Assembly: GCA_031763025.1 (NCBI GenBank)
Contig: JASSKH010000009.1
Location: 5,524,512-5,588,511 of the forward strand
DNA: 64,000 nt
Source of the DNA: Macrocystis pyrifera
Lineage: Eukaryota > Sar > Phaeophyceae > Laminariales > Laminariaceae
Direction of reading: 5' to 3'
Part shown: positions 1 to 64,000 of the stretch, in pieces
Numbering within the stretch: position 1 is the first letter of the stretch
How the letters are laid out: each line of letters starts with the position of its first letter
Notes under the pieces: generated by a model
The model's input: only the letters and a program-made list of their open reading frames with translations
What the model was told of the DNA's origin: nothing
Database searches by the model: none
Made by a program: the position numbers and the translations under genes

Positions 1-18
1 GCCAAAAAAAAAAATGTT

Positions 19-330
19 TTTCTGAACGACGGGGCTTTTAGTACCGCAGTCCCGTTTTGGGGACAAATCACTTGGAATTAGACTGTGGTTTGTCCCCAAA
101 TCGGGACTCCGGTACTGAAGGGGTTATAACCCAAAATCGTCGGAATGCCAATCAATTCTGTTTTTTTGGTTTTGCAAAAATGACATTTTTTTGTATGCCC
201 ATGTAGGCCATGGGATTATTCATCAACCATTCATTGCACTTTCGTTGTTCTGGGCGTCAGTTTTTTTTGGGTGAGGTATATAGAGCTTCTCAAGCGAGGA
301 TCCTCGGAAAATTAAAAGGGTGCGCAGCTG
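19..330. repeat. REP-F dispersed repeat, copy 1, carrying an FB-1 insert
   Basis: Shares the landmarks of three other copies (about 11471-11690, 45005-45375, 45528-45800): a block resembling AACCCAAAATCGTCGGAATG, then a GTGAGGNAT segment, then GGAGCCTCAGAAAATTAA near the right end. In this copy FB-1 lies between the GACGGGGCT and ATAACCC blocks, which are nearly adjacent in the 11471 copy. That copy therefore looks like the empty site. No coding capacity is seen. Confidence 0.6.
36..120. mobile_element. FB-1 foldback element, copy 1
   Basis: An almost perfect hairpin. The left arm reads TAGTACCGCAGTCCCG then TTTTGGGGACAAAT; the right arm is its inverse with a few mismatches, and the loop is about 15 nt. 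Outer ends are CCCTTTTAGT-like with AAAAGGG on the other side in better copies. No ORF is present. It resembles a short non-autonomous foldback DNA element; the family is not recognised. Confidence 0.7.
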
Positions 331-1167
331 CTCTACTGCTGTATGTAGCATGCGTCCTTTGAGCGCTCGCCATGTGCGCGCGACGCACTGCTCGGGTCGC
401 GCCCAAACGTCGACGAGCGTTTTGTCTCAAAGTGCCGCGTACAGAGAGATATGTTAGCGAAAGGACGAGAAAAATATAATCAAAAAAACATTAGCACACA
501 TATGAGGCGTTTTCATTTCCGGCGGGGGGCGGGGGGGGGGGGGGGGGGCGGGGCGTGAAGCGCGATGTCTCGCGAACCCGCTCTGATACATACGTTCTCC
601 GTAACGAACCCTTACTCAGCTGAAAAAAAATAAAACAGTAACAAAAATTTGTGCGTTTTCGCTTTTGCGAATATTTTATTGTAGTAATTGCGGCAATCCA
701 GCAGCAGGGGTGCGAGCGAATCGATCGCGTGGCGCGAGACGCCGCCAGGTCTTCGCTTGGCTTGAAGAAAAGGTGGCGGCCTCTCCGAGCAGAACTTCCA
801 ACCCCCGAGACACAGCTTCTGACTGTTGTTAACGTCGGCTAGGAGTCACACCGTGAGCATGTCTAGCACGCACGATGACATAAACAGCTCCCTTCAGAAC
901 GAACGAACTGACTGCTCGAGTCGATTTTCTCGACGAAAACAAGCATGATGAGAGTGTGCAAACAGACACCGCCCGAGCAAACCTCCGAGCGATGGGTCTA
1001 TGGGAAACACCTCGACGGACGAGATCCTTCTTAAGCCGTCGCTTTCGTTGTTGCGTGTGTGCCCCCTTGCTTTGGAGAAAATCGGCTCGAAAATTGTTTC
1101 CAGGGGGGGGGGCGGGGGGCGGGAGGCTGGGGGGGGGAGGGGGGCAGTGGTCGGGGGGAGGGCGGGC
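331..1167. other. no gene seen; G tracts
   Basis: Mixed-composition sequence with an 18-nt G run at 531-548 and interrupted G runs from 1105. The overlapping ORFs read through G tracts as poly-Gly and show no domain. Confidence 0.5.
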
Positions 1168-1256
1168 GGGGGGGGGGGGGGTGTACTCATTTGTTGCTTG
1201 CTTTATTCATTCGATAGTCGATCATGCATCCCTTTCGAGACGGAGCATCGTTCCTA

Positions 1257-1721
1257 TCACGGGAGTCCATATGATATAGAGGCTACGCCAAACACAAAGC
1301 CTATATATTTACCTATTTTTACCTACCATAGCTGTTTTGTTTTTGTTTTTTGTTTGTTTTTTTTTAAATCATCACTTTTACTTTCCAGCCCACTCGTAGG
1401 AGGTTTTACCCTCGACGCTCTTCCTCTGGACAAGCCGTGGTCACAGCAGGTGTCGTCCCTTCTCCCCCCCCCCGGTACGTGCCTTTAGTTTTTATCGCGC
1501 ATAGGGTTCAGCATTCCCACTGCTCGTCGATTTTCATCGAATGTTACAGCCAACTCACGCTCTCGCGCTTTCCGCTCATCGATTTTTTATGCAAGAAAAA
1601 GTCCCTACGAGCATGCACGCACTCGGTGAGACGAGAACTTACGAAATTGATCTTGATAGGCTCGCGGACCACCTACCAAGCCGCCGGGGACGCCGGATAT
1701 GTGTACTATGGTCTCCCGTAA
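1257..1721. mobile_element. MITE-1, split by a tSINE
   Basis: The left part begins TCACGGGAGTCCATA after a TA at 1255-1256. The right part ends ACTATGGTCTCCCGTAA before a TA at 1722-1723. These match the two termini of the ~105 bp family (consensus described at 3395-3501). About 360 bp holding the tSINE separates the halves. Confidence 0.65.
1365..1697 (-). mobile_element. tSINE copy 1 (tRNA-derived SINE), intact C tract
   Basis: On the minus strand it starts with a tRNA-like head (1697 to about 1605) carrying a degenerate A box GGCTTGGTAGGTGG and a B-box-like region. It continues through a conserved ~250 bp body and ends in an A-rich tail (T-rich at 1335-1364 on the plus strand). The body contains a short C/G homopolymer (1466-1476) between GTCGTCCC and GGTACGTGCC blocks. 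This copy shows the site uninterrupted; the copy at 19935-22135 has a LINE inserted there. Confidence 0.7.
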
Positions 1722-2052
1722 TAGTCGAAATAGAGACGCCTCGAACAGCTCGGCGCTCACGACGCCGTTTCCATAGATGACCTAGAAACGTTTTGCTAAT
1801 CTTGTCCGCTTCCTGATTCGCCGCCTGTGGCCACACCATCTATCTCCTACGATAGCGATCGCTACCGTCTTGTTTACGAGACTCCTCCATGTCACATTCG
1901 TCTATTTTCCTCCTCTCTCTTTTCCTCTAACCTCGCTGACACGTCAATTGCAGGGGGGGGGGGGGGGGGGGGGGGGGGGGGAGAAGGGGCGATGTTATCT
2001 TGCGTGTTCTACGCGTACCACTCTGACCCGATATATTACAACCGTTTGTATT

Positions 2053-2582
2053 GAAAAAAAATAACGAAAGGGGCTTATGTTTTGGTACAATGTGGTACAA
2101 TACGGTAGCGACAGTTGCCGACGTCGCCAAATCAACTATTTCAGGGGTCCGTAGTTACAGGTATACATACAGGTTTTTGTGTGTACCGTAGGTCCTATTA
2201 ACTACGTTCCTCCGCAATATCCAAACTTATTCCAGGCTTTACACGTGTCCTCGGGTTTTTTCCCGGTACTGTACCCTTTGTACGGACTCACTGAAGAGTA
2301 GATGTCACCACGTTGGTTGTTGTCATCGCCGTTTGTCTTGATTTGTTATCGGACAGTGTACACACAGTGCTTGTTCCAAATCAAACCATTCCTCACCTAA
2401 AAAGGGAATCTAGAATTCCAGTGGCTTCATACGCACCCAGGTAGTTGGTAGTTGCCTATAATCGGTATCCGCGACGCTGCTGCCGCCGTGCTTGAGAAAG
2501 CCCGCTCACTCGCTTCTGTACGAAAACCAAAGGACGACTGATAACGACGCTGCAACGAAAACGATGGTTGATGGAGGCCTTA
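2053..2582. other. no gene or recognised repeat
   Basis: Single-copy-looking sequence with no ORF of quality and no match to the repeat families of this window. Confidence 0.5.
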
Positions 2583-2663
2583 GTAGTCCGTTGGGCTGGT
2601 AGGTAAAAGGTTAACCGATCGCCTACCCAATCTAAGCCTTATAAGACTCCCCCCCCCCCCCCC

Positions 2664-2742
2664 GGCGTTGTAGGGATGCGAGGGTCTATGGCCATACGAC
2701 TACGGCCATGCATGAGATCGACTACATCTCTCCTATCGAGTA
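2664..2742 (+). mobile_element. CTN fragment between two C tracts
   Basis: Contains the CTN 3' landmarks (AGGGATGCGAGGGTCTATGG, ACGACTACGGCCATGCATGA, final CGAGTAC). It is bounded by C runs at 2649-2663 and 2743-2752. The 5' truncation point falls exactly at the first C run. Confidence 0.75.
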
Positions 2743-2827
2743 CCCCCCCCCCTGGAACGGGCCGGATATACGGGTCGACGCGTGCCACCAACACGCGGTT
2801 CAAAATCTTGGGGATCCAGAAGTATTT

Positions 2828-2980
2828 TTTTTTTAATTTTATTTTTTTCAGATTCTTGACATACATGAGGAAACTAAAATTTCTTGTACGTATAAAGCGA
2901 TTTCATGATGGACGCGAGATTCGAACTCACGACCGACGACCCATACACCCTGCCGATGGCGCCATACGCTAAGATCTTAG
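2828..2980 (-). mobile_element. short tRNA-headed SINE
   Basis: Minus strand: A-box-like TAGCGTATGGCGCC, then a T-arm with GTGAG, TTCGAAT and CTCGC forming a 5-bp stem and 7-nt loop, then about 60 bp of body and an A-rich tail (T/A-rich on plus, 2828-2850). The anticodon arm is not convincing, so this is a tRNA-derived element, not a functional tRNA. Confidence 0.55.
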
Positions 2981-3394
2981 TCCGTTGGGATATTGGCAAA
3001 AGGTTAACCGATCGCCTCCCCAATACAAGCCTTCTAATATCCTTTATATATATATATATGGCAATCGCCTTGCTTTAGGGCTACAGAGAGTTACAGTAGT
3101 GGGGGTTGGGGTTGGCGTCAGCGGTGCTGGTATCGTGCGCAGCAGCAGGGTTGTACAGCCAGAAACGAGCGCTGATTTCGCAGAGACAGAGATGCGATCG
3201 TACCAGCTTCCCTCGACAACGAAACGAAAAACACGAGAAAAAAAAAACAGGTGGCTACACTAAACAAAGTCGAACAGATGTGCTACATTTTGTCGGAAAG
3301 GAAGGTGCTGTGTGTATTAACAGCAGCAGATATTTCCGAAAACACCTTGTTTTTGTTCGGTGCTGGTTGGCAACGACCCTTCCGGATAGTTCTA

Positions 3395-3501
3395 TTACGG
3401 GGGACCATAGTAAATAGGACCAAATATTGTTGGTAAAAAAATACCTAAATATATATGTTTTTATGTATGCCATAGGTCCTGTTAACTATAGACCCCCGTA
3501 A
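3395..3501. mobile_element. MITE-1 complete copy (reference description)
   Basis: 107 bp flanked by TA on both sides (3393-3394 and 3502-3503). Terminal inverted repeats of about 27 bp begin TTACGGGGGACCATAGT and end CTATAGACCCCCGTAA. The interior is AT-rich with a GGTAAATATATAGG-like core and has no ORF. The TA target duplication and short TIRs are what Tc1/mariner-mobilised MITEs show. No transposase for it is in this window. Confidence 0.85.
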
Positions 3502-3989
3502 TAGCAAAAACAGAAAAAAAAAAAAAGCCACCGCTGCGAAAAGCGATCGCGCAGCCAGCCCTGTGTGCACTAAACGCGTTTTTTTAGGGCGTGCGGCGTT
3601 GCGCGATTTTTTTTCGTCAGAATTTCGCTCATTACATAGTACAGGGCACCATCTGCTGGGGGCATCGTAGTGTGCCGCTTGCCGCACGTCGCTTCCATTT
3701 TCGAGAGGACCGGATGCTCCTTCGCCGAAGGCGAACAAAAAAAATAAAAAATATATCGCCCCCACGTTTTTCGCCAGTTGGGCGATGAAGCGATAAAACA
3801 ATTTTTGGGGGGGCCGTTTCCACCGCACGGCGAAGTTTTTGTTTTTTTTCGTGCGTTTCGCCGAAGGCGACGCACCTTTTTGAGTACTCGTGAGGAAATT
3901 TACGCATAATACGTGTCTAAATAACTTTTTCCTGTGCGGGCCCTCCGCAGGGATCATGGCGGGAGGGGGGGGGGGGCGGGGGGGGGGGG

Positions 3990-4500
3990 TTGTACTCTTT
4001 TTCATGCGTGGCCGTAGTCGTATGTATGACCATAGACCCTCGCACCCCTACAATGCCGGGACGGAGCGCGTCGGGTTTTCACCGACCAGGCAGACATTGC
4101 TTGCTTGCACCAAGCGCGAAGCGCCGTGAGGTGTTGGGCGAGTCACATGAAGGGTGAGCTGCATCCTACCAAGAACCGCTTTAGAGGCGGACTTTCTTGC
4201 ACATGGATGGCAGCATCAATTAATTGATTTTATTTCTGGTGTGGCCACTTCCAGAGACAGCAACGGGCTTTCTATTTAACTGCCTCGTGGGTGCCTCACC
4301 ATGTCCACACTGCGCGATACGAGCATCCCCCTTGTGCGGAGTAAGGGTTCTCTACGCACAAAAATGATCTAACTCGACCGCCAGCGGTGGTAGCCGTCCC
4401 CCCCCCCAAAAAAGAAACCGGTAGCCTGCCTGTCTAGCTCACGCAGTGAGAGGCGTGTTTTATAGCGTCGTCGCCAACCGACGCCAACCCAACCTATGTA
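3990..4500 (-). mobile_element. CTN, near full-length copy
   Basis: The whole ~510 bp aligns in order with the copies at 48405-48918 and 58540-59066. On the minus strand the 5' end is AGGTTGGGTTGGCGTCGGTT, then a GCTCACTGCGTGAGC hairpin, a CTGTCTCTGGAAGTGGCCAC block, TAGGATGCAGCTCACCCTTC, and the 3' GGCCATGCATG region. Its 3' end runs into a G run on plus (3978-3989), that is a C tail on its own strand. It has no ORF and no clear tRNA or 7SL head, and is probably mobilised in trans. Confidence 0.75.
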
Positions 4501-5088
4501 CATATATATATATATATACCAGGTAAATAATAGTCATGGCGGGGGGGGGGGGGCACCACCACCAGCTTTTTGAGGGTGTTCATTCCCTCGATCAGCTCAC
4601 CGCTCCCTGTAAAATACAATGTGAAACGGCGGAAAACCACCAGTATACCGTAAAATGGCGTAAAACCATTGACATACCGTAAATTCGCGTATCACCACTG
4701 ATGTATCTTAAATTGGCGTTTGCTCACGCCGAAGGGGTTCGGAGTTTCCACATGGGTGAGTAAGCGTATTATTTTACGGGATATAGAGGACACCGTCCCG
4801 TGACGGCTAAAACATGTGATGACGTACACACGTACGCACATACACCATAGCGACATCATCGACTGCTGACTGCGACGCACCAGGTGCAATATGACCGTCA
4901 CCAGACGAGTACGTACGATATACATATTTAGTCTAGGGTCGGTTCGAGCCAATTTTTCATTTTTCTTGGCGACTTTTGAAATGTTGCATTGTTATGCTCT
5001 TCTCCCCGTGCGGGCGACGTAAACCGAACCTCGTATCCCTCACTATCTCTGCTTCCAGGTATCCATAGCCATGTCTATAAATAGCTAC

Positions 5089-5276
<188 letters not shown>

Positions 5277-5456
5277 AAGTAGTACACCGTAGTAGTGTCA
5301 ATAGTAGTATTAATAGTATATATTAATAGCCTCTTTTTCTGCCCACTAACAACCTAGTAGACCTGAGCTGAGTAGGCAGCGCCGCGCATCCGCCGTGGGT
5401 GGTGTCCAAGGGAATCGGGGGGGGGGGGGGGCGGGGGGGGGGGGGGGGGGGGGGGG

Positions 5457-5900
5457 CGTACTCATCTGTTGCTTGCCGTAGTCATTTGACCATTGACCAC
5501 GCATCCCTTTCGAGACGGAGCACCGTTCCTACTCCTAATAGAGACACCTCCAACAATTGGGCGCACATTACGTTTTTTCCATAGATTACATAGAAACCTT
5601 CTGCTAATATTATCCCCTTCCTGTTTGGCCTCCTGTGGCCACCATCTATCTCCTAGGATAGCGATCGTTTTCTTGCTGATATTCATTGTATCAAACTCCT
5701 CCATGTCACATCCGTCTATTTTCCTCATCTCCTCTTTCAACACATCCCGTTCCTCCTTGTATATTTCACATTCTCCTACTATGTGAGTTCTACTCTCTAT
5801 TGCTTTGCCACACGGGCACACATCTGTGCATCTACTTCCTCCTCCTCCCGGCTACTGGTGTACCTCTTTCTTCTTTCTGGCAGGTCCAGGTCCCCTAATC
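5457..5900 (-). pseudogene. CTL LINE C-terminal fragment between two G tracts
   Basis: On the minus strand this encodes the LINE C-terminus: a GDLDLPERRKRYTS segment, then a zinc knuckle of C-x-C-x8-H-x4-C form (CPCGKAIESRTHIVGEC), then WWPQEAKQEGDNISRRFLCN, ending QMTTASNR and a stop. A frameshift near 5822 separates the first segment. The fragment is bounded by G runs at 5433-5456 (its 3' side) and 5901-5917 (its 5' truncation point), which are C runs on its own strand. It is a dead, 5'-truncated insertion. Confidence 0.85.
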
Positions 5901-5917
5901 GGGGGGGGGGGGGGGGG

Positions 5918-7365
5918 CAACAGGTCCTAGGAGGAGTGGCAGAAAACCCGAGCAAGGGAATGCGGAGAGGGGGGGGAACAGGAGTAGAAGGGAAACTGCG
6001 GTGGACGAAAGTAGGAAGGAGATGGTAGACAGGGTAGCAAGGCACCAGGACGACTAGGAAGTAGAGCATGCCTATACTACTCGTACCACCAACTGGTGCA
6101 GCTGGTTCGAACGTTCGAACGTGGTCTTCCCTTTTCTTCTCGTCTTTTTGTGCTTTTTCTTTCTTTCTTGCGCTGATCCTCTGTGATGTTCATTTTATTT
6201 CATTTCTCTTCCTTTCTTCGATTGATAAGCCTTGTTGAAGGAGTCGTGTGGCGCGGTTGGATGACGAACCTGCTTAATGTGTTTCGTAGTGTCTGACGCC
6301 GAGGGGCCGGCATGGTTGACGAGCGCAGGACGGAGACGGCAATCAGTGTAGCTGGGTACCAGGCGGACTAGCAGGGAGAACCTGGCGATGCTACTCGTAC
6401 CACAAAATGCTGCCGCTACCTGGAGGGTGCTTGTGCTTTGGTTTGCCGGTTAATTTCCCTTGGTTCTTAGTCTTACTCTGTTTACGACGAGTAGTGGTGT
6501 CTTTCTTCTTTTTTATCCAGCTCGTTCTTTCCAAGAGTCTGCCACATCCCCTGCCGGGGGGGCACGACAGTTTGTTCCTTCTTCTTTTTCTCTTTCTATT
6601 TGTCTTCTTTGTTTTTGTTTTTTCTTTGTTTCCGTTCGTTTCTCAATTTCATAGAATGTGTATGTCGTGCCTGTCGTATCCAGTATGACGAAATGGTATT
6701 GCATTGTCCACTGCTGCTGTGCTTACTGCATACGTGGCAACGTAGTATCTCTGTGCTGTGGCGTAGCTTTGTGAGCACAGAACTTGTACCAGGTATCTAT
6801 CTATTAATAGGATTGAAGAATCGGCACGGACACTGGTTGTGCTGGATGTCGACGGGTAGAAAGAACGGTTTAAAGTGAAGAAAACAACAACTACACTCAA
6901 ACACGTACTACTCGTACGAAGCACTACCGACCTTGTTTTCTTTTTTTATGTGCCAGGTATACGACACCTTTCCTTCAGAATCCGCACACGTAAAAGACAA
7001 CAGCCGGGGGGGTGCCAGAGAATCGAGGGAAAAAGACGTTTGAACACGCCACAGCGGTTCGTAGTATCTCCATTTTTTTTTTGGGGGGGGGGGGGGTTTC
7101 GACGCATCGAAAGTTGGATGCCTTGAAATTATCGATAAAACATCCTACCCAAACTACCTACCAGGTACCCCGTAGCAGTTGGCCCTCGAGTGTTCCAGGA
7201 TCGCGTCTCAAACACATGCGCCGCAGACTAAACGGCTTGCTGTGCTATTACTACTGACTGGTTGTATCAGCACTCTTTCTTACTGCTTGCAAACCGAAAA
7301 AAAAAGAAGAAAAAAAAAAGTTACGTAGAGCTACGTACGAGAGTGAGTGTGGTGTTTTCATTCGC
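5918..7365. other. no convincing gene; pyrimidine-rich DNA
   Basis: Contains T/C-rich stretches (6130-6220, 6560-6640), two TACCAGGTA motifs (6787, 7159) and a 14-nt G run at 7083-7096. ORFs here lack domain-like composition. Confidence 0.5.
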
Positions 7366-7450
7366 CTTTAGTACCGCAGTCCCGATTTGGGGACAAACCA
7401 CTCTAATTCCAAGTGGTCTGTCCCCAAAACGGGACTGCGGCACTAAAAGG
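7366..7450. mobile_element. FB-1 copy 2
   Basis: Arms TAGTACCGCAGTCCCG / CGGGACTGCGGCACTA with a CTCTAATTCCAAG loop. Outer ends CTTTAG and AAAAGGG. This is the least diverged copy in the window. Confidence 0.75.
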
Positions 7451-7540
7451 GTTAACCTTAAGGGCATGCACAATAACACGACGAAAACACTCTGCGCCCA
7501 AACAAATCACCAAACGACCACCCCCCTCTCCCCCCTCCGC

Positions 7541-7591
7541 TATGGTCTATGTTCACACGACTACGGCCATGCGCGATATCGGGGGTACACC
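7541..7591 (+). mobile_element. CTN 3' end fragment
   Basis: TATGGTCTATG then ACGACTACGGCCATGCGCGA and a GGGTAC end, followed by a C-rich stretch (ACCTCCCCCTCG). A C-rich run (7520-7539) also precedes it. Confidence 0.55.
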
Positions 7592-8079
7592 TCCCCCTCG
7601 CCGCCCATGTCGCAACGTACACAGATGTTTTTTAGTTATCAAACCCAAAATGCATGCCTTCCTGACAAAGAAGCAGTTGGTGGGTATACACCTAGGAAGT
7701 GTGACAAAACATGTATCCATTTCATTCGTCTATATACGTGGGCCAACTCAAAATAATTTCCTGAGAAATAAATGGAAGGGATGACGTCTTCGCTCGTACA
7801 GCAGTATATATGTGTAGGCCAACTCGAACAAAAAAAAAATCCTGAAGAAATAAACAAAAAAAACGAAAAGAACAAAAAACTAAAAAACAAACAACAAACA
7901 ACAACAAAAACACACACATGACAGACACACAACATGCATGCACACGCCATACACCAAGCAACTGATGCCCCACCGCACGCGAGCAAAAACGGGTGCATGG
8001 GTGGGTGCTGCTGGCGGGATGATGGCAAGTGTACACTTACACCTTACACTACCAGAATAGGCTCCAACACCTAAATCAG

Positions 8080-8186
8080 CCCTTTTCTTTAGTGACTGCA
8101 GTTCCTTTTGGGGACAAAACCATAATATTATACTCAAAAGCCAAGTAGTTTGTCCCCAAAACGGGATCTCGCAGCAGTAAAAGGGT
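8080..8186. mobile_element. FB-1 copy 3, diverged
   Basis: Begins CCCTTTTCTTTAGTGACTGC and ends GCAGTAAAAGGGT, with TTTTGGGGACAAA and TTTGTCCCCAAAAC as the inner arms. The longer loop includes AATATTATA. Confidence 0.65.
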
Positions 8187-8561
8187 AAAAAACAAGAAAC
8201 AAAAACGGAGAGTGAAGGAGAGGGGGCAAAATCTACACTCTCTAAACCCCACCCTACCCTACCCCCGCTCACACCGTGGGAGCGGGTGGGTTACAACAAC
8301 AAGCTTGGGGTACGTACGTATCGTACGTATGTACCTGCTGCCTACGTTTTTTCGTTTTTTTTGTTTCGTTTCGTTTGGGGTTTTTTTTTGGCTGTATTAT
8401 AGGGCCTTTGTCAAAGAAATCGCACAAGGCGTACGTGGCCGCGCACGTCCTGCATATGCGCCTCAAAAAAACAGCCAACGGCATCGGGTATTCCTTTCAC
8501 GACAACCCGTGGTTTCACGCGGAGAGACAGAAAAAAAAAAAAAAGAAGGAGAAAAAAACGC

Positions 8562-8596
8562 ATCGCAACGCAACGCAACGCAACGCAACGCAATGC
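8562..8596. repeat. (CAACG)n microsatellite
   Basis: Five to six CAACG units preceding a CTL fragment. Confidence 0.8.
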
Positions 8597-8618
8597 ACAC
8601 GGGGGCAGGGGAGGGGGG

Positions 8619-8699
8619 CGTACTCATCCTCTTGTTTGTTGCTCGCCTTAAGTCATTTGACGATTGACTACGCATCCCTTTCGAGACGGAGCAGCAGCG
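8619..8699 (-). mobile_element. CTL terminal fragment (~80 bp) between G runs
   Basis: Reads GTACTCAT, then GACGATTGACTACGCATCCC and TTTCGAGACGGAGCA, the reverse complement of the LINE's last ~80 bp. It abuts G-rich sequence at 8608-8618 and a 22-nt G run at 8701-8722. Confidence 0.75.
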
Positions 8700-8722
8700 C
8701 GGGGGGGGGGGGGGGGGGGGGG

Positions 8723-10039
8723 CTTGCAACAAATCAGGCAACGACAACTTGAAACGCATCAGAGGAGGTATAATATCCGCGTGCAGACCAAAAATGCCCG
8801 CCCGCAACACGTGTGCGCGGGTGGCTTGTTCCCAAAATTCGGCGGAGATATCGCGAAGGACGGCTGGACCTCGATTGGATACAGAAGCACGCGATGAACA
8901 ACGTGCCCGATGAACAGCGTGCCCGCGCGCTTCCAAAGAGCGCTATTCAGCCCTCTGCTACATCCGACAAGAAATTTTGCGAAGAAGCGGCGCGGTGCAC
9001 ACACTCAACCACTCCAAAACAAAAAAACAAAACAAAAAAAACGTTTCCTGGACGCCAGCTTCTCTGCGTCCGCTTGATCCGCAGGGATCAGTGCTGCTCC
9101 GCGGTACTCGTAGAGCAGGCGGCTGGGAAAGCACAAAAAAAAAAACAGACAAATGCGAACCAACCCAAACATGACCGAACAAAAAAAAAAAAAACAAAGA
9201 GCCGAGGATGCACCTGCTTGCAGATGCAAGATCAATTTCGTGTCGCACACAAATTCATGACCGTACTAACTTGTGTGGACACAGAGCTTGTACGTATGTC
9301 TCTAGGATTAAAAAAATAACAAAATAGAAAACATAACGAGCACTGGACGTGCTGGATGTCGATGGGGTGCATAGAAAAAAAAAGTTCATGCAAAATCCAC
9401 AGACAAGACACAGGACCCCCCCCCCCCCCCCCGCCCCGCCCGTGGGACCGAACCCTACCTTAACGAGACGAGAAAGTCTCCCCTATCCCCGCACGCAAGA
9501 TTGCACGCCTCGCATAGACAGATCATGATCTGTGCTGTAGATCATCCAACTCCTCACCTGACTCTGCGAGAGTTCATGCGGGATCTGTCTGCGAACCAGC
9601 TATTAATAATAGCACCGATTCAACCCAGGAAATATATTTCCTACACAGATCGTGCATACCTACGCGCGTCCCGGCCGTAGATAGATAATCTGCCTAAATT
9701 GATCATATCATTCAGAAGATCGGGAATAGACAGATGATTTGCCTATATAGATCATTTCATTCGAAACATCGGGAATATATAGATGATCTGCCTGCATGGA
9801 TCTAGATCATTCAAGCGTAGGAACCTATCATTTGGTCGAGGTGTGCAAGACTGTGTCCCAATTATATAAGGAACCACCAGATCCCCCCCCCCACCACCAC
9901 CACCACATCCACCCACGGGGGACACTACCAAACCCTCACCGGGTACACTATTCACCGAAAAAAAAAAAAAAAAAAAAGAGTCGCCCACACTAATTTCATG
10001 TCCCGACAAAAAAAAAAAAGTTGAAAGTCTCTCGACGGA
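8723..10039. other. no gene seen; A-rich runs and a ~50 bp minisatellite
   Basis: 9660-9822 holds about three degenerate units containing GATCGGGAATA, ACAGATGATTTGCCTATATA and GATCATTTCATTCG. Poly-A runs lie near 8530, 9180, 9960 and 10008, and a 17-nt C run at 9416-9432. This is the region just 3' of the acyltransferase gene. Confidence 0.5.
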
Positions 10040-10054
10040 TTAGTTATAAGAGAG

Positions 10055-10094
<40 letters not shown>

Positions 10095-11183
10095 CCCCCC
10101 TCCGCCTCCTCGCCTCTCGTCTTCCCTCCCCTGGCGGGCCACGACCGCCTCGCCCACGACTCGAGGTTTCGGAAGGGCGCCTCCACCACTAAATGCAGAG
10201 CGGTGGCCGCGGCAAACGTTCCCATGACGACGCCCATGTACGTGACGGAGAGTTCCGCCCAGGTCAACTTCACCGCGCTCTCCCGCCGCCCGTACATCAC
10301 CGTCAGCACGCAGGGGTGGGCCAAGTACGCGCAGTAGGTGAGCCTGGAAGGCGTCGCCCACGAGGGCCGCGTCAGCACCCACCCCACCAACCCGCCGCGC
10401 CCCAGGAAGCAGAGCGCGCACATCAGCGCCACGCCGAGCGCCCACGCCGGCCTGGAGAACGCGAGGTAGAGGTGGTCCGCCCAGGGGGACACGCTGCTCT
10501 CCGTCAGGTCTTGGTAAGCCCAGTAGGAGCCATACACCGGCAGGGCTAGGAGGGCGGCGGACGCGACGGCCACCATCGCGGGAGCCGCCCCCGACGCCGC
10601 TTTGCCGTGCCGAACGAGGAACCCTTCCTCGCCAGTCTCGACGGCTCCGAGGCGAGTTGCCGACCTCCATGCTGCGGACATAGGGTTAGCGCCGCCCTCG
10701 GCGTTCTCGGGGTCGTCCCCGGCGCCGCCGCTGCCGCCGCCACCAGCACCACCACCAGCAGCAGCAGCAGCGGCGGCGGCGGCGGCGGCGGCGGTCAGAC
10801 CTCGGCCACGACCGACACCGCCCCGGAAGTTGGTGTGCCAGGCGAACCCGCAGAGCAGACCGACCACGTACACCGGGCAGCGGGTCCACGGAGAGGAGTA
10901 CGCCTCCACCCAACCGTCCCCGTTAGCGGCGTTGAAAAACGCGAACCTCACGTCCTCTCCGAAGCCGAGCCGGAGAAGCGTGTAGCCGCAGCTCGCGGCT
11001 AGGGCGGCGAAGGCCGCGGCGACGGCGGTCCTCGGGCGGCTGTGGTACAGGGCCACGAGGGGCACACCGGCGACGAAGAACATCGTGTCGTTGGATAAGT
11101 ACCAGCTCACGCCGAGACACCCGCCGGCGAGAGGTGGCCAGGGGACCACGTTCGACAAGTAGGTGATCTCGGCCCACCAGTAT
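10040..11183 (-). CDS. acyltransferase exon 3: C-terminal membrane half
   Basis: Acceptor TTAG at 11187-11184. The exon opens YWWAEITYLSNVVPW (residues 668 on), the usual segment after the CRRYWW boundary in this family. Several hydrophobic helices follow (MFFVAGVPLVALY, VYVVGLLCGFAWH, MVAVASAALLALPVYG, ALGVALMCALCFLG, VTYMGVVMGTFAAATALHLV). Between helices there is a poly-Ala/poly-Gly loop coded by GCN repeats. The last ~15 codons read poly-Gly because a 36-nt C tract (10056-10091, plus strand) lies inside the ORF before TAA at 10040-10042. The conserved part ends near EAPFRNLESW, so the Gly tail looks like a recent addition. Confidence 0.85.
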
Positions 11184-14100
11184 CTAACGAGGAGGCGGGC
11201 GGGTATGGGCGGGGGGAGCGGGGGGTCGTGTACGCAGGTGAAAGCGGTGAGAAAGTCGCGTCGTTCTCAGCTGTTACACTCACCGGACAACAGATTCACC
11301 AGCCAGGTCAATAGAGCAATACGCGGTAGGTCCTGAGCTTCCGCCATGATACATTGCGTTGCGCGGGATCTGTGTACCCGGAGCACCAAGACTTGGCCAA
11401 GGAAAAGCGTGCGCTGGATCCAGACGCCTTCTACGACAGAGAGGCAGCACCTTTCCGCTCAAAATGTGTTCTGAGATGACGGGGCTCCTTATAACCCAAA
11501 ACCGTCGGAATGATGCCAATCTCGTTTCGAAAAATGACGTGTTTGAATACTTGGGCAATGGGATTATTCATCGGCATGCGATTTGATTTTTTTGCTGGAG
11601 TCAGTTTTCCGGTGAGGCATGGAGCTCCTTAAGGTCCAGTGAGGAGCCTCAGAAAATTAACGGTGAGCCTCCATCGCAGAACGCCTCCCTGCAACGAAAG
11701 AAAATACGGCTCTCGGGACCAGGCAGTGTGCGGGCTATAGCATTATACATACCAGAAGCGTACCTACTCTATATACCCTGGAACACAAAAACAATAATCA
11801 AGTCAGGATCGGTGTTTCTGTGCCATGTGTTAACCGTTGTTAGCATTGAGCCATGCCGTACCCCCGTCCAACCGCACCAACCGCACCGGCAATTAGCCTC
11901 AGAGGCCACGTGTACGGTCTACTCGCGATTCGCGGGGGCACGCGGTGGCCAGAGCGACACCGAGCAAGGGCCTTCGGGAAACACCGGGAGCGCGACGTGG
12001 GGAGGGGGGTGGGGGGGGGCTGCAGTGGGCGTCGAAACATGCATGAGGATAGAACCCAGATATGTACGACACTGCTACTGTACTGCTGCGGCTGCTGCTG
12101 CTAAAACCGCCGACGGCCCATCGACCTCATGAGAAAAAAAAAAAAAAAAAAAAAAATGAAAGGTGCGCGGCTGTGACGTGATGCGTGAAATGCCATACCA
12201 TACTACTAATACTATACCATACCATGATACTATTAATACTACACGCAGCTTGCAGAAAGAAGATGAGTTTAGAGGGGAAAAAATCGATCTCACAAATGAG
12301 AGTTCATTGACCCTTCTATTGATAGGACTGCAGTCCTGTTTTGGGGACGAACAAGTTAATCTCCAAGTATTACGGGGGCCCGTAGTAAATAGGACCTACG
12401 GTACACACTAAAACCTATATATTTACCCATTTTTACTAACAATATTTGGTCATATTAACAGTACGTAGTTTGTCCCCAAAACGGGACTCCAGTACAAAAA
12501 GAGACAGGGCGCTCTGTTTTCAACTACGTAAATAAGACAACATACTACAGAAATGTAGGGCTGCGGCATTACCGTCCTCACTTTCTATTACGGGGGGGCA
12601 TAGTAAATAGGACCTACGGCACAAACAAAAACCTATATATTCACCTATATTTACTAACAAAATTTGGTCCTATTTACTATGGCCCCCCGCAATAGTAATA
12701 TCACGCACCGTGTTCCAAGCGCACTATATCTGTCATACGATATACCAGGTAAATATTAATAGTCAGTCCTACGCTCGGAGCTCAACCAACACACCGGGGA
12801 AGAGGAAGCAAAATGACTTGCAAGTTCCAACACCAACATATATCATATGTACGACAAATCAACATGTGTTGCGCTTCTGTCGTATATACGTACGCAATCT
12901 TTTTTACTGCCCTGCCTCCTACACAGCGAGCGGTGGGTAAACCACGCGTCCGCCCAAACGTTGAAGCCCTTCACTTTCTTCATGGAACTAAAACGTATGT
13001 GCGGATCTCTCATCAGAAAAGTACCAACAAAGAGAGGCCGAGCACTACTACTGTGTAACATCGTCGGCGCACGGACCACGAGCCACACCCGCGGCCGACT
13101 TCTTCCCGCCGCCGCCGCCGCCGCCGCCGCTGCCGTGGCAAAAAATTCCGAGGACCCGGTAGACCAGGGATCAGCGCCACCATCGCTCACCTATCGCCGA
13201 CTATTTATCCCAAGCTTCTACAGAGCCACACGAAATATCTAAGACAAACTATGGCACTTGTCTGCTGCCATCGTATATGTTACGCATATCCCGACCATAA
13301 TTTGTTCTTTAAAAAAAAAAAGGTCCACGTACATACAGCAGATGCGCGAGCGAGACCAGCACATTCTTTCCCGAGGTATTCTTCCATCACTCCAGACAGA
13401 GTTAGTGTTGGAGCCCGTCTGCCTGCCTGCGACTACGGACCGCATTGTGTTACTATTACTGCTGTACTGCTGTATTGTGGCGATGAGTTCATGTGAGAAC
13501 AACAACAAACAATACCGTTTATTCGTTTATTAATATTACTACTAATATTACGGGGGTCCATAGTTAACAGGACCAATGGCATAGATAAAAACCAATATTT
13601 ACGGGGGTCCATAGTCAACAGGACCTATGGCATAGATAAAAACGTATATATTTAGGTATTTTTACTAACAATATTTGGTCCTGTTTACTATGGTCCCCCG
13701 TAATATTTATAGTACGAGAGTGGAGTTCGAAGTCGGCGTGACTTCAGTCAACCGTTTTACAACAACAACAACATGATACGTGCGCGAAAAAAGAAAACAA
13801 AACTCACCACCACTACGCACTACGTACAAGCACATACCGGTTACAAACAAACAAAAAAACGGGGGAAAAAAAAAAACGAAAGAATACAAAAAAACTCAAG
13901 CTGTGAGGTGAAAACTTTTCTAAAAACTACTAGTACGAGTACCTCCACGCTGAACCGACATACAAGAACCATACATATCGAGATTTAATATACAAACGAT
14001 CCTCATAAATTGAAACAGATTGTTACGTATTTGTGACGTATGGACCGCACCACTCTGCGTGGAAAAGTAAGGATGGTTGCGGTATAAAATATGGAGATCA

Positions 14101-16866
14101 AGCCGATACACAACAGCAGTATACATAGCACAAATGTCGAATACACCCCGCCGCCATGCCCCTCCCACCCTGGTCCATAAGATTATGGAACTACGGATAC
14201 GCATGATATCGAGTACACCGCCCCCCCCAAGCAATGTCTGCCTGGTCGATGGAAATTCGACGTGCTCCGTTCCGCCCCGGCATTTTGTAGGGGTCCGAGG
14301 GTCTACAGTATGGTCATACGACTACGGCCATGCACGATATCGAGTACCCCCCCCCCCCCCCCATCTCCCCCGCCCGCCTTCATGGGACTCGCCGAATACC
14401 TCGCGGCGCTTCGCAAAGCTTGGTGCAAGCAAGCAATGTCTGCCTGGCTGGTGAAAACCCGACGTGCTCCGTCCCGGCATTGTAGGGACATGAGGGTCTA
14501 TGGCCATACGACTACAGTGTCATGCATGATATCGAGTACCCCCCCCCCCCCCCCCCCCCCCCCCCGTTCCCCTTCCCCCCGACCGCCGCTCACCTACGAC
14601 AGCGATCCGCCTGTCCTACCGCGAGGGGCCACCAGTCAGGCCCCTCCCCGAGCAGGGGGAGAACCTTCCACACGAAAAACGTCGTGAAGGCCAGGGTGGG
14701 CGTAAGCCGGAGGTACCGGTGTAGGTATGCTTTCGCCATCCACCGCCACCGCCCGAGAGACCCCGACCCCAGCTTTGGCAGGAGGACGGCGCTCAAAAGG
14801 AAGCCCGACATGAGGAAGAAGGTATCGACCGCGAGAAAACCTCCCGGTAGTACCTGCGCGGGCAACCTGAACCAATCGTTCGAGACAGGGAGTGCATGTT
14901 CATACGTACGTGGGGGCGTAAGTAGCAAGAATCAGAACCGACCATGGGCCCCCAAACCACGTATCCCGCCATGTTCATACACAAAAAAAAAATGGTCCCG
15001 ATTACCACAGCAGTATGTTCCCCCGGAAAATATATACGTGGGGAGATGTGATGAACACACAGCAGAGGGGATGGGTGGGTTCGGGACAAGATGGGTGGGG
15101 GGGGGTAGCCGACTGGCTGCTGCCGCTGCTGCCGCCGTCGCTGCTGCAGCTGTGGCACTTTATAATTTAAGTCGTTGCCATTTGCTGAACCCACAGGAAA
15201 TGGCCGCGTGAAGCGGTGTTATAAATATGCGTATTGGCGATCAACGCCTGAGCAAATCGGCGCAAAATAGAAAAAACAAGAAAAAAACAGCTCTATTTCC
15301 TCATTTCTCAATACTGGCGTCGCGGAATGCCATGCATCATGCATCCATGTATGCACCACTACGGTTCTACAGGCAGTACATACGAGAATAACAAATATGT
15401 ACGTACGTACGTACGTAGTACCGGCAAGCTATACCCACGCACTCGACATCCTGCATCCAGGGTACCCAGCAGTGTCCGCGCGCTGATTCTTCGTGTAGCA
15501 GATACAAGCTCACCGTGGAGATAAACGCCGACAGACAGACAGACATCATGCATCGCAAGGAGTGCCGGTGTGTACTGCTGCACCTGTGGTGTTGCAAAAG
15601 ACGAGCTCCCAAAGCGTACCAGGTATATATCATGTTATGCATAGTGTTGCCCCACATAGGCTGAAGGGATTGGTGATCTGCCCCTCGTCCGCTTGGCCAC
15701 CATCCATTGTTCCAAGTATTTCGTATACGAATAATTTATCGTATCGATTTCCTCGCTTACGGTTCGTCCGCGCGACAAAACAACCATGTTATGCTGAAAA
15801 AAACAACCATAGTAATAATAACAAAAACAGCAGCGTAGAGAAATAAACCATAAGACAACGACCAACGAAAGCAGGAACATTGGTTGATCTTTCAGCAAAG
15901 CGACGGCATTTTCGTGTACATAGCATCATTATCCCTGCTCCCTTCCCTGTATAGGCCCTATATATACCAGGTGCCAAGGATGAAATAATCATTGGTGCTG
16001 TACTTATTACGGGGGGGCGTAGTTAATAGACCTATGATACACACAAAAAACTATATATTTACCCATTTTTGCTAACAGTATTTGGTCCTATTTACTATGG
16101 TACCCCGGCAATAGTACTCTGGGATACCAGGTACCAGGTATATCGTACCAGGTATGAGAATATCATACCATGCATACCGCAGGTAAGACGCAGCTGCTGT
16201 GCGCCAAAGGTACGGGCAATTTAGATTTATACACCCGTTACGTATAAAATAGTATGCACGAGCGTTTCTATTATCACCAGGTATCACCACACCTCGCGAG
16301 AAGGCCCTTCCCGTGACGGGGCAAGACGTCGACGGTGTTCGTGAAGCCCGGCCCGGAGAGAGCGTAGATCAGAACGTGCCCGAGCACCACCCACATCATC
16401 GACAGCGTCCGCACGCCGTCGAGCGCGCCGAACTCGTCGCCAGCGCGAGGCGGCGCCAGGAGCTTGTCCATGTTCAACATGAGGGAGAAGCACTCCAGGC
16501 AGTCACGCCAACTTGACGAGCCACCATCACCGTCAGCAGCAGTGTCATTGTCGTAGTTGTTGCGAGCAGCATTTTGCCCGTCCGGCGTCGGCGATCCGCT
16601 ATTCCCGCTTTCCCCCCCCGCCGCTGATACCTGTATCTCGTTCAGAATCCCGCGAGTGGTCCCATTAATGCTGTTCGTACTGGAAAAATGACGGCAGGAG
16701 GCGGATGAGGAGCTGCGGAAATGCGCCGGGTTTTGGTTCCCTACCCGCAGTGAGGATGATATCGGGAGCAGTGGCTGTCGGGCGGGATCCTCTCCGTGCT
16801 CGAGAGTATCTCCCTCACTGCTCCTCCTGCTGCTGTGATTGGAGGTTTTTCCCCCATCAAGTTCCA

Positions 16867-16909
<43 letters not shown>

Positions 16910-17170
16910 CTGGTGCGGTCCAATATCCTTCCCCTCCTCGACGCCGTTGGTCGCCCACGTAGTAGCAGTGGTAGTACTACTAATAGTACTAGTGGCAGCT
17001 GCTGCGGCGACGGCGGCGGTGTTGGGTAGCCCTGCTTTGATGCGCGGATCTAGCAGGAGGGTGTTCCGGGTCCACGTGCTGTTGCCGGAGCCCGAGGAGG
17101 GTGTTCGGCCGGTGCCTACTGGTGATAACCCGCTGTTGCCGTTGTTGACGCTCTGCCTCGCCTGCTGCTG

Positions 17171-17208
<38 letters not shown>

Positions 17209-18019
17209 CGGCCTGGTACAGGCGTTGGTGGCGGAGGCGGCGAAGGCGGCGAAGGTGGCGAAGGCGGCGATAATCTGACGCCGTTCCCGCGAGGACCAGA
17301 GCGACAAGAACGCCCAGGAAACAGAGCACGCTTACGGTGCCCGCGTCCGGATAGATGCGAAGCTCGTCCCCACAGGTGAACGAAGTCGACCCCACAAACG
17401 AGGCCGCACTACCAGGGTCGTTGTCGCTGCTGGTCGCAGTGGGCAACAGGCTCGAGGCGTTGACGCTCGCCAGAAGAGCTAGAACTGAGGCGGAGTCGCA
17501 GCTCTGCGGCAAGCACACCCCGATTGAAGCTACTAGGGACATCTGCCCAAGGCAGTAGTGGGCGTCCTCGACGTCGCCACACCCTTGGGGAGAGCCCCGG
17601 TCGCTCAGGTGGAGGTCGGCGAAGAAGGCGGCGTCCTCCGCGAAAGAGGAGTTGCCTCCGAGAGCACCGAGGAGAATCGCAAAGGACTCCAAGACGTGTC
17701 CACTGCTGTAGGAGAGCAGGGTGAGGTGCTCGAAGGAGGATCCCAGCAGTGCCTGGCCACATGGCGTGTCAGACTGGGCCTCCACAGCGCTGCAGACTAG
17801 CTGACACGCGACCTGGACCGCTCGAGTTTTTGGGAAGAAGCGCAAGCAGCCGGAGGAGCACGCATTATCATCACCCACGTCCGTGGCATCAGCATGATAA
17901 GCACGGTTGATTATCGCGTGATCCGTGGCGGCGTAGCTCGCGGTGGTAGTGGTAGAGGTGCAGGCGGCCGCGAAAAGAGCGGCGACCAGAGTAGCTGGCG
18001 AGATTGACACCAACCTCAT
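10040..18019 (-). CDS. NRF-6-like multipass membrane acyltransferase (three exons)
   Basis: Spliced model: exon 1 18019-16293, exon 2 14866-14594, exon 3 11183-10040; 3144 nt, 1047 codons plus stop. Both junctions are GT-AG and fall two bases into an Arg codon, so the frame is kept. The product has the architecture of nose-resistant-to-fluoxetine (NRF-6) proteins: a signal peptide, an extracellular Cys-rich NRF domain, a long low-complexity linker, then an acyltransferase-3 membrane domain. Relatives move acyl groups on or across membranes and in C. elegans affect lipid and drug uptake; the substrate here is unknown. Introns of 1426 and 3410 bp are filled with MITE-1, FB-1 and CTN copies. I chose the Met at 18019 because a hydrophobic signal sequence follows directly; an in-frame Met at 18106 lacks this. 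Polyadenylation and UTRs are not visible to me. Confidence 0.85.
12310..12502. mobile_element. FB-1 copy 4 interrupted by MITE-1
   Basis: Left arm ACTGCAGTCCTGTTTTGGGG, right arm TTTGTCCCCAAAACGGGACT. The loop is opened by MITE-1 at 12370. Confidence 0.7.
12370..12460. mobile_element. MITE-1, right end degraded
   Basis: Begins TTACGGGGGCCCGTAGT after TA. The right end stops after AATATTTGGTCATATTAAC without the terminal CCCGTAA. Confidence 0.65.
12588..12692. mobile_element. MITE-1 complete copy
   Basis: 105 bp with TA on both sides. Termini TTACGGGGGGGCATAGT and ACTATGGCCCCCCGCAA. Confidence 0.85.
13548..13703. mobile_element. two overlapping or nested MITE-1 copies
   Basis: Two successive left termini (13548 and about 13599, TTTACGGGGGTCCATAG) share one right terminus ending ACTATGGTCCCCCGTAA at 13703. 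TA flanks the outer pair. This suggests one copy inserted into another with loss of one end. Confidence 0.75.
14176..14220 (+). mobile_element. CTN 3' tip
   Basis: ACTACGGATACGCATGATAT then CGAGTACACCG, followed by an 8-nt C run that is the 5' border of the next CTN copy. Confidence 0.55.
14229..14346 (+). mobile_element. CTN fragment between two C runs
   Basis: Starts AAGCAATGTCTGCCTGGTCG directly after C run 14221-14228. Ends GATATCGAGTA directly before C run 14347-14362. Confidence 0.8.
14380..14538 (+). mobile_element. CTN fragment with a 27-nt C tail
   Basis: Longer than its neighbour; starts CATGGGACTCGCCGAATACC and ends TGATATCGAGTA at the C run 14539-14565. It inserted downstream of, or into, the tail of the previous copy. 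Confidence 0.8.
14594..14866 (-). CDS. acyltransferase exon 2: core of the acyltransferase-3 domain
   Basis: Residues 577-667. GGFLAVDTFFLMSGFLLSAV is the family's membrane segment with the characteristic VDTFF-SGF motif. It is followed by AYLHRYLRLTPTLAFTTFFV and the GEGPDWWPLAVGQADRCRR boundary. Acceptor TTCAG at 14871-14867, donor CGTAG/GTGAGC at 14594/14593. An alternative acceptor a few codons downstream (CGCAG) would break the phase with exon 1. Confidence 0.85.
14867..16292 (-). other. intron 1 of the acyltransferase gene
   Basis: Donor GAG/GTGTGG at 16292. Contains MITE-1 (16007-16111), three TACCAGGTA motifs at 16125, 16132 and 16146, an ACGT run near 15410 and a CTG/GCC-rich stretch at 15115-15155. 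No coding exon is seen inside. Confidence 0.75.
16007..16111. mobile_element. MITE-1 complete copy in intron 1
   Basis: TA flanks; termini TTACGGGGGGGCGTAGT and ACTATGGTACCCCGGCAA. Confidence 0.85.
16293..18019 (-). CDS. acyltransferase exon 1: signal peptide, NRF domain, Gln-rich linker
   Basis: Residues 1-576. Signal sequence 1-30 (MRLVSISPATLVAALFAAAC). NRF domain about 53-220 with paired cysteines (CSSGC, CQLVC, CGQALLGS, CGDVEDAHYC, SIGVCLPQSC, FTCGDELRIYP). First membrane helix about 226-246 (AGTVSVLCFLGVLVALVLAG). A basic stretch, then two CAG-coded Gln runs (about 273-287 and 370-384) in a 250-residue Ser/Thr/Asn-rich linker. The acyltransferase-3 start is at 509-550 (LECFSLMLNMDKLL, then LDGVRTLSMMWVVLGHVL), with the conserved His in LGH. 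The first exon is long and GC-rich. The Gln-run lengths probably vary between individuals. Confidence 0.85.
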
Positions 18020-18109
18020 CGCCACTGGCTGCGTCGGTGCATGGGTGAGCAGGTTCAAACCGCAAAGGCGGAGGGATTTCACAACATGCCAGAACAATAA
18101 CGCCATTCA

Positions 18110-19592
18110 AACAGAACTCCCGCTGCCCAACCTCAAAACCCATGACAACCCCTCAGGCCGGTAACAAAACACGGCGCTCTGCACGCCGTAAATCTGCTGG
18201 AGCATCGCTAAGGTCGCCGGACCCAAGGCCAGGAAGACAGTGCGAGGTGAGAGCTGTGCTCCTCGGTGATTTTGGGAGATGTTGAGTATTGTATTTTTCA
18301 CGCATTTCATGTTTTGAATAGGTGCGAATAGCCACTGCTGCTGTGTGAACTGAGCTGGTAATATGATATTTTTCAGAAGGACACAGCAGCAGCAGCAGCA
18401 GCAGCAGAGAGTGCACAGGCAGCAGCAGCAGGACTTTATCGTCTTGACTGATGGCCTCTACTGGTAAGACGTAGCTCGCTTCGCTTGAAAAACCCGGCGC
18501 ATATAATAACCGACGGTGTCCCAGGCGCTCCCATATAGACCATGTGTGAGAAATTCGCGTTCTCGGCCGTCTGCCTGTTTTGTTGCTCAATCCTCAAGGG
18601 ACGAAGGACAATGCGCTGGGCAAGGTTGCACACATGCATATATACGAGACTACCTCGGGTACTTGGCTGGCGTGTCGCTGGGCAGACATATTGTTCCCGC
18701 AATCACACCCCTAGCTAGACCATCTGACCATCTGCAGATTCGTTACGAGGTACGCCGCCAGGTACCTCATTCACGTGTATGTAGGGTGCGGTACGAGACG
18801 GAGTACGGCTACTACTAACTGTAGCTGTTGTATTAATATTCTGCTCACTCAGTATGTTTGAACTTTGCACTCTGCACAAAACCTTCGCATGGATAAATAG
18901 CAGGTATGAATCAATGCTGTATCATGTACACGACACCAGCAAGAAACAGGAATGCTGAATAATGCTGTATTTCTTAATTAAGAAACACGTATGCACTATG
19001 TTCAGAATGACGTCAAGTCTCCCGAATATCTTGGTTTCCTGTAGATTCTCGTATCAGCCTGCCTTTCTTGCTGCCTACGTGGTACCTGGTACCCGGTAGT
19101 GCTCTCGTGCCCGCAACGGTTTCCTTTCACTTTCTTGAGGGCACCCTGAAACAACAATCGACACCGCACGTCGAATTATTTGACTTCGGCCCTCCCGACT
19201 CCCGACGGGAGGGGGGGGGTACCTGACACCGTCCGCCCGCTCTACGTACGCCTCAACAAATACATATGTAAAGCTGAAATCAGGGGACGGTAGAGAGCTC
19301 CCCCCCCCTGCTGGATACAAGAGAAATCAGGGGACGGTAAAGGGCCGTTCCCCCCCCTGTTTGATACAAGACCTTTCGTTGTACTTTAAGTAATTGGTGA
19401 TAATGCGGCGCGACCTTAGGCTGACTCCTTCGGGGCCAGAAACCAGAAAAAAAAAAGTATTTCCCCTTTGTGGTGTTGAAACCCACACAGCCGATGGGAA
19501 ATATTATTTGGTGTGCCGCAGCAGGAAAAAGCTGCGCTTTCAACACACAACACCTACCACTGCCGATGATCCCTCGCCTCACAGGCCTCACA
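18110..19592. other. 5' flank of the acyltransferase gene; no other gene seen
   Basis: Contains a CAG run (18386-18410) and an imperfect ~48 bp tandem duplication (19275-19320 and 19321-19370, each with AAATCAGGGGACGGTA and a C run). One TACCTGGTA sits at 19083. I could not place a promoter. Confidence 0.45.
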
Positions 19593-19915
19593 GGGCACGA
19601 GATGACGCCAAACCTTCGAGGCTATGTGCTCCACTGCTCTGAGAGTGCTCGCTACCAAGTTTGAGGGTCGTTGGTGCTCTGTGGCCGGAGTTCTCGCTCG
19701 AGACGCGAGAGACTGGCGCATTTCTGGCCCGTTTTTTTTTAGACGAAACTGGATCCCATTTCCGTCTGGAAAAAAACGGCCATAAATGGGTCAGGCTCCG
19801 ACGTCTTCAGCAAGAACTCCTGCCACACAGCTTTAACGACCCTCAAACTTGATATAGAGCACTCGCAGAGCAGTGGGGCATACGGCCTCGAAAGGTTTGA
19901 CGTCATCTCGTGCCC
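19593..19915. mobile_element. FB-2, 323 bp palindromic foldback
   Basis: The left half starts GGGCACGAGATGACG and the right half ends CGTCATCTCGTGCCC. The arms match for about 155 bp with scattered mismatches (CAAGTTTGAGGGTCGTT on the left; AACGACCCTCAAACTTG on the right). The short centre around 19750 contains GACGAAACTGGATCCC. No ORF runs through with domain-like sequence. Only one copy is seen here. Confidence 0.75.
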
Positions 19916-19934
19916 TTCTTTTTTCCTTTTTTTT

Positions 19935-21881
19935 TCGATCATCACTTTCACTTTCCAGCTTAACTCGCAGGAGGTTTTACTCTCAGCGGTCTTCTTCTGG
20001 ACAAGCCGTGGTCACAGGTGTCGTCCCTCCCCCCCCCCCCCCCGCTACTAAGCACAGTAGGCAAAACATTTTGTAAGATTTTGAACGATAGAATGGGAAC
20101 GATGATGGAGAAGGAGGACAAAATAAGCGAAGGACAAGCAGGGTTTAGGCCAAACCGTAGCTGCGTAGACCATGTGTACACCTTACGTAAAGATTATTCA
20201 AGGTAGGAAAGACGCGGGACTAACAACGTACTGTTTCTTTCTAGATGTGCAGAAAGCCTACCACACAGTATGGAGAAATAGATTGTGGGAAAAACTGTGG
20301 GAAATAGGAATCAGAGGAAAGATGTGGAGAATGATGAAAAAGATGACGGAATGTGCGAGAAGTGCTGTGATGCTGGACGGGGAAATATCGAAGTATGTTG
20401 ATATTTTACAAGGTGTTGCACAGGGATGTACGTTGTCACCTAACTTATTCAAGATATATATTAACGACCTGATAGTAGCAGTCGAGGGAGCAAGGCAGGG
20501 AGTCACGGTAGGGGAAGATACGGTGTCGGGATTGATGTTTGCGGATGACTTCGTGGGGATATCAGAAACACCCGAAGGATTGCAGAAACAAATAGAGAAG
20601 GCGCTAGAATACACCAGGAAATGGAGGGTGACGGCGAACGTGAAGAAATGCGCAGTAGTTGTTTGCAACGAAGATAAGGTAACCCCGGTAAATTTCAGGT
20701 GGAAGCGGGGAGAAGATGAATTGCCGATCGTAGACCAGTATACATACCTTGGCGTAGTGATCTCAAAAGACTGCTCTTGGGATACAAATATAGCAAAAGT
20801 AATAGGAAAGGGTAATGCACAAGTAGGCAAGATGGATGCGATCCTAACAGACCCGAACCTTGACACTAGGATTAAGAGATGTATCTTGATGAATGTGATA
20901 GTACCAAAGCTAGAATATGCAGGAGAAGTATGGGAAGGGAACGCGAAACTCGTAAAACAGTTGGAAAAAGTACAAATGACGGCAGCTAAAAAATCCTAAG
21001 ATGCTCAAGTACGACTAGTAATACAGTATTAAGAGCAGAACTGGGAATGCGCCCACTCAAGACAAATAGAGACATGAGAAAGTTGAAGTGGCAATATAAA
21101 GTAAGGAACATGCCAAAAAAGAGGTTGCCAGCCATAGTTGATAGAGCTGTATGGGAGAAAGTATCAAAAGGGCGATCTGCAATAAGGTGGGATGGCGTAG
21201 TTGAGAAAGTATGGAAGGATCTAGGGGGAAACCAAGTAGAGATGATGTCCGCCGGGAAGTTTGGGAGGTACGAGGCAGAAGTAGAAGAAAGGATAGAAAG
21301 AAGGGAAAGGCTAGCGCTAAGAAACAGGGTGGAATCGGGAAAACACTTGGAGATATACGGGGGATTGAGGGAAGGAATAGGAATGAAAACGTATTTGCAT
21401 GGCCCAATGGACTTCGCGAAAACGCTGAAACTGCGCTTTCGTGTAGGGGACCTGGACCTGCCAGAAAGAAGAAAGAGGTACACCAGTAACCAGGAAGAGG
21501 AGGAAGTAGACGCACAGATGTGCCCGTGTGGCAAAGCAATAGAGAGTAGAACTCGCATAGTAGGAGAATGTGAAATATACAAGGAGGAACGGGATGTGTT
21601 GGAAGGAGATGAGGAAAATAGACGAATGTGACATGGAGGAGTTTGATACAATGAATAGTAGCGAGAAAAACGATCGCTATCCTAGGAGATAGATGGTGGC
21701 CACAGGAGGCCAAACAGGAAGGGGATAAGATTAGCAAAAAGTTTCTATGTCATCTATGGAAACAACGTAATGAGCGCCCAATTGTCGGAGGTGTCTCTAT
21801 TAGGAGTAGGAACGGTGCTCCGTCTCGAAAGGGATGCGTGGTCAATGGTCAAATGACTAAGGCAAGCAACAAATGAGTACG

Positions 21882-21917
<36 letters not shown>

Positions 21918-22135
21918 CGTGCCTTCATTGTTTATCGCGCATAGGGTTCAGCATTCCCACTGCTCGTCGATTTTCATCGAATGTATATAGCTGACTCACG
22001 CTTTCGCGCATTCCGCTATTAATCAATTTTTGTGCTAGAAAAAGTCCTTACGAGTATGCACTCGGTGAGACTTGAACACACGAAATTGATCGTAGTAGCC
22101 ACGCGGACCACCTGCTAAGCCACCGGGGACGCCAG
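19935..22135 (-). mobile_element. tSINE copy 2, interrupted by a CTL LINE
   Basis: 19935-20028 matches the tail half of the SINE (GGACAAGCCGTGGTCACAGG, GTCGTCCCTCC). 21914-22135 matches the head half (GGTACGTGCC, CATAGGGTTCAGCATTCCC), ending in the tRNA-like head. Minus strand head: A box GGTGGCTTAGCAGGTGG, B-box region GTTCAAGTCTCACCGAG. The junction between halves is exactly the internal C tract, now split into 20029-20043 and 21882-21913 around the LINE. Confidence 0.85.
20044..21881 (+). pseudogene. CTL LINE: reverse transcriptase and C-terminal zinc knuckle, 5'-truncated and frameshifted
   Basis: Non-LTR reverse transcriptase, missing its start and any endonuclease. In order: VGKTFCKILNDRMGTMME and GQAGFRPNRSCVDHV (finger region), FLDVQKAYHTVW (first catalytic Asp), ILQGVAQGCTLSPNLFKIYI, LMFADDFVG (FADD motif), YTYLGVVIS. 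A thumb-like region follows, then LPERRKRYTS and a knuckle related to CPCG-x8-H-x4-C in which this copy has Arg for His, and a PSRKGCVVNGQM end before the stop. Reading frame breaks near 20195, 20990 (an A run) and 21600 and after, so it is inactive. The element ends ATGAGTACG and enters a 32-nt C run. The clade cannot be fixed without a tree. Confidence 0.9.
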
Positions 22136-22766
22136 TGAGGCGAGAAATCGGCGGCGGCGGCGGCGGGTGCTGTGTGTTGAAAGCACAGGTTTTCATGTTT
22201 GGGCAGTGATCGGAAATGGCTCATCATGTCATGTCTACCGACGGCACTACCACGGGGGCTTCTATGTACGCGATGAAAGGAAAATCCTGTTTTGTTTTCT
22301 GGTTTCTGGTCCCATAAGAGTCAACCTCAGTACCTGCAGTAGTCGAATCTGCGATGTATCATACTGCTGCGCGAATACGGATTGTTGTGCTGAACCAACA
22401 CCGACGGACATCTAGATAGGCAGTCGTGGTTTCCGTGACTATTGGGTGCATTCTTTTGAGGAAAAAGCAATTATCATCATCAGCAGCAGCAGCAGACGTG
22501 GCGGCGGCAGCAAGAATAACAGCAGCAGCAGCAGCAGCAGCAGCGACGACAGTAGGGCACAAGAGGCGCAGCAACAGAGTAGGGCACACGATGCCGGGGT
22601 CAGCGTCGCTGTACGCTCGGCTTGTCGGTGTAACCTTTGAACCCTGTACTGTTTTATACGCTTGCTCGATTTCTGTTGTGTGTTTTCCTGGCTGCCCAAC
22701 TCAAAATGTAATTTGAAAACGAAAATTCTGCACCCGATATTTGTCCAACAGAGGGCGCGTTTCGTA

Positions 22767-22871
22767 TTTCGGGGGTCCATAGTAAATAGGACCAAATATT
22801 GTTAGTAAAAATAGGTAAATATATAGGTTTTTGGGTGTACCATGGGTCCTATTTACTATGGTCCCCCGTAG
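22767..22871. mobile_element. MITE-1 complete copy
   Basis: Left end TTTCGGGGGTCCATAGT, right end ACTATGGTCCCCCGTAG, TA on both sides. Confidence 0.85.
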
Positions 22872-23114
22872 TAGCAAGTGCCACCACTACCACTAGTGCT
22901 GTACGACGTCTACAGCAGAGCATCGCAGCAGCAGCAGCAGTAGCAGTAGGGCGCACAAGGCCAGGATCAGCGTCGCTTTGCCCTCGGATTGTCGGTCTAA
23001 CCCCTGAACCCTTCGTACACGTACTCGATTTTTGCCTGGTTCCTGCTTCCCCAACTCGAAATTCGGCGTACTAAATGCCTACACTCTGACCTGTGTCCAA
23101 CAGAGCTCCTCGTA

Positions 23115-23219
23115 TTACGGGGGACCATAGTAAATAGGACCAAATGTTGATCGTAAAAATAGGTAAATATTTATGTTTTCATGTACACCATGGGTCCTAT
23201 TAACTATGGACCCCATTAA
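23115..23219. mobile_element. MITE-1 complete copy
   Basis: Left end TTACGGGGGACCATAGT, right end ACTATGGACCCCATTAA, TA on both sides. It shares its flank with the copy at 22767 (after TCGTA, before GCAAGTGCC or GCAGGTGCC). Confidence 0.85.
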
Positions 23220-23669
23220 TAGCAGGTGCCACTACCGGTACTTCTAGTGCCGTACAATATCTACAGCAGAACTCCTCCTGCTTCTCCGTGCCCTCACCGG
23301 TAGGAGGGTGGGCCTGACAATACCACCTGCAGCATGTCATAGGAGACACGGCCCGAACGTTGCTGTGGACAGGCGCATTCTGCTTACGAGTACTGGCTGG
23401 TAGAGTTGGGTTTATTTGGTTAGGTAGAACTCCCGAAACAAGAACCATAGCGACAGGTGCCACCACTACTACTAGTGCTGTACGACATCTACAGCAGAGC
23501 TCCTCCTGCTTCTCCGTCCCCTCGTCCGTAGGAGGGTGGGCCTGACAATACCACCTGCAGCATGTCGTAGGGACATGACCCAAACATTGCTGAGGACGGG
23601 CACATTTTGCCTACGAGTACTCGTAGAGTTGGGCTTCGTTAGTTAGGTGTAGAACTCCAAAAACAAAAG

Positions 23670-24940
23670 CCATTTTGGTATTACCAGGTATACCGTGTTG
23701 TTTTTTTTCAAACCATGGCCCAGCCATGTGTCTAGACACGTTGCCGCACCCAGCTCGACCAACTCTGAACGACTTACAACCGCGCACCAGCACGAGAAGG
23801 TTTCGTTAGTGATGTGTGCGTGCACAGAACCCGCCGGGACTGGCATTGGTGCCGTGTGCGTTGAGCGCGGTGGACAAACGCGGCCGAAAAAAACGTTGAA
23901 TCACACGCATACACACTGACTGTCACACATACTTACAGGAAAACTATTTACAGAAGCAAGGCACCCTTCTCTCGTACGTGATCCGATATGAAGAGGTTTT
24001 TTTCCTTGAAAATAAAATAAGAAAAAAAGGCTCGCGCTTCGCGCTGGTGTGCCTCATAATAATACTTGCTGCTCTGCGGCGGCGACCTTCAGGCCACAGC
24101 TGCGTAGTTGCGTCGACTGCAGCATCAGTGAGTTGTACAAAAGGTGCTATGAACTCGCTCGAAGGTGGCCCCGAAGACCGAAGAGCCGCGGGATCGGCAG
24201 GCTTGGCTAGATAAGGACTGCCTGCAGAAGATCGATGGGGAGGGAGATGTCGCGTGGGTTTGTCCCTCGCTGCTACTGCTATGGAAACGAGTCTGGCGTC
24301 GGCTCGGCTCGCGACTACTCTGAATTGCAAGTACATGTCAGTTATGTTTATATAATTTTGAAGGGCAAAATCCAAAAAGGTATACCCACGTATCTTGGTA
24401 GGCATTTTGGGCCAAAATTTTCAGGTACGCCGCGTACTACACTCTGGGGAAGGCTTCCTCCTTTCCCCCACCCCCCCCCCCCCCCTGATTGGCCAACGCT
24501 CGGTCGTGCCAACGAATGTCTTAAAAACGCCTACTGCTACAGGTATCGCCGGCTTTTTAAGTTGGACTAGACCTATTTTTGTCTTGAAGTGTACCTAAAC
24601 ATGACTCGACCGATCCTCTTTCGGGGAGCGGAATTACGGGCAGTCGTTCACACCGAAGCCGGGACTGTCAAACCTGGTGACCTCACCTGTCGACACCCAA
24701 AAAAAAAAAAAGGAATAGACGGTGCAACGCTACGAGCGCAGCTTCTTCGCCGGAGACACCACAGGTCACCTATAAAGTAAACTGCACAGCCGGTCCTTTC
24801 CGAATTTTACTTCCAGTCCACGTATCCGGTTTTTTTTTTTTTTTTCACGTTTCTACGTGAAGCTCTTCTCAGCTTAATCTGTCGTTCGTATGGTATCCAA
24901 GTTCTTAACAGGGGTGGTGAGGGCCCCCTCTTTTCACTGA
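23670..24940. other. no confirmed gene
   Basis: 24055-24225 is more GC-rich than its surroundings. A minus-strand frame there (SEFIAPFVQLTDAAVDATTQ) could be a single exon, but no partner exon or domain was found. A 15-nt C run lies at 24471-24485. Confidence 0.35.
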
Positions 24941-24943
24941 TAA

Positions 24944-25005
<62 letters not shown>
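24944..25005. repeat. (AGT)n microsatellite, ~20 units
   Basis: Perfect AGT array followed by a T run (25013-25027). It is the tail side of the tRNA-like element at 25120-25190. Confidence 0.9.
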
Positions 25006-25119
25006 AGGTGTATTTTTTTTTTTTTTTGCCCATTGTTTAGTCACGCTTTTCACTGCGGCCGCCGCGCCTAACGCAGCAGTGGATGGTCCCACCATGACCA
25101 CAGGACGCGGGCCTTCGTT

Positions 25120-25190
25120 GTTTGACCCTCCCACACGCTTAGACCCCACCGGAGGGGCGGTTGGCCGCCGCTGAGCTACAACGCGTCCCT
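25120..25190 (-). repeat. tRNA-like head (A box) of a possible SINE
   Basis: Minus strand reads GGGACGCGTTGTAGCTCAGC then GGCGGCC, a good A box (TAGCTCAGCGG), with a possible CCGCCCCTCCGG arm after it. The B box (GAGGGTCAAACAACG) is poor. Together with the A-run and AGT tail downstream on that strand it looks like a tRNA-derived retroelement, not a working tRNA. Confidence 0.4.
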
Positions 25191-25199
25191 TACCTTATT

Positions 25200-26920
25200 G
25201 CCCCGGTAAAAATGCATGCCTTTTTTTTTGTGATCGTGTTAATTCCGCGAACACAGCAGTCAGTTACAGTGCAACAGGCTCAGCCGGCAAGAACCGCCTT
25301 TATACACACATACTATTGAGCACGTCTGAAACCAACCTTGAGTGTGACATCAATTTTCGACAATTGACTGCTGTGGTATGTATACACCCCTCTGGTCTAG
25401 AGTTCGGTGTGGCACCAGTCGTCGAGTACCTGTCATTCAGATCTCAGATGACCTGTATCCTGCTGACTGCTGGATGGCTTCTGGCTGGCGGTGAACGTTG
25501 TAAAAAAATCATGGCTCTTCACGGTGTACACAAAAAGCGGTGCGTTTTTTTTATTTGCAGAATCCTAGGATGCGGTGCGGTGCGGTGCCTGGTGCGGTGC
25601 TGTGCGGATTTCAGTTTTGGAGAATCGCACGGTACATTACGGTACGGCGCAGTAATAGCCGTTGAAAACCGCACCACACCGCAGCAAAGTACTTGATTTT
25701 GAATACCCTAAACCCTGACCGCGGTTCTGTTTTTTTTTGGAAATTCGAAAGGTGCTCTCTTCGGTGCGGATTTTTTTTTTTTTGTAGAATCGTGCGGTGC
25801 GGACGTCAGTTTTTGATGATGCTGCGGTGCGATTCGGTGCGGTTTTGCTGAAGGCAAAATAGTACGGTGTGTGCTGTTCGGCAAAAAAAAACACACCGAA
25901 CCGAGCTGTACCGCACCGGTAAATAAATTTTTTAAAAAAACGCACCGTGAAAAAAAAACATGGTATTTTTGGTACGAAATTTAGTATATATAGAAGGTTG
26001 GTATTTTTTTTTTAGACTAGTATTTTTGAGCTACTATCGTGTGAAACACTGAAGAGTTGCATGTATTTTGCCGATTTTGCCGGAAGTCCAAGTGCCTCGC
26101 ACCCCCGAAAATGGCGGCTTTGGAAACATCTCGTCGAGATTTAGTCTCGGTGGACGCGCCGCTCGGCGTTTGATAAGACTCTCCCCGCTGTCGTTCGAGG
26201 GGGTGTGTTATCTGATCACCCGGTGTGTTGTACGGTGGTCCTCGTGATGATTAGCCACGACAAGCACCGGGTGAAACGGCTAAAAACCCTATACCTGGTG
26301 CAGTATAGGCCCACGAATGATAAATGACCTCAAAAGCAAGAGGCTCTCACGTTTTGGGGGGGGGGACGCTGTAAGAAATTTTGGAATTACGTGAAATCGT
26401 GCTCAGCGGTGAGAGCTGCACTGAGTGTTGATGTCTGATGACCCACTGCGCTCAATATTGGTCAATGATGGGGGTGGGTGGTGTGATAGTAAGGTTGAAG
26501 GGGTTGCTTGCTCAGATCAGCCTTGTCTTGTTGGCGAGGTTCATGCTGTAACCAAGTACTATGCAGTAGTCGTGGCCCGAAGCTATCATATTGGTATGGG
26601 GCAGCAGCAGCAGTAGCAGTAACATGGTTTTTATTACGAGCGAACGCGAGGTTAGTAGTGTTGACCAATCTTGACCAATGTTGACAATAGGCGTGGTAGG
26701 GGCCCCTTGCCAGATAGCCGAAGCCGTTTTTTTACTTGCTCAGACAATTTTTCGTGTCTGCACTTTTCATCAAATTCTCATAAAATAAATGTACTATTTG
26801 TCAAAGAGACACACCAATTTCACCGCGCGAACAAACAAAGGCGCCTTGAGGCAAGAGACATGAACGACAAACAGCAGCGAAACAAGAGCAACTCAGTGCT
26901 GTACCAGTCCACGACTCCAC
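25200..26920. other. no gene seen; GGTGC-type repeats
   Basis: 25568-25605 and 25795-25860 are runs of GGTGC and related pentamers mixed with T runs. 26330-26620 is unremarkable. Confidence 0.5.
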
Positions 26921-26929
26921 CCCATCACC

Positions 26930-27720
26930 GGCATACACCACCAAACACCATCGTCACCAGGCCTCGCGTCTACTCCGTCCTGCAGTCGACCTCTCTTCCT
27001 TCCCGCTCCGGCCGACGCTTGGTGCTTGTGGGTGGGCGTCTATTGTTCTGCTGCTGTTGTTCTGAACCTGCTGCCTGATTGACCAAAATACTTGAATACC
27101 AGGAAAAGAGAACGTTGTTTGCTGTATGCAGGCCAGGCTTCGCGTCTACTCCGTCCCGCAGTCGACGCCTTTTTCCTTCCTGCGTCGGCCGACGCTGGGT
27201 GCTTGTGGGTGGGCGGCTATTGTTCTGCTGTTGTTCCATTGGGTCTTCTGCTTGATTTGACAGCACTGCTGGAAAACCTGGTAGAGAGAAAGCTGTTTGC
27301 TGTGCATGAACGAAGAAACAAGAGGTGATACCACCGTGACCACCACCACCGCCGCCATCACCACCACCACCACCACCACCAGGCTTCGCGTCTACCCCCG
27401 TCTCGCAGTCGATCCCTCTTCCTTCCTGCTTCGGCCGACGCTGGGTGCCTGCGGGTGATGCGTTTGGGTGGGCGACCTACTCTTCCGCGGTTGGCATGGG
27501 CGGCTACTGCGTGCGGTGCTGTCCTGCTGTCAACGCTGTTCGCTTGAAAGAAGCAGCTGCGTTTGTTCCGGGTTGTAAGTATTCCTTTCAATCGAGCAGC
27601 AAACCCAGACAAAACAAGAGCAGAGAGCGATAGTCGCCCACCCACAAGCACCCAGCGTCGGCCGAAGCGGAAAGGAAAAGGGGTGGACTGCGGAAGGGGG
27701 CTCTAGATGCGAAGCTTGGT
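26930..27720. repeat. three direct copies and one inverted copy of a ~100 bp block
   Basis: Direct copies begin near 26960, 27130 and 27383 (CAGGCTTCGCGTCTACTCCG-like, CTTCCTGCTTCGGCCGACGC, GGGTGCTTGTGGGTGGGCG). An inverted copy spans about 27625-27720 (CCACCCACAAGCACCCAGCG). CCA triplets precede the third copy. The inverted arm could pair with the third copy to make a hairpin. Confidence 0.7.
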
Positions 27721-27872
27721 TCTGGTGGTGGCGGTTGGTGGTGTTGGGGGATGTCGTCGTCGTGGGGCTGTTGGTGGTGAGGTGGTGCTTTGTCATCGCC
27801 AAGCCTCTTGCGCCACGAACGCTCACGCATGCTATGTACTCGTGATATCTGCTGGTATGAGCACCTTTCAAC

Positions 27873-28075
27873 TCCTTTAGAATCGCGGTTCCGTTTTGAG
27901 GATTAACCAAGTCAATTTCTAGAGCAAGTAGTCTGTCCCCAAACGAGACTGCGGTACTATTACGGAGGGCCATAGGAAATAGGACCATATATTGTTAGTG
28001 AAAATAGGTAAATATATAGGTTTTTGTGTATACCATAGGTCCTATTAACTATGGACCCCCGTAATAAAAAGGGTT
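27873..28075. mobile_element. FB-1 copy 5 with MITE-1 in its right tip
   Basis: TTTAGAATCGCGGTTCCG opens the left arm. The right arm CGAGACTGCGGTACT is followed by MITE-1 and then AAAAAGGGTT, which completes FB-1. Confidence 0.7.
27960..28064. mobile_element. MITE-1 complete copy inside FB-1
   Basis: TA flanks; termini TTACGGAGGGCCATAGG and CTATGGACCCCCGTAA. Confidence 0.85.
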
Positions 28076-28309
28076 GAGGGTTGCGAAAAAAGTGTTTTCT
28101 CCCGTACATGTTCGTGCTGCTGTACATACTCGTATCTTTTTTTTTTCTCGAGTGCGTATGTATGTATGTATGCGTGCGTGACGCGTTCATTGGGGCCTGG
28201 CTTGCACCTCTCGTCCAGTGTCCACCAAGCTCACCGAAATTGACGGCAGTTGTGAATGTCCTGCTGCGCGAGGTTCGTGCGACAGCTGTACTGTCTTGCA
28301 AGGTTCCCC

Positions 28310-28540
28310 TCCGGGAAGTGCCTAGGGGAGTGGCGCAAGAACGAAACAATAATAATACTCGGATGTATTACCTCCACGCCTGTTTGAAAACTAACTGCAT
28401 CTCGCCCATCATTGTTATTGTGATGAAGAACACTCGCACATATTTTTGAGGACAGAAGAACTGCTGCTGCATTGCTGCTGTTTGTGGAAAAAGTGTGGGA
28501 TCATTACTCGTAGTAATACAAAAAGAGGGTACCGGTAGGA
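28310..28540. repeat. REP-G copy 1
   Basis: Shares with 33212-33435: CAAGGTTCCCCTCCGGGA, GGGGAGTGGCGCAAGA, TATTTTTGAGGACAGA and GTGTGGGATCATTACT in the same order and spacing. No coding frame. Confidence 0.7.
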
Positions 28541-28544
28541 CGGG

Positions 28545-29780
28545 TGCTGCTACAGTATAGGCCCGCTACAAAGAATGTGCCGAAGAAGAACGTAATGGTT
28601 ACTTTTTGGAGAACGCTAAGAAAATTGGGTCAAGAAAAACGGCTCAGTAGTGAACTCTACACCTAATCCTGTAGAAACAGCCTACTAATAGTATGCTCAT
28701 GACAAAGTTGTTTGAAGATGGCGCCCCAACAACAATCTCAGGCTTGCCCATACTGTACCCATTCAGTTGACTGTACTAATCGCACCGCTATACTACTGCT
28801 ATTACTCTGGTCGCTGTAGGAAAAGCCCGGTAGGTCGTAGTGTACAGCTGCAGCAAAGGTAGGGTAAACAAAAGTCAGTGCTTCGTCGTACGATAATTGC
28901 GCGAACGACGTAGTAATAGTGTACATGACACGTTTTATACCTGGTGGTGTGAAAGAGCTTACCCCGGGGGCAGGAATCGATTCCACTTTCTTGGGCGCCT
29001 AGAAAAAAAAAATATCCAAAAAATGCCTGCAGACTGCAGCAATCCGAGCAAGCAGCTGTGTGCATGGTGCGTACCAGCCGACATGACAACAGCAACGAGA
29101 AACAGGTACTCGTAGGCACATGCTTGCTGACTGCTGGCCTCTCAGCTGCTGCGAGCATCGCACTATACTGCTTCGCTCTTGCTGCTGCTCTGCTGCTGTC
29201 TATCTACAACGAAAGCAGAAGAAGAGCACGCCAGCAGCAGTAGAAGTCATTTTGTGCCGTCGCACACCAAAGATGTCAGGAGATATGTCAATCAAGGCAA
29301 AACGTGAACTGTCAAGGGTGTAGGACCGAGTGTTCAATACTAAAACCTACCTACTGTAGTATTTTGGTGTCAGTCGAGGCATGTCTTTATTAGGCAAAAT
29401 TGCTTTCGGTCATTGGCTAAAAATGATGTCTCATATGATATCTTTGCACAGCAAGCACAGAAAGGCTCTGATTAACCATCCACCACCGTACAGCGCGGCT
29501 CTACCACACGTGCATGGTATTGCCGACTGTTGATGGTGTAGTTAGCTGGCAGTCAGAACGCCCTCTGCGCTGCTGGTGTCGATGTCTGTTGCCAGGTTTA
29601 CACTGCTGTGTGCAACAGCCCGAACATGTTGTACGATCACACGATCGCGCACAGCGTAATAGAGAGAGGGTGTGTTGTTGCGGGATGATCGATCTCAGGG
29701 TCAGAGAAAAGCAGCTAGCAACAGCAATACAGCGTAGACCTACGCGCATGTAGACCTGCCACACGTGCCCGTGGCTGCCC
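28545..29780. other. no gene seen
   Basis: Scattered GCTGCT runs (29140-29205), no domain-bearing frame. Confidence 0.5.
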
Positions 29781-29786
29781 ACTGTG

Positions 29787-29789
<3 letters not shown>

Positions 29790-29846
<57 letters not shown>
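29790..29846. repeat. (CTG)n microsatellite, ~19 units
   Basis: Perfect CTG run; gives poly-Leu, poly-Ala or poly-Gln in the overlapping spurious ORFs. Confidence 0.95.
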
Positions 29847-30059
29847 AACGGCAGGGTTGTAGTGTTGTATGCAGCTGGGGCTCTCTGCTCTGCTGGTGTG
29901 CTGGATTGTCTGTTGTCTGTGTTGTGTATTGTCAGCTGCTGTATGGAATTGTCTGTAGTATTCAGAAGCAAAAAAAATGGTACTGGCTGGTAAATACTCC
30001 AACAGCACATGAAACCAAAAAGATGCGACATTTACATTTCAGAGGTACGTACGTACTAA

Positions 30060-30220
30060 ATAAGACCTCTTGTACTGAAACCAGGGAAATCGTCTTATCC
30101 ACTCCGGCCGGAAAAAAAAAAAAAAAAACTTTGAGCGCCCGCCACGCGCTTCAGAGTGCACAGATCGCGCCGAGACCTAGACCAATGTGTCCGGCCGGAC
30201 TTCCCGTGTCGGAGTACTTC
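30060..30220. repeat. REP-H copy 1
   Basis: Matches 35525-35690 closely: CTGAAACCAGGGAAATCGTC, TTTGAGCGCCCGCCACGCGC, GCCGAGACCTAGACCAATGT. The copies differ by the length of one A run and a few bases. Confidence 0.75.
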
Positions 30221-30224
30221 CTAC

Positions 30225-32074
30225 TGTTTTGCCGAAAAGTGCTCGTGCGAAGAGAAAAGTTGGCAAAAGTACGAAAAATTGACAAACATACGTACACATA
30301 GTATTTCGATGTTCTAGATTGAGTTTTTTCCCGGAATTCTTTTGCTTTCCCCCTCCGGCGGAGTATCTTTTCTCCCTCTCAGCTGCGCGGCACGCAGGGC
30401 TCCCGCTTACATAAAGTCGCAAGTGTGGGTCCCGGCGGGGTTCCTCGGCCTGTGTTTTGGGCGTTCTAACTCGCGAAATCGGACAAGTATTCGCGGGGAG
30501 GGGTTGCGCCCAGCTAGAGCCATGCAGGCAGGCCCATGGGAAACCCGGAGCTGTCGATGTTGTTTGTTGTTGTTCCATTTTTTCGTCATTGCTGCTTGCT
30601 GCTTTTTCTGAAGTGCCGCAGCCAGCAGCCCTCGAAGACTAGGCAGCCACGGTACAACAACAGCGCCTCAAGCTTTTTTCCCTTCGTGACAGCCACGAAC
30701 GCTGCTGCTGCTGCTGCTGCGTATGTGTGAGCGTGCGCGTTCGTGTGTTGTATGTGCATCCTACAGCACCGAGAGGGTTGGTGCAGTGTCTGCTCTTTTT
30801 TTTTTGCCATCATGCTACTACCGCTGTATGTGCTCTTGCTGTACACTACTATTATCTGTAGTACTACCTGTGCAGGCATCACGCACTTCCGCTGTAAAAG
30901 CTGTAGCTTTCGGCGTTATAGCGTCCACGGTACAGGTAGCAGTAGCAGTGGCAGTACTTCCCCGGTCTTACTTTCCGTGATACGGCTGCGAACGGTGCTA
31001 CCTACCCACCTACCTACCTACCTACTGCTCCTGCTGTGCTTGTTGTGCGTGTGAGCGTCTTCGAGGCGTGCCATTCCGACCACAACGAGCTGGACGATTC
31101 CAACCCGCACTTCCTCTGAATTTCCAAAAAAAAAAAACCCGCGCAGCACAGGAGCGGTGCAACATGAGCAGCAACACCGAGTCGGTACAACACCAGAACA
31201 CCAGCGAACCTCGTATGAGGTCATCTCCGTCGGGAACATCGGCTGTGTGTTTATGTTCCCCCTTTTGAACTTGATTTAAGGCGTAAGTCGGCAACATCCC
31301 GAAGGGAAACATTTGTCAAAATTGCGCATATTTAACACGCCAGCTGTGAGTACGACCGATCGAATGGTTGAAACCCCATAACCATTTGCAAGCTGCGCGA
31401 TCACGTCAGACACGCTCGTCGGGCGCATGGTGCTTGTTCTGCAATATAGTCCCTTAATTTTTGCAATGTGGTGTTTTTTTTTTGTGAAATTAAAACGTAC
31501 GATACACGTGTGTTGGTATTAATAGTATCAATAGTTTACTACTCAGGGTCGTTCTTATCGGAGAAAAAAGAGCTTTTTTTCCATAATTTCCATGTTTGTT
31601 TTCGCGCAATTTTCTTCTATAATCTTCCAGATTTTCCTGGTTTTTTTTTTTTTTCTAAATGTGTGAAATTTAACAAACATGATTTTTTGGCTTGCTGGAG
31701 AATTTCACGAATAGTGACAGAACGCCTCCGTATATTGATACATATCTCCCAATTATTTTCAAACTCTGGAAATTTTGGGGAAAAAAAGCTCGCCGATAAG
31801 ATTGAACCCCAGTTCCGGTTTACGCTGGGTTCTTTTCAGGTGGTTGGTGAAAGGTGCGTGTATGTGTCGTATGTCGTGTATGCGCCGGGCTCACACCTTC
31901 AGCTACTTGGTACAATTTTTAACCTTTCTCTGTCGCGGGGGAACGTACAGCAGCATTCATAATTACAGCAGTAGAGCCAAATAGGGTTTGCAAACATACA
32001 GAGAAGGGTCTATGGTGGGTTCTGGTTGGTATAGGCCCTCCCCGTGAATCCCAATAAAGAGTGCCTCGAGAAAC
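30225..32074. other. no gene seen
   Basis: GC-rich patch 30340-30560, a GCT run at 30702-30720, a CTAC run near 31005-31025 and T-rich DNA from 31470 to 31800. No convincing exon. Confidence 0.45.
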
Positions 32075-32165
32075 GGGGGGGGGGGGGGGGGGTGTTGGTT
32101 TCAGACTCGGTTTGTGGAACTAGTACGTACCAGGTATGACTTAGTCTGCACCGAGTGGCTGATAA

Positions 32166-32382
32166 CATTACTACTACTACTACTGCTGCTGCTACTTGTA
32201 CTAATGCTGCTTCTACTACTTCTACTACAACTGCAGCTGCTGCTGCTACTAGAACTACTGCTACTACGACTACTGCTGCTACTACTACTACCGCTACTAC
32301 TATTACTACTACACTACTGACTACCACTACTCCAACTATTTGTACTACTGTTGCTACTACTGCTGCTGCTGCTGCTGCTGAT
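32166..32382. repeat. mosaic CTA/CTG trinucleotide array
   Basis: About 215 bp of interspersed ACT and GCT triplets preceded by an 18-nt G run (32075-32092). Confidence 0.9.
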
Positions 32383-32590
32383 GGGTGGTATGATACTGCT
32401 TCTATCGGCGCGTAGTATGCGAGTTTGAACCCCCAGGATGGCCTGCCTTGACTGCTGTGCTGCTGCCAACTGTACCGGCTCCGGTAGTGCGAAACAGGGA
32501 TACTGGCCCAATAAGGCTGCAGCAATAGGTTTCTCGTTCTCCAAAGGGTGTATTCCTCACTGCAGCACTATTCGTATTCCAACGAGTTCG

Positions 32591-32803
32591 CCCTACCCCA
32601 TCAAAAAAACTACAGTCCCGCTTTAGAGACAAACCACTCGAAGTCTATTTCGGGGGACCATAGTAAATAGGACCTGCGGTACACACAAAACTCTTTTATA
32701 TTTACCTATTTTTACCGACAATTTTTGGTCCTGTTAACTATGGGCCCCCGTAATAGGCAAGTACTTTGTCCCCAAAAAAACGGGACAGCGGTCCTGACAG
32801 GGT
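32591..32803. mobile_element. FB-1 copy 6 interrupted by MITE-1
   Basis: Left arm ACAGTCCCGCTTTAGAGACA, right arm TTTGTCCCC then ACGGGACAGCGG. The MITE-1 opens the loop, as in copy 4. Confidence 0.7.
32648..32753. mobile_element. MITE-1 complete copy inside FB-1
   Basis: Termini TTTCGGGGGACCATAGT and ACTATGGGCCCCCGTAA with TA flanks. Confidence 0.85.
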
Positions 32804-32936
32804 TAAGAAGCCTGGTGAGTAATCAGAAAGTTTTTTTTTTTTTTTTCGTTCAAAACGTGCCACCCCTATAGGCCGACACGCCTCCTCTTGACCTCTCCCG
32901 GAAGTTGTTGCTGTATGTAGGGCGTGCCTTGATGTG

Positions 32937-33211
32937 GGGCTCTCTCTGAAGGTAGGCCTCATGCTAGGGCCGAGATTGCAGGGACGACTATTATAAGAAA
33001 CGTAACATGATGCATACAAGCCTCACCTTCGGGGATGTAGTTGACTTGAAATCCCCGGGGGTGTATTAATATCAAGTTAAAAAGTGGGAGCATCGTCATA
33101 GGCGGGTGTCCAGCAGCAGTGTATATATGTACATGGTGCTGTGTGGCTGAATGAAGTTCGACGACGTTTGCTCGGTGGTTTTTATAATTGTGAATATATA
33201 TATATATATAC
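32937..33211. repeat. REP-I copy 1
   Basis: Nearly identical to 35688-35935 over about 250 bp (GGGCCGAGATTGCAGGGACG, CGTAACATGATGCATACAAG, GACGACGTTTGCTCGGTGG), ending in an AT microsatellite. This copy has about 27 bp more near 33027-33053. The high similarity implies recent movement or conversion. Confidence 0.8.
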
Positions 33212-33435
33212 AAGGTTCCCCTCCGGGAGGTGCCGTATGAATAGGGGAGTGGCGCAAGAGCGAAATAATATTCGTATGCAACCCTGCACACTTGTGTAGA
33301 AGTAGTACCTGCATCCACCCATCATTTTACCTGAAGAACACACAACATATTTTTGAGGACAGACTATCATACTGTTCACGGAATTATAGTGTGGGATCAT
33401 TACTACAATAATAATATAAAATAGGGTGGCGGTAA
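33212..33435. repeat. REP-G copy 2
   Basis: Follows REP-I directly; aligned with 28310-28540. Confidence 0.65.
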
Positions 33436-35520
33436 TGGATATATTGATCCAGCCGACTCGCGGCGATTAATTCGTAAGTACAAAAACCTTGGAGTAAAGG
33501 CAATATGCGCAGTACAGAACCTCGAAATACTGAGAATATTTCGCAGTACATGCATGATACATATTCCTCGCAAATGCGTATCTCGAAACACTGCCAGACT
33601 GCTTTAAGTACTCAAATCGTCTCCAGCGAAAGTGGTTTGCTCCAACTCCCACTCGTGTGGGACTATCTGGGTGTGTTTGGTGCCGAACGCTGGGCCTACG
33701 AATTGTCGACGCGGTGCACAGACGGTTGAAGTATACATCATACCCGAAGTATACTGGGCATATTGAGGGTATTTCATTACTGCGAGTACTGAGTCTCGCA
33801 GAAGAAACAGCAGTACGAACACTACCAACGGACCAAATACTGCTATTAATACTACTGTAGACTAGAATACTTGTAGTACCCGCGGTACAGAACCCCGAGA
33901 CACTTTAAGCACAACAGGGGGTATCCACGCCAGCAGCAGTAGCGAACCCCGTATTAGTGCGAGCCCGAAAGTATACGAAGTAGTATCGACAGAACCTGAC
34001 AATACTGCGAGCACTCGCAGTATATATCTCGAGTACAAAACCCCCGAAATACTGCGAGTGTACGAAGTACCTACGATAATAATCAGTATTTTCTCGAGCA
34101 TACTTTGCTTTACTCCCAACTATTGCGATTGGGAGTAGCTGTGAAATGTTGAGGTGTGAACGCACGCCACACGTAAGCGCGCCCAAACTCTTGATCTTGG
34201 GTAAAAACACACAAGTAACTTGTATATCATATTTTACGCTCAGAAAAGCAAAATGTGTGAACGAATGTATGATTATTAATACTGTTGTAGTCCTGGTACA
34301 AAAAAAAGTCAAAAAAAGCGTGAAATCGGAATCGAACAAAATCGCGTGGATAAATGGGAATGCGAGTCGAACCTAATTGGGTAAAAATGGAATATAGACG
34401 AGGCGTATTTGCAAATTTATTTATCGTCGCGCTGAGTATTTCAAATGTCTACGCTAGAACAGTGCTCGTACAACTGGCACGTCGTGTTTTTACGCAATCT
34501 AAAACACTTTGCACGATCTCCTACAGCAGTAGAGTGGCTCGTACAGGTGCGACTGCATATACAGCAGTACTGCTGTAGAATGCCACGCGAGGAACGTGCG
34601 TGTACTGACCCCCTTTGAGCTGGCTCTAGGATCTATCGGTCAGCAATGTAGGACACACAGCAATGAGAACTACTGCTGCTCTAAGTATGCTTTGTACGAA
34701 CGCTGCTGTACGAATGATTTGTGGTACAGCAGTAGTACGAACGATTTGTTTTTGTTGTACTCGAGACGACGAATATATCGATCCGGGGATAATGGGTCAC
34801 ACACTGCGGAAGGTACGTGCATCGGCCAATGAAGATGGCAACAACAACGAACTACAGTAGTAGTACTGAGCTTCCAGCGCGGATCTTCCACATGCGCATA
34901 GTACCCTGCCTGCCTGCTGCTGTTGGCGCACTGTGCTGAGCACAGCTGGAGCAGTGGCCATGTTGGATCACACACAGCAATAGTTACTGCTGTAGTTCGT
35001 GGCGTGGTCAAGTGATCGATCGAATAGTAAACCAACTGCTGTGATAGCCGCAGTACGATCATGCCATACGCGCAAGGTGTGCCCACTGCTGTTGCTGCTG
35101 GGCAGCAGGGCAGCAGGGTTGTGGTGCTGTAGGAAGCTGGAGGTAAGCGCGCTCTGTGCACTGCTGTGGCTATTGTTCTCTAGGCGGTGGTCCGTGCTCC
35201 GTGCAACACAAGTATGTACAGGGATATACCTGGTATACGTCATCCTGGGTATATACGGATCAAAAAGTATATGGCAAACGATGGAATGCGGACTGTAGGC
35301 TCGGACAAACGCAACCAACCACAGCAACACTGCGCATATGGGCGTGTCGCACACGCACGGCGGGTGGGCGGGGGGGCGGCAGCGTTGGGACGTTGGGATC
35401 TGTGCATGTTGTCTGTTGTGTACCTGGTACATGTCTGAGCCGTGTGCTCACAGCTCGTGAGAGCCTAATATATAGGGGAGAAAACAGACAGCATGACATG
35501 TATGTACCGATACGTACGTA
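33436..35520. other. no gene seen
   Basis: 33700-34100 repeats short motifs such as ATACTGCGAG and CAGAACC in both orientations. CTG runs lie at 35080-35110. No domain-bearing frame. Confidence 0.45.
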
Positions 35521-35524
35521 CAAA

Positions 35525-35690
35525 GTAAGGCCTCTTTACTGAAACCAGGGAAATCGTCTTATCCACTCCCGCCGGAAAAAAAACTTTGAGCGCCCGCCAC
35601 GCGCTTCAGAGTGCACGGATCGCGCCGAGACCTAGACCAATGTGTCCGGCAGGGCTTCCCGTGTCCGTGTACTTAGTGTTTTGCGGGCTC
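35525..35690. repeat. REP-H copy 2
   Basis: Joined end to end with REP-I copy 2, whereas copy 1 stands alone at 30060. Confidence 0.75.
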
Positions 35691-35935
35691 CCTCTGAAGG
35701 TATGCCTCATGCTAGGGCCGAGATTGCAGGGACGACTATTATAAGAAACGTAACATGATGCATACAAGCAAATCCCCCGGGGGTGTATTAATATCAAGTT
35801 AAAAAGTGGGAGCATCGTCATAGGCGGGTGTCCAGCAGCAGTATATATATGTACATGGTGCTGTGTGGCTGAATGAAGTTCGACGACGTTTGCTCGGTGG
35901 TTTTTATAATTGTGAATATATATATATATATATAT
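35688..35935. repeat. REP-I copy 2
   Basis: See 32937-33211 for the matching landmarks. Ends in (AT)n at 35917-35938. Confidence 0.8.
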
Positions 35936-35939
35936 ATGA

Positions 35940-38000
35940 GGTATCTCCTCGTTTCCATTGCGCACGCATACTTGTACCAACATACGACCGCAAAATAAAG
36001 CACCGTGGCTGTCGCAAAGGCGAATGTGTGAAGCGCTGGTGCTACTGCCGTACTGATGTTGTACCCGCTGCTGCTATTTATAGTGCTGTGTGTGCCGTGG
36101 CTGCGCGGCTACTTCTGAAATCCCGAGGGAGGGTCACATTGGTATCGTCGTCCGCCCGCCCCCCTGCGCAACATCGAATTAGTTCCACACGGCACTCACG
36201 CACGCACACGCGCGCACACAAATGCACCGTCCGCGGCTGTCACGAAAGGAAGAGCTTGATGTACGACTAGTGTTGTTCCGTGGCTGCCACATGGTAGAGA
36301 GCTTTACCGGGACTTTGGGATCAGACACGATACAGCAGCAGCAGCAGCAGCAGGAGCAGCAGGAGCAGGAGCAGCAGGAACAGCCAGCAGCAGAGCAAAA
36401 TCTCGACTTACGGTGCTTTTTTTTCCACTGTTGTTTGTCGTGCTTGGCTGTGGGGGGGTGCGTGGGTGGGTGGGCGGGCGAAACGCCTCACCGTAATTAC
36501 TTGCCAGATTTCGCGACTTTTGTGGCGCCAGAGCATGCGCCACGGAGCCCGGGGCCCGGCCGGGACCGACACTTGCGCCGTAGTGTACACGCGAGAGCCC
36601 TCCGTGTCCCGCAGCCTAGAGCGGGAGAAGAGGCCCGCGGTCGGGTTGAAACTCATAGTATTTCGGAAGAAGAAGAAAAAAAAAGTCGAATCAAGGGCTC
36701 CGATGGGCGCATACTTCGGATACGAAAATAGACACCTCTGGTGTTAATTTGTGTTTCGTTCGTGACGTAACCCCTAAGCTATGAAAAAAAGAGACCATTC
36801 ATGTTTTCGAGATGCTCATGACGTTTATATCCGGGAATAAGTCCATGCCGAAATTGACACCTCTTGTGTCGATTTGTGAAATTGACATCCTCTGTGTCAA
36901 TTCGTGAAATTGACACCTCTGTGACACATGTCAATTTGTGTTTTGTTTATGACTTCAGCACCTGCTCTATGAAATATGAGCCGTTTTTGTTTGGAGATCT
37001 TCATGACATTCGGGATCAGTTCCACGCGGAATGAACAAGTGTTTGCAGAAAAAAAGCAATGCCCAGTAGAAAGTGTGTGTGTGTGTGTTTTTTTTTTTTA
37101 CGTGATCATTTGGGCAAATCGAGGCCAAGATGTGTTTTGCAGGATGAGGCAAATCGCAAAGTGTGTAAAAGCCGCCAAAGCACGTCTCATTCATGACTAT
37201 CGTTTCTCGTGCTCAGTTGTTTTTTTTTTTTTTGGCTGTCAATCCTCGCCCTCATTTTCTCAAATGCTTACGACACCGCAATCCCATATCGCTCTCAGGC
37301 TCGTTTATGATACCTGGTGTTCCTATACCAGTCTCCGGGGTCTCGGGACTCATTTCTGAGATTCGTGAGCAAGATATATTATTTTCTCGGTTCTCATTCT
37401 GATGTATCGTCGTTTCCTGATGTTTCTCAGTTCTGAGTCATGAACCTGCTTTCTCGCCCCGCCGGAGACCCATATCTCGCGGAAGTGTGGTGAGCTTAAG
37501 CTTTGTTTTTATCAATCCGCCGGAGGATTAATACACATATATAGAACTACTTACAGATATCTCAACCTCGGAGCGTGCTCGGTTGGTACATCCCTGGCCT
37601 CTCAGAGCTCCCACTTGGGAATCGCCTCCGTTTATTACTTGCCGGACCGTTCCAGCGAGTCTTCGTTTTCTCCATTTCTCGTCGTACTTTCAGTCCTTCT
37701 TCCCTTTTTTCTTCCTTCGTTTCGTGTGCGTGCGTGTACTCCGAGCACGGTTGCGCGGGCGAACCCGGCACCGTCGCGGGTGTCAGCGGATGCTGGCGAG
37801 TAGAGGGGGAGTTGCAAGGAGCGCGGTCGCCGCTTTCGTGCCTAGGCGTCGCCTGTGCCTCGAGACACGAGGGATGCATCAATAGACTCTGTCTGATTTT
37901 GGATAGAGTACGTACGAGTATTTAAGGTTCGTTCGGGACTGTAAGATAATATTCAAGCGGTGCTTATTTTTGCGACCGGCTGAGAGTCCCAAGAGGAGGT
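35940..38000. other. no confirmed gene; short tandem repeats
   Basis: CAG/GAG-rich stretch 36331-36385. 36850-36950 has about three units of GAAATTGACACCTCTGTGTC type. 37540-37960 is CT-rich and could be the leader of the candidate exon at 38008. Confidence 0.4.
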
Positions 38001-38007
38001 ACCCCGA

Positions 38008-38186
38008 ATGAGCACCAACATTGTCGAGCTTGCGTCGAGGTCCACGGTGAGCACCAGGCTTCACGCGAGGCAGGCGACGGGGCTCACTGTGGAAGAGAGG
38101 GAGGGAAGCTTTACCGAGACTGAATCGGTAGCGAGATGGTCGCGAGAGGGGCGGGCGGCGTACGAGGCTGAGAGAGAAGCTCTGCT
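38008..38186 (+). CDS. candidate first coding exon, unknown protein
   Basis: An open frame from ATG (context CCCGAATGA) encodes MSTNIVELASRSTVSTRLHA and continues as a charged, helix-like segment (VARWSREGRAAYEAEREAL). It ends at a good donor, CT/GTAAGA, leaving two bases of a codon. A compatible charged segment (VVERKRYIATARSRDRRELI) lies at about 39136-39210, and a phase-compatible AG precedes it, but that acceptor lacks a pyrimidine tract. No family is recognised and the exon call may be wrong. Confidence 0.35.
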
Positions 38187-38694
38187 GTAAGATTTTTTCT
38201 TTTTTTTCATTTTTTTCTTTTTTTCACTGGTGTAAGGTGTTCCACTCAAGTAGTAAATTATTACACGAAAGGGGACCGGGATTTTTTTTTTTTTTAGAAT
38301 TTTTCGGTTTCATTTTCATTGTTTTTGCTGTGTTGCTGTGCCGTTCTGTGCTTTATCTTTCGTACATACGACGAGTACACAGACACAGAGCATATCGAAA
38401 GAAGAAAATAGGTACCCTACCTGGGGTATGTACGTATGTACGACGTGTGAGCGAGCGTAGCGGAAAACCGCCCGCGACGCAAAGCATATGTGGCGTCCGG
38501 CTGTTTTCCCTCCTGAAGCATGGCGGCGGGACTCTTGGCATTATCAAGTCGCCAGTTGGCAGCTATAACTACAGGGGCCATAAAAAAAAAAAAACCAATC
38601 ATGGACCTCTGTCCGCTTCGCATAATTCGATGTACTTTTCCTTCCTGAGCGAGCGTAGCGGGCGGCGTAGGCCGCCCGCGGAGCGGAGCGCCTT

Positions 38695-38736
38695 TATATA
38701 TATATATTATACCTGGTAATATATATATATATATAT
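38695..38736. repeat. (AT)n around a palindromic TACCTGGTA
   Basis: Two AT runs flank ATTATACCTGGTAATAT; the whole can fold back on itself. Confidence 0.8.
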
Positions 38737-38999
38737 CTTGGATGCAGTATGTGTTGTCTATATAACCTCCTGACGGGGTCATTTCTCTGAGCGGACTGGT
38801 GTGATCTCCTAATAAGCCTAATAATGCTTGTTACTGCTGTACTGTAATTACACCGCGAAAAGGAAGGTACGAGGTACCTGGTACTGCTGTACTTCTGACA
38901 CTGATACGGTGTTAATTATCCCGCGGAAAGATTTTTGTTTTTTTTTTAATCACCCCGAGTTTTTTTCGTGTTGTCTCTTGCTGTTTGCGCTGTACAAGC

Positions 39000-39000
<1 letters not shown>

Positions 39001-39040
<40 letters not shown>
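39001..39040. repeat. (CTG)n microsatellite
   Basis: About 13 CTG units. Confidence 0.95.
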
Positions 39041-39768
39041 GGCTTGCTTGCATTAGTACCGTACTCGCCCCCCCCAAACGAGGCAGGGGCGGGGAGGAGA
39101 GGAGTGGAAGAAGTTGAAGGCGACCTGCGCAGGGAGGTGGTGGAGAGAAAGCGGTACATAGCGACCGCAAGGTCGAGAGATCGAAGAGAACTTATACGAA
39201 GCTCGCGACAACAACAACAACAACAACAACAAAGGCCGAAATCGCAGCACGAAACAGATATACCGGTACATCTTACATATCCCCCCACCAAAAGTAGAGC
39301 CTTGCTGTCTCCAAGAAAACAACCTCCGTGTCTCCTCATTTCCACCTAAATTCCGACGAAACGAGCGCGAGCGCAGCTCGAGGTCGCTGTGCTCGGCGGC
39401 GGCGGAGCGCGACCGCGAAAGTGCGCGGGAGGGACTGGGCCCGGCGTAGCCCCGGAGATGCCACCCGCGAAGAAAGCGGGGAGAAAGCGAGGGCGAAGAC
39501 CCCCGAGACCGGACGCCGACGGATCCCGCTCGGTGCCCCGAGACTATAAATAGGCGAAACTTGGAGGTTTCCGCTCACTCTCTGAGGATTCAATAGGCAT
39601 TTCATGTATAGCAGATAGATAGATAGATATATATATAGATATTTCTACAAGGTTCCCATTGGGGATGTGGTTGAAGTGAAATCTCGCGGGGTGTGGCAAG
39701 GTGAAGGAGGGGGGGGGAGGCACAGAGCAGAGGGTTTCCTCGGGTGCGTATGGGGCCAATGTGAGGTT

Positions 39769-39868
39769 NNNNNNNNNNNNNNNNNNNNNNNNNNNNNNNN
39801 NNNNNNNNNNNNNNNNNNNNNNNNNNNNNNNNNNNNNNNNNNNNNNNNNNNNNNNNNNNNNNNNNNNN
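39769..39868. other. assembly gap, 100 N
   Basis: Exactly 100 N, the usual placeholder for a gap of unknown size. ORFs spanning it are meaningless. It lies 3' of the last visible exon of the zinc-finger gene. Confidence 1.
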
Positions 39869-40194
39869 TATACAACATACAGGCTGTTGTTTCAAGGAAG
39901 GTTCGGGACAGAGGGGAAAGCAGCAGTGCCGGCAACGACAACGGTTATGGAAATGTTGTGTAGTTGCTGGGCGGCCGCGATTTCGATTTAGCCAGCATAG
40001 GAGTTTGGATGAGACATGGTATGTAAATAGTCTTCCAGGCTGCTGTAGTAACGAGGCGGGAGGCCCAGAATGTGGATCTGTCCGCTGTTGAACCCGTGGG
40101 TATGTGTAGGGAGAAATAGTCGTGATTTTGGGAAATGTGGGAACAATTTGTTGCCTCTCATTCGTCCTGGATGGAGACAATCTGCTTGTCGTAC

Positions 40195-40320
40195 TGCTTC
40201 GGAATTCCGCGAAGCCCTGGAGCAGGCGAAATGGAAGGGAGTCTTCTTGCGCTTGATGATGATGTCTCCGTCTTTGATGGTGGAGTCCGTCAGGCGGCAG
40301 TTGTAGCACTTGCCACGGAC
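40195..40320 (-). CDS. zinc-finger gene, exon with finger 2
   Basis: 42 codons, phase 0 at both ends. Acceptor TTTACTTCGACCAG before GTCCGTGGC, donor GAAGCA/GTACGA. Cys ligands in KCYNC, His and Cys in FHFAC. Confidence 0.55.
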
Positions 40321-40649
40321 CTGGTCGAAGTAAACATATGGGGGTGCGCGGGGCGGGAGTGGCGTGCAGGGAATGGTGGGGGAGGGGGGAAGGGGGGGGG
40401 GGGGGGCAGAGTTCATTATTTGTACTACTCTACAGCGGCACAACAGCAGTACGTAATCGCTTGCTATACGACGGCAGCAGCAGCAGCAGCAGAAGCAGCA
40501 AGTACATGCGTAAAACGCAGCAGGAAAACGGCCAAAACATTTTTTTAACGTACCAAAACGACCATTGGGGTGCAAAAAAACGACCAAAAAAAACAGTAAT
40601 CCGAATACATAAGAACAATCAGTGGATATTGAGCCAGCATTAGCAGTAT

Positions 40650-40684
<35 letters not shown>

Positions 40685-41882
40685 GCAACGGCTTCGAGCA
40701 GTGGTTGCGGCAGCATTAGCAACATTAGAAGCAGCAGAAGCAGCAATTTTTTTTTTTTTTATTTTTTTTTTTTTTATCCATCACTTTTACTTCCCAGTGT
40801 GATATGAGTAGAGCACACCAGCCCACTCGTAGGAGGTTTTACCCTCGACGATCTTCTGGACAAGCCGTGGTCACAGGTGTCGTCCCTCTCTCTCCCCCCC
40901 GGTACGTGCCTTTATTTTTTGTCGCGCATAGGGTTCAGCATTCCCACTGCTCGTCGATTTTCATCGAATGTAGCTAACTCACGCTCTCGCGCTTTCCGCT
41001 TATCAATTTTTTATGCAAGAAAAAGTCCCTATGAGCATGCACTCGGTGGGACTTGAACCCACGAAATTGATCTTGACAGGCACGCAATGGATCGCCGCAG
41101 CGTTGGCAGCAGTAGCGGCATAGCAAAGATATGATAAAAAAAGCAGAAACAAAGTATGTACCCTGGTATGCCGCGACCGCAAAAACTACGGAATTTCATT
41201 GGCGAAACAAAAATATGTACACACAAATGACCAGCATGATGTACAACGCAGCAGCAGCACCACAGCAGCGTAGCACCTATATGGAAAGAACGAAGCCCAA
41301 AACGAGAAAAAGCAGTACGTACGCAAAATGCAGCAGCAAAATGACCAAAATATTTGTTCCAGGTACCCAAACGACCATTTAGGTACAAAAACGATCAAGA
41401 AAAACAATAATCCGAGTACATGCGAACATCCAGTGAATATTGCGGCAGCATTATTATTAGCATTAGCATTAGCAGCAGCAGCAGCAGCAGCAACGGATCG
41501 CCGCAACGTTGGCTGCAGCAGCAGCAGCAGCATAGCAACGATATGAAAAGGAGGAAGAAAAAAACTACGTACCCTGGTCGGCCGCAATCGCAAAACGTAC
41601 GGTAATTATTGACGATACAGAAATATGTACACACACACGAGTGTAGTAATACACACACGAATCACGTCCAGCATGATGTACGGCAACAACGCAGCAACAC
41701 CACAAAAAAAAGTCGTTGTCGATACAGAAATATGTACACACGCACAAGTGTAATAGGCACACAAATCATGTCCAGCATGATGTGTACGGGAACAACGCAG
41801 CAGCGCCACAAAACGACAAAACGACCAAGAAACACAATTATCCGAGTACATACGAACATTCAGTGAATATTGCGGCACCACT

Positions 41883-41916
<34 letters not shown>

Positions 41917-43453
41917 GCAACGGATCGCCACAGCGTTGGCAGCAGCAGCAGCAGCATAGCAACGATATGAATAGAAGGAAGAAAAAAAGTATGTACCCCG
42001 AGTCGGTCCGAAAGTATTTTTGGTACCTCACTATAGATAGACCCACCCCCGCATGCTGTACGGCAACAACGCAGCAGCAGCAGCATAGCAACAATACGAA
42101 AAGAACCAAGCTAAAATACGAGAAAAAGTAGTTCGTACGCAAAATGCAGGAGCAAAACGACCAAAATATTTTTTTTTACGTATAAAAAAAAACATTTGGG
42201 TACAAAACCGGCCAACAAAAACAATAATCCGCGTTGGCAGCAGCAACATAGCATCGATATGAAAATAAGGAAGAAGAAAACTATGTACCCTGGTATGCCG
42301 CGATCGCAAAACCTACGGAAATTCAGTGACGATACAGAAATATGTACACACACAAGTGCAGCATGATGTACGGCAACAACGCAGCAGCACCACAGCAGCA
42401 GCAAGCAGCAGCATAGCAACGATAGGAAAAAAAATCAAGCCAAAAACGAGAAAAGGCAGTACGTACGCAAAATGCAGGAGCAAAACGACAAAAATATTTT
42501 TCACGGATCAAAAGAACCATTTGGGTACAAAAACGACCAATAAATACAATAATCCGAGTACATACGGACATTCAGTGGATATTGCGGCAGCATTAGCAGC
42601 AGAAGCAGCTACAGCATTAGCAGCAGCAGCAGCTGCAATGAATCGCCGCAGCGTTGGCAGCAGCAGCGTTGGCAGCAGCGTTGGCAGCAGCAGCAGCAGC
42701 ATAGCAACGATATGAAAATATGGAAGAAAAAAGCATGATGTACCCTATTAATAGTATGCCGCCATCGCGAAACCTACGGAATTTTATTGACGATCCGAAA
42801 ATATGTACACTTCCAGCATGACGCACGGCAACAACGCAGCAGCACTACAGCAGCAGCAAGTGCACAGCAGCAGCAAGTGCACAGGAGCAGCAGGTGCACA
42901 GCAGCAGCACTCATGGCGTGGCGCTGACAGCAGCAGCAGCAGCAGCAGCCGAAACGAGCAAAGGGGGTACGTAGGGTCACCAAAACATGTACACATAGAA
43001 ATCGTGCGCACCGAAAATGCACCACAGTAGCAGCAGCACTCACATCGTTCGGTGCAGCGGTGACGGCGACAGCTGAATCCTCCGTTCCTTCGTTCACGTC
43101 CCGCAAACAGTTGTGCATATGCGCGTTCGCGTGCACTGTGTAAGAGGAGCCGACGCAACGCACGAAGGGGAAAGAACGAGCATGGATGAGTCCAAAAAAT
43201 ATTAATAAACGCTTTGAGGTAGGTTTGTGTACAAAAAGGCAATTGAAAACCCCCAATAAACGTACTGGCAACAGACAGCATTCAACAATAGACCCAAGAC
43301 ACTCACCACTGTCAGCAGTCTCGAGGGAGTACGAGACAGTCCCTTCCTTGATCGGGCGAGCACATAACTCGCAGTTGGTTGCCCAATACAGGATGATCCC
43401 GCCACCATCGCACATGAGATCCTCGCAGGTGGCGAAGGCCACGTTTTTTGCCA
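40195..43453 (-). CDS. zinc-finger protein gene, partial (three exons)
   Basis: Exons 43453-43307, 43135-43044 and 40320-40195 join in frame: the first donor leaves one base of a codon, the second exon supplies two, and the second/third junction is phase 0. All borders are GT-AG. Two cysteine fingers result. Finger 1 is C-x2-C with IKEG (NCELCARPIKEGTVSYS), closing at HMHNC. Finger 2 is C-x2-C with IKDG (GKCYNCRLTDSTIKDGDIII), closing H-x2-C (FHFAC). The spacing recalls PARP-type treble-clef fingers, which bind DNA breaks or RNA; that is a resemblance, not an assignment. The 5' end is uncertain: the frame stays open to 43664. The 3' end is not seen and may lie beyond the gap. Confidence 0.6.
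40480..42960. repeat. complex CAG-bearing array, ~5 degenerate units of 350-500 bp
   Basis: Landmarks recur in order: ACGCAAAATGCAG, AACGACCAAAATATTT, CATTTGGGTACAAAAACGAC, CAATAATCCGAGTACATACG, CAGTGAATATTGCGGCAGCA, a CAG run, GATCGCCGCAGCGTTGGCAG, CATAGCAACGATATGAAAA, and GATACAGAAATATGTACACA. Good copies of the ACAATAATCC block are at about 40590, 41402, 41837, 42220 and 42545. The frames through it are low-complexity and differ between units, so it is not a coding array. Confidence 0.75.
40775..41085 (-). mobile_element. tSINE copy 3, intact C tract, head truncated
   Basis: Same body as copies 1 and 2. The T-arm is well preserved on the minus strand (GTGGG, TTCAAGT, CCCAC). The tRNA 5' part is cut where the CAG array begins. 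The A tail is a long T run on plus (40747-40775). The internal tract GTCGTCCCTCTCTCTCCCCC is uninterrupted. Confidence 0.75.
43044..43135 (-). CDS. zinc-finger gene, small exon closing finger 1
   Basis: 92 nt: two bases completing a Val codon, then 30 codons (HANAHMHNCLRDVNEGTEDS and on). Acceptor CTCTTACACAG, donor GAACGAT/GTGAGT. The preceding intron is 171 bp (43136-43306). Confidence 0.5.
43307..43453 (-). CDS. zinc-finger gene, exon opening finger 1
   Basis: Encodes VAFATCEDLMCDGGGIILYW then NCELCARPIKEGTVSYSLET, with a strong donor GACAGTG/GTGAGT. I placed the acceptor at CGCGCCTAG (43456-43454). An upstream start in the same frame (to 43664) is possible. Confidence 0.5.
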
Positions 43454-43904
43454 CTAGGCGCGGAGTTCTTGGCAAGTAAGTAAGTGCTGGTCCGTGCACC
43501 GGTCGCAAACAACAGTCGGCACCAGGTCGGTCTTTGTCGTTGCCGCTCTCTTGCCAGAGGGCGAGGACCACGCGCCTCTCGACGAGGGGAGGTGAGCTTA
43601 GGGGGCGTGGAGAAGGGAGAGGCGGGGGTTGCAGCACCAGCAGGTTCGCCACCGACAGCAGCAAGCAGCTTGGCCGCCTACAGCTGCATCTAGATGCCGT
43701 TCGTCGAAGGCGAGACGCCTCTTCAAGGCGTTGTGCGAAGAGCTGTCTATTGGTTGCAGTTTGCGAAGAAAAAAGAAGAAAGGTTGTTTGGCTGTTTGGC
43801 TGTTCGGCTGTTTCAAAGAAGAAGGGCTGTTTGCGAAGAGCTGTCTATCAGTCGGTCTGTCTGCCAAGAGCTAGCAAGTGACAACGACCTCAAAAATCGT
43901 AATT

Positions 43905-43969
43905 ATAGTTGTATCTATATATAGGTTTTTGTATGCACCGTAGGTCCTGTTAGCTATGGTCCCCCGTAA
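43905..43969. mobile_element. MITE-1 right half
   Basis: TATATAGGTTTTTGTATGCA leads to the terminus CTATGGTCCCCCGTAA with TA after it. The left half is absent. Confidence 0.7.
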
Positions 43970-43974
43970 TAATG

Positions 43975-44235
43975 CGTCACACGGGTAACAGATAGCACGC
44001 GATACTGTTGCTGAATAGCGCCGGTGTTTCCGCTCGGCACGGGTGGTTTCATGAGACAGCACACGAGGCTAAACAGCGCCGGTATTTACCGCCGTACAAC
44101 ACGGGCGATAACACTGCACGCGATACTGTTAGTAAACAGTGCCGGTATTTCCGTCCGACACGGGCGACACATGAGATAAGATAGCACACGAGAAGAAACG
44201 GTGCCGGTATTTGCCGTATCGCACGAGTTGTAAGA
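43975..44235. repeat. degenerate ~60 bp minisatellite
   Basis: Four units share GCACACGAG/GCACGCGATACTGTT, AACAGCGCCGGTATTT and GCACGGGCGA-like stretches. Confidence 0.65.
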
Positions 44236-44350
44236 TCTTAATGGAGCAAAACCCCCGGGACGAAGTTCGGGGTCGATTTACTTCAAAAACATGGGGAGCG
44301 GGGCTGGGAGGGGGGACGGGGGAGGGGGGGGGGAGGGGGGGGAGGGGGGT

Positions 44351-44410
44351 GTACTCGATAGGAGAGATGTACTCGATCTCATGCATGGCCGTAGTCGTAT
44401 GACCATAGAG
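44351..44410 (-). mobile_element. CTN 3' end next to G-rich DNA
   Basis: GTACTCGATAGGAGAGATGT then ACTCGATCTCATGCATGGCC and GTAGTCGTATGACC, the inverse of the CTN tip, between G-rich runs (44310-44349 and 44411-44440). A duplicated GTACTCGAT resembles the copies at 2664 and 58540. Confidence 0.65.
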
Positions 44411-44439
44411 GGGGGAGGGGGGGGAGGGGGGAGGGAGGC

Positions 44440-45000
44440 ACACACGCACAACGAAGATGTGTCGTTGTCGCTCGTCGTTTTTTTTTATTTTTCTTCTTCT
44501 TCCCGTGGTCGTCGTCGTCGTCGTCGAGAATAAAAAAACGACTGTTTGAGATTCGGATCCGAGAGGATGTGTGTGCAATCTTTTTTTTTTTTTTTTTTCA
44601 TCGCACGTGTGTTACTTACAACGGTCTCCAATGGTTGGGTGCTGGTAGGCTTTAAGCCGACACGCACGAACGCCGTGGGTCACGCCAACCAACCACAACC
44701 GTCGACCTCGGCTCGGCTGTTTTTTTTTTTTTTTTTTGGCCCCTCTCACGCGCGGGGGAGCGTATTAATAGTAAGTTTGTAACCTTTCCCACTCCGACCG
44801 CTCTGTTTTTTCCCTATAGAACGAACGAAAGCTCGTTTGCTCGTTTTAAACACACAATTCCAAGCGTTCCTTTTATATAATATTTCCGATCAATGCGGTG
44901 GCAAAAAAAAAAAAAAGAAAGAAAAAAAAAGGTGTCTCACGCAAAAGGAATACGACCGGGGTGGCATGTTTTTGCCCCCCAAGATATTTCTGGCTCGGCC
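44440..45000. other. no gene seen; T runs
   Basis: GTC triplets at 44505-44525 and T runs near 44580 and 44720. Confidence 0.45.
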
Positions 45001-45004
45001 GGGA

Positions 45005-45375
45005 TTCTTTTAACCCAGTATCGTTTGAATGCCATTGTTTGTGTAATGTTTTCACAATGTTTTCTGGTGATACGCCTATTCTGTGTGGACTTTGGGGTTT
45101 ATTCGTCGGATTTCGCCCTTGTACAAGCATTTGTATTTTACGGAGGACCGTAGTAAATAGGACCGAATATTGTTAGTAAAAAAAAGCAGGTAAATATATA
45201 GGTTTTTTATGTATACCAAAGGTCTTATTAACTGTGGACCCCCGTAATAATACGTAGCTTTTCTCGAAATGTTTTTTTTGGGGGGAGTGAGGGACTGAGA
45301 CCCTTAAGGTCAGGTGAGGAGCCTCAGCGATTTTGGGTGCGCTGCCTCCACCGTGGAGCAACATGCCTTGCCGGG
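45005..45375. repeat. REP-F copy 3 interrupted by MITE-1
   Basis: TTTTAACCCAGTATCG at the left and GGTCAGGTGAGGAGCCTCAG at the right, with MITE-1 between. Confidence 0.6.
45138..45247. mobile_element. MITE-1 copy inside REP-F
   Basis: Termini TTACGGAGGACCGTAGT and AACTGTGGACCCCCGTAA. Confidence 0.85.
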
Positions 45376-45388
45376 GGTAGTATTAGTA

Positions 45389-45505
45389 TTACGGGGGTAC
45401 ATAGTTAACAGGACCTATGGCATACATGAAAACATATATATATATATATATGTTTAGGTATTTTTACTGACAATATTTGGTCCTGTTTACTATGGGCCCC
45501 CGAAA
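45389..45505. mobile_element. MITE-1 copy with an expanded AT core
   Basis: TA flanks, TTACGGGGGTACATAGT at the left, ACTATGGGCCCCCGAAA at the right. An (AT)n at about 45426-45450 lengthens it. Confidence 0.85.
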
Positions 45506-45527
45506 TAGTAGCTTATTTTTGTTGCTA

Positions 45528-45880
45528 CAGTAAGTTCAACCCAAGATCTCGTTGGAATGAGTGCCATCGTTAGTGTCGTGTTTTTTTTACCAAACATTTC
45601 GTGACGCGCCTGTTCTATTCCTGGCATGGGCTTTAGTACTGTCCGTCGAGCTGCACTGTTGTTAGCTTCTCTCAACATCGGCTTTTTGGTGGAATTAGTG
45701 CAAGGTACTGAGGTGTTGAGGTGTTGATGTATTGGGGTCCTTAAGTCAGGAGCCTTAAAAAAAAAATAGGTGATTCCCCTAGCGTAGAGCAATGCCTGAT
45801 AGGATTGGCGGCTTATTCTGGTTCTAATTCCAAGTAGTATGTCCTCCCCCCCCAAAAAACAAATAGTTGCAGTTCTCCGG
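45528..45880. repeat. REP-F copy 4 followed by an FB-1 remnant
   Basis: CAACCCAAGATCTCGTTGGAATG to GGTCCTTAAGTCAGGAGCC is REP-F in outline. TTCTAATTCCAAGTAGTATG at 45820 on is a decayed FB-1 half. Confidence 0.5.
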
Positions 45881-45958
45881 CGGTCAAGCGGTTGCCACAT
45901 CGTCGCCGCCGCCGCCGCCGCCGCCGTCCGTGGATCACAGACCTATCTGAAACCTCAG

Positions 45959-45991
<33 letters not shown>

Positions 45992-46022
45992 TGAGTCCAC
46001 CTTCGCCCCCCCCCCCCCCCCC
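45959..46022. repeat. paired C homopolymers (33 and 17 nt)
   Basis: C runs 45959-45991 and 46006-46022 separated by TGAGTCCACCTTCG. They lie about 120 bp upstream of the first exon at 46145. Confidence 0.9.
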
Positions 46023-46144
46023 TCCGCGTTCGGCTCCGCCTCCTTTCTCTTCTACCTCAACCTTCCTCTCCCCCCCCCCCCCCTCCTTGCGACGGCGGTG
46101 GTGGTGGTGGGGCGGTGGCGCCGGTTTTCTAGATATATCGAGGG

Positions 46145-46324
46145 ATGTCTATGGCGGGTACCCCGGACGGCACCCCCAGCGAGCCCGAGAGGATCCGGCT
46201 ATTCCCTCGGACTCGCAAGGGGGAGCGGCTCCTGCAGGACCCCGCGAACCGCTTGGGGATGAGATGGTCGCCCACGCCCTGCCTCCCTTGGAAGACGCTT
46301 GAGAGGATGATCACCCACGATCAG
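46145..46324 (+). CDS. exon I of the unrecognised gene
   Basis: ATG in TCGAGGGATGTCT. 60 codons from MSMAGTPDGTPSEPERIR to LERMITHDQ, donor CAG/GTTTGA. A longer frame from 45892 in another phase is poly-Pro from the C tracts and is not used. Confidence 0.4.
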
Positions 46325-47944
46325 GTTTGAGATATTTGCTGGGTTTTTGTTGTTGTTGTTGTGTGGGTTGGCTGGCTCTGGTCGTCGTGTCGGTCGATCG
46401 GCTGGTTGGTTGTGATGGTCGGTTGGTTGGTTGGTTGGTCGGTTGGTTGGATGGTTGGATGGTTGGATGGTTGATTTGGTTGGTTTAGCTATTGGTTACG
46501 ATTCTGGACGGAAGTACCGGGAACGTTTGTGCGTCAATGTGAAGACCCAACGGTCCTTAATCTCCAGTCCGGGATGATAGTTTGCTTGGTTGCTCGGTGA
46601 CTTGCTTGGGTCAATGGTTGCGTGTTTCGCTTGTTTGGTTGGTTGATAATTGGTTGGTTGGTTGGTTGGTTGGTTACCTAGTTAGTGGGTTGGGACGTGG
46701 GTTGGTTGGACGAGTGATTGCGTGGTTCGCTTGGTTGGTTGGTTGGTTGGTTGATATGTTTTTGGTTGGTTGGTCGGCTGGTCGGTTGTTTCTTGTGTTT
46801 GATTGGTTAGCTGGTTGGTTGGTTGATGTGCTGTTGGTTGGTTTGGTTGGTCGGTTGGCTGGTTGGTTGGTCAGCTGGTTGGTTGTTCTATGTTTGATTG
46901 GTTAAGCTGGTTGGTGGGTTGGTGGGTAGGTTGGTCGGTTGGGTTGTTGATGTGTGCGTTTTGTTTAGTGGATTGGTTGGGTGGGCGATTGCGCGTTTCG
47001 CTTGTTTGGTTGGCTTTTCGGTCATTCGGTTGATTGACTGATTGGTTGATCGACTGGTTGGTTGGTTGAGTGTTGTTGACCTGACTGTATAGCTGGTTGG
47101 AATGTTGTTGTGGCTCAGTTGGTTTGTTGATTGTGCGACCCGTGGGTGACGTTGGGTTGGAGGCGATGGTTTTTCCCACGATCAGGTGTCTCTTCGGTGG
47201 GCAACCGCTCCCGTCAGCGCTGGTGCTGTACCGTGCACCCCGTGCAGAATGAGAAACAACGCCAGGGTGACCGCTCTTCATGTTGCGGACTTTTCTCTGC
47301 GCTCTGCTGCTGGGCTGGAGAGTCGGGTAGAGATTCGACCGACGCGTGCGTGTCGTTGCAGGACCTCGTGTGCACGGCCGCCATTTTCCGCGTTTGCGCG
47401 TTTGACTGCTCACCACGCGGGTCTCTCCCCCTCTTGTAGGTTGTAGGCAGTGTTTTCAGGCATCAGGCAGACCACGTTCTACCGCGGATCCTACTGCTAG
47501 TTTTACGGGGGGCCGTAGTAAATAGGACCTACGGTACACGCAAAAACCTACGTGTTTCCCCATGTTTTTTCCAAACGTTATTTGGTCCTGTTTACTATGG
47601 TCCCCCGTAAAGTTGTACGTTTGCCCGTTTTTTGTTTTGTTGGCCAAGAGCCGTGTCGTGCGTACCTATATCCCACCCGGCAAGCATGCGCGCAAAGAAA
47701 GAGCTGTGGCGGGTGTGGAGCTCCTGTACTCGAATCGAGCGAGGAATACACCTATCGTAGCGCACAATGATCTGTATCATCTGTATCATCTGCGTGATAT
47801 GTATGATATGTTGTGATCTGTATCATCTGTCCTGTGTTTGCAGGGAGCCTGTCTGAATTGTTCGACGCGTGCACTGTTGTCCCGTGCGTGGCCCGCTCCC
47901 GCATGCGACTACCATCCCGACTACGGTCATGCATGATAATCAGT

Positions 47945-47989
<45 letters not shown>

Positions 47990-48082
47990 CGAGGAATAGG
48001 AGCGGTGCTCCGTCTCGAAAAGGGTGCGTGGTCAATGGTCAAATGACTATGGCATGCAACCAATGAGTGCCCCCCCCCCCCC

Positions 48083-48129
<47 letters not shown>

Positions 48130-48917
48130 ACTGTCAATTAATCCGAAGCTGTTGTTCATTGTAAGTCGGCCTCACGAGCGGGTCTTGGTACAAGTTGCAG
48201 CTCACCCTACGTGCTGCTCGTTATTGCACCTCACGGCCGCTTCGCGGTCGGTGCAAGTGTTGTGTATGCCTGGCCGGTGCAATCCCGACGTGCTCCGCCC
48301 GGGCATTGTATGCAGGGATACCAGGGCCTATGCGTCATACGACTACGGCCATGCATGGCATGAGCACACACACACACCCCCCGCCCCTCCCCATTCGTAT
48401 GTTTTATACATAGGTTGGGTCGGCGTCGGTTAGCAACGATACTGTAAAACATGCCGCTCACTACTTGAGCTAGACAACCAGGGTACCGTTTTTTTTCTGT
48501 TTTGTTTTGGCGGTGGGTCACAGCTGGTGGTTAAGTTAGATAATGTGTGCGCGGGGTGGACAACCTTTACTCCGCGAAAGGGGAATTAATCATATCACGT
48601 ACTGGTAGTGTTTATGGTAAGGCACCAAAGAGGCAGTTGCATAGTACTGTACAACCATTGCTTGTCTCTGGAAGTGGCCCCACCGGAAATTGAATTACAT
48701 CATTGAAGCTTTCATCCATACGCAAGCCCGCCCAACAAGCGGTTCTTAGTAGGATGCAGCCCATCCTTAATGCGACTCGCCGGACACCTCGCGGCCCTTC
48801 GCGCTTGGTGCAAGCAATGCCTGCCTGGTCGGTGAAAACCTGACGGGCTCCGTTACGGCATTGTAGAGATGCGAAGGGTCTAAGGTCATACGACTACCGC
48901 CGTGCATGATATCGAGT

Positions 48918-48987
<70 letters not shown>

Positions 48988-49127
48988 CCGCCCAGCCCAG
49001 CATCGTATACAGGGATGCGGGGGTCTATGATCGTACGACTACGGCCATACATGTCATGGGTACCCCCCCCCCCCCCCCCCCCCCCCCCCCCTGTCCACCT
49101 CGTCGCCCCCCACGTCCCCACGCTGCC

Positions 49128-49179
<52 letters not shown>

Positions 49180-50624
49180 ACGAATCGCACCCCGACGTCC
49201 CTAATGGCCGCGTGTATGGGACCGGGAACCAACAGCACTGGGAGGAGAGTCAAGAGTTTTACGTCCTGTGCGCGGGATACGAATCCCACACCGGGAAGAG
49301 CGGGGTGTGCATGGAGCTGATGGGGACGGGGGCGGTGAAGCCTGAGGATGGCGGGGATGGGAAGAAGGCCGGCGAGCGCGTAGCGCAGGAGGTAATCTAT
49401 GCGAGCGCTTCGAAACCCCTACGTCGTACGCGCGATCGGAGATATCGCTATTTATTTACTGTTTATAGTATCGCACACAGCTTGCAGAGAGAGGTGTTTC
49501 GGCGAGATATCCTCAGCTTTGTTTGTGTGTGTGTTTTGTGTGTGTGTGTTTTTTTTCAAGACAGAGACACCGTGTGTAGTGGGGAGGGGGTGGGGGGGGG
49601 AGAGCCTGATATGTGACCCCGGATCTGAGTGACGACTATTAAATAGGGGGGAGAGATGAAGGAAAGGCGAAGGAATTAAATTGGATCAAGTGGATGGAAA
49701 AAAAAGGGAACACTGCCGGCACACTATAATAGCAGGGGTTGATGCGATCGCGTTTTTTTTCGCTTAAACCGTATCACGCGGGTGATAAGACATCACACGG
49801 GTGATAGTCTGTGTCACGGGTGATAATCTATCACACGGGTGATAAGATATCACACGGGTGGTAAGATATCATACGGGTGATAATATATCACACGGGTGAT
49901 AAGATATCGCACGGGTGATAATATATCACCCGGGTGATAATATATCACACGGGTGATAAGATATCGCACGGGTGATAAGATATCACACGGGTGATAAGGT
50001 ATCACACGGGTGATAAGGTATCACACGGGTGATAAGGTATCACACGGGTGATAGGTTATCACACCCCCTGGGATGACTTTTCCGAGCCGATTTTCAACTC
50101 AACAAGGGGGGCGCACTCAACTAGGATAGTAGCTTTGGAAGGATGCCGTCGAGGTCTTTCCGTAGACCGCATCGCTCTCGATGCTGGAGCACTCTCACCG
50201 CTGTCGAGCAAAATCAGACTGGCAAATTCGTCCACCCGGAGATGTGTTTGTAATAAGCGTTATCACGGAGGACCATAGTCAAGAGCACCTGCGGTACACG
50301 CAAAAACCTGTGTATTGCACTGTGGTTTACTAACAAAATTTGGTCCCATTTTACTTACGGGCCCCCCCCCGTACCATCAACATGCGTTGAGCTCGTTGTA
50401 TTCCTATTCCTGGTACATGCCAACAAAATCAAGAATGGCTGTGACTGCAGAGCATTGCCGGTAGTATTCCTGTTGGGGGGAACCGTAGTAAACAGGGACC
50501 TACGGTACACACTTAAAACCTAAATATTTACCTGTTATTTATTGACAACATTTTGGTCCTACTTACTATGGTCCCCCGTAATAGTGTGACAGCACAGCGT
50601 GGTACAATGAAGAGAGCGCGCGTG

Positions 50625-50657
<33 letters not shown>

Positions 50658-51534
50658 GGAACAAATCGTTTGCCGAAGAAGTCATTGAAAAGGAAGGCGT
50701 GAGGTATATATTTTAATTTACGACGTAATTTTTTTTTCTGTTTTCTGTTTTCTGTTTTTTTTTTTTTTTTTTTCATGAGAGGAGACTATACGCCAAGCGC
50801 CACTCTTTCACGAAAGATATGAAGACCGCATGTATGTTGATATCTGTTGCATCCGAAACGGTCGTATTTAATAACGGGTAATACGGAGGGCCATAGTAAT
50901 ACAGGACCCCATCACGCACAAAAACCTATACATTCCAGCATTTTTACTCAGCATGTTTGGTCCTGATTATTTTTTTCCGCCGAAATATTGTTATGACCGG
51001 GGGCCATGGTAAACGGGACCGAATATTACAGTTCGAACTCTACAGCAGTGCGTACATGGTTAAGTGCATACTTATTGCGGGGGGGGGGGGGGGGGGCATA
51101 GTAACCAGGACCCATGATGTACACAAAAACCTATATATATATAGAATCCATTTTTTTTCACCGAGCAAAAGCATATTGGGTCCTGATTACTCTTTTGCTA
51201 CCCCCCGTAATGCTAGGCAACTTTTGCCACGTTTTTTTTTGTTTCGCTTTGTTTTTGTTTTTTCGCCGTCTGGTAGGTAACTTTTCCCCCACGCCTTTTT
51301 TTTTTCTCTTGTTTGTTACCGCCTCGCCTCGCCTCGCCTCGCCCCGCCTCGCCTCGCCTCGCTTCTTCTGGTCGTGGTGGCGGGTGGCTGGCTTGTGGGG
51401 GGTGGCTTGGGGGGGGGGGGGGGGGGGGGCATCCCGTTCAGGTGTTGGGGCTGCCCGGCGCGGTGGGCCACAGATGGTTCGTTTTCCACATCTCCCGACC
51501 GGATGATACAGACGGGGAGTCTCAGTTCATCACA
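46145..51534 (+). CDS. unrecognised four-exon gene (model)
   Basis: Exons 46145-46324, 47186-47266, 49236-49391 and 51442-51534 are 180, 81, 156 and 93 nt, all whole codons with phase 0 borders and GT-AG introns, so any subset stays in frame. The translation shows no stop and no family I recognise. It has a basic N-terminus (SEPERIRLFPRTRKGERLLQ), a Cys-containing middle (FYVLCAGYESHTGKSGVCME) and a hydrophobic-aromatic segment (AVGHRWFVFHISRPDDTDGE). The last exon has no phase-compatible junction with the SAM exon at 54245, so either an exon is missing between them or these are separate genes. Introns are crowded with C/G tracts, MITE-1 and a GGTT array. Confidence 0.4.
46370..47115. repeat. 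(GGTT)n-derived array, ~750 bp
   Basis: Long degenerate tetramer array (TTGG, TGGT) with islands such as GCGTGGTTCGCTTG and GTGATTGCG repeating every 100-150 bp. On the minus strand it reads as a QPTNQPTNQ-like spurious ORF. Confidence 0.85.
47186..47266 (+). CDS. exon II of the unrecognised gene
   Basis: Acceptor TTTTTCCCACGATCAG; 27 codons (VSLRWATAPVSAGAVPCTPC, RMRNNAR); donor AGG/GTGACC. A further phase-0 open stretch follows GTTGCAG at 47361 (DLVCTAAIFRVCAFDC) but soon meets a stop; it is an alternative terminal exon. Confidence 0.35.
47503..47610. mobile_element. MITE-1 copy
   Basis: Termini TTACGGGGGGCCGTAGT and ACTATGGTCCCCCGTAA. Flanks are AGTT on both sides in place of TA, so the target duplication may have been remodelled. 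Confidence 0.8.
47903..47945 (+). mobile_element. CTN 3' tip with a 43-nt C tail
   Basis: CGACTACGGTCATGCATGAT then AATCAGTAC entering C run 47946-47988. Confidence 0.65.
47989..48069 (+). mobile_element. CTL terminal fragment between C tracts
   Basis: GGAATAGGAGCGGTGCTCCG, TCTCGAAAAGGGTGCGTGGT and CAATGGTCAAATGACTATGG, ending AATGAGTG. It lies between C runs 47946-47988 and 48070-48129 (the latter broken by one A). Confidence 0.8.
48162..48372 (+). mobile_element. CTN 3' half
   Basis: GCCTCACGAGCGGGTCTTGG to ACTACGGCCATGCATGGCAT, ending GAGCAC, then (AC)n and C. The tail starts with AC repeats before the C run, unlike other copies. Confidence 0.65.
48405..48918 (+). mobile_element. CTN near full-length copy with a 68-nt C tail
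   Basis: 5' end CATAGGTTGGGTCGGCGTCG, GCTCACTACTTGAGC hairpin, CTGGAAGTGGCCCC, TAGTAGGATGCAGCCCATCC, 3' CATGATATCGAGTA followed by C run 48919-48986, the longest in the window. Confidence 0.8.
48987..49062 (+). mobile_element. CTN fragment nested in the C tail of the previous copy
   Basis: GTATACAGGGATGCGGGGGT, CTATGATCGTACGACTACGG and CCATACATGTCATGGGTA, between C runs 48919-48986 and 49063-49091. Confidence 0.8.
49063..49178. repeat. C tracts (29 and 50 nt)
   Basis: C runs 49063-49091 and 49129-49178 with 37 nt of CT-rich sequence between. They end 57 nt before the exon III acceptor. Confidence 0.9.
49236..49391 (+). CDS. exon III of the unrecognised gene
   Basis: 52 codons from HWEESQEFYVLCAGYESH to GKKAGERVAQE; acceptor GGAACCAACAG, donor GAG/GTAATC. 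The frame is open further upstream, but only as poly-Pro through the C tract, and no AG acceptor exists there. Confidence 0.45.
49772..50062. repeat. ~18 bp minisatellite, ~16 units
   Basis: Units of TATCACACGGGTGATAAG. Each unit is itself a near-palindrome (ATCAC and GTGAT), so the array can form a series of small hairpins or a long self-pairing strand. Confidence 0.9.
50263..50373. mobile_element. MITE-1, diverged
   Basis: TCACGGAGGACCATAGT at the left. The right end has ACTTACGGGCCCCCCCCCGT, where the TIR C run has grown. Confidence 0.7.
50472..50581. mobile_element. MITE-1 copy
   Basis: Left end degraded (TTGGGGGGAACCGTAGT), right end ACTATGGTCCCCCGTAA followed by TA. Confidence 0.75.
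50626..50656. repeat. 31-nt G tract
   Basis: Uninterrupted G run. Confidence 0.95.
50881..50985. mobile_element. MITE-1, diverged
   Basis: ATACGGAGGGCCATAGT at the left; GGTCCTGATTATTTTTTTCC then GCCGAAA at the right. Confidence 0.6.
51075..51210. mobile_element. MITE-1 with an expanded G run in its TIR
   Basis: Begins TTGC, then 18 G where the family has 5-7, then CATAGTAACCAGG. Ends CTACCCCCCGTAA. It shows a transposon terminus becoming a G homopolymer. Confidence 0.7.
51319..51362. repeat. (GCCTC)n microsatellite
   Basis: Eight to nine units, one changed to GCCCC. Confidence 0.9.
51442..51534 (+). CDS. exon IV of the unrecognised gene
   Basis: 31 codons, VLGLPGAVGHRWFVFHIS and RPDDTDGESQFIT. 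Acceptor ATCCCGTTCAG, donor ACA/GTAAGG. A 21-nt G run (51409-51429) stops 12 nt before the exon, in place of a pyrimidine tract. Confidence 0.5.
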
Positions 51535-51640
51535 GTAAGGACGACTGTTGACATCACAAGGGTAGGTGTATATTTTCTACCGCATCATGTATTTGGTAGA
51601 TATATATATATATATATCCTATTAATATATGTATACTGTA

Positions 51641-51744
51641 TTACGAGGGACCATAGTAATCAAGACCGAATGTTGTTAGTAAAAAAATGTAAATATATAG
51701 GTTTTGTGTGTGCCGTAGGTCCTATTAACTATGGCCCCCCGCAA
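51641..51744. mobile_element. MITE-1 copy
   Basis: TTACGAGGGACCATAGT to ACTATGGCCCCCCGCAA; TA on the left only. Confidence 0.8.
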
Positions 51745-52061
51745 CAGCAGGTTTTTGACATTATGCCTGATAAATGACAGCATGCATGATGTAATAGGAT
51801 ATTTTGATGTTTTTTTAGTGATACCAGGTGTGCAATACAACACCGGGAAAAATGTCCCCGCTCGTGGCAAAAGCCGCGTGCAACAATCTCGCAAATTTGG
51901 TTTTGGTCGTTTCCAAAATGTAGACACACCGAAACTCCTTTAGTTCTGCAGCTTCTCGAGCAGATTTTTTTTGTCTTCCTGAGGTACGGACTGCTGTGTT
52001 TCCCCTTTTCATGAGGCCATTTAAAGCCCGTGGTACACGGGACCGAAGTATATATGACTAT

Positions 52062-52165
52062 TACGGGGGTCCATAGTTAACGGGACCAAATATTGTTAGT
52101 AAAAATAGGTAAATATATAGGTTTTTATGTATACCATAGGTCCTATTAACTATGGACCCCCGTGA
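52062..52165. mobile_element. MITE-1 complete copy
   Basis: TTACGGGGGTCCATAGT to CTATGGACCCCCGTGA, TA on both sides. A second MITE-1 begins four bases later. Confidence 0.85.
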
Positions 52166-52168
52166 TAG

Positions 52169-52217
52169 TACGGGGGGACCATAGTAAATAGGACCAAATA
52201 TTGTTGATAAAAATTAG

Positions 52218-52218
<1 letters not shown>
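52169..52218. mobile_element. MITE-1 cut off by a G tract
   Basis: ACGGGGGGACCATAGTAAAT through TTGTTGATAAAAATTAGC, then a 52-nt G run (52219-52270) replaces the rest. Confidence 0.75.
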
Positions 52219-52270
<52 letters not shown>

Positions 52271-52322
52271 CTACGATTCAAGAGAGCGCGGTGTCAGGCC
52301 TTTTGCGATAGACCTCTCGCGG

Positions 52323-52437
52323 CCCTTTTTACTACTGCTGTAGTCCCGTTTTGAGGAACAGACTTACTTGCTTGGAACAGACTTACTTGGAATTTGAGTG
52401 GTTTGTCCCAATAAATGTTAGTGCGGCGCTAACGGAG
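52323..52437. mobile_element. FB-1 copy 7
   Basis: CCCTTTTTACTACTGCTGTA, GTCCCGTTTTGAGG; right part GTGGTTTGTCCC and GTGCGGCGCTAACGG. A ~15 bp CTTACTTGGAA-type duplication lies in the loop. Flanks at 52271 and 52467 share TACGATTCAAGAGA-like sequence. Confidence 0.6.
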
Positions 52438-52656
52438 TCGAGCAGATATGTCTCTTGAATCGGAGCGGGGCTGTACGATTCAGGAGAAGGGGTGTGCCAG
52501 GCCTATATGTGGCAGTACACCTCGCTCAAGAAAGGGATTTATCTCGGAACCGGAGTAGCTGTTGTGTTATAGCTGCCCGGGTCAAGCCATTTGAGCTCTC
52601 TTTACGTCGGTGTTTATTTTGTGATTGGAACTGAGCTCTCTGAAAAAATATGCGGT

Positions 52657-52657
<1 letters not shown>

Positions 52658-52689
<32 letters not shown>

Positions 52690-52916
52690 TTCCCCCTTCC
52701 CTCCCCCCCTTCCCTGTACTGTACTTGTACACACACCCCTGTGCTTGGAAGTAGTTTGAAATCGTTTTTTTTTTTTTGCAGCGGTTCATGTCGGGGGGTT
52801 TTTTTTTTACCCGTCCGCCGCCAGAGGTTTAATTGCGAAACAAAACGCACAAAAAAAATATATCACGAGGAAGGCGGAAGGCGGAACAAGGCTTGGAAGG
52901 GGGGGGGGGGGGCGGA

Positions 52917-52949
<33 letters not shown>
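52658..52949. repeat. C tract (32 nt) and G tract (31 nt), opposite polarity
   Basis: C run 52658-52689 and G runs 52899-52912 and 52919-52949. They could pair as a long GC hairpin across about 230 bp. Confidence 0.9.
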
Positions 52950-52950
<1 letters not shown>

Positions 52951-53039
52951 GCAGGCGGGAAAGCGCTGGGGGTGTACTTATGGATAGAACTTTAGCTGGG
53001 TTGCTCATGGGTTGGATTTTAAGAAGAAAAAAAAAAACG

Positions 53040-53090
53040 TGCGTAGGGTCGGGTCGCGTAGGGTCGGGTCGGGTCGGGTCGGGTCGGGTT
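53040..53090. repeat. (GGGTC)n microsatellite
   Basis: About eight units with one interruption. Confidence 0.9.
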
Positions 53091-53320
53091 GACTCGACCC
53101 GGCCCGTGATATCTCGATCACCTCTCTTGCCCCAACCCGACCCCATGAGTTTTTTTTTTTATTGAAGACCTCCTTGTCCGTGAAGACCGATGCAGTTTTG
53201 GGGGGGGGGGGCAAGGGCTTCCTTGGCCGCACAGTAGCGCTATTAGTTAGGGAAAAAATCGAGACCTTTGTTGCTTTTTTCCGCGGCCGGCGTAAAAGGT
53301 TAAGGGTGTGCCTTGACCGT

Positions 53321-53437
53321 TGTATGTAGGACTGCGGCCAGTCCCGTTTTCTTTAGGGCGAAAAAAAAAAAAAAAAACTGTATACTTGGAATTCGACTGG
53401 GTTGTCCCCAAAACGAGACTGCAGTTCTAAAATGGTT
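53321..53437. mobile_element. FB-1 copy 8
   Basis: CTGCGGCCAGTCCCGTTTTC at the left, TTGTCCCCAAAACGAGACTG at the right, with an A run in the left arm. Confidence 0.6.
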
Positions 53438-53439
53438 GA

Positions 53440-54010
53440 TAGGACATGCATGCCTTTCTAGTCCGAGCTGTTTTGTGGGTGAAGTAAAAAGTAAGGCCGT
53501 CGCACGACCGAAAATCTCCGAAAACGTTTTGATTTTTTTTTTTTTTTTTTTTTTTTTGGGGGGGGGTGGTTTTTCCCCCCCCCTTTTTTTTTTAGTATTT
53601 TCGCGATGTACCTACTGTACTGTAGTATGCCTTTGATCAGCGTGGGTCCCTCTCTATAGCCTATAATATCGAGAGCTGCCATTCCTTGGCGTTTTTTTTT
53701 TTTTTTTTTGCCGCGCGAATCTCCCCCAAGGAGTGAGTGGCCTAAGGTCGACGGATGAGCTCTTTGCGTATTAGCATGGGGAGACTTGAGCGTGTGTTTT
53801 TTTGGGTGGAGAGAGAGAAACTGGCGCTTTTTTTTTTTTTTTTTTTTTTTTTTTCCAAGAGTGGATGAGAGGAGGCAGTCGATCAGCTCTGGCTGGCTTT
53901 TGACCTGAGGGCACCCCCTGCTTCCCCCGGCATGCCTTGTCTCCCCGCCTTCGCCTTTCCCTCACCCTTCCCCTTCCCTCCGCTCTGCCCCCAGCCGTTC
54001 CCTGTACTCT
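53440..54010. other. no gene seen; T runs
   Basis: T runs at 53528-53556, 53584-53593, 53692-53709 and 53828-53854, a G/C patch at 53557-53583. Confidence 0.45.
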
Positions 54011-54023
54011 CCCCCCCCCCCCT

Positions 54024-54127
54024 TCCCTATATATGGAAATAACGTGAGCACGTAGGAACGGTGCGCACCGTCTCGAAAGGGATGTGTGGTCAATGGTCAA
54101 AAGACAAGGGCAAGCAATAAATGTGTA
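54024..54127 (+). mobile_element. CTL terminal fragment between C runs
   Basis: GTAGGAACGGTGCGCACCGT, TCTCGAAAGGGATGTGTGGT, CAATGGTCAAAAGACAAGGG, ending AATAAATGTGTA at C run 54128-54148. The upstream border is C run 54011-54022 plus about 30 bp. Confidence 0.75.
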
Positions 54128-54244
54128 CCCCCCCCCCCCCCCCCCCCCTCTTCCCTCCCAAATCTTACCTCTACCTCGCCGCTAACCCTTCCGTTTTCCC
54201 CCTTTATTGCCGTAGCTGCCAGCTTTGCCTACCCGCCTCCTGCA

Positions 54245-54339
54245 ATGGCCGTCGGCGTCCGCGATACCTGGCCCACCGGCAACCCTCGCGTCCACCGCCG
54301 CAGGGACGGCACCACCCCCAGCACTGGCACCAGCAGCGC

Positions 54340-54374
<35 letters not shown>

Positions 54375-54784
54375 AAGCGGCGGCGGCAACGATTACCGCG
54401 CCCATCTACGCCAACCCGACCAGCGTTGCCGCGCTACAGTACGGCACGGCACCGGCCTCCTACGCGTCCTCCTCGTCTCCGCCCGTCTCCACGGACTCGG
54501 AACTCGGCAGCAGCAGCATGCTGAGCTTCGAGTCTTTCAAGGACGGCCTGGCCGCGGCGGCCGGAGCCGGAGCGCCTTTGCTGCCGCGGTCTGCATTTCC
54601 GGTCGGATCTGGAGCCGGAGCACCTTTGTTGTCGCCTGGGCTTAACCCGGCCCCGCCCGGGGTGGTAGTGGCTCCCGCGACGGTGGCGGTGGGAGTGGGG
54701 GTGGGGGTGGGGGTGGACGAACTGAGCGAGCTCCTTAAAAAATTGAATATGACGAAGTACCGGCCGAAATTTGACAGCAAGAAG
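54245..54784 (+). CDS. SAM gene exon 1: low-complexity N-terminus and first half of SAM
   Basis: 180 codons; ATG context CTGCAATGGCC. A 12-residue Ala run coded by GCA repeats (about 54340-54372). Segments ITAPIYANPTSVAALQYGTA and LGSSSMLSFESFKDGLAAAA look like ordinary protein. A Val/Gly repeat (GTGGGGGTG) precedes the SAM start. Donor AAG/GTGTGA. Confidence 0.75.
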
Positions 54785-57700
54785 GTGTGAGGGGAATTGG
54801 AGGTGGAAGGAGGGGGCGGTAAGGGGGAAGGGGGTGCTCGTGTCGTGCATGGCCGTAGTCTGATGAACATAGACCGGGGGAGGGGGGGGGGGGGGGGGGG
54901 GGGCGGGGGGGGGGGGGGGGTTCTTATTGTCAGGTATGGGCGTAGTCGTATGACCATGAACCCCTCGCATCCCTTTACACATTGCCGGGACGGAACCCGT
55001 CGGGTTTTTGCCGACCAAGCAAATGTTGCTTGCACCAAAAAGCGCGAAGCGGCCGTGAGGAGTTCCGCGAGTGGCGTGAAGGGTTAAATAACATCCCACC
55101 CACGTGAGAAGCGTTTATCAGGCGGGCTTTCTTGCGCATGAATGGCGGCGTCGAACGCGCCCGGGGGGGGGGGGGGTGGGTACGTTTGCCTGCGATCTAC
55201 GCGAGTGCTTGGCGTCCAGAGCATAGCGAGGAGAGGAGGAGAGAGTAAGCAGATGGCTGACGCGCGGGTGTGTGTTTGTGTCCTACCCACGCCCGGCTGC
55301 TGCTGGCTGGTCCGCTCCTAAGGTCGTTTCTGCGACGCTGGAAGCCGGCATGCTGGCGTGCTTCCGCTCCCTCGACTGCGACTGCGGCTGCGGCTTCGCG
55401 ACGGATGTGTGATGTGACACCCACCCCCGTTGCCCCGTGTGTGCGGGTGGATACAAGGATAACTCGTATCAATATAACGCATGTATGTGCGGCGAAACCT
55501 GCTGCCCCTTTGCTTTTTTTTTTCGTTGTTTTTTTCACGAGATTGTGTCTCAACAGGGCTGTGTATTGTCTCAGGTTTTAGGGCGAACGTACCGGTTATA
55601 CACCGTAAATTGGCCAAATGTGCAAAAACAAAATCGCTCCCAAGAACCGGAACCGCAAACAGAGCTGACGAATGAACTCTAAAACGTAAAAAAAAAATAG
55701 GGGGGGGGGGGGGGGGGGTTCCAAGTTTCTGTGCAGGCGTTGTTCACCGGAGGCCAGCACTCATTTCCCGAAACCGCACTTGTTTTGCACACCGCATGTG
55801 ATTTTGAGAACTGGTGAGAACCTGTTTACCGGTATCAATGGTGGTGATAGTGATATTCTCACGATATTACCGAGGACCATAGTTGATAGGACCTGCGGTA
55901 CACACAAACACCCATATGTTTCCATATTTTTACTAGGAATATTTGGTCCTATTTACTATGGCCCCCCGTAATAGCTCCTTTCCCTGAAATGTAACACCCT
56001 TGATGCCTGTACGAGCAGTAGGCACGGCTTGTAGGTAAGGTATATATACGTGCGGCGGAACCTGTTGCGTTTCGTAATTTTATTTTTATTTTTTGTTTTT
56101 CTTGCAGGTGGATTTCAAGACTCTAAAAATGATGACTGAGGAAGACGAGGTTTCCAGCATCGGCATCCCGCTGGGTGAGTGCGCAACAGTGACTATTTCC
56201 CCCCCTGCACCGCGCCCTTTTCTACTAACTGCGTTGCTATTTACCGTTGCTTTGTACTCCTACTCCTTCCAGCGGGACGTACTCTTTGTAGCCTGTTTTT
56301 TTTTTTGTGTCCGCGGTCTTGATATACAAATCTATGCATATATATATATATATAGATTATATATATATAGAATGAGCTACTGTGAGAACATCATCACCAT
56401 CATCCTTGTCACGACCGTGCGTATGAACAGCTCCAACTGAGTTTGTCTTTCCCTATGGTCCGTGCAGCCGATTTTTTTTCGTCGTAGTTTTAAGCGTCAA
56501 GGTACTCGTATCTTCTGTTTCGTGAAGTAAAAACACCACCAACGCGGAAAGTTTTGCAGCTTTTTTTTTTTGTTTTGGGGGGGGGGGGGGGGGGGGGGAG
56601 GGGGGGGGGGGGGGGGGCGGGGGTTGCTTCGAATGGTCTTCTCGCCTCTTGATCGCCGATAGACCGTAATGGTTCCATGATTACGGGGGGGCGTAGTGAC
56701 TAGGGCCAAATATTGTTAGTAAAAAATTGGTAAATGTATAGGTTTTTATGTATACGATAGGTCCTATTAACTATGGACCCCCGTAATAGTTGAACACGGA
56801 GATTACAGTTCGGGATTCCAAAATATACATGCGGAAAAGGCCAGGTCTCAGAATATGACACGCTGGTAATGTTTTCGATGTGGGCCCGGGGATGAGGTTT
56901 TGTTTCGTTTCGATACGGGGATCATCACACTTTAGGACTTCAAACTACAGGACGGAAAACTATTATTACGGGGGTCCATAGTTAACGGGACCAAATTTTC
57001 TTAGTAAAAATAGGTAAATATATAGGTTTTTATGTACACCATAGGTCCTGTTAACTATGGACCCCCGTAATAATAGTGCTCTCGTGTAGCCTAGGCTCGT
57101 TTGTTTTTTTTACACTTTTTTTTTTTTTATGTTGACTAAACGTTTGCTACTCGTATATAATCAATGTTTGAGTCCTACACTGCACATTTTGAGCTGATGT
57201 TGCCAATTTTTCAGGGTGAATTTTTCTCCATTGCCCTCAAAATACTTGATTTTGGTGAAAGAAAAAATACATGTCGAAATCAGTTTTTTTTACTGCCTCG
57301 GTCGTGGCGATTATCGCTGAGAGGTCGATTGTGGTTCGATGTATTTAAAAGGTCATTAACCGAAAAAAAAAAATGGACACCGAAAACAAAATTGTATCAT
57401 CTGTTTTCGTTTTTCATCCCCCGTAGTGTGAGAGTGCTCCCCAATGTGTATTTGCCCTTCTTTTTTATGACTCATCCCAGCATGGCAGGAGTTGCACGCT
57501 TTGCCTCGTGCGGCAATATCTTCTGACCGCTTGAGCTCCTCAAGTGAGCACCTATTATTACGGGGGGACCATAGTAAACAGGACCAAATATTGTTAGTAA
57601 AAATAGGTAAATATATAGGTTTTATGTGTACCGTAGGTCCTATTAACTATGGACCCCCGCAATAGTATAGCATACCTGGTACCGGTTAGTGTGACACCTT

Positions 57701-58324
57701 TTGTTTCTCTCGTGACTTTGTACTAGGACTCGTAGCGGGAACAAACATGCTCGAAGTCACGCTTCGGTGTGAGATAGTGAGCTCCCTCATGCGAGTAAAG
57801 CTCACAGAATAAGGCACCACCCTTATGAGGCACCATCCCTACCGCGGCATTGCTCCTCGCCAGGATGGCCGAAAGGGCGCGTGTGCACAGACACGCCCAA
57901 CGGTGTCGTTTATTCTGGTGTCTTCTGTATCCTTCTCCGGATTAATTTTTTTTAAAACTTTTTATTTAGCGACGCTTAGTGCTCGTCGCATCCCTGAGGG
58001 GACCTTAAAACCAGGTTGTTTGATGTGGGCAAGCTTCGATTAAATTATGTTGTAAAATGTCGCCTGGGGATCATCGATCGATGACAGCACTGATTACAGC
58101 ACTCTCCGAGAGATTCGCTGACCGGTATCCCACGCTCGCTACGTGTATCAATACCTTACGCCGTCACAAAGTTGTTTCACACGTTTCTTGTTTTCTTGTT
58201 GTTTTTTTTTCTTTTCGTTCCCCTCCCGATACGCCGCGCACGCGGTTTGTTTCTTTTTTTTTATGCGCCAGGGCCCAGAATAAAGCTCATGAAGGAGCTA
58301 GGCATCGAGAGACCCTTCACCTGA
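54245..58324 (+). CDS. SAM-domain protein (three exons)
   Basis: Exons 54245-54784, 56108-56174 and 58272-58324 give 219 codons and a TGA, in frame through two GT-AG introns. The C-terminal ~60 residues are a sterile alpha motif: LSELLKKLNMTKYRPKFDSK, then VDFKTLKMMTEEDEVSSIGI, then PLGPRIKLMKELGIERPFT. The TEED and LG-x-R-x-K-L-M positions are those of the family. SAM domains act in protein-protein association, sometimes as polymers, and some bind RNA. The N-terminal part is Ala/Pro/Ser-rich and low-complexity. The frame stays open upstream of the chosen ATG, and acceptors at 54216 (CCGTAG) or 54223 (GCCAG) could join earlier exons, so the start is tentative. Confidence 0.75.
54833..54875 (-). 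mobile_element. CTN 3' tip, minus orientation
   Basis: GTGCATGGCCGTAGTCTGAT then GAACATAGACC, stopping at G runs 54876-54880 and 54882-54900, here its 5' border. Its tail side is the G-rich 54815-54832. Confidence 0.6.
54921..55162 (-). mobile_element. CTN 3' half between two G tracts
   Basis: GGGCGTAGTCGTATGACCAT, ATTGCCGGGACGGAACCCGT, GCACCAAAAAGCGCGAAGCG and GTGGCGTGAAGGGTTAAAT. Tail side G run 54905-54920, 5' truncation at G run 55163-55175. Confidence 0.8.
55867..55971. mobile_element. MITE-1 complete copy in intron 1
   Basis: TTACCGAGGACCATAGT to ACTATGGCCCCCCGTAA, TA on both sides. Confidence 0.85.
56108..56174 (+). CDS. SAM gene exon 2
   Basis: 67 nt: VDFKTLKMMTEEDEVSSIGI, PL plus one base; donor CTGG/GTGAGT. 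The acceptor has a T-rich tract. Confidence 0.8.
56577..56617. repeat. G tracts (22 and 18 nt) split by one A
   Basis: G runs 56577-56598 and 56600-56617 follow a T run. Confidence 0.9.
56681..56786. mobile_element. MITE-1 copy
   Basis: TTACGGGGGGGCGTAGT to CTATGGACCCCCGTAA. Left flank GA where TA is expected, right flank TA. Confidence 0.85.
56966..57070. mobile_element. MITE-1 complete copy
   Basis: TTACGGGGGTCCATAGT to CTATGGACCCCCGTAA, TA on both sides. Close to the apparent consensus. Confidence 0.9.
57558..57662. mobile_element. MITE-1 complete copy
   Basis: TTACGGGGGGACCATAGT to CTATGGACCCCCGCAA, TA on both sides. Confidence 0.9.
58272..58324 (+). CDS. SAM gene terminal exon
   Basis: Two bases complete a Gly codon, then PRIKLMKELGIERPFT and TGA (58322-58324). 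The SAM helix 5 ends almost at the stop, so the domain is C-terminal. Confidence 0.8.
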
Positions 58325-58539
58325 AAGATTGGCCACCGCCCCAAAAGGCTGGCTATGGCTCTTCTCGGTTTTCAAGTGTTACCCTCGCGCATGCGGGGGA
58401 ACCGCGCACGTATTCCAGCTGGACGGACGCGATTGCTGGTCGCGTACTGTCCCTGTTGCTTCGGGGGCATACCCGAAAGCGATGCATCCTCCGATATTGA
58501 CGCACAGTATTTGGTTCTGCTTGCTACCTGGTATTTTAT

Positions 58540-59066
58540 ATATGGGTTGGGTTGGCGTCGGTTGGCAACGACACTGTAAAACATGCCGCTCACTACGTGA
58601 GCTAGACGTCCAGGGTACCTTTCTTTTTTTTCTTTTTCTTTTTGGCGGTCGCCCATAGCTGGTCGTCTAGTTAGATCATTTGTGAGAAGTAAATAACCTT
58701 TACTCTGCACAAGGGAATCGATCGTATCACGTAGTGTTCAAGGTAAGGCACCCAAGAGGCAGTTACATAGTACTCCCATTGCTGTCTCTGGAAGTGGCCA
58801 CACCGGAAATTAAACTAACTCATTGAAGCTGTCATCCATATGCAAGAAAGTCCGCCTCACAAGCGGTTCCTAGTAGGATGCAGCTCACCCTTCATGCGAC
58901 TCGCCGGACACCTCACGGCGCTTCGCGCTTGGTGCAAGCAATGTCTGCCTGGTCGGTGAAAACCCGACATGCTCCGTCCCGGCATTGTAAGGGATGCGAG
59001 GGTCTATGGTCATACGACTACGGCCATGCATGAGATCGAGTACATCTCTCCTATCGAGTACACCCC
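58540..59066 (+). mobile_element. CTN near full-length copy with a short C tail
   Basis: GGGTTGGGTTGGCGTCGGTT at the 5' end, GCTCACTACGTGAGC hairpin, CTGTCTCTGGAAGTGGCCAC, TAGTAGGATGCAGCTCACCC, ACTACGGCCATGCATGAGAT. The end is duplicated (CGAGTACATCTCTCCTATCGAGTAC-like, as at 2664 and 44351). Only seven C follow, so this copy has little homopolymer. Confidence 0.8.
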
Positions 59067-59179
59067 CCCGCCGTAGTACGAAGTGATATCGAACGCGAAA
59101 CGAAGTCGATACGATATCATCGATGCACGAAAAATGAAATGGACACGATATCGATACCTAATGAAAATGATATCGGGTA

Positions 59180-59245
59180 TACGAATACCTGGTACGATTT
59201 TTGTTTTGATACCAGGTATATATTATATATATACCTGGTACATAG
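59180..59245. repeat. cluster of three palindromic TACCWGGTA motifs
   Basis: TACCTGGTA at 59186, TACCAGGTA at 59210, TACCTGGTA at 59232, in AT-rich sequence. Preceded by ATATCGATAC-type repeats (59090-59170). Confidence 0.85.
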
Positions 59246-59249
59246 TATG

Positions 59250-60610
59250 AAAAAGTGAAACTTTTTTTTTGCGGTACCACCTACAGCAAATGCATGCCAG
59301 GGGATGGAGAGGGCATGTTTAGAACGGTGGATGCGAAGATTTTTCGGAGCTCGATACCTGGTGTATGTAAGAAAAATTTCGATACGATATAAAACAACAG
59401 TATTAATAGTGCTATCTATTGTGGCAGCGCGTTTTTGTTTTTTGTTTTTTGTTTTCTTTTCCGTGACGGGTTTCGCGTTGCGCAGAGCAGCAGCAGCGGC
59501 CGCGGCCGCCGTCGCAGCAATCTAGAAACGCGCGGAGAGAACAAGGGATATTTTTTGCGAGTTTGCTGGGCCCGCGATCGAATTGAAAGCTGTTTTTCTC
59601 GGGAAGGATGGCGCGCGAAAACGGGGAGGGCAGTTGCTACGCCGCTAGGATAGTAGTTGCTGCGCTGTAGTATGGTAGTATGGGGTGTGCCCCAAATGGT
59701 GCAGCAGCAGCAACAGCAGCAGTTTTTTTGTTTTTTGCTACGCGCGAGCACGGTAGAATCAGGCAAAAGCGCTGCTGTGCTTTCACGGCTATCATCGTGG
59801 TGGTGACGGTTATTATGGTGATGGTGATCGTGAGGTTATCACACTACTATTACTAGCTCGCATCCCTGGGAACTAGGGCTGTGGTCACAAAAAAAAACGG
59901 GCTTGAATAAAAACGGAAATAAAGCTCCGCGGTCACAAGAATGTGTGATATTCGTACGTAAGAGCCTCTCGTTGTAAAGAAGAATGACGCCGAAATAGTC
60001 CGTTTTCGCGGAGCAAGATGGCTGAAAACGTCCAGTTTTCGGAGGGAAGAAACATGACACCAAACATATTATATACCCGCGTGCGTGTTGTGGAGGTCGA
60101 AAGGGTTGGGGGGGATTTGCTCGCTCGTCTCTCCCTCCTTTGCCTGCTGATTTGTGATCGCTTTTGAGATATGGTGTCGTCGCAAGCCCCCCCAAGCGGC
60201 GCTATTATTTTTCGCGATAACACGCGCAGAGGGATCGGCTGCGGTCTGCGGGCTTGGCAAGGTCACCAAGCAGTCATTTCTCGCGATAGAACGCCCAATC
60301 GTGGTGTTTTTGTTTCACGTATTTAGACCATTTTTTTTCGGGTTGTTGCTGTGCGCGCGGCTTTTCCGGTGCGGAGAGGGCCTTATTGTCGCAGCGTTGG
60401 GAAAATCCCCCTTGTTCTTTTTTTGGCAGGTATGTGTAAGTATACCAAGCGTGTTCGATGCATGTTTTTCTGGCAAGATATGTTTATGCTTCGAAGCACA
60501 GCGTTGGAGGCAAGGGAGGAGGATACCTTGAGCTTGTGTACCCAGAAAATTGTCTCTTCTTCAGCACAGTGTTATGTGATTCTTATTCCGAAGGCTTTTT
60601 GGTGGGTATG
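59250..60610. other. no gene seen
   Basis: AGCAGC/GGCCGC patch at 59486-59520, a second CAGCAG near 59702, GGTGAT runs at 59790-59830. No convincing exon. Confidence 0.45.
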
Positions 60611-60616
60611 TGTGTA

Positions 60617-60845
60617 CTCTTGGATACCCGGGTACCGTACCTGGTTGTCATGCTCAAGGGTAGGTACTCGGGTACCAGGGTAGTACCGAGGGTAGGTACC
60701 CGGGTACCCCCAGAGAATCCAGTAGGTACCCGAGTTCGCCCTAGGTACCCGGGTATCCCCAGGAGATAAGTACCCGGGTACCCCCGGAGGGTACCCGGGT
60801 TCCCCCAGAGGGTATGTACTCCTATAGGTACCCCGTTACCCTCAG
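60617..60845. repeat. palindromic GGTACCCGGGTACC array
   Basis: About ten units of ACCCGGGTACC or GGTACCCGGG separated by 10-20 bp (CCCCAGAGA, GGAGATAAG, CCCCGGAGG). A related short group lies at 61955-62035. Confidence 0.85.
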
Positions 60846-60849
60846 AGTG

Positions 60850-62715
60850 TAATATACCCTTTTAAAATCAGGCTTGGACTATTCTTGTGTGTTTAGGGGA
60901 ACGAGTGTATGATATGTCTTGCGTACGGTTGGTTGCCTCGTGAGATTTAGGCGGGCGGAGCCGACGTAATTTCTTCTCGGCGAAGTTCGCGGGTGCGGGT
61001 GGGTCTGTTGAGGATGGCGATCAAGATAGATTGTTGCGGGTCGATGGTCTCGTCCAGGAGCACTGGGTGTTACAACGTGGCTTTCATGAACTGCTAAGCA
61101 CCACGTTGCCCACCGTACGCCCCGGTTATTCGTGGGCAGACTTGAGGTGTGGCCCCCTTGAGTAGGCGGCTGTGGATGTCGCGCACCGTACGAGTAGTCT
61201 TCCTAATTATTGTGGGGGATGTAGACACCTTTCCCTCCCTGTTATAGTATTTTTCCGGTTACGTATACTGATTGTAGTCTATACCGGCTTCTTTTAGAGA
61301 GAGAGTTCCCCACATACCTGGTAACAGTAGCAGTGCTTTGTTTTTGTTGAGGTTTAACCACTGCCTGCTACCAGGTATGTGGCACCTGTTGTGTAATAGT
61401 GTGATGGTGGGAAGACAATCTTACATGCGCGTTGTTTTGTGTTTTGTGTGCCATCATGTATTACCCATGTACCCGTCAGCGTGTCCGGGTATCTTTTTCG
61501 TGTTGGGGTTGGGAAATCCTGACTGTCGTGCTTCTGCTTTTTTTAGTAGAACTCCATGCGTACCAGGCATTGGCTGGGTCTATGAACAGGCTGCTGTGTT
61601 GCTGTCGCTGCTGAAGGAGTTCGATCACGGCAATTGGCTGTGCTGTTGCCTACTGCATTTATTTCTCAACGGTGCAAGTATGGACGTTTTCGGCGGGTGT
61701 TGTTACAGCACATACATCAGCTTTTTTTCTTAGGCGGTTGGTGCTGCTTCCCCCAACGAAGGGTATCATCGGGTTATAATCTCTCTGGTCGTGATGGAAC
61801 ACATGCTACCCTCGACTGGGGAGGAGTGGTACGCACCCCGCGCTAGATTGTACCTCAAGTAATTGTATGCTTGAGAGTTTGTCACGCAATCGCGTAGTTT
61901 AGGGTTCGAGGGCTTGTTGGATAGGGTAAATGTTGGGTATGGGGTATATCCTCTGGGGGTTACTCGGGTACATACCCGGATACATACCCGACTGTAGCCA
62001 AAACAACAGATTGGCTACCCGGGTACCTCAGGGTAGTATTATAATAGTAGATCTTAGATATATGCACCGATTCGGAGGTCCTCTTACAATCTGTAAGCAC
62101 TTATCTTTAGGCTGGTAGGCAGTTCGCGTATTTTGCCTCCTGTTGGGATCAAGGTACGGGCGAAGACCCAACTCAACCCCTGATTCTAACCCTAAGCCTA
62201 AGCCTAACCCTGTGACCCCAAACCGCAGCCAAAACGGACCAACTAGCCATAAACGCGGCTGCGCCGCGTCTGCATCGAACGAGGGAAATTCTCAATAGCG
62301 GACGACGATTTCGGAAGACAGACCGCGCTACGCCTTTTGCAAGTCAAAACACTCCTAACGATCCGTTCTCACAGATTGTACGACCTACTCCCGATTCCCC
62401 TCCACTGGTGGTTATGTCTTTCGTGTTTTGGACTGTACACACTTCAAATTTTTCAACGGCTGGTGGGCCTTGCGATTTTCAGCTTAGTAAAACGTCATCG
62501 GATTATTACCTTGCGTCACTCCATCGCCCCACGTCCGAATGCCTCCGATGGGAAACCTTACGCCCTTTGTGAAGGGATTTCAAGTATCAAGTGATAGTCA
62601 AATACCAAAACAACCAGGCACGTATTGCAGAGCATATATAACGCCTTCCAAGTCTGCAAGGAAGAACGCCTGTGGTACTTGGGGTAAACTTTTGGCAAAT
62701 GTTTCTTCCACCACT
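60850..62715. other. no gene seen
   Basis: A few short ORFs without domain features. 62186-62211 has CTAACCCTAAGCCTAAGCCT, a short telomere-like stretch too brief to be a telomere. Confidence 0.45.
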
Positions 62716-62716
62716 A

Positions 62717-62828
62717 TTACATGAAATTGAAAAAAAATTACATGAAATTGAAAAAAAAATCCTAGAAAAAAATGTCACGGATCGTGATCTTTTGGCATGC
62801 CAAAAAGTCACGAATCGTGATTTTTTTT
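62717..62828. repeat. short tandem repeat next to a perfect-centre hairpin
   Basis: TTACATGAAATTGAAAAAAA occurs twice (62725-62760). Then 62766-62828 folds around TTTTGGCATGCCAAAA, with GTCACGGATCGTGAT on the left and GTCACGAATCGTGAT on the right and A/T runs outside. Confidence 0.75.
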
Positions 62829-62829
62829 C

Positions 62830-63868
62830 GATTCGTTTGGAACGGCCCAAATTGTATACCAAAAATGTAAACGGTATACACGTACGGACATACCTGGTAC
62901 ACCCTAACAAAAAAAAAGGGGTTGACGATGTACCCGTGTGGTACGTTTTTGGCGGGTTTTGCTGGCGTGGAAAGAAAAAAACCAACAGAAAACCAAGGAG
63001 TTTGAGTGCTGCCTACCTGCTCCCTGGCAACCTCGCACCCTCCCAGACTCGAGGAATGGTTCGGAAAAAGCCCCCACCCCCGTCGTGATTTGTGTTCGTT
63101 CAGATCTTGGTCTACGCCCCCCACGGGCCAATGTCGGTTTGCGCCCTCGGCTCCCCTTGAACTTTTTTTCGACTCTGCCAGCCAATCCTTCTTTCAGTCG
63201 AAGATTGGCCGTATATGTACATGTGTACCGCGCCAATCATCCCTAATAAGACCATCCCCGACGAGAAAGCTATACACCTACGTAGCGTCTACCGACCCAC
63301 CACCGCCCACCCACGCACGCACCCACCCATCCACCAACACAACGTATCATGTACATGTACCTACTGCTGTAGAGCCACACAATGAACCATGAAGCGATAC
63401 TTCCTCCGTGCTTTCGTGTTTGCTCGTGCCCTCGTATTTTACCTGGTTGGTATTGACTGGTACGTACGCTGACTGGTACACACTCCTACGCGTATTATAT
63501 ATAGTAACTGCCGTAGCTGGTACCACCTTTGTATGTAACCGTAACTCAGATCCGGGTGACACGTAGTTTTGATAGATGGGCTCTTCTCCTCCCTCCTCAT
63601 TCATTACGATACACTAAGTCTTGCTTTGCACTGGATTTTTCTGTGTTTCATCGTTTTTTCCCTCGTCGACTCAAGTCGATCTCTTGTTGCGAAACGACAC
63701 GAAACCGTCACACTACAGTTACAAAATTACCCCCTGGCTACTGAGAACCAAAATGCCTTTGGAACCGTTGGAACGCCGTGAGAACCCAAACGTGAGACCA
63801 CCACCAGCCTCTCGTCCCAGCACCATCTGCCATTCTGCATTGCGTCGTGCGGGCTGTGGGGGTGGGCA
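62830..63868. other. 5' flank of the ADAT1-like gene; no other gene seen
   Basis: Includes CCACC/ACGCACC runs at 63297-63335. A promoter is expected near 63700-63860 but I cannot place it. Confidence 0.45.
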
Positions 63869-64000
63869 ATGGCGTCAATAGGCGACCGAATAGCGTCGGC
63901 TGTGCTGAAAAAGTTCGACAGCCTCAAGCCCCGTGGAAAGCCACAAGGACGCGAGTGGGGCGTGCTGGCAGGCGTGGTTGTCCAAGACACAACGGTGAAT
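63869..64000 (+). CDS. ADAT1-like tRNA adenosine deaminase, first 44 codons (cut by window end)
   Basis: ATG in context GGGCAATGGCG opens a frame that stays open to the last base. It encodes MASIGDRIASAVLKKFDSLK, then PRGKPQGREWGVLAGVVVQD. ADAT1, the enzyme that deaminates A37 of tRNA-Ala to inosine, starts with the same layout: a short helix ending in F-x2-L, a Lys/Gly/Pro-rich turn, then EW-x-V-L-A before the deaminase core. The zinc-binding HAE and PCGD motifs lie beyond the window, so the call rests on the N-terminus only. An ADAR-type deaminase domain protein is the main alternative. Confidence 0.65.
   Translation, partial: MASIGDRIASAVLKKFDSLKPRGKPQGREWGVLAGVVVQDTTVN

Follow-up and report, generated by a model that had tools for sequence, protein, structure and literature searches.

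A family of non-LTR retrotransposons in the kelp Macrocystis pyrifera, hereafter family A, probably targets C homopolymers and inserts by target-primed reverse transcription (TPRT) at C:G tracts, together with a short non-autonomous partner, family B. This reading draws on 64 kb of one genome (a single stretch of 64,000 nucleotides, hereafter referred to as the window), and the C tract is shown as the target at one site, where one of 13 clusters of copies could be compared with empty sites. Within the window, most copies have C on both sides and lie in C-sense orientation, the two families have a common 3' end, and copies are joined in arrays.

By direct reading, we found three copies of one SINE in the window, of which two are uninterrupted and one is interrupted by a LINE:

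1360..1700, minus strand: SINE copy 1, an empty site, with C10 at 1464-1473
40770..41092, minus strand: SINE copy 2, an empty site, with C7 at 40894-40900
19925..20028, minus strand: host SINE copy 3, 3' part up to the C tract, aligning with copies 1 and 2
20029..20043, plus strand: C15, the 5' junction tract (target), at the position of the C tract of both empty copies
20044..21881, plus strand: LINE copy A1, 1838 bp, 5'-truncated, with a frameshifted reverse transcriptase (RT) domain
21882..21913, plus strand: C32, the 3' junction tract (tail and remaining target)
21914..22135, minus strand: host SINE copy 3, 5' (tRNA-like) part, in which GTTCAAGTC resembles box B and another stretch loosely resembles box A

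The sequence at the tract reads GTCGTCCCTTCT-C10-GGTACGTGCC in copy 1 and GTCGTCCCTCTCTCT-C7-GGTACGTGCC in copy 2, and the order in copy 3 is GTCGTCCCT-C15, LINE A1, C32 and GGTACGTGCC. The SINE sense is minus, and the RT of A1 reads in the C sense (plus). Once the LINE is omitted, the flanks of copy 3 abut across the tract and match copies 1 and 2 at 84-88% identity, and the tract itself differs from that of the empty copies mainly in length. A first-pass annotation had reported that this SINE C tract is occupied by an 1838 bp LINE fragment with C runs at both junctions, that the LINE lies in the C sense and carries an RT, and that the C tract was the target of A1; direct reading against the two intact copies, the C15 and C32 runs, the PF00078 domain with an element end of TGA-GTACG before the C run, and the filled/empty alignment all agree with it. 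Both flanks also match one SINE, a failure of which had been named as counter-evidence. Because one filled site can be set against two empty ones, the C tract at the A1 site is older than the LINE insertion and was present before the LINE arrived. The pyrimidine/C tract makes up about 14 of the 341 bp of the SINE, and as 16 of 20 copies of the two families repeat the pattern, the position of A1 within it is not a matter of chance. A search with the flanks of the 13 clusters detected no second filled/empty pair in the window, both flanks meeting elsewhere for A1 only.

The description of the SINE as tRNA-derived is weakly supported: a box-B consensus pattern is present in copy 3 and missing from copy 1, ARAGORN predicted no tRNA gene in the window, and Rfam returned nothing. 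SINE copy 1 itself lies inside a stretch of about 460 bp with the inverted ends CTATCACGGGAGTCCATA and TATGGTCTCCCGTAATAG, and this stretch splits LINE copy A3 (1183-1917). Since A1 sits in a SINE and a SINE-bearing stretch splits A3, the nesting both ways suggests that the SINE and the LINE were active over overlapping times.

BLAST revealed five further 3'-end copies of the LINE, giving six copies of family A in the window:

5456..5897, minus strand: A2, between C17 (5901-5917) and C24/C15 (5433-5456/5417-5431)
1183..1917, minus strand: A3, split, with C14 at the 3' end and, 35 nt beyond the upstream BLAST boundary, C29
47989..48069, plus strand: A4, between C43 and C13-A-C46
54023..54128, plus strand: A5, between C12 and C21 (BLAST start 54052; 5' extension z 3.5)
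8621..8693, minus strand: A6, with C22 on the 5' side and CCCCCCTCCCC on the 3' side

The RT domain of A1 (PF00078, E 2.5e-21) is of LINE type, with R2 and LINE-1 ORF2 among its best PDB matches, and its reading frame is broken by frameshifts. The ORF ends in …KASNK with a TGA stop at 21874-21876, followed by GTACG and the C run, which places the stop 5 nt before the run; A1 thus has the minimal 3' UTR, closed by a simple repeat, that is expected of RTE and RTE-X elements. The 5' truncation points of the family are variable (LINE positions 1, 1402, 1564, 1760, 1764 and 1774) and its 3' ends are constant, five copies aligning within 4 nt of the common end and A6 within 9 nt, as in a LINE. Given these differing truncation points, the C run found upstream does not represent an end of the element.

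We obtained 139 matches to the A1 protein, and among the best 120 of these the top match (P0001) is 86% identical across the full query; those with a named organism come mostly from Ectocarpus sp. CCAP 1310/34, and others from Sphacelaria, a Parasphingorhabdus metagenome bin (presumably contamination), a loach and a mussel. One relative, P0064, has an APE-type domain (PF03372) before PF00078, and its RT is 62% identical to that of P0001 over 284 aa. Endonuclease sequence was seen in the relatives P0064, P0092 and P0100 and is absent from the truncated copies in the window. A search of public viral and genome contigs, reaching close relatives only, detected no relatives of P0001, and 3'-end patterns gave 0 matches in genome contigs and a single one in viral contigs (L001), which lacks BLAST similarity to the window; further pattern searches gave 0.

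The partner family B has 14 copies in the window and an element length of about 520-560 bp, with a 5' part of its own. Copies b1, b2 and b3 start at about one place and are near full length; these and three shorter copies are as follows:

3990..4540, minus strand: b1, near full length, with C13 and C12-G-C12 at its ends
48393..48918, plus strand: b2, near full length, C-rich on the 5' side and with C68 on the 3' side
58525..59068, plus strand: b3, near full length, an exception without an upstream C tract and with C7 at the 3' end
2649..2752, plus strand: b8, in the order C15, element, C10
7544..7590, plus strand: b9, with CCCCCCTCTCCCCCC upstream
44343..44409, minus strand: b10, with C-rich tracts on both sides

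Both families end in …GAGTAC(C)n. The part shared by A and B is the terminal ~40 nt (GGTCAtacGACTACGGCcatGCA…GAGTAC), and BLAST matches of B queries to A are confined to the 3' end. Family B therefore combines a 3' end in common with an autonomous LINE and a 5' region of its own, as expected of a LINE-dependent partner. Profile searches from the 3' ends, with models trained on the very copies that they recover, returned all 6 A ends and all 14 B ends, and nothing further except one weak cross-hit per family. We detected no conserved RNA fold in the common 3' ~45 nt, and a 3' hairpin spotted by eye (GGUC-NNNN-GACU) was rejected, with 0 pairs predicted from the 20-row alignment. Three copies (b8, b10 and b3) form a sub-group with a longer 3' end, at 2700-2742, 44343-44409 and 59000-59068, respectively, in which ATCGAGTAC, or a sequence close to it, is repeated ahead of the C run (...ATCTCTCCTATCGAGTAC).

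We then scored the surroundings of all 20 copies; a tract counted as C-rich if 10 or more of 12 nt were C, and it was sought in the 40 nt that precede the 5' boundary in the element sense. Such a tract precedes 16 of the 20 copies, against a background of 2.55% over the whole window and 1.5% in the sequence between elements, and an uninterrupted C run of at least 9 nt precedes 11 (background 1.98%). This scoring used hand-adjusted starts for A5, b7 and b8, and strict BLAST starts gave identical counts of 16 and 11. No copy (0/20) has an upstream G tract, that is, one in the opposite sense, the highest count being 7 G in 12. On the 3' side the same measure detected a C-rich tract in 17 copies, missing b3, b9 and b12. 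Among the four copies that fell short upstream (A3, b3, b4 and b14), the extension of b4 reaches C46 directly (z 5.8), that of A3 to C29 is not significant (z 1.6), and b3 is genuinely exceptional, its flank on the upstream side being non-C. Within the window, the majority of copies thus lie in C tracts (16/20), the opposite of what had been named beforehand as evidence against the target reading.

Setting aside copies preceded by the tail of another listed copy leaves 13, of which 10 are C-rich upstream (binomial 3e-14); the C-rich stretch upstream of b7 may be an unlisted old tail, and this independent count would then drop to 9 of 12. As a control we used a MITE-like repeat of ~105 bp with inverted ends, present in 20 copies in the 64 kb (e.g., 47503-47610), and on neither strand is any of its 40 ends (0/40) close to a C/G tract. 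At the 5' junctions, the base that directly follows the C run is G in 8 cases out of 13 (A1, A2, A4, A6, b1, b8, b11 and b13). This excess is not explained by simple annealing and, together with the few unmatched bases at some junctions, possibly reflects non-templated addition.

Half of the copies (10/20) belong to three head-to-tail arrays:

47918..49091, plus strand: b14-A4-b4-b2-b11, with C43, C13AC46, a shorter C-rich stretch and C68 between the copies and C29 at the end
14180..14565, plus strand: b7-b6-b5, with a short C-rich stretch and then C16 between the copies and C27 at the end
54834..55176, minus strand: b13-b12, with C14 upstream and C16GC22 between the copies

All seven array junctions are head-to-tail, five of them through a C run of at least 9 nt (up to 68 nt) and two through a shorter C-rich stretch, and the C tail of one copy seems to serve the next as a landing site. 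In the window as a whole there are 63 C/G runs of at least 9 nt against 0.56 expected under a first-order model. A/T runs of at least 9 nt are also in excess (81 against 1.16 expected), so that homopolymer excess alone proves nothing; among runs of at least 15 nt, 35 are C/G (longest 68) versus 13 A/T (longest 27). A copy of A or B adjoins 26 of the 63 C/G runs of at least 9 nt and 17 of the 35 of at least 15 nt, where adjoining means within 25-30 nt of hand-extended boundaries. The other 37 C/G runs of at least 9 nt have no adjacent copy, e.g., those at 52219-52270 (52 nt) and 10056-10091 (36 nt), and the two families do not explain their origin. The window also carries an acyltransferase gene (10040-18106, minus strand) with Acyl_transf_3 (PF01757) and at least two exons, which we take to resemble NRF-6-like acyltransferases. 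Its domain at 16277-18106 (minus strand) gave 10 protein matches, of which the best, and the sole one with an organism name, is from Laminaria digitata (60% identity over 94%). Together with the matches to the RT, this agrees with a brown-algal source of the window and speaks against an animal one.

Under the proposed mechanism, the LINE endonuclease or a pre-existing nick would open the G strand of a C:G tract, and the nicked strand would anneal to the C run at the 3' end of the element RNA and prime reverse transcription. The C tail could be encoded in the element or arise by read-through of a downstream tract, and B would be mobilised by the enzyme of A. Each fresh C tail would then offer a target for the next copy, through which head-to-tail arrays could grow. 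Copies in the C sense, lying mostly between two C-rich runs and building arrays, are what follows from G-strand priming on a C tail.

The same flanks could be produced if the enzyme had no specificity of its own and fragile C:G tracts supplied the nicks or breaks that the LINE enters, with annealing of the C tail selecting 3' ends in G. We regard this as possible though clearly less likely than C-tract targeting. C:G tracts are nick-prone and can form G-quadruplexes, long C/G runs are abundant in the window (63 of at least 9 nt, 0.56 expected), and the orientation and the C on both sides would be explained equally well; against it, though not decisively, the MITE-like repeat is unbiased (0/40), but that repeat would move by a different chemistry. 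It is improbable that the elements insert anywhere and bring or expand a C tail, with upstream runs being older tails or products of slippage. The 3' runs are often long (32, 46, 68) and the upstream tract within arrays is the tail of another copy, but the upstream tract of A1 belongs to the SINE and is seen empty in two copies, which already contradicts this account for A1, and an upstream C-rich tract is still present in 10 of the 13 copies that have no listed older neighbour. It would have a parallel in RTE elements with SSR tails, whose insertion has been described as apparently not sequence-specific (Tay 2010, PMC2887409).

The arrays might have been built by tandem template jumping or by unequal exchange between C tracts, in which case their insertions would not be independent. 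Such events would leave head-to-tail order and C-rich joints, both of which all three arrays have; yet the largest (b14-A4-b4-b2-b11) mixes both families at very different lengths, and copies outside arrays have the same flanks, which makes this origin unlikely. We also considered whether the element itself made the 5' C runs, and rejected this for A1, where the SINE sites are seen empty. Non-templated C addition by RTs would yield G rather than C in the sense strand; as a source of the 5' runs it was rejected for this wrong strand letter and for the length of the runs (12-43 nt upstream of A). Long homopolymers are error-prone in sequencing and a run of N lies near 39,700 in the window, but the element boundaries are orderly at many separate loci and the SINE flanks are intact, which makes an assembly artefact or misread homopolymers very improbable. 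Targeting of C tracts by family A, with B as its partner, remains the reading that we prefer.

Zorro3 of Candida albicans, a member of the L1 group, offers a close comparison. All 30 of its new copies were reported at poly-A of 4-21, beginning and ending with poly-A, and annealing of target and tail was proposed (Goodwin et al. 2007, PMC1965478). Family A resembles it in the homopolymer target, in copies bounded by that homopolymer and in the annealing model, and differs in using poly-C in place of poly-A and in that the targeting of Zorro3 was shown experimentally. Two features of the Zorro3 pattern appear in the window: the homopolymer is present at the empty site for one insertion (two empty SINE copies), and most insertions lie in that homopolymer (16/20; 11/20 with a run of at least 9). 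Microsatellite-specific LINEs have also been described, including Togen at (TG)n and some HERO elements, and the early-branched groups, Tx1 and R1 are said to contain the majority of target-specific families (Kojima and Jurka 2015, PMC4640811). Family A is like these in its specific or simple-repeat target, but the clades differ and the C homopolymer is unnamed in that account. Among APE-type clades, site-specific LINEs are described only in R1 and Tx1 (Nakatsuka and Ohshima 2026, PMC13295347).

The published descriptions of Ectocarpus families lead us to infer that A and B belong to RTE-X. In Ectocarpus, RTEX-1 and RTEX-2_Ec32 are abundant LINEs accompanied by RTEX-N1_Ec32, an element of ~600 bp with a common 3' end that exceeds every other single family in abundance (Dinatale et al. 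2025, PMC12477816), and RTEX-1 has been reported in Saccharina (PMC4421812). Compared by description only, A and B likewise form a brown-algal LINE and short partner with a common 3' end. The main text of the Ectocarpus study uses "homopolymer" 0 times, and we saw no mention of a C-tract target in it (PMC12477816). Lepidopteran RTE elements have a very short, SSR-bearing 3' UTR and generate SSRs (Tay 2010, PMC2887409), which the A1 stop 5 nt before the C run resembles. Bov-B and plant RTE elements have an SSR-like 3' tail, a SINE shares its 3' end with Bov-B, and RTE-clade insertions show a weak Tn-TA signature (PMC13295347). In that source, Bov-B copies are rarely flanked by a target resembling their 3' repeat, whereas most copies of A and B are.

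The first-pass annotation had held that a LINE specific for C/G homopolymers is not a standard described class. We found no C-homopolymer-specific LINE among the literature matches listed (titles and the beginnings of abstracts, with subscription papers and supplements outside this scope), and to that extent the statement stands; its claim to novelty is softened, because Zorro3 targets poly-A and the families fit the described Ectocarpus RTE-X. Homopolymer and microsatellite targeting is itself known, and the C-targeting LINE probably sits in a clade not known for such targeting. We see about even chances that brown-algal RTE-X is, as a lineage, C-homopolymer-specific, a third site-specific APE clade besides R1 and Tx1 that forms self-seeding arrays and supplies much of the long C/G content. 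If this is true, insertions re-make their own target, and C tracts, LINE and partner spread together. With a C-specific RTE-X, site-specific LINEs would gain one more clade and a new type of target, mirroring the poly-A of Zorro3 through G:C pairing, and the long C/G tracts in the window would have a possible cause.
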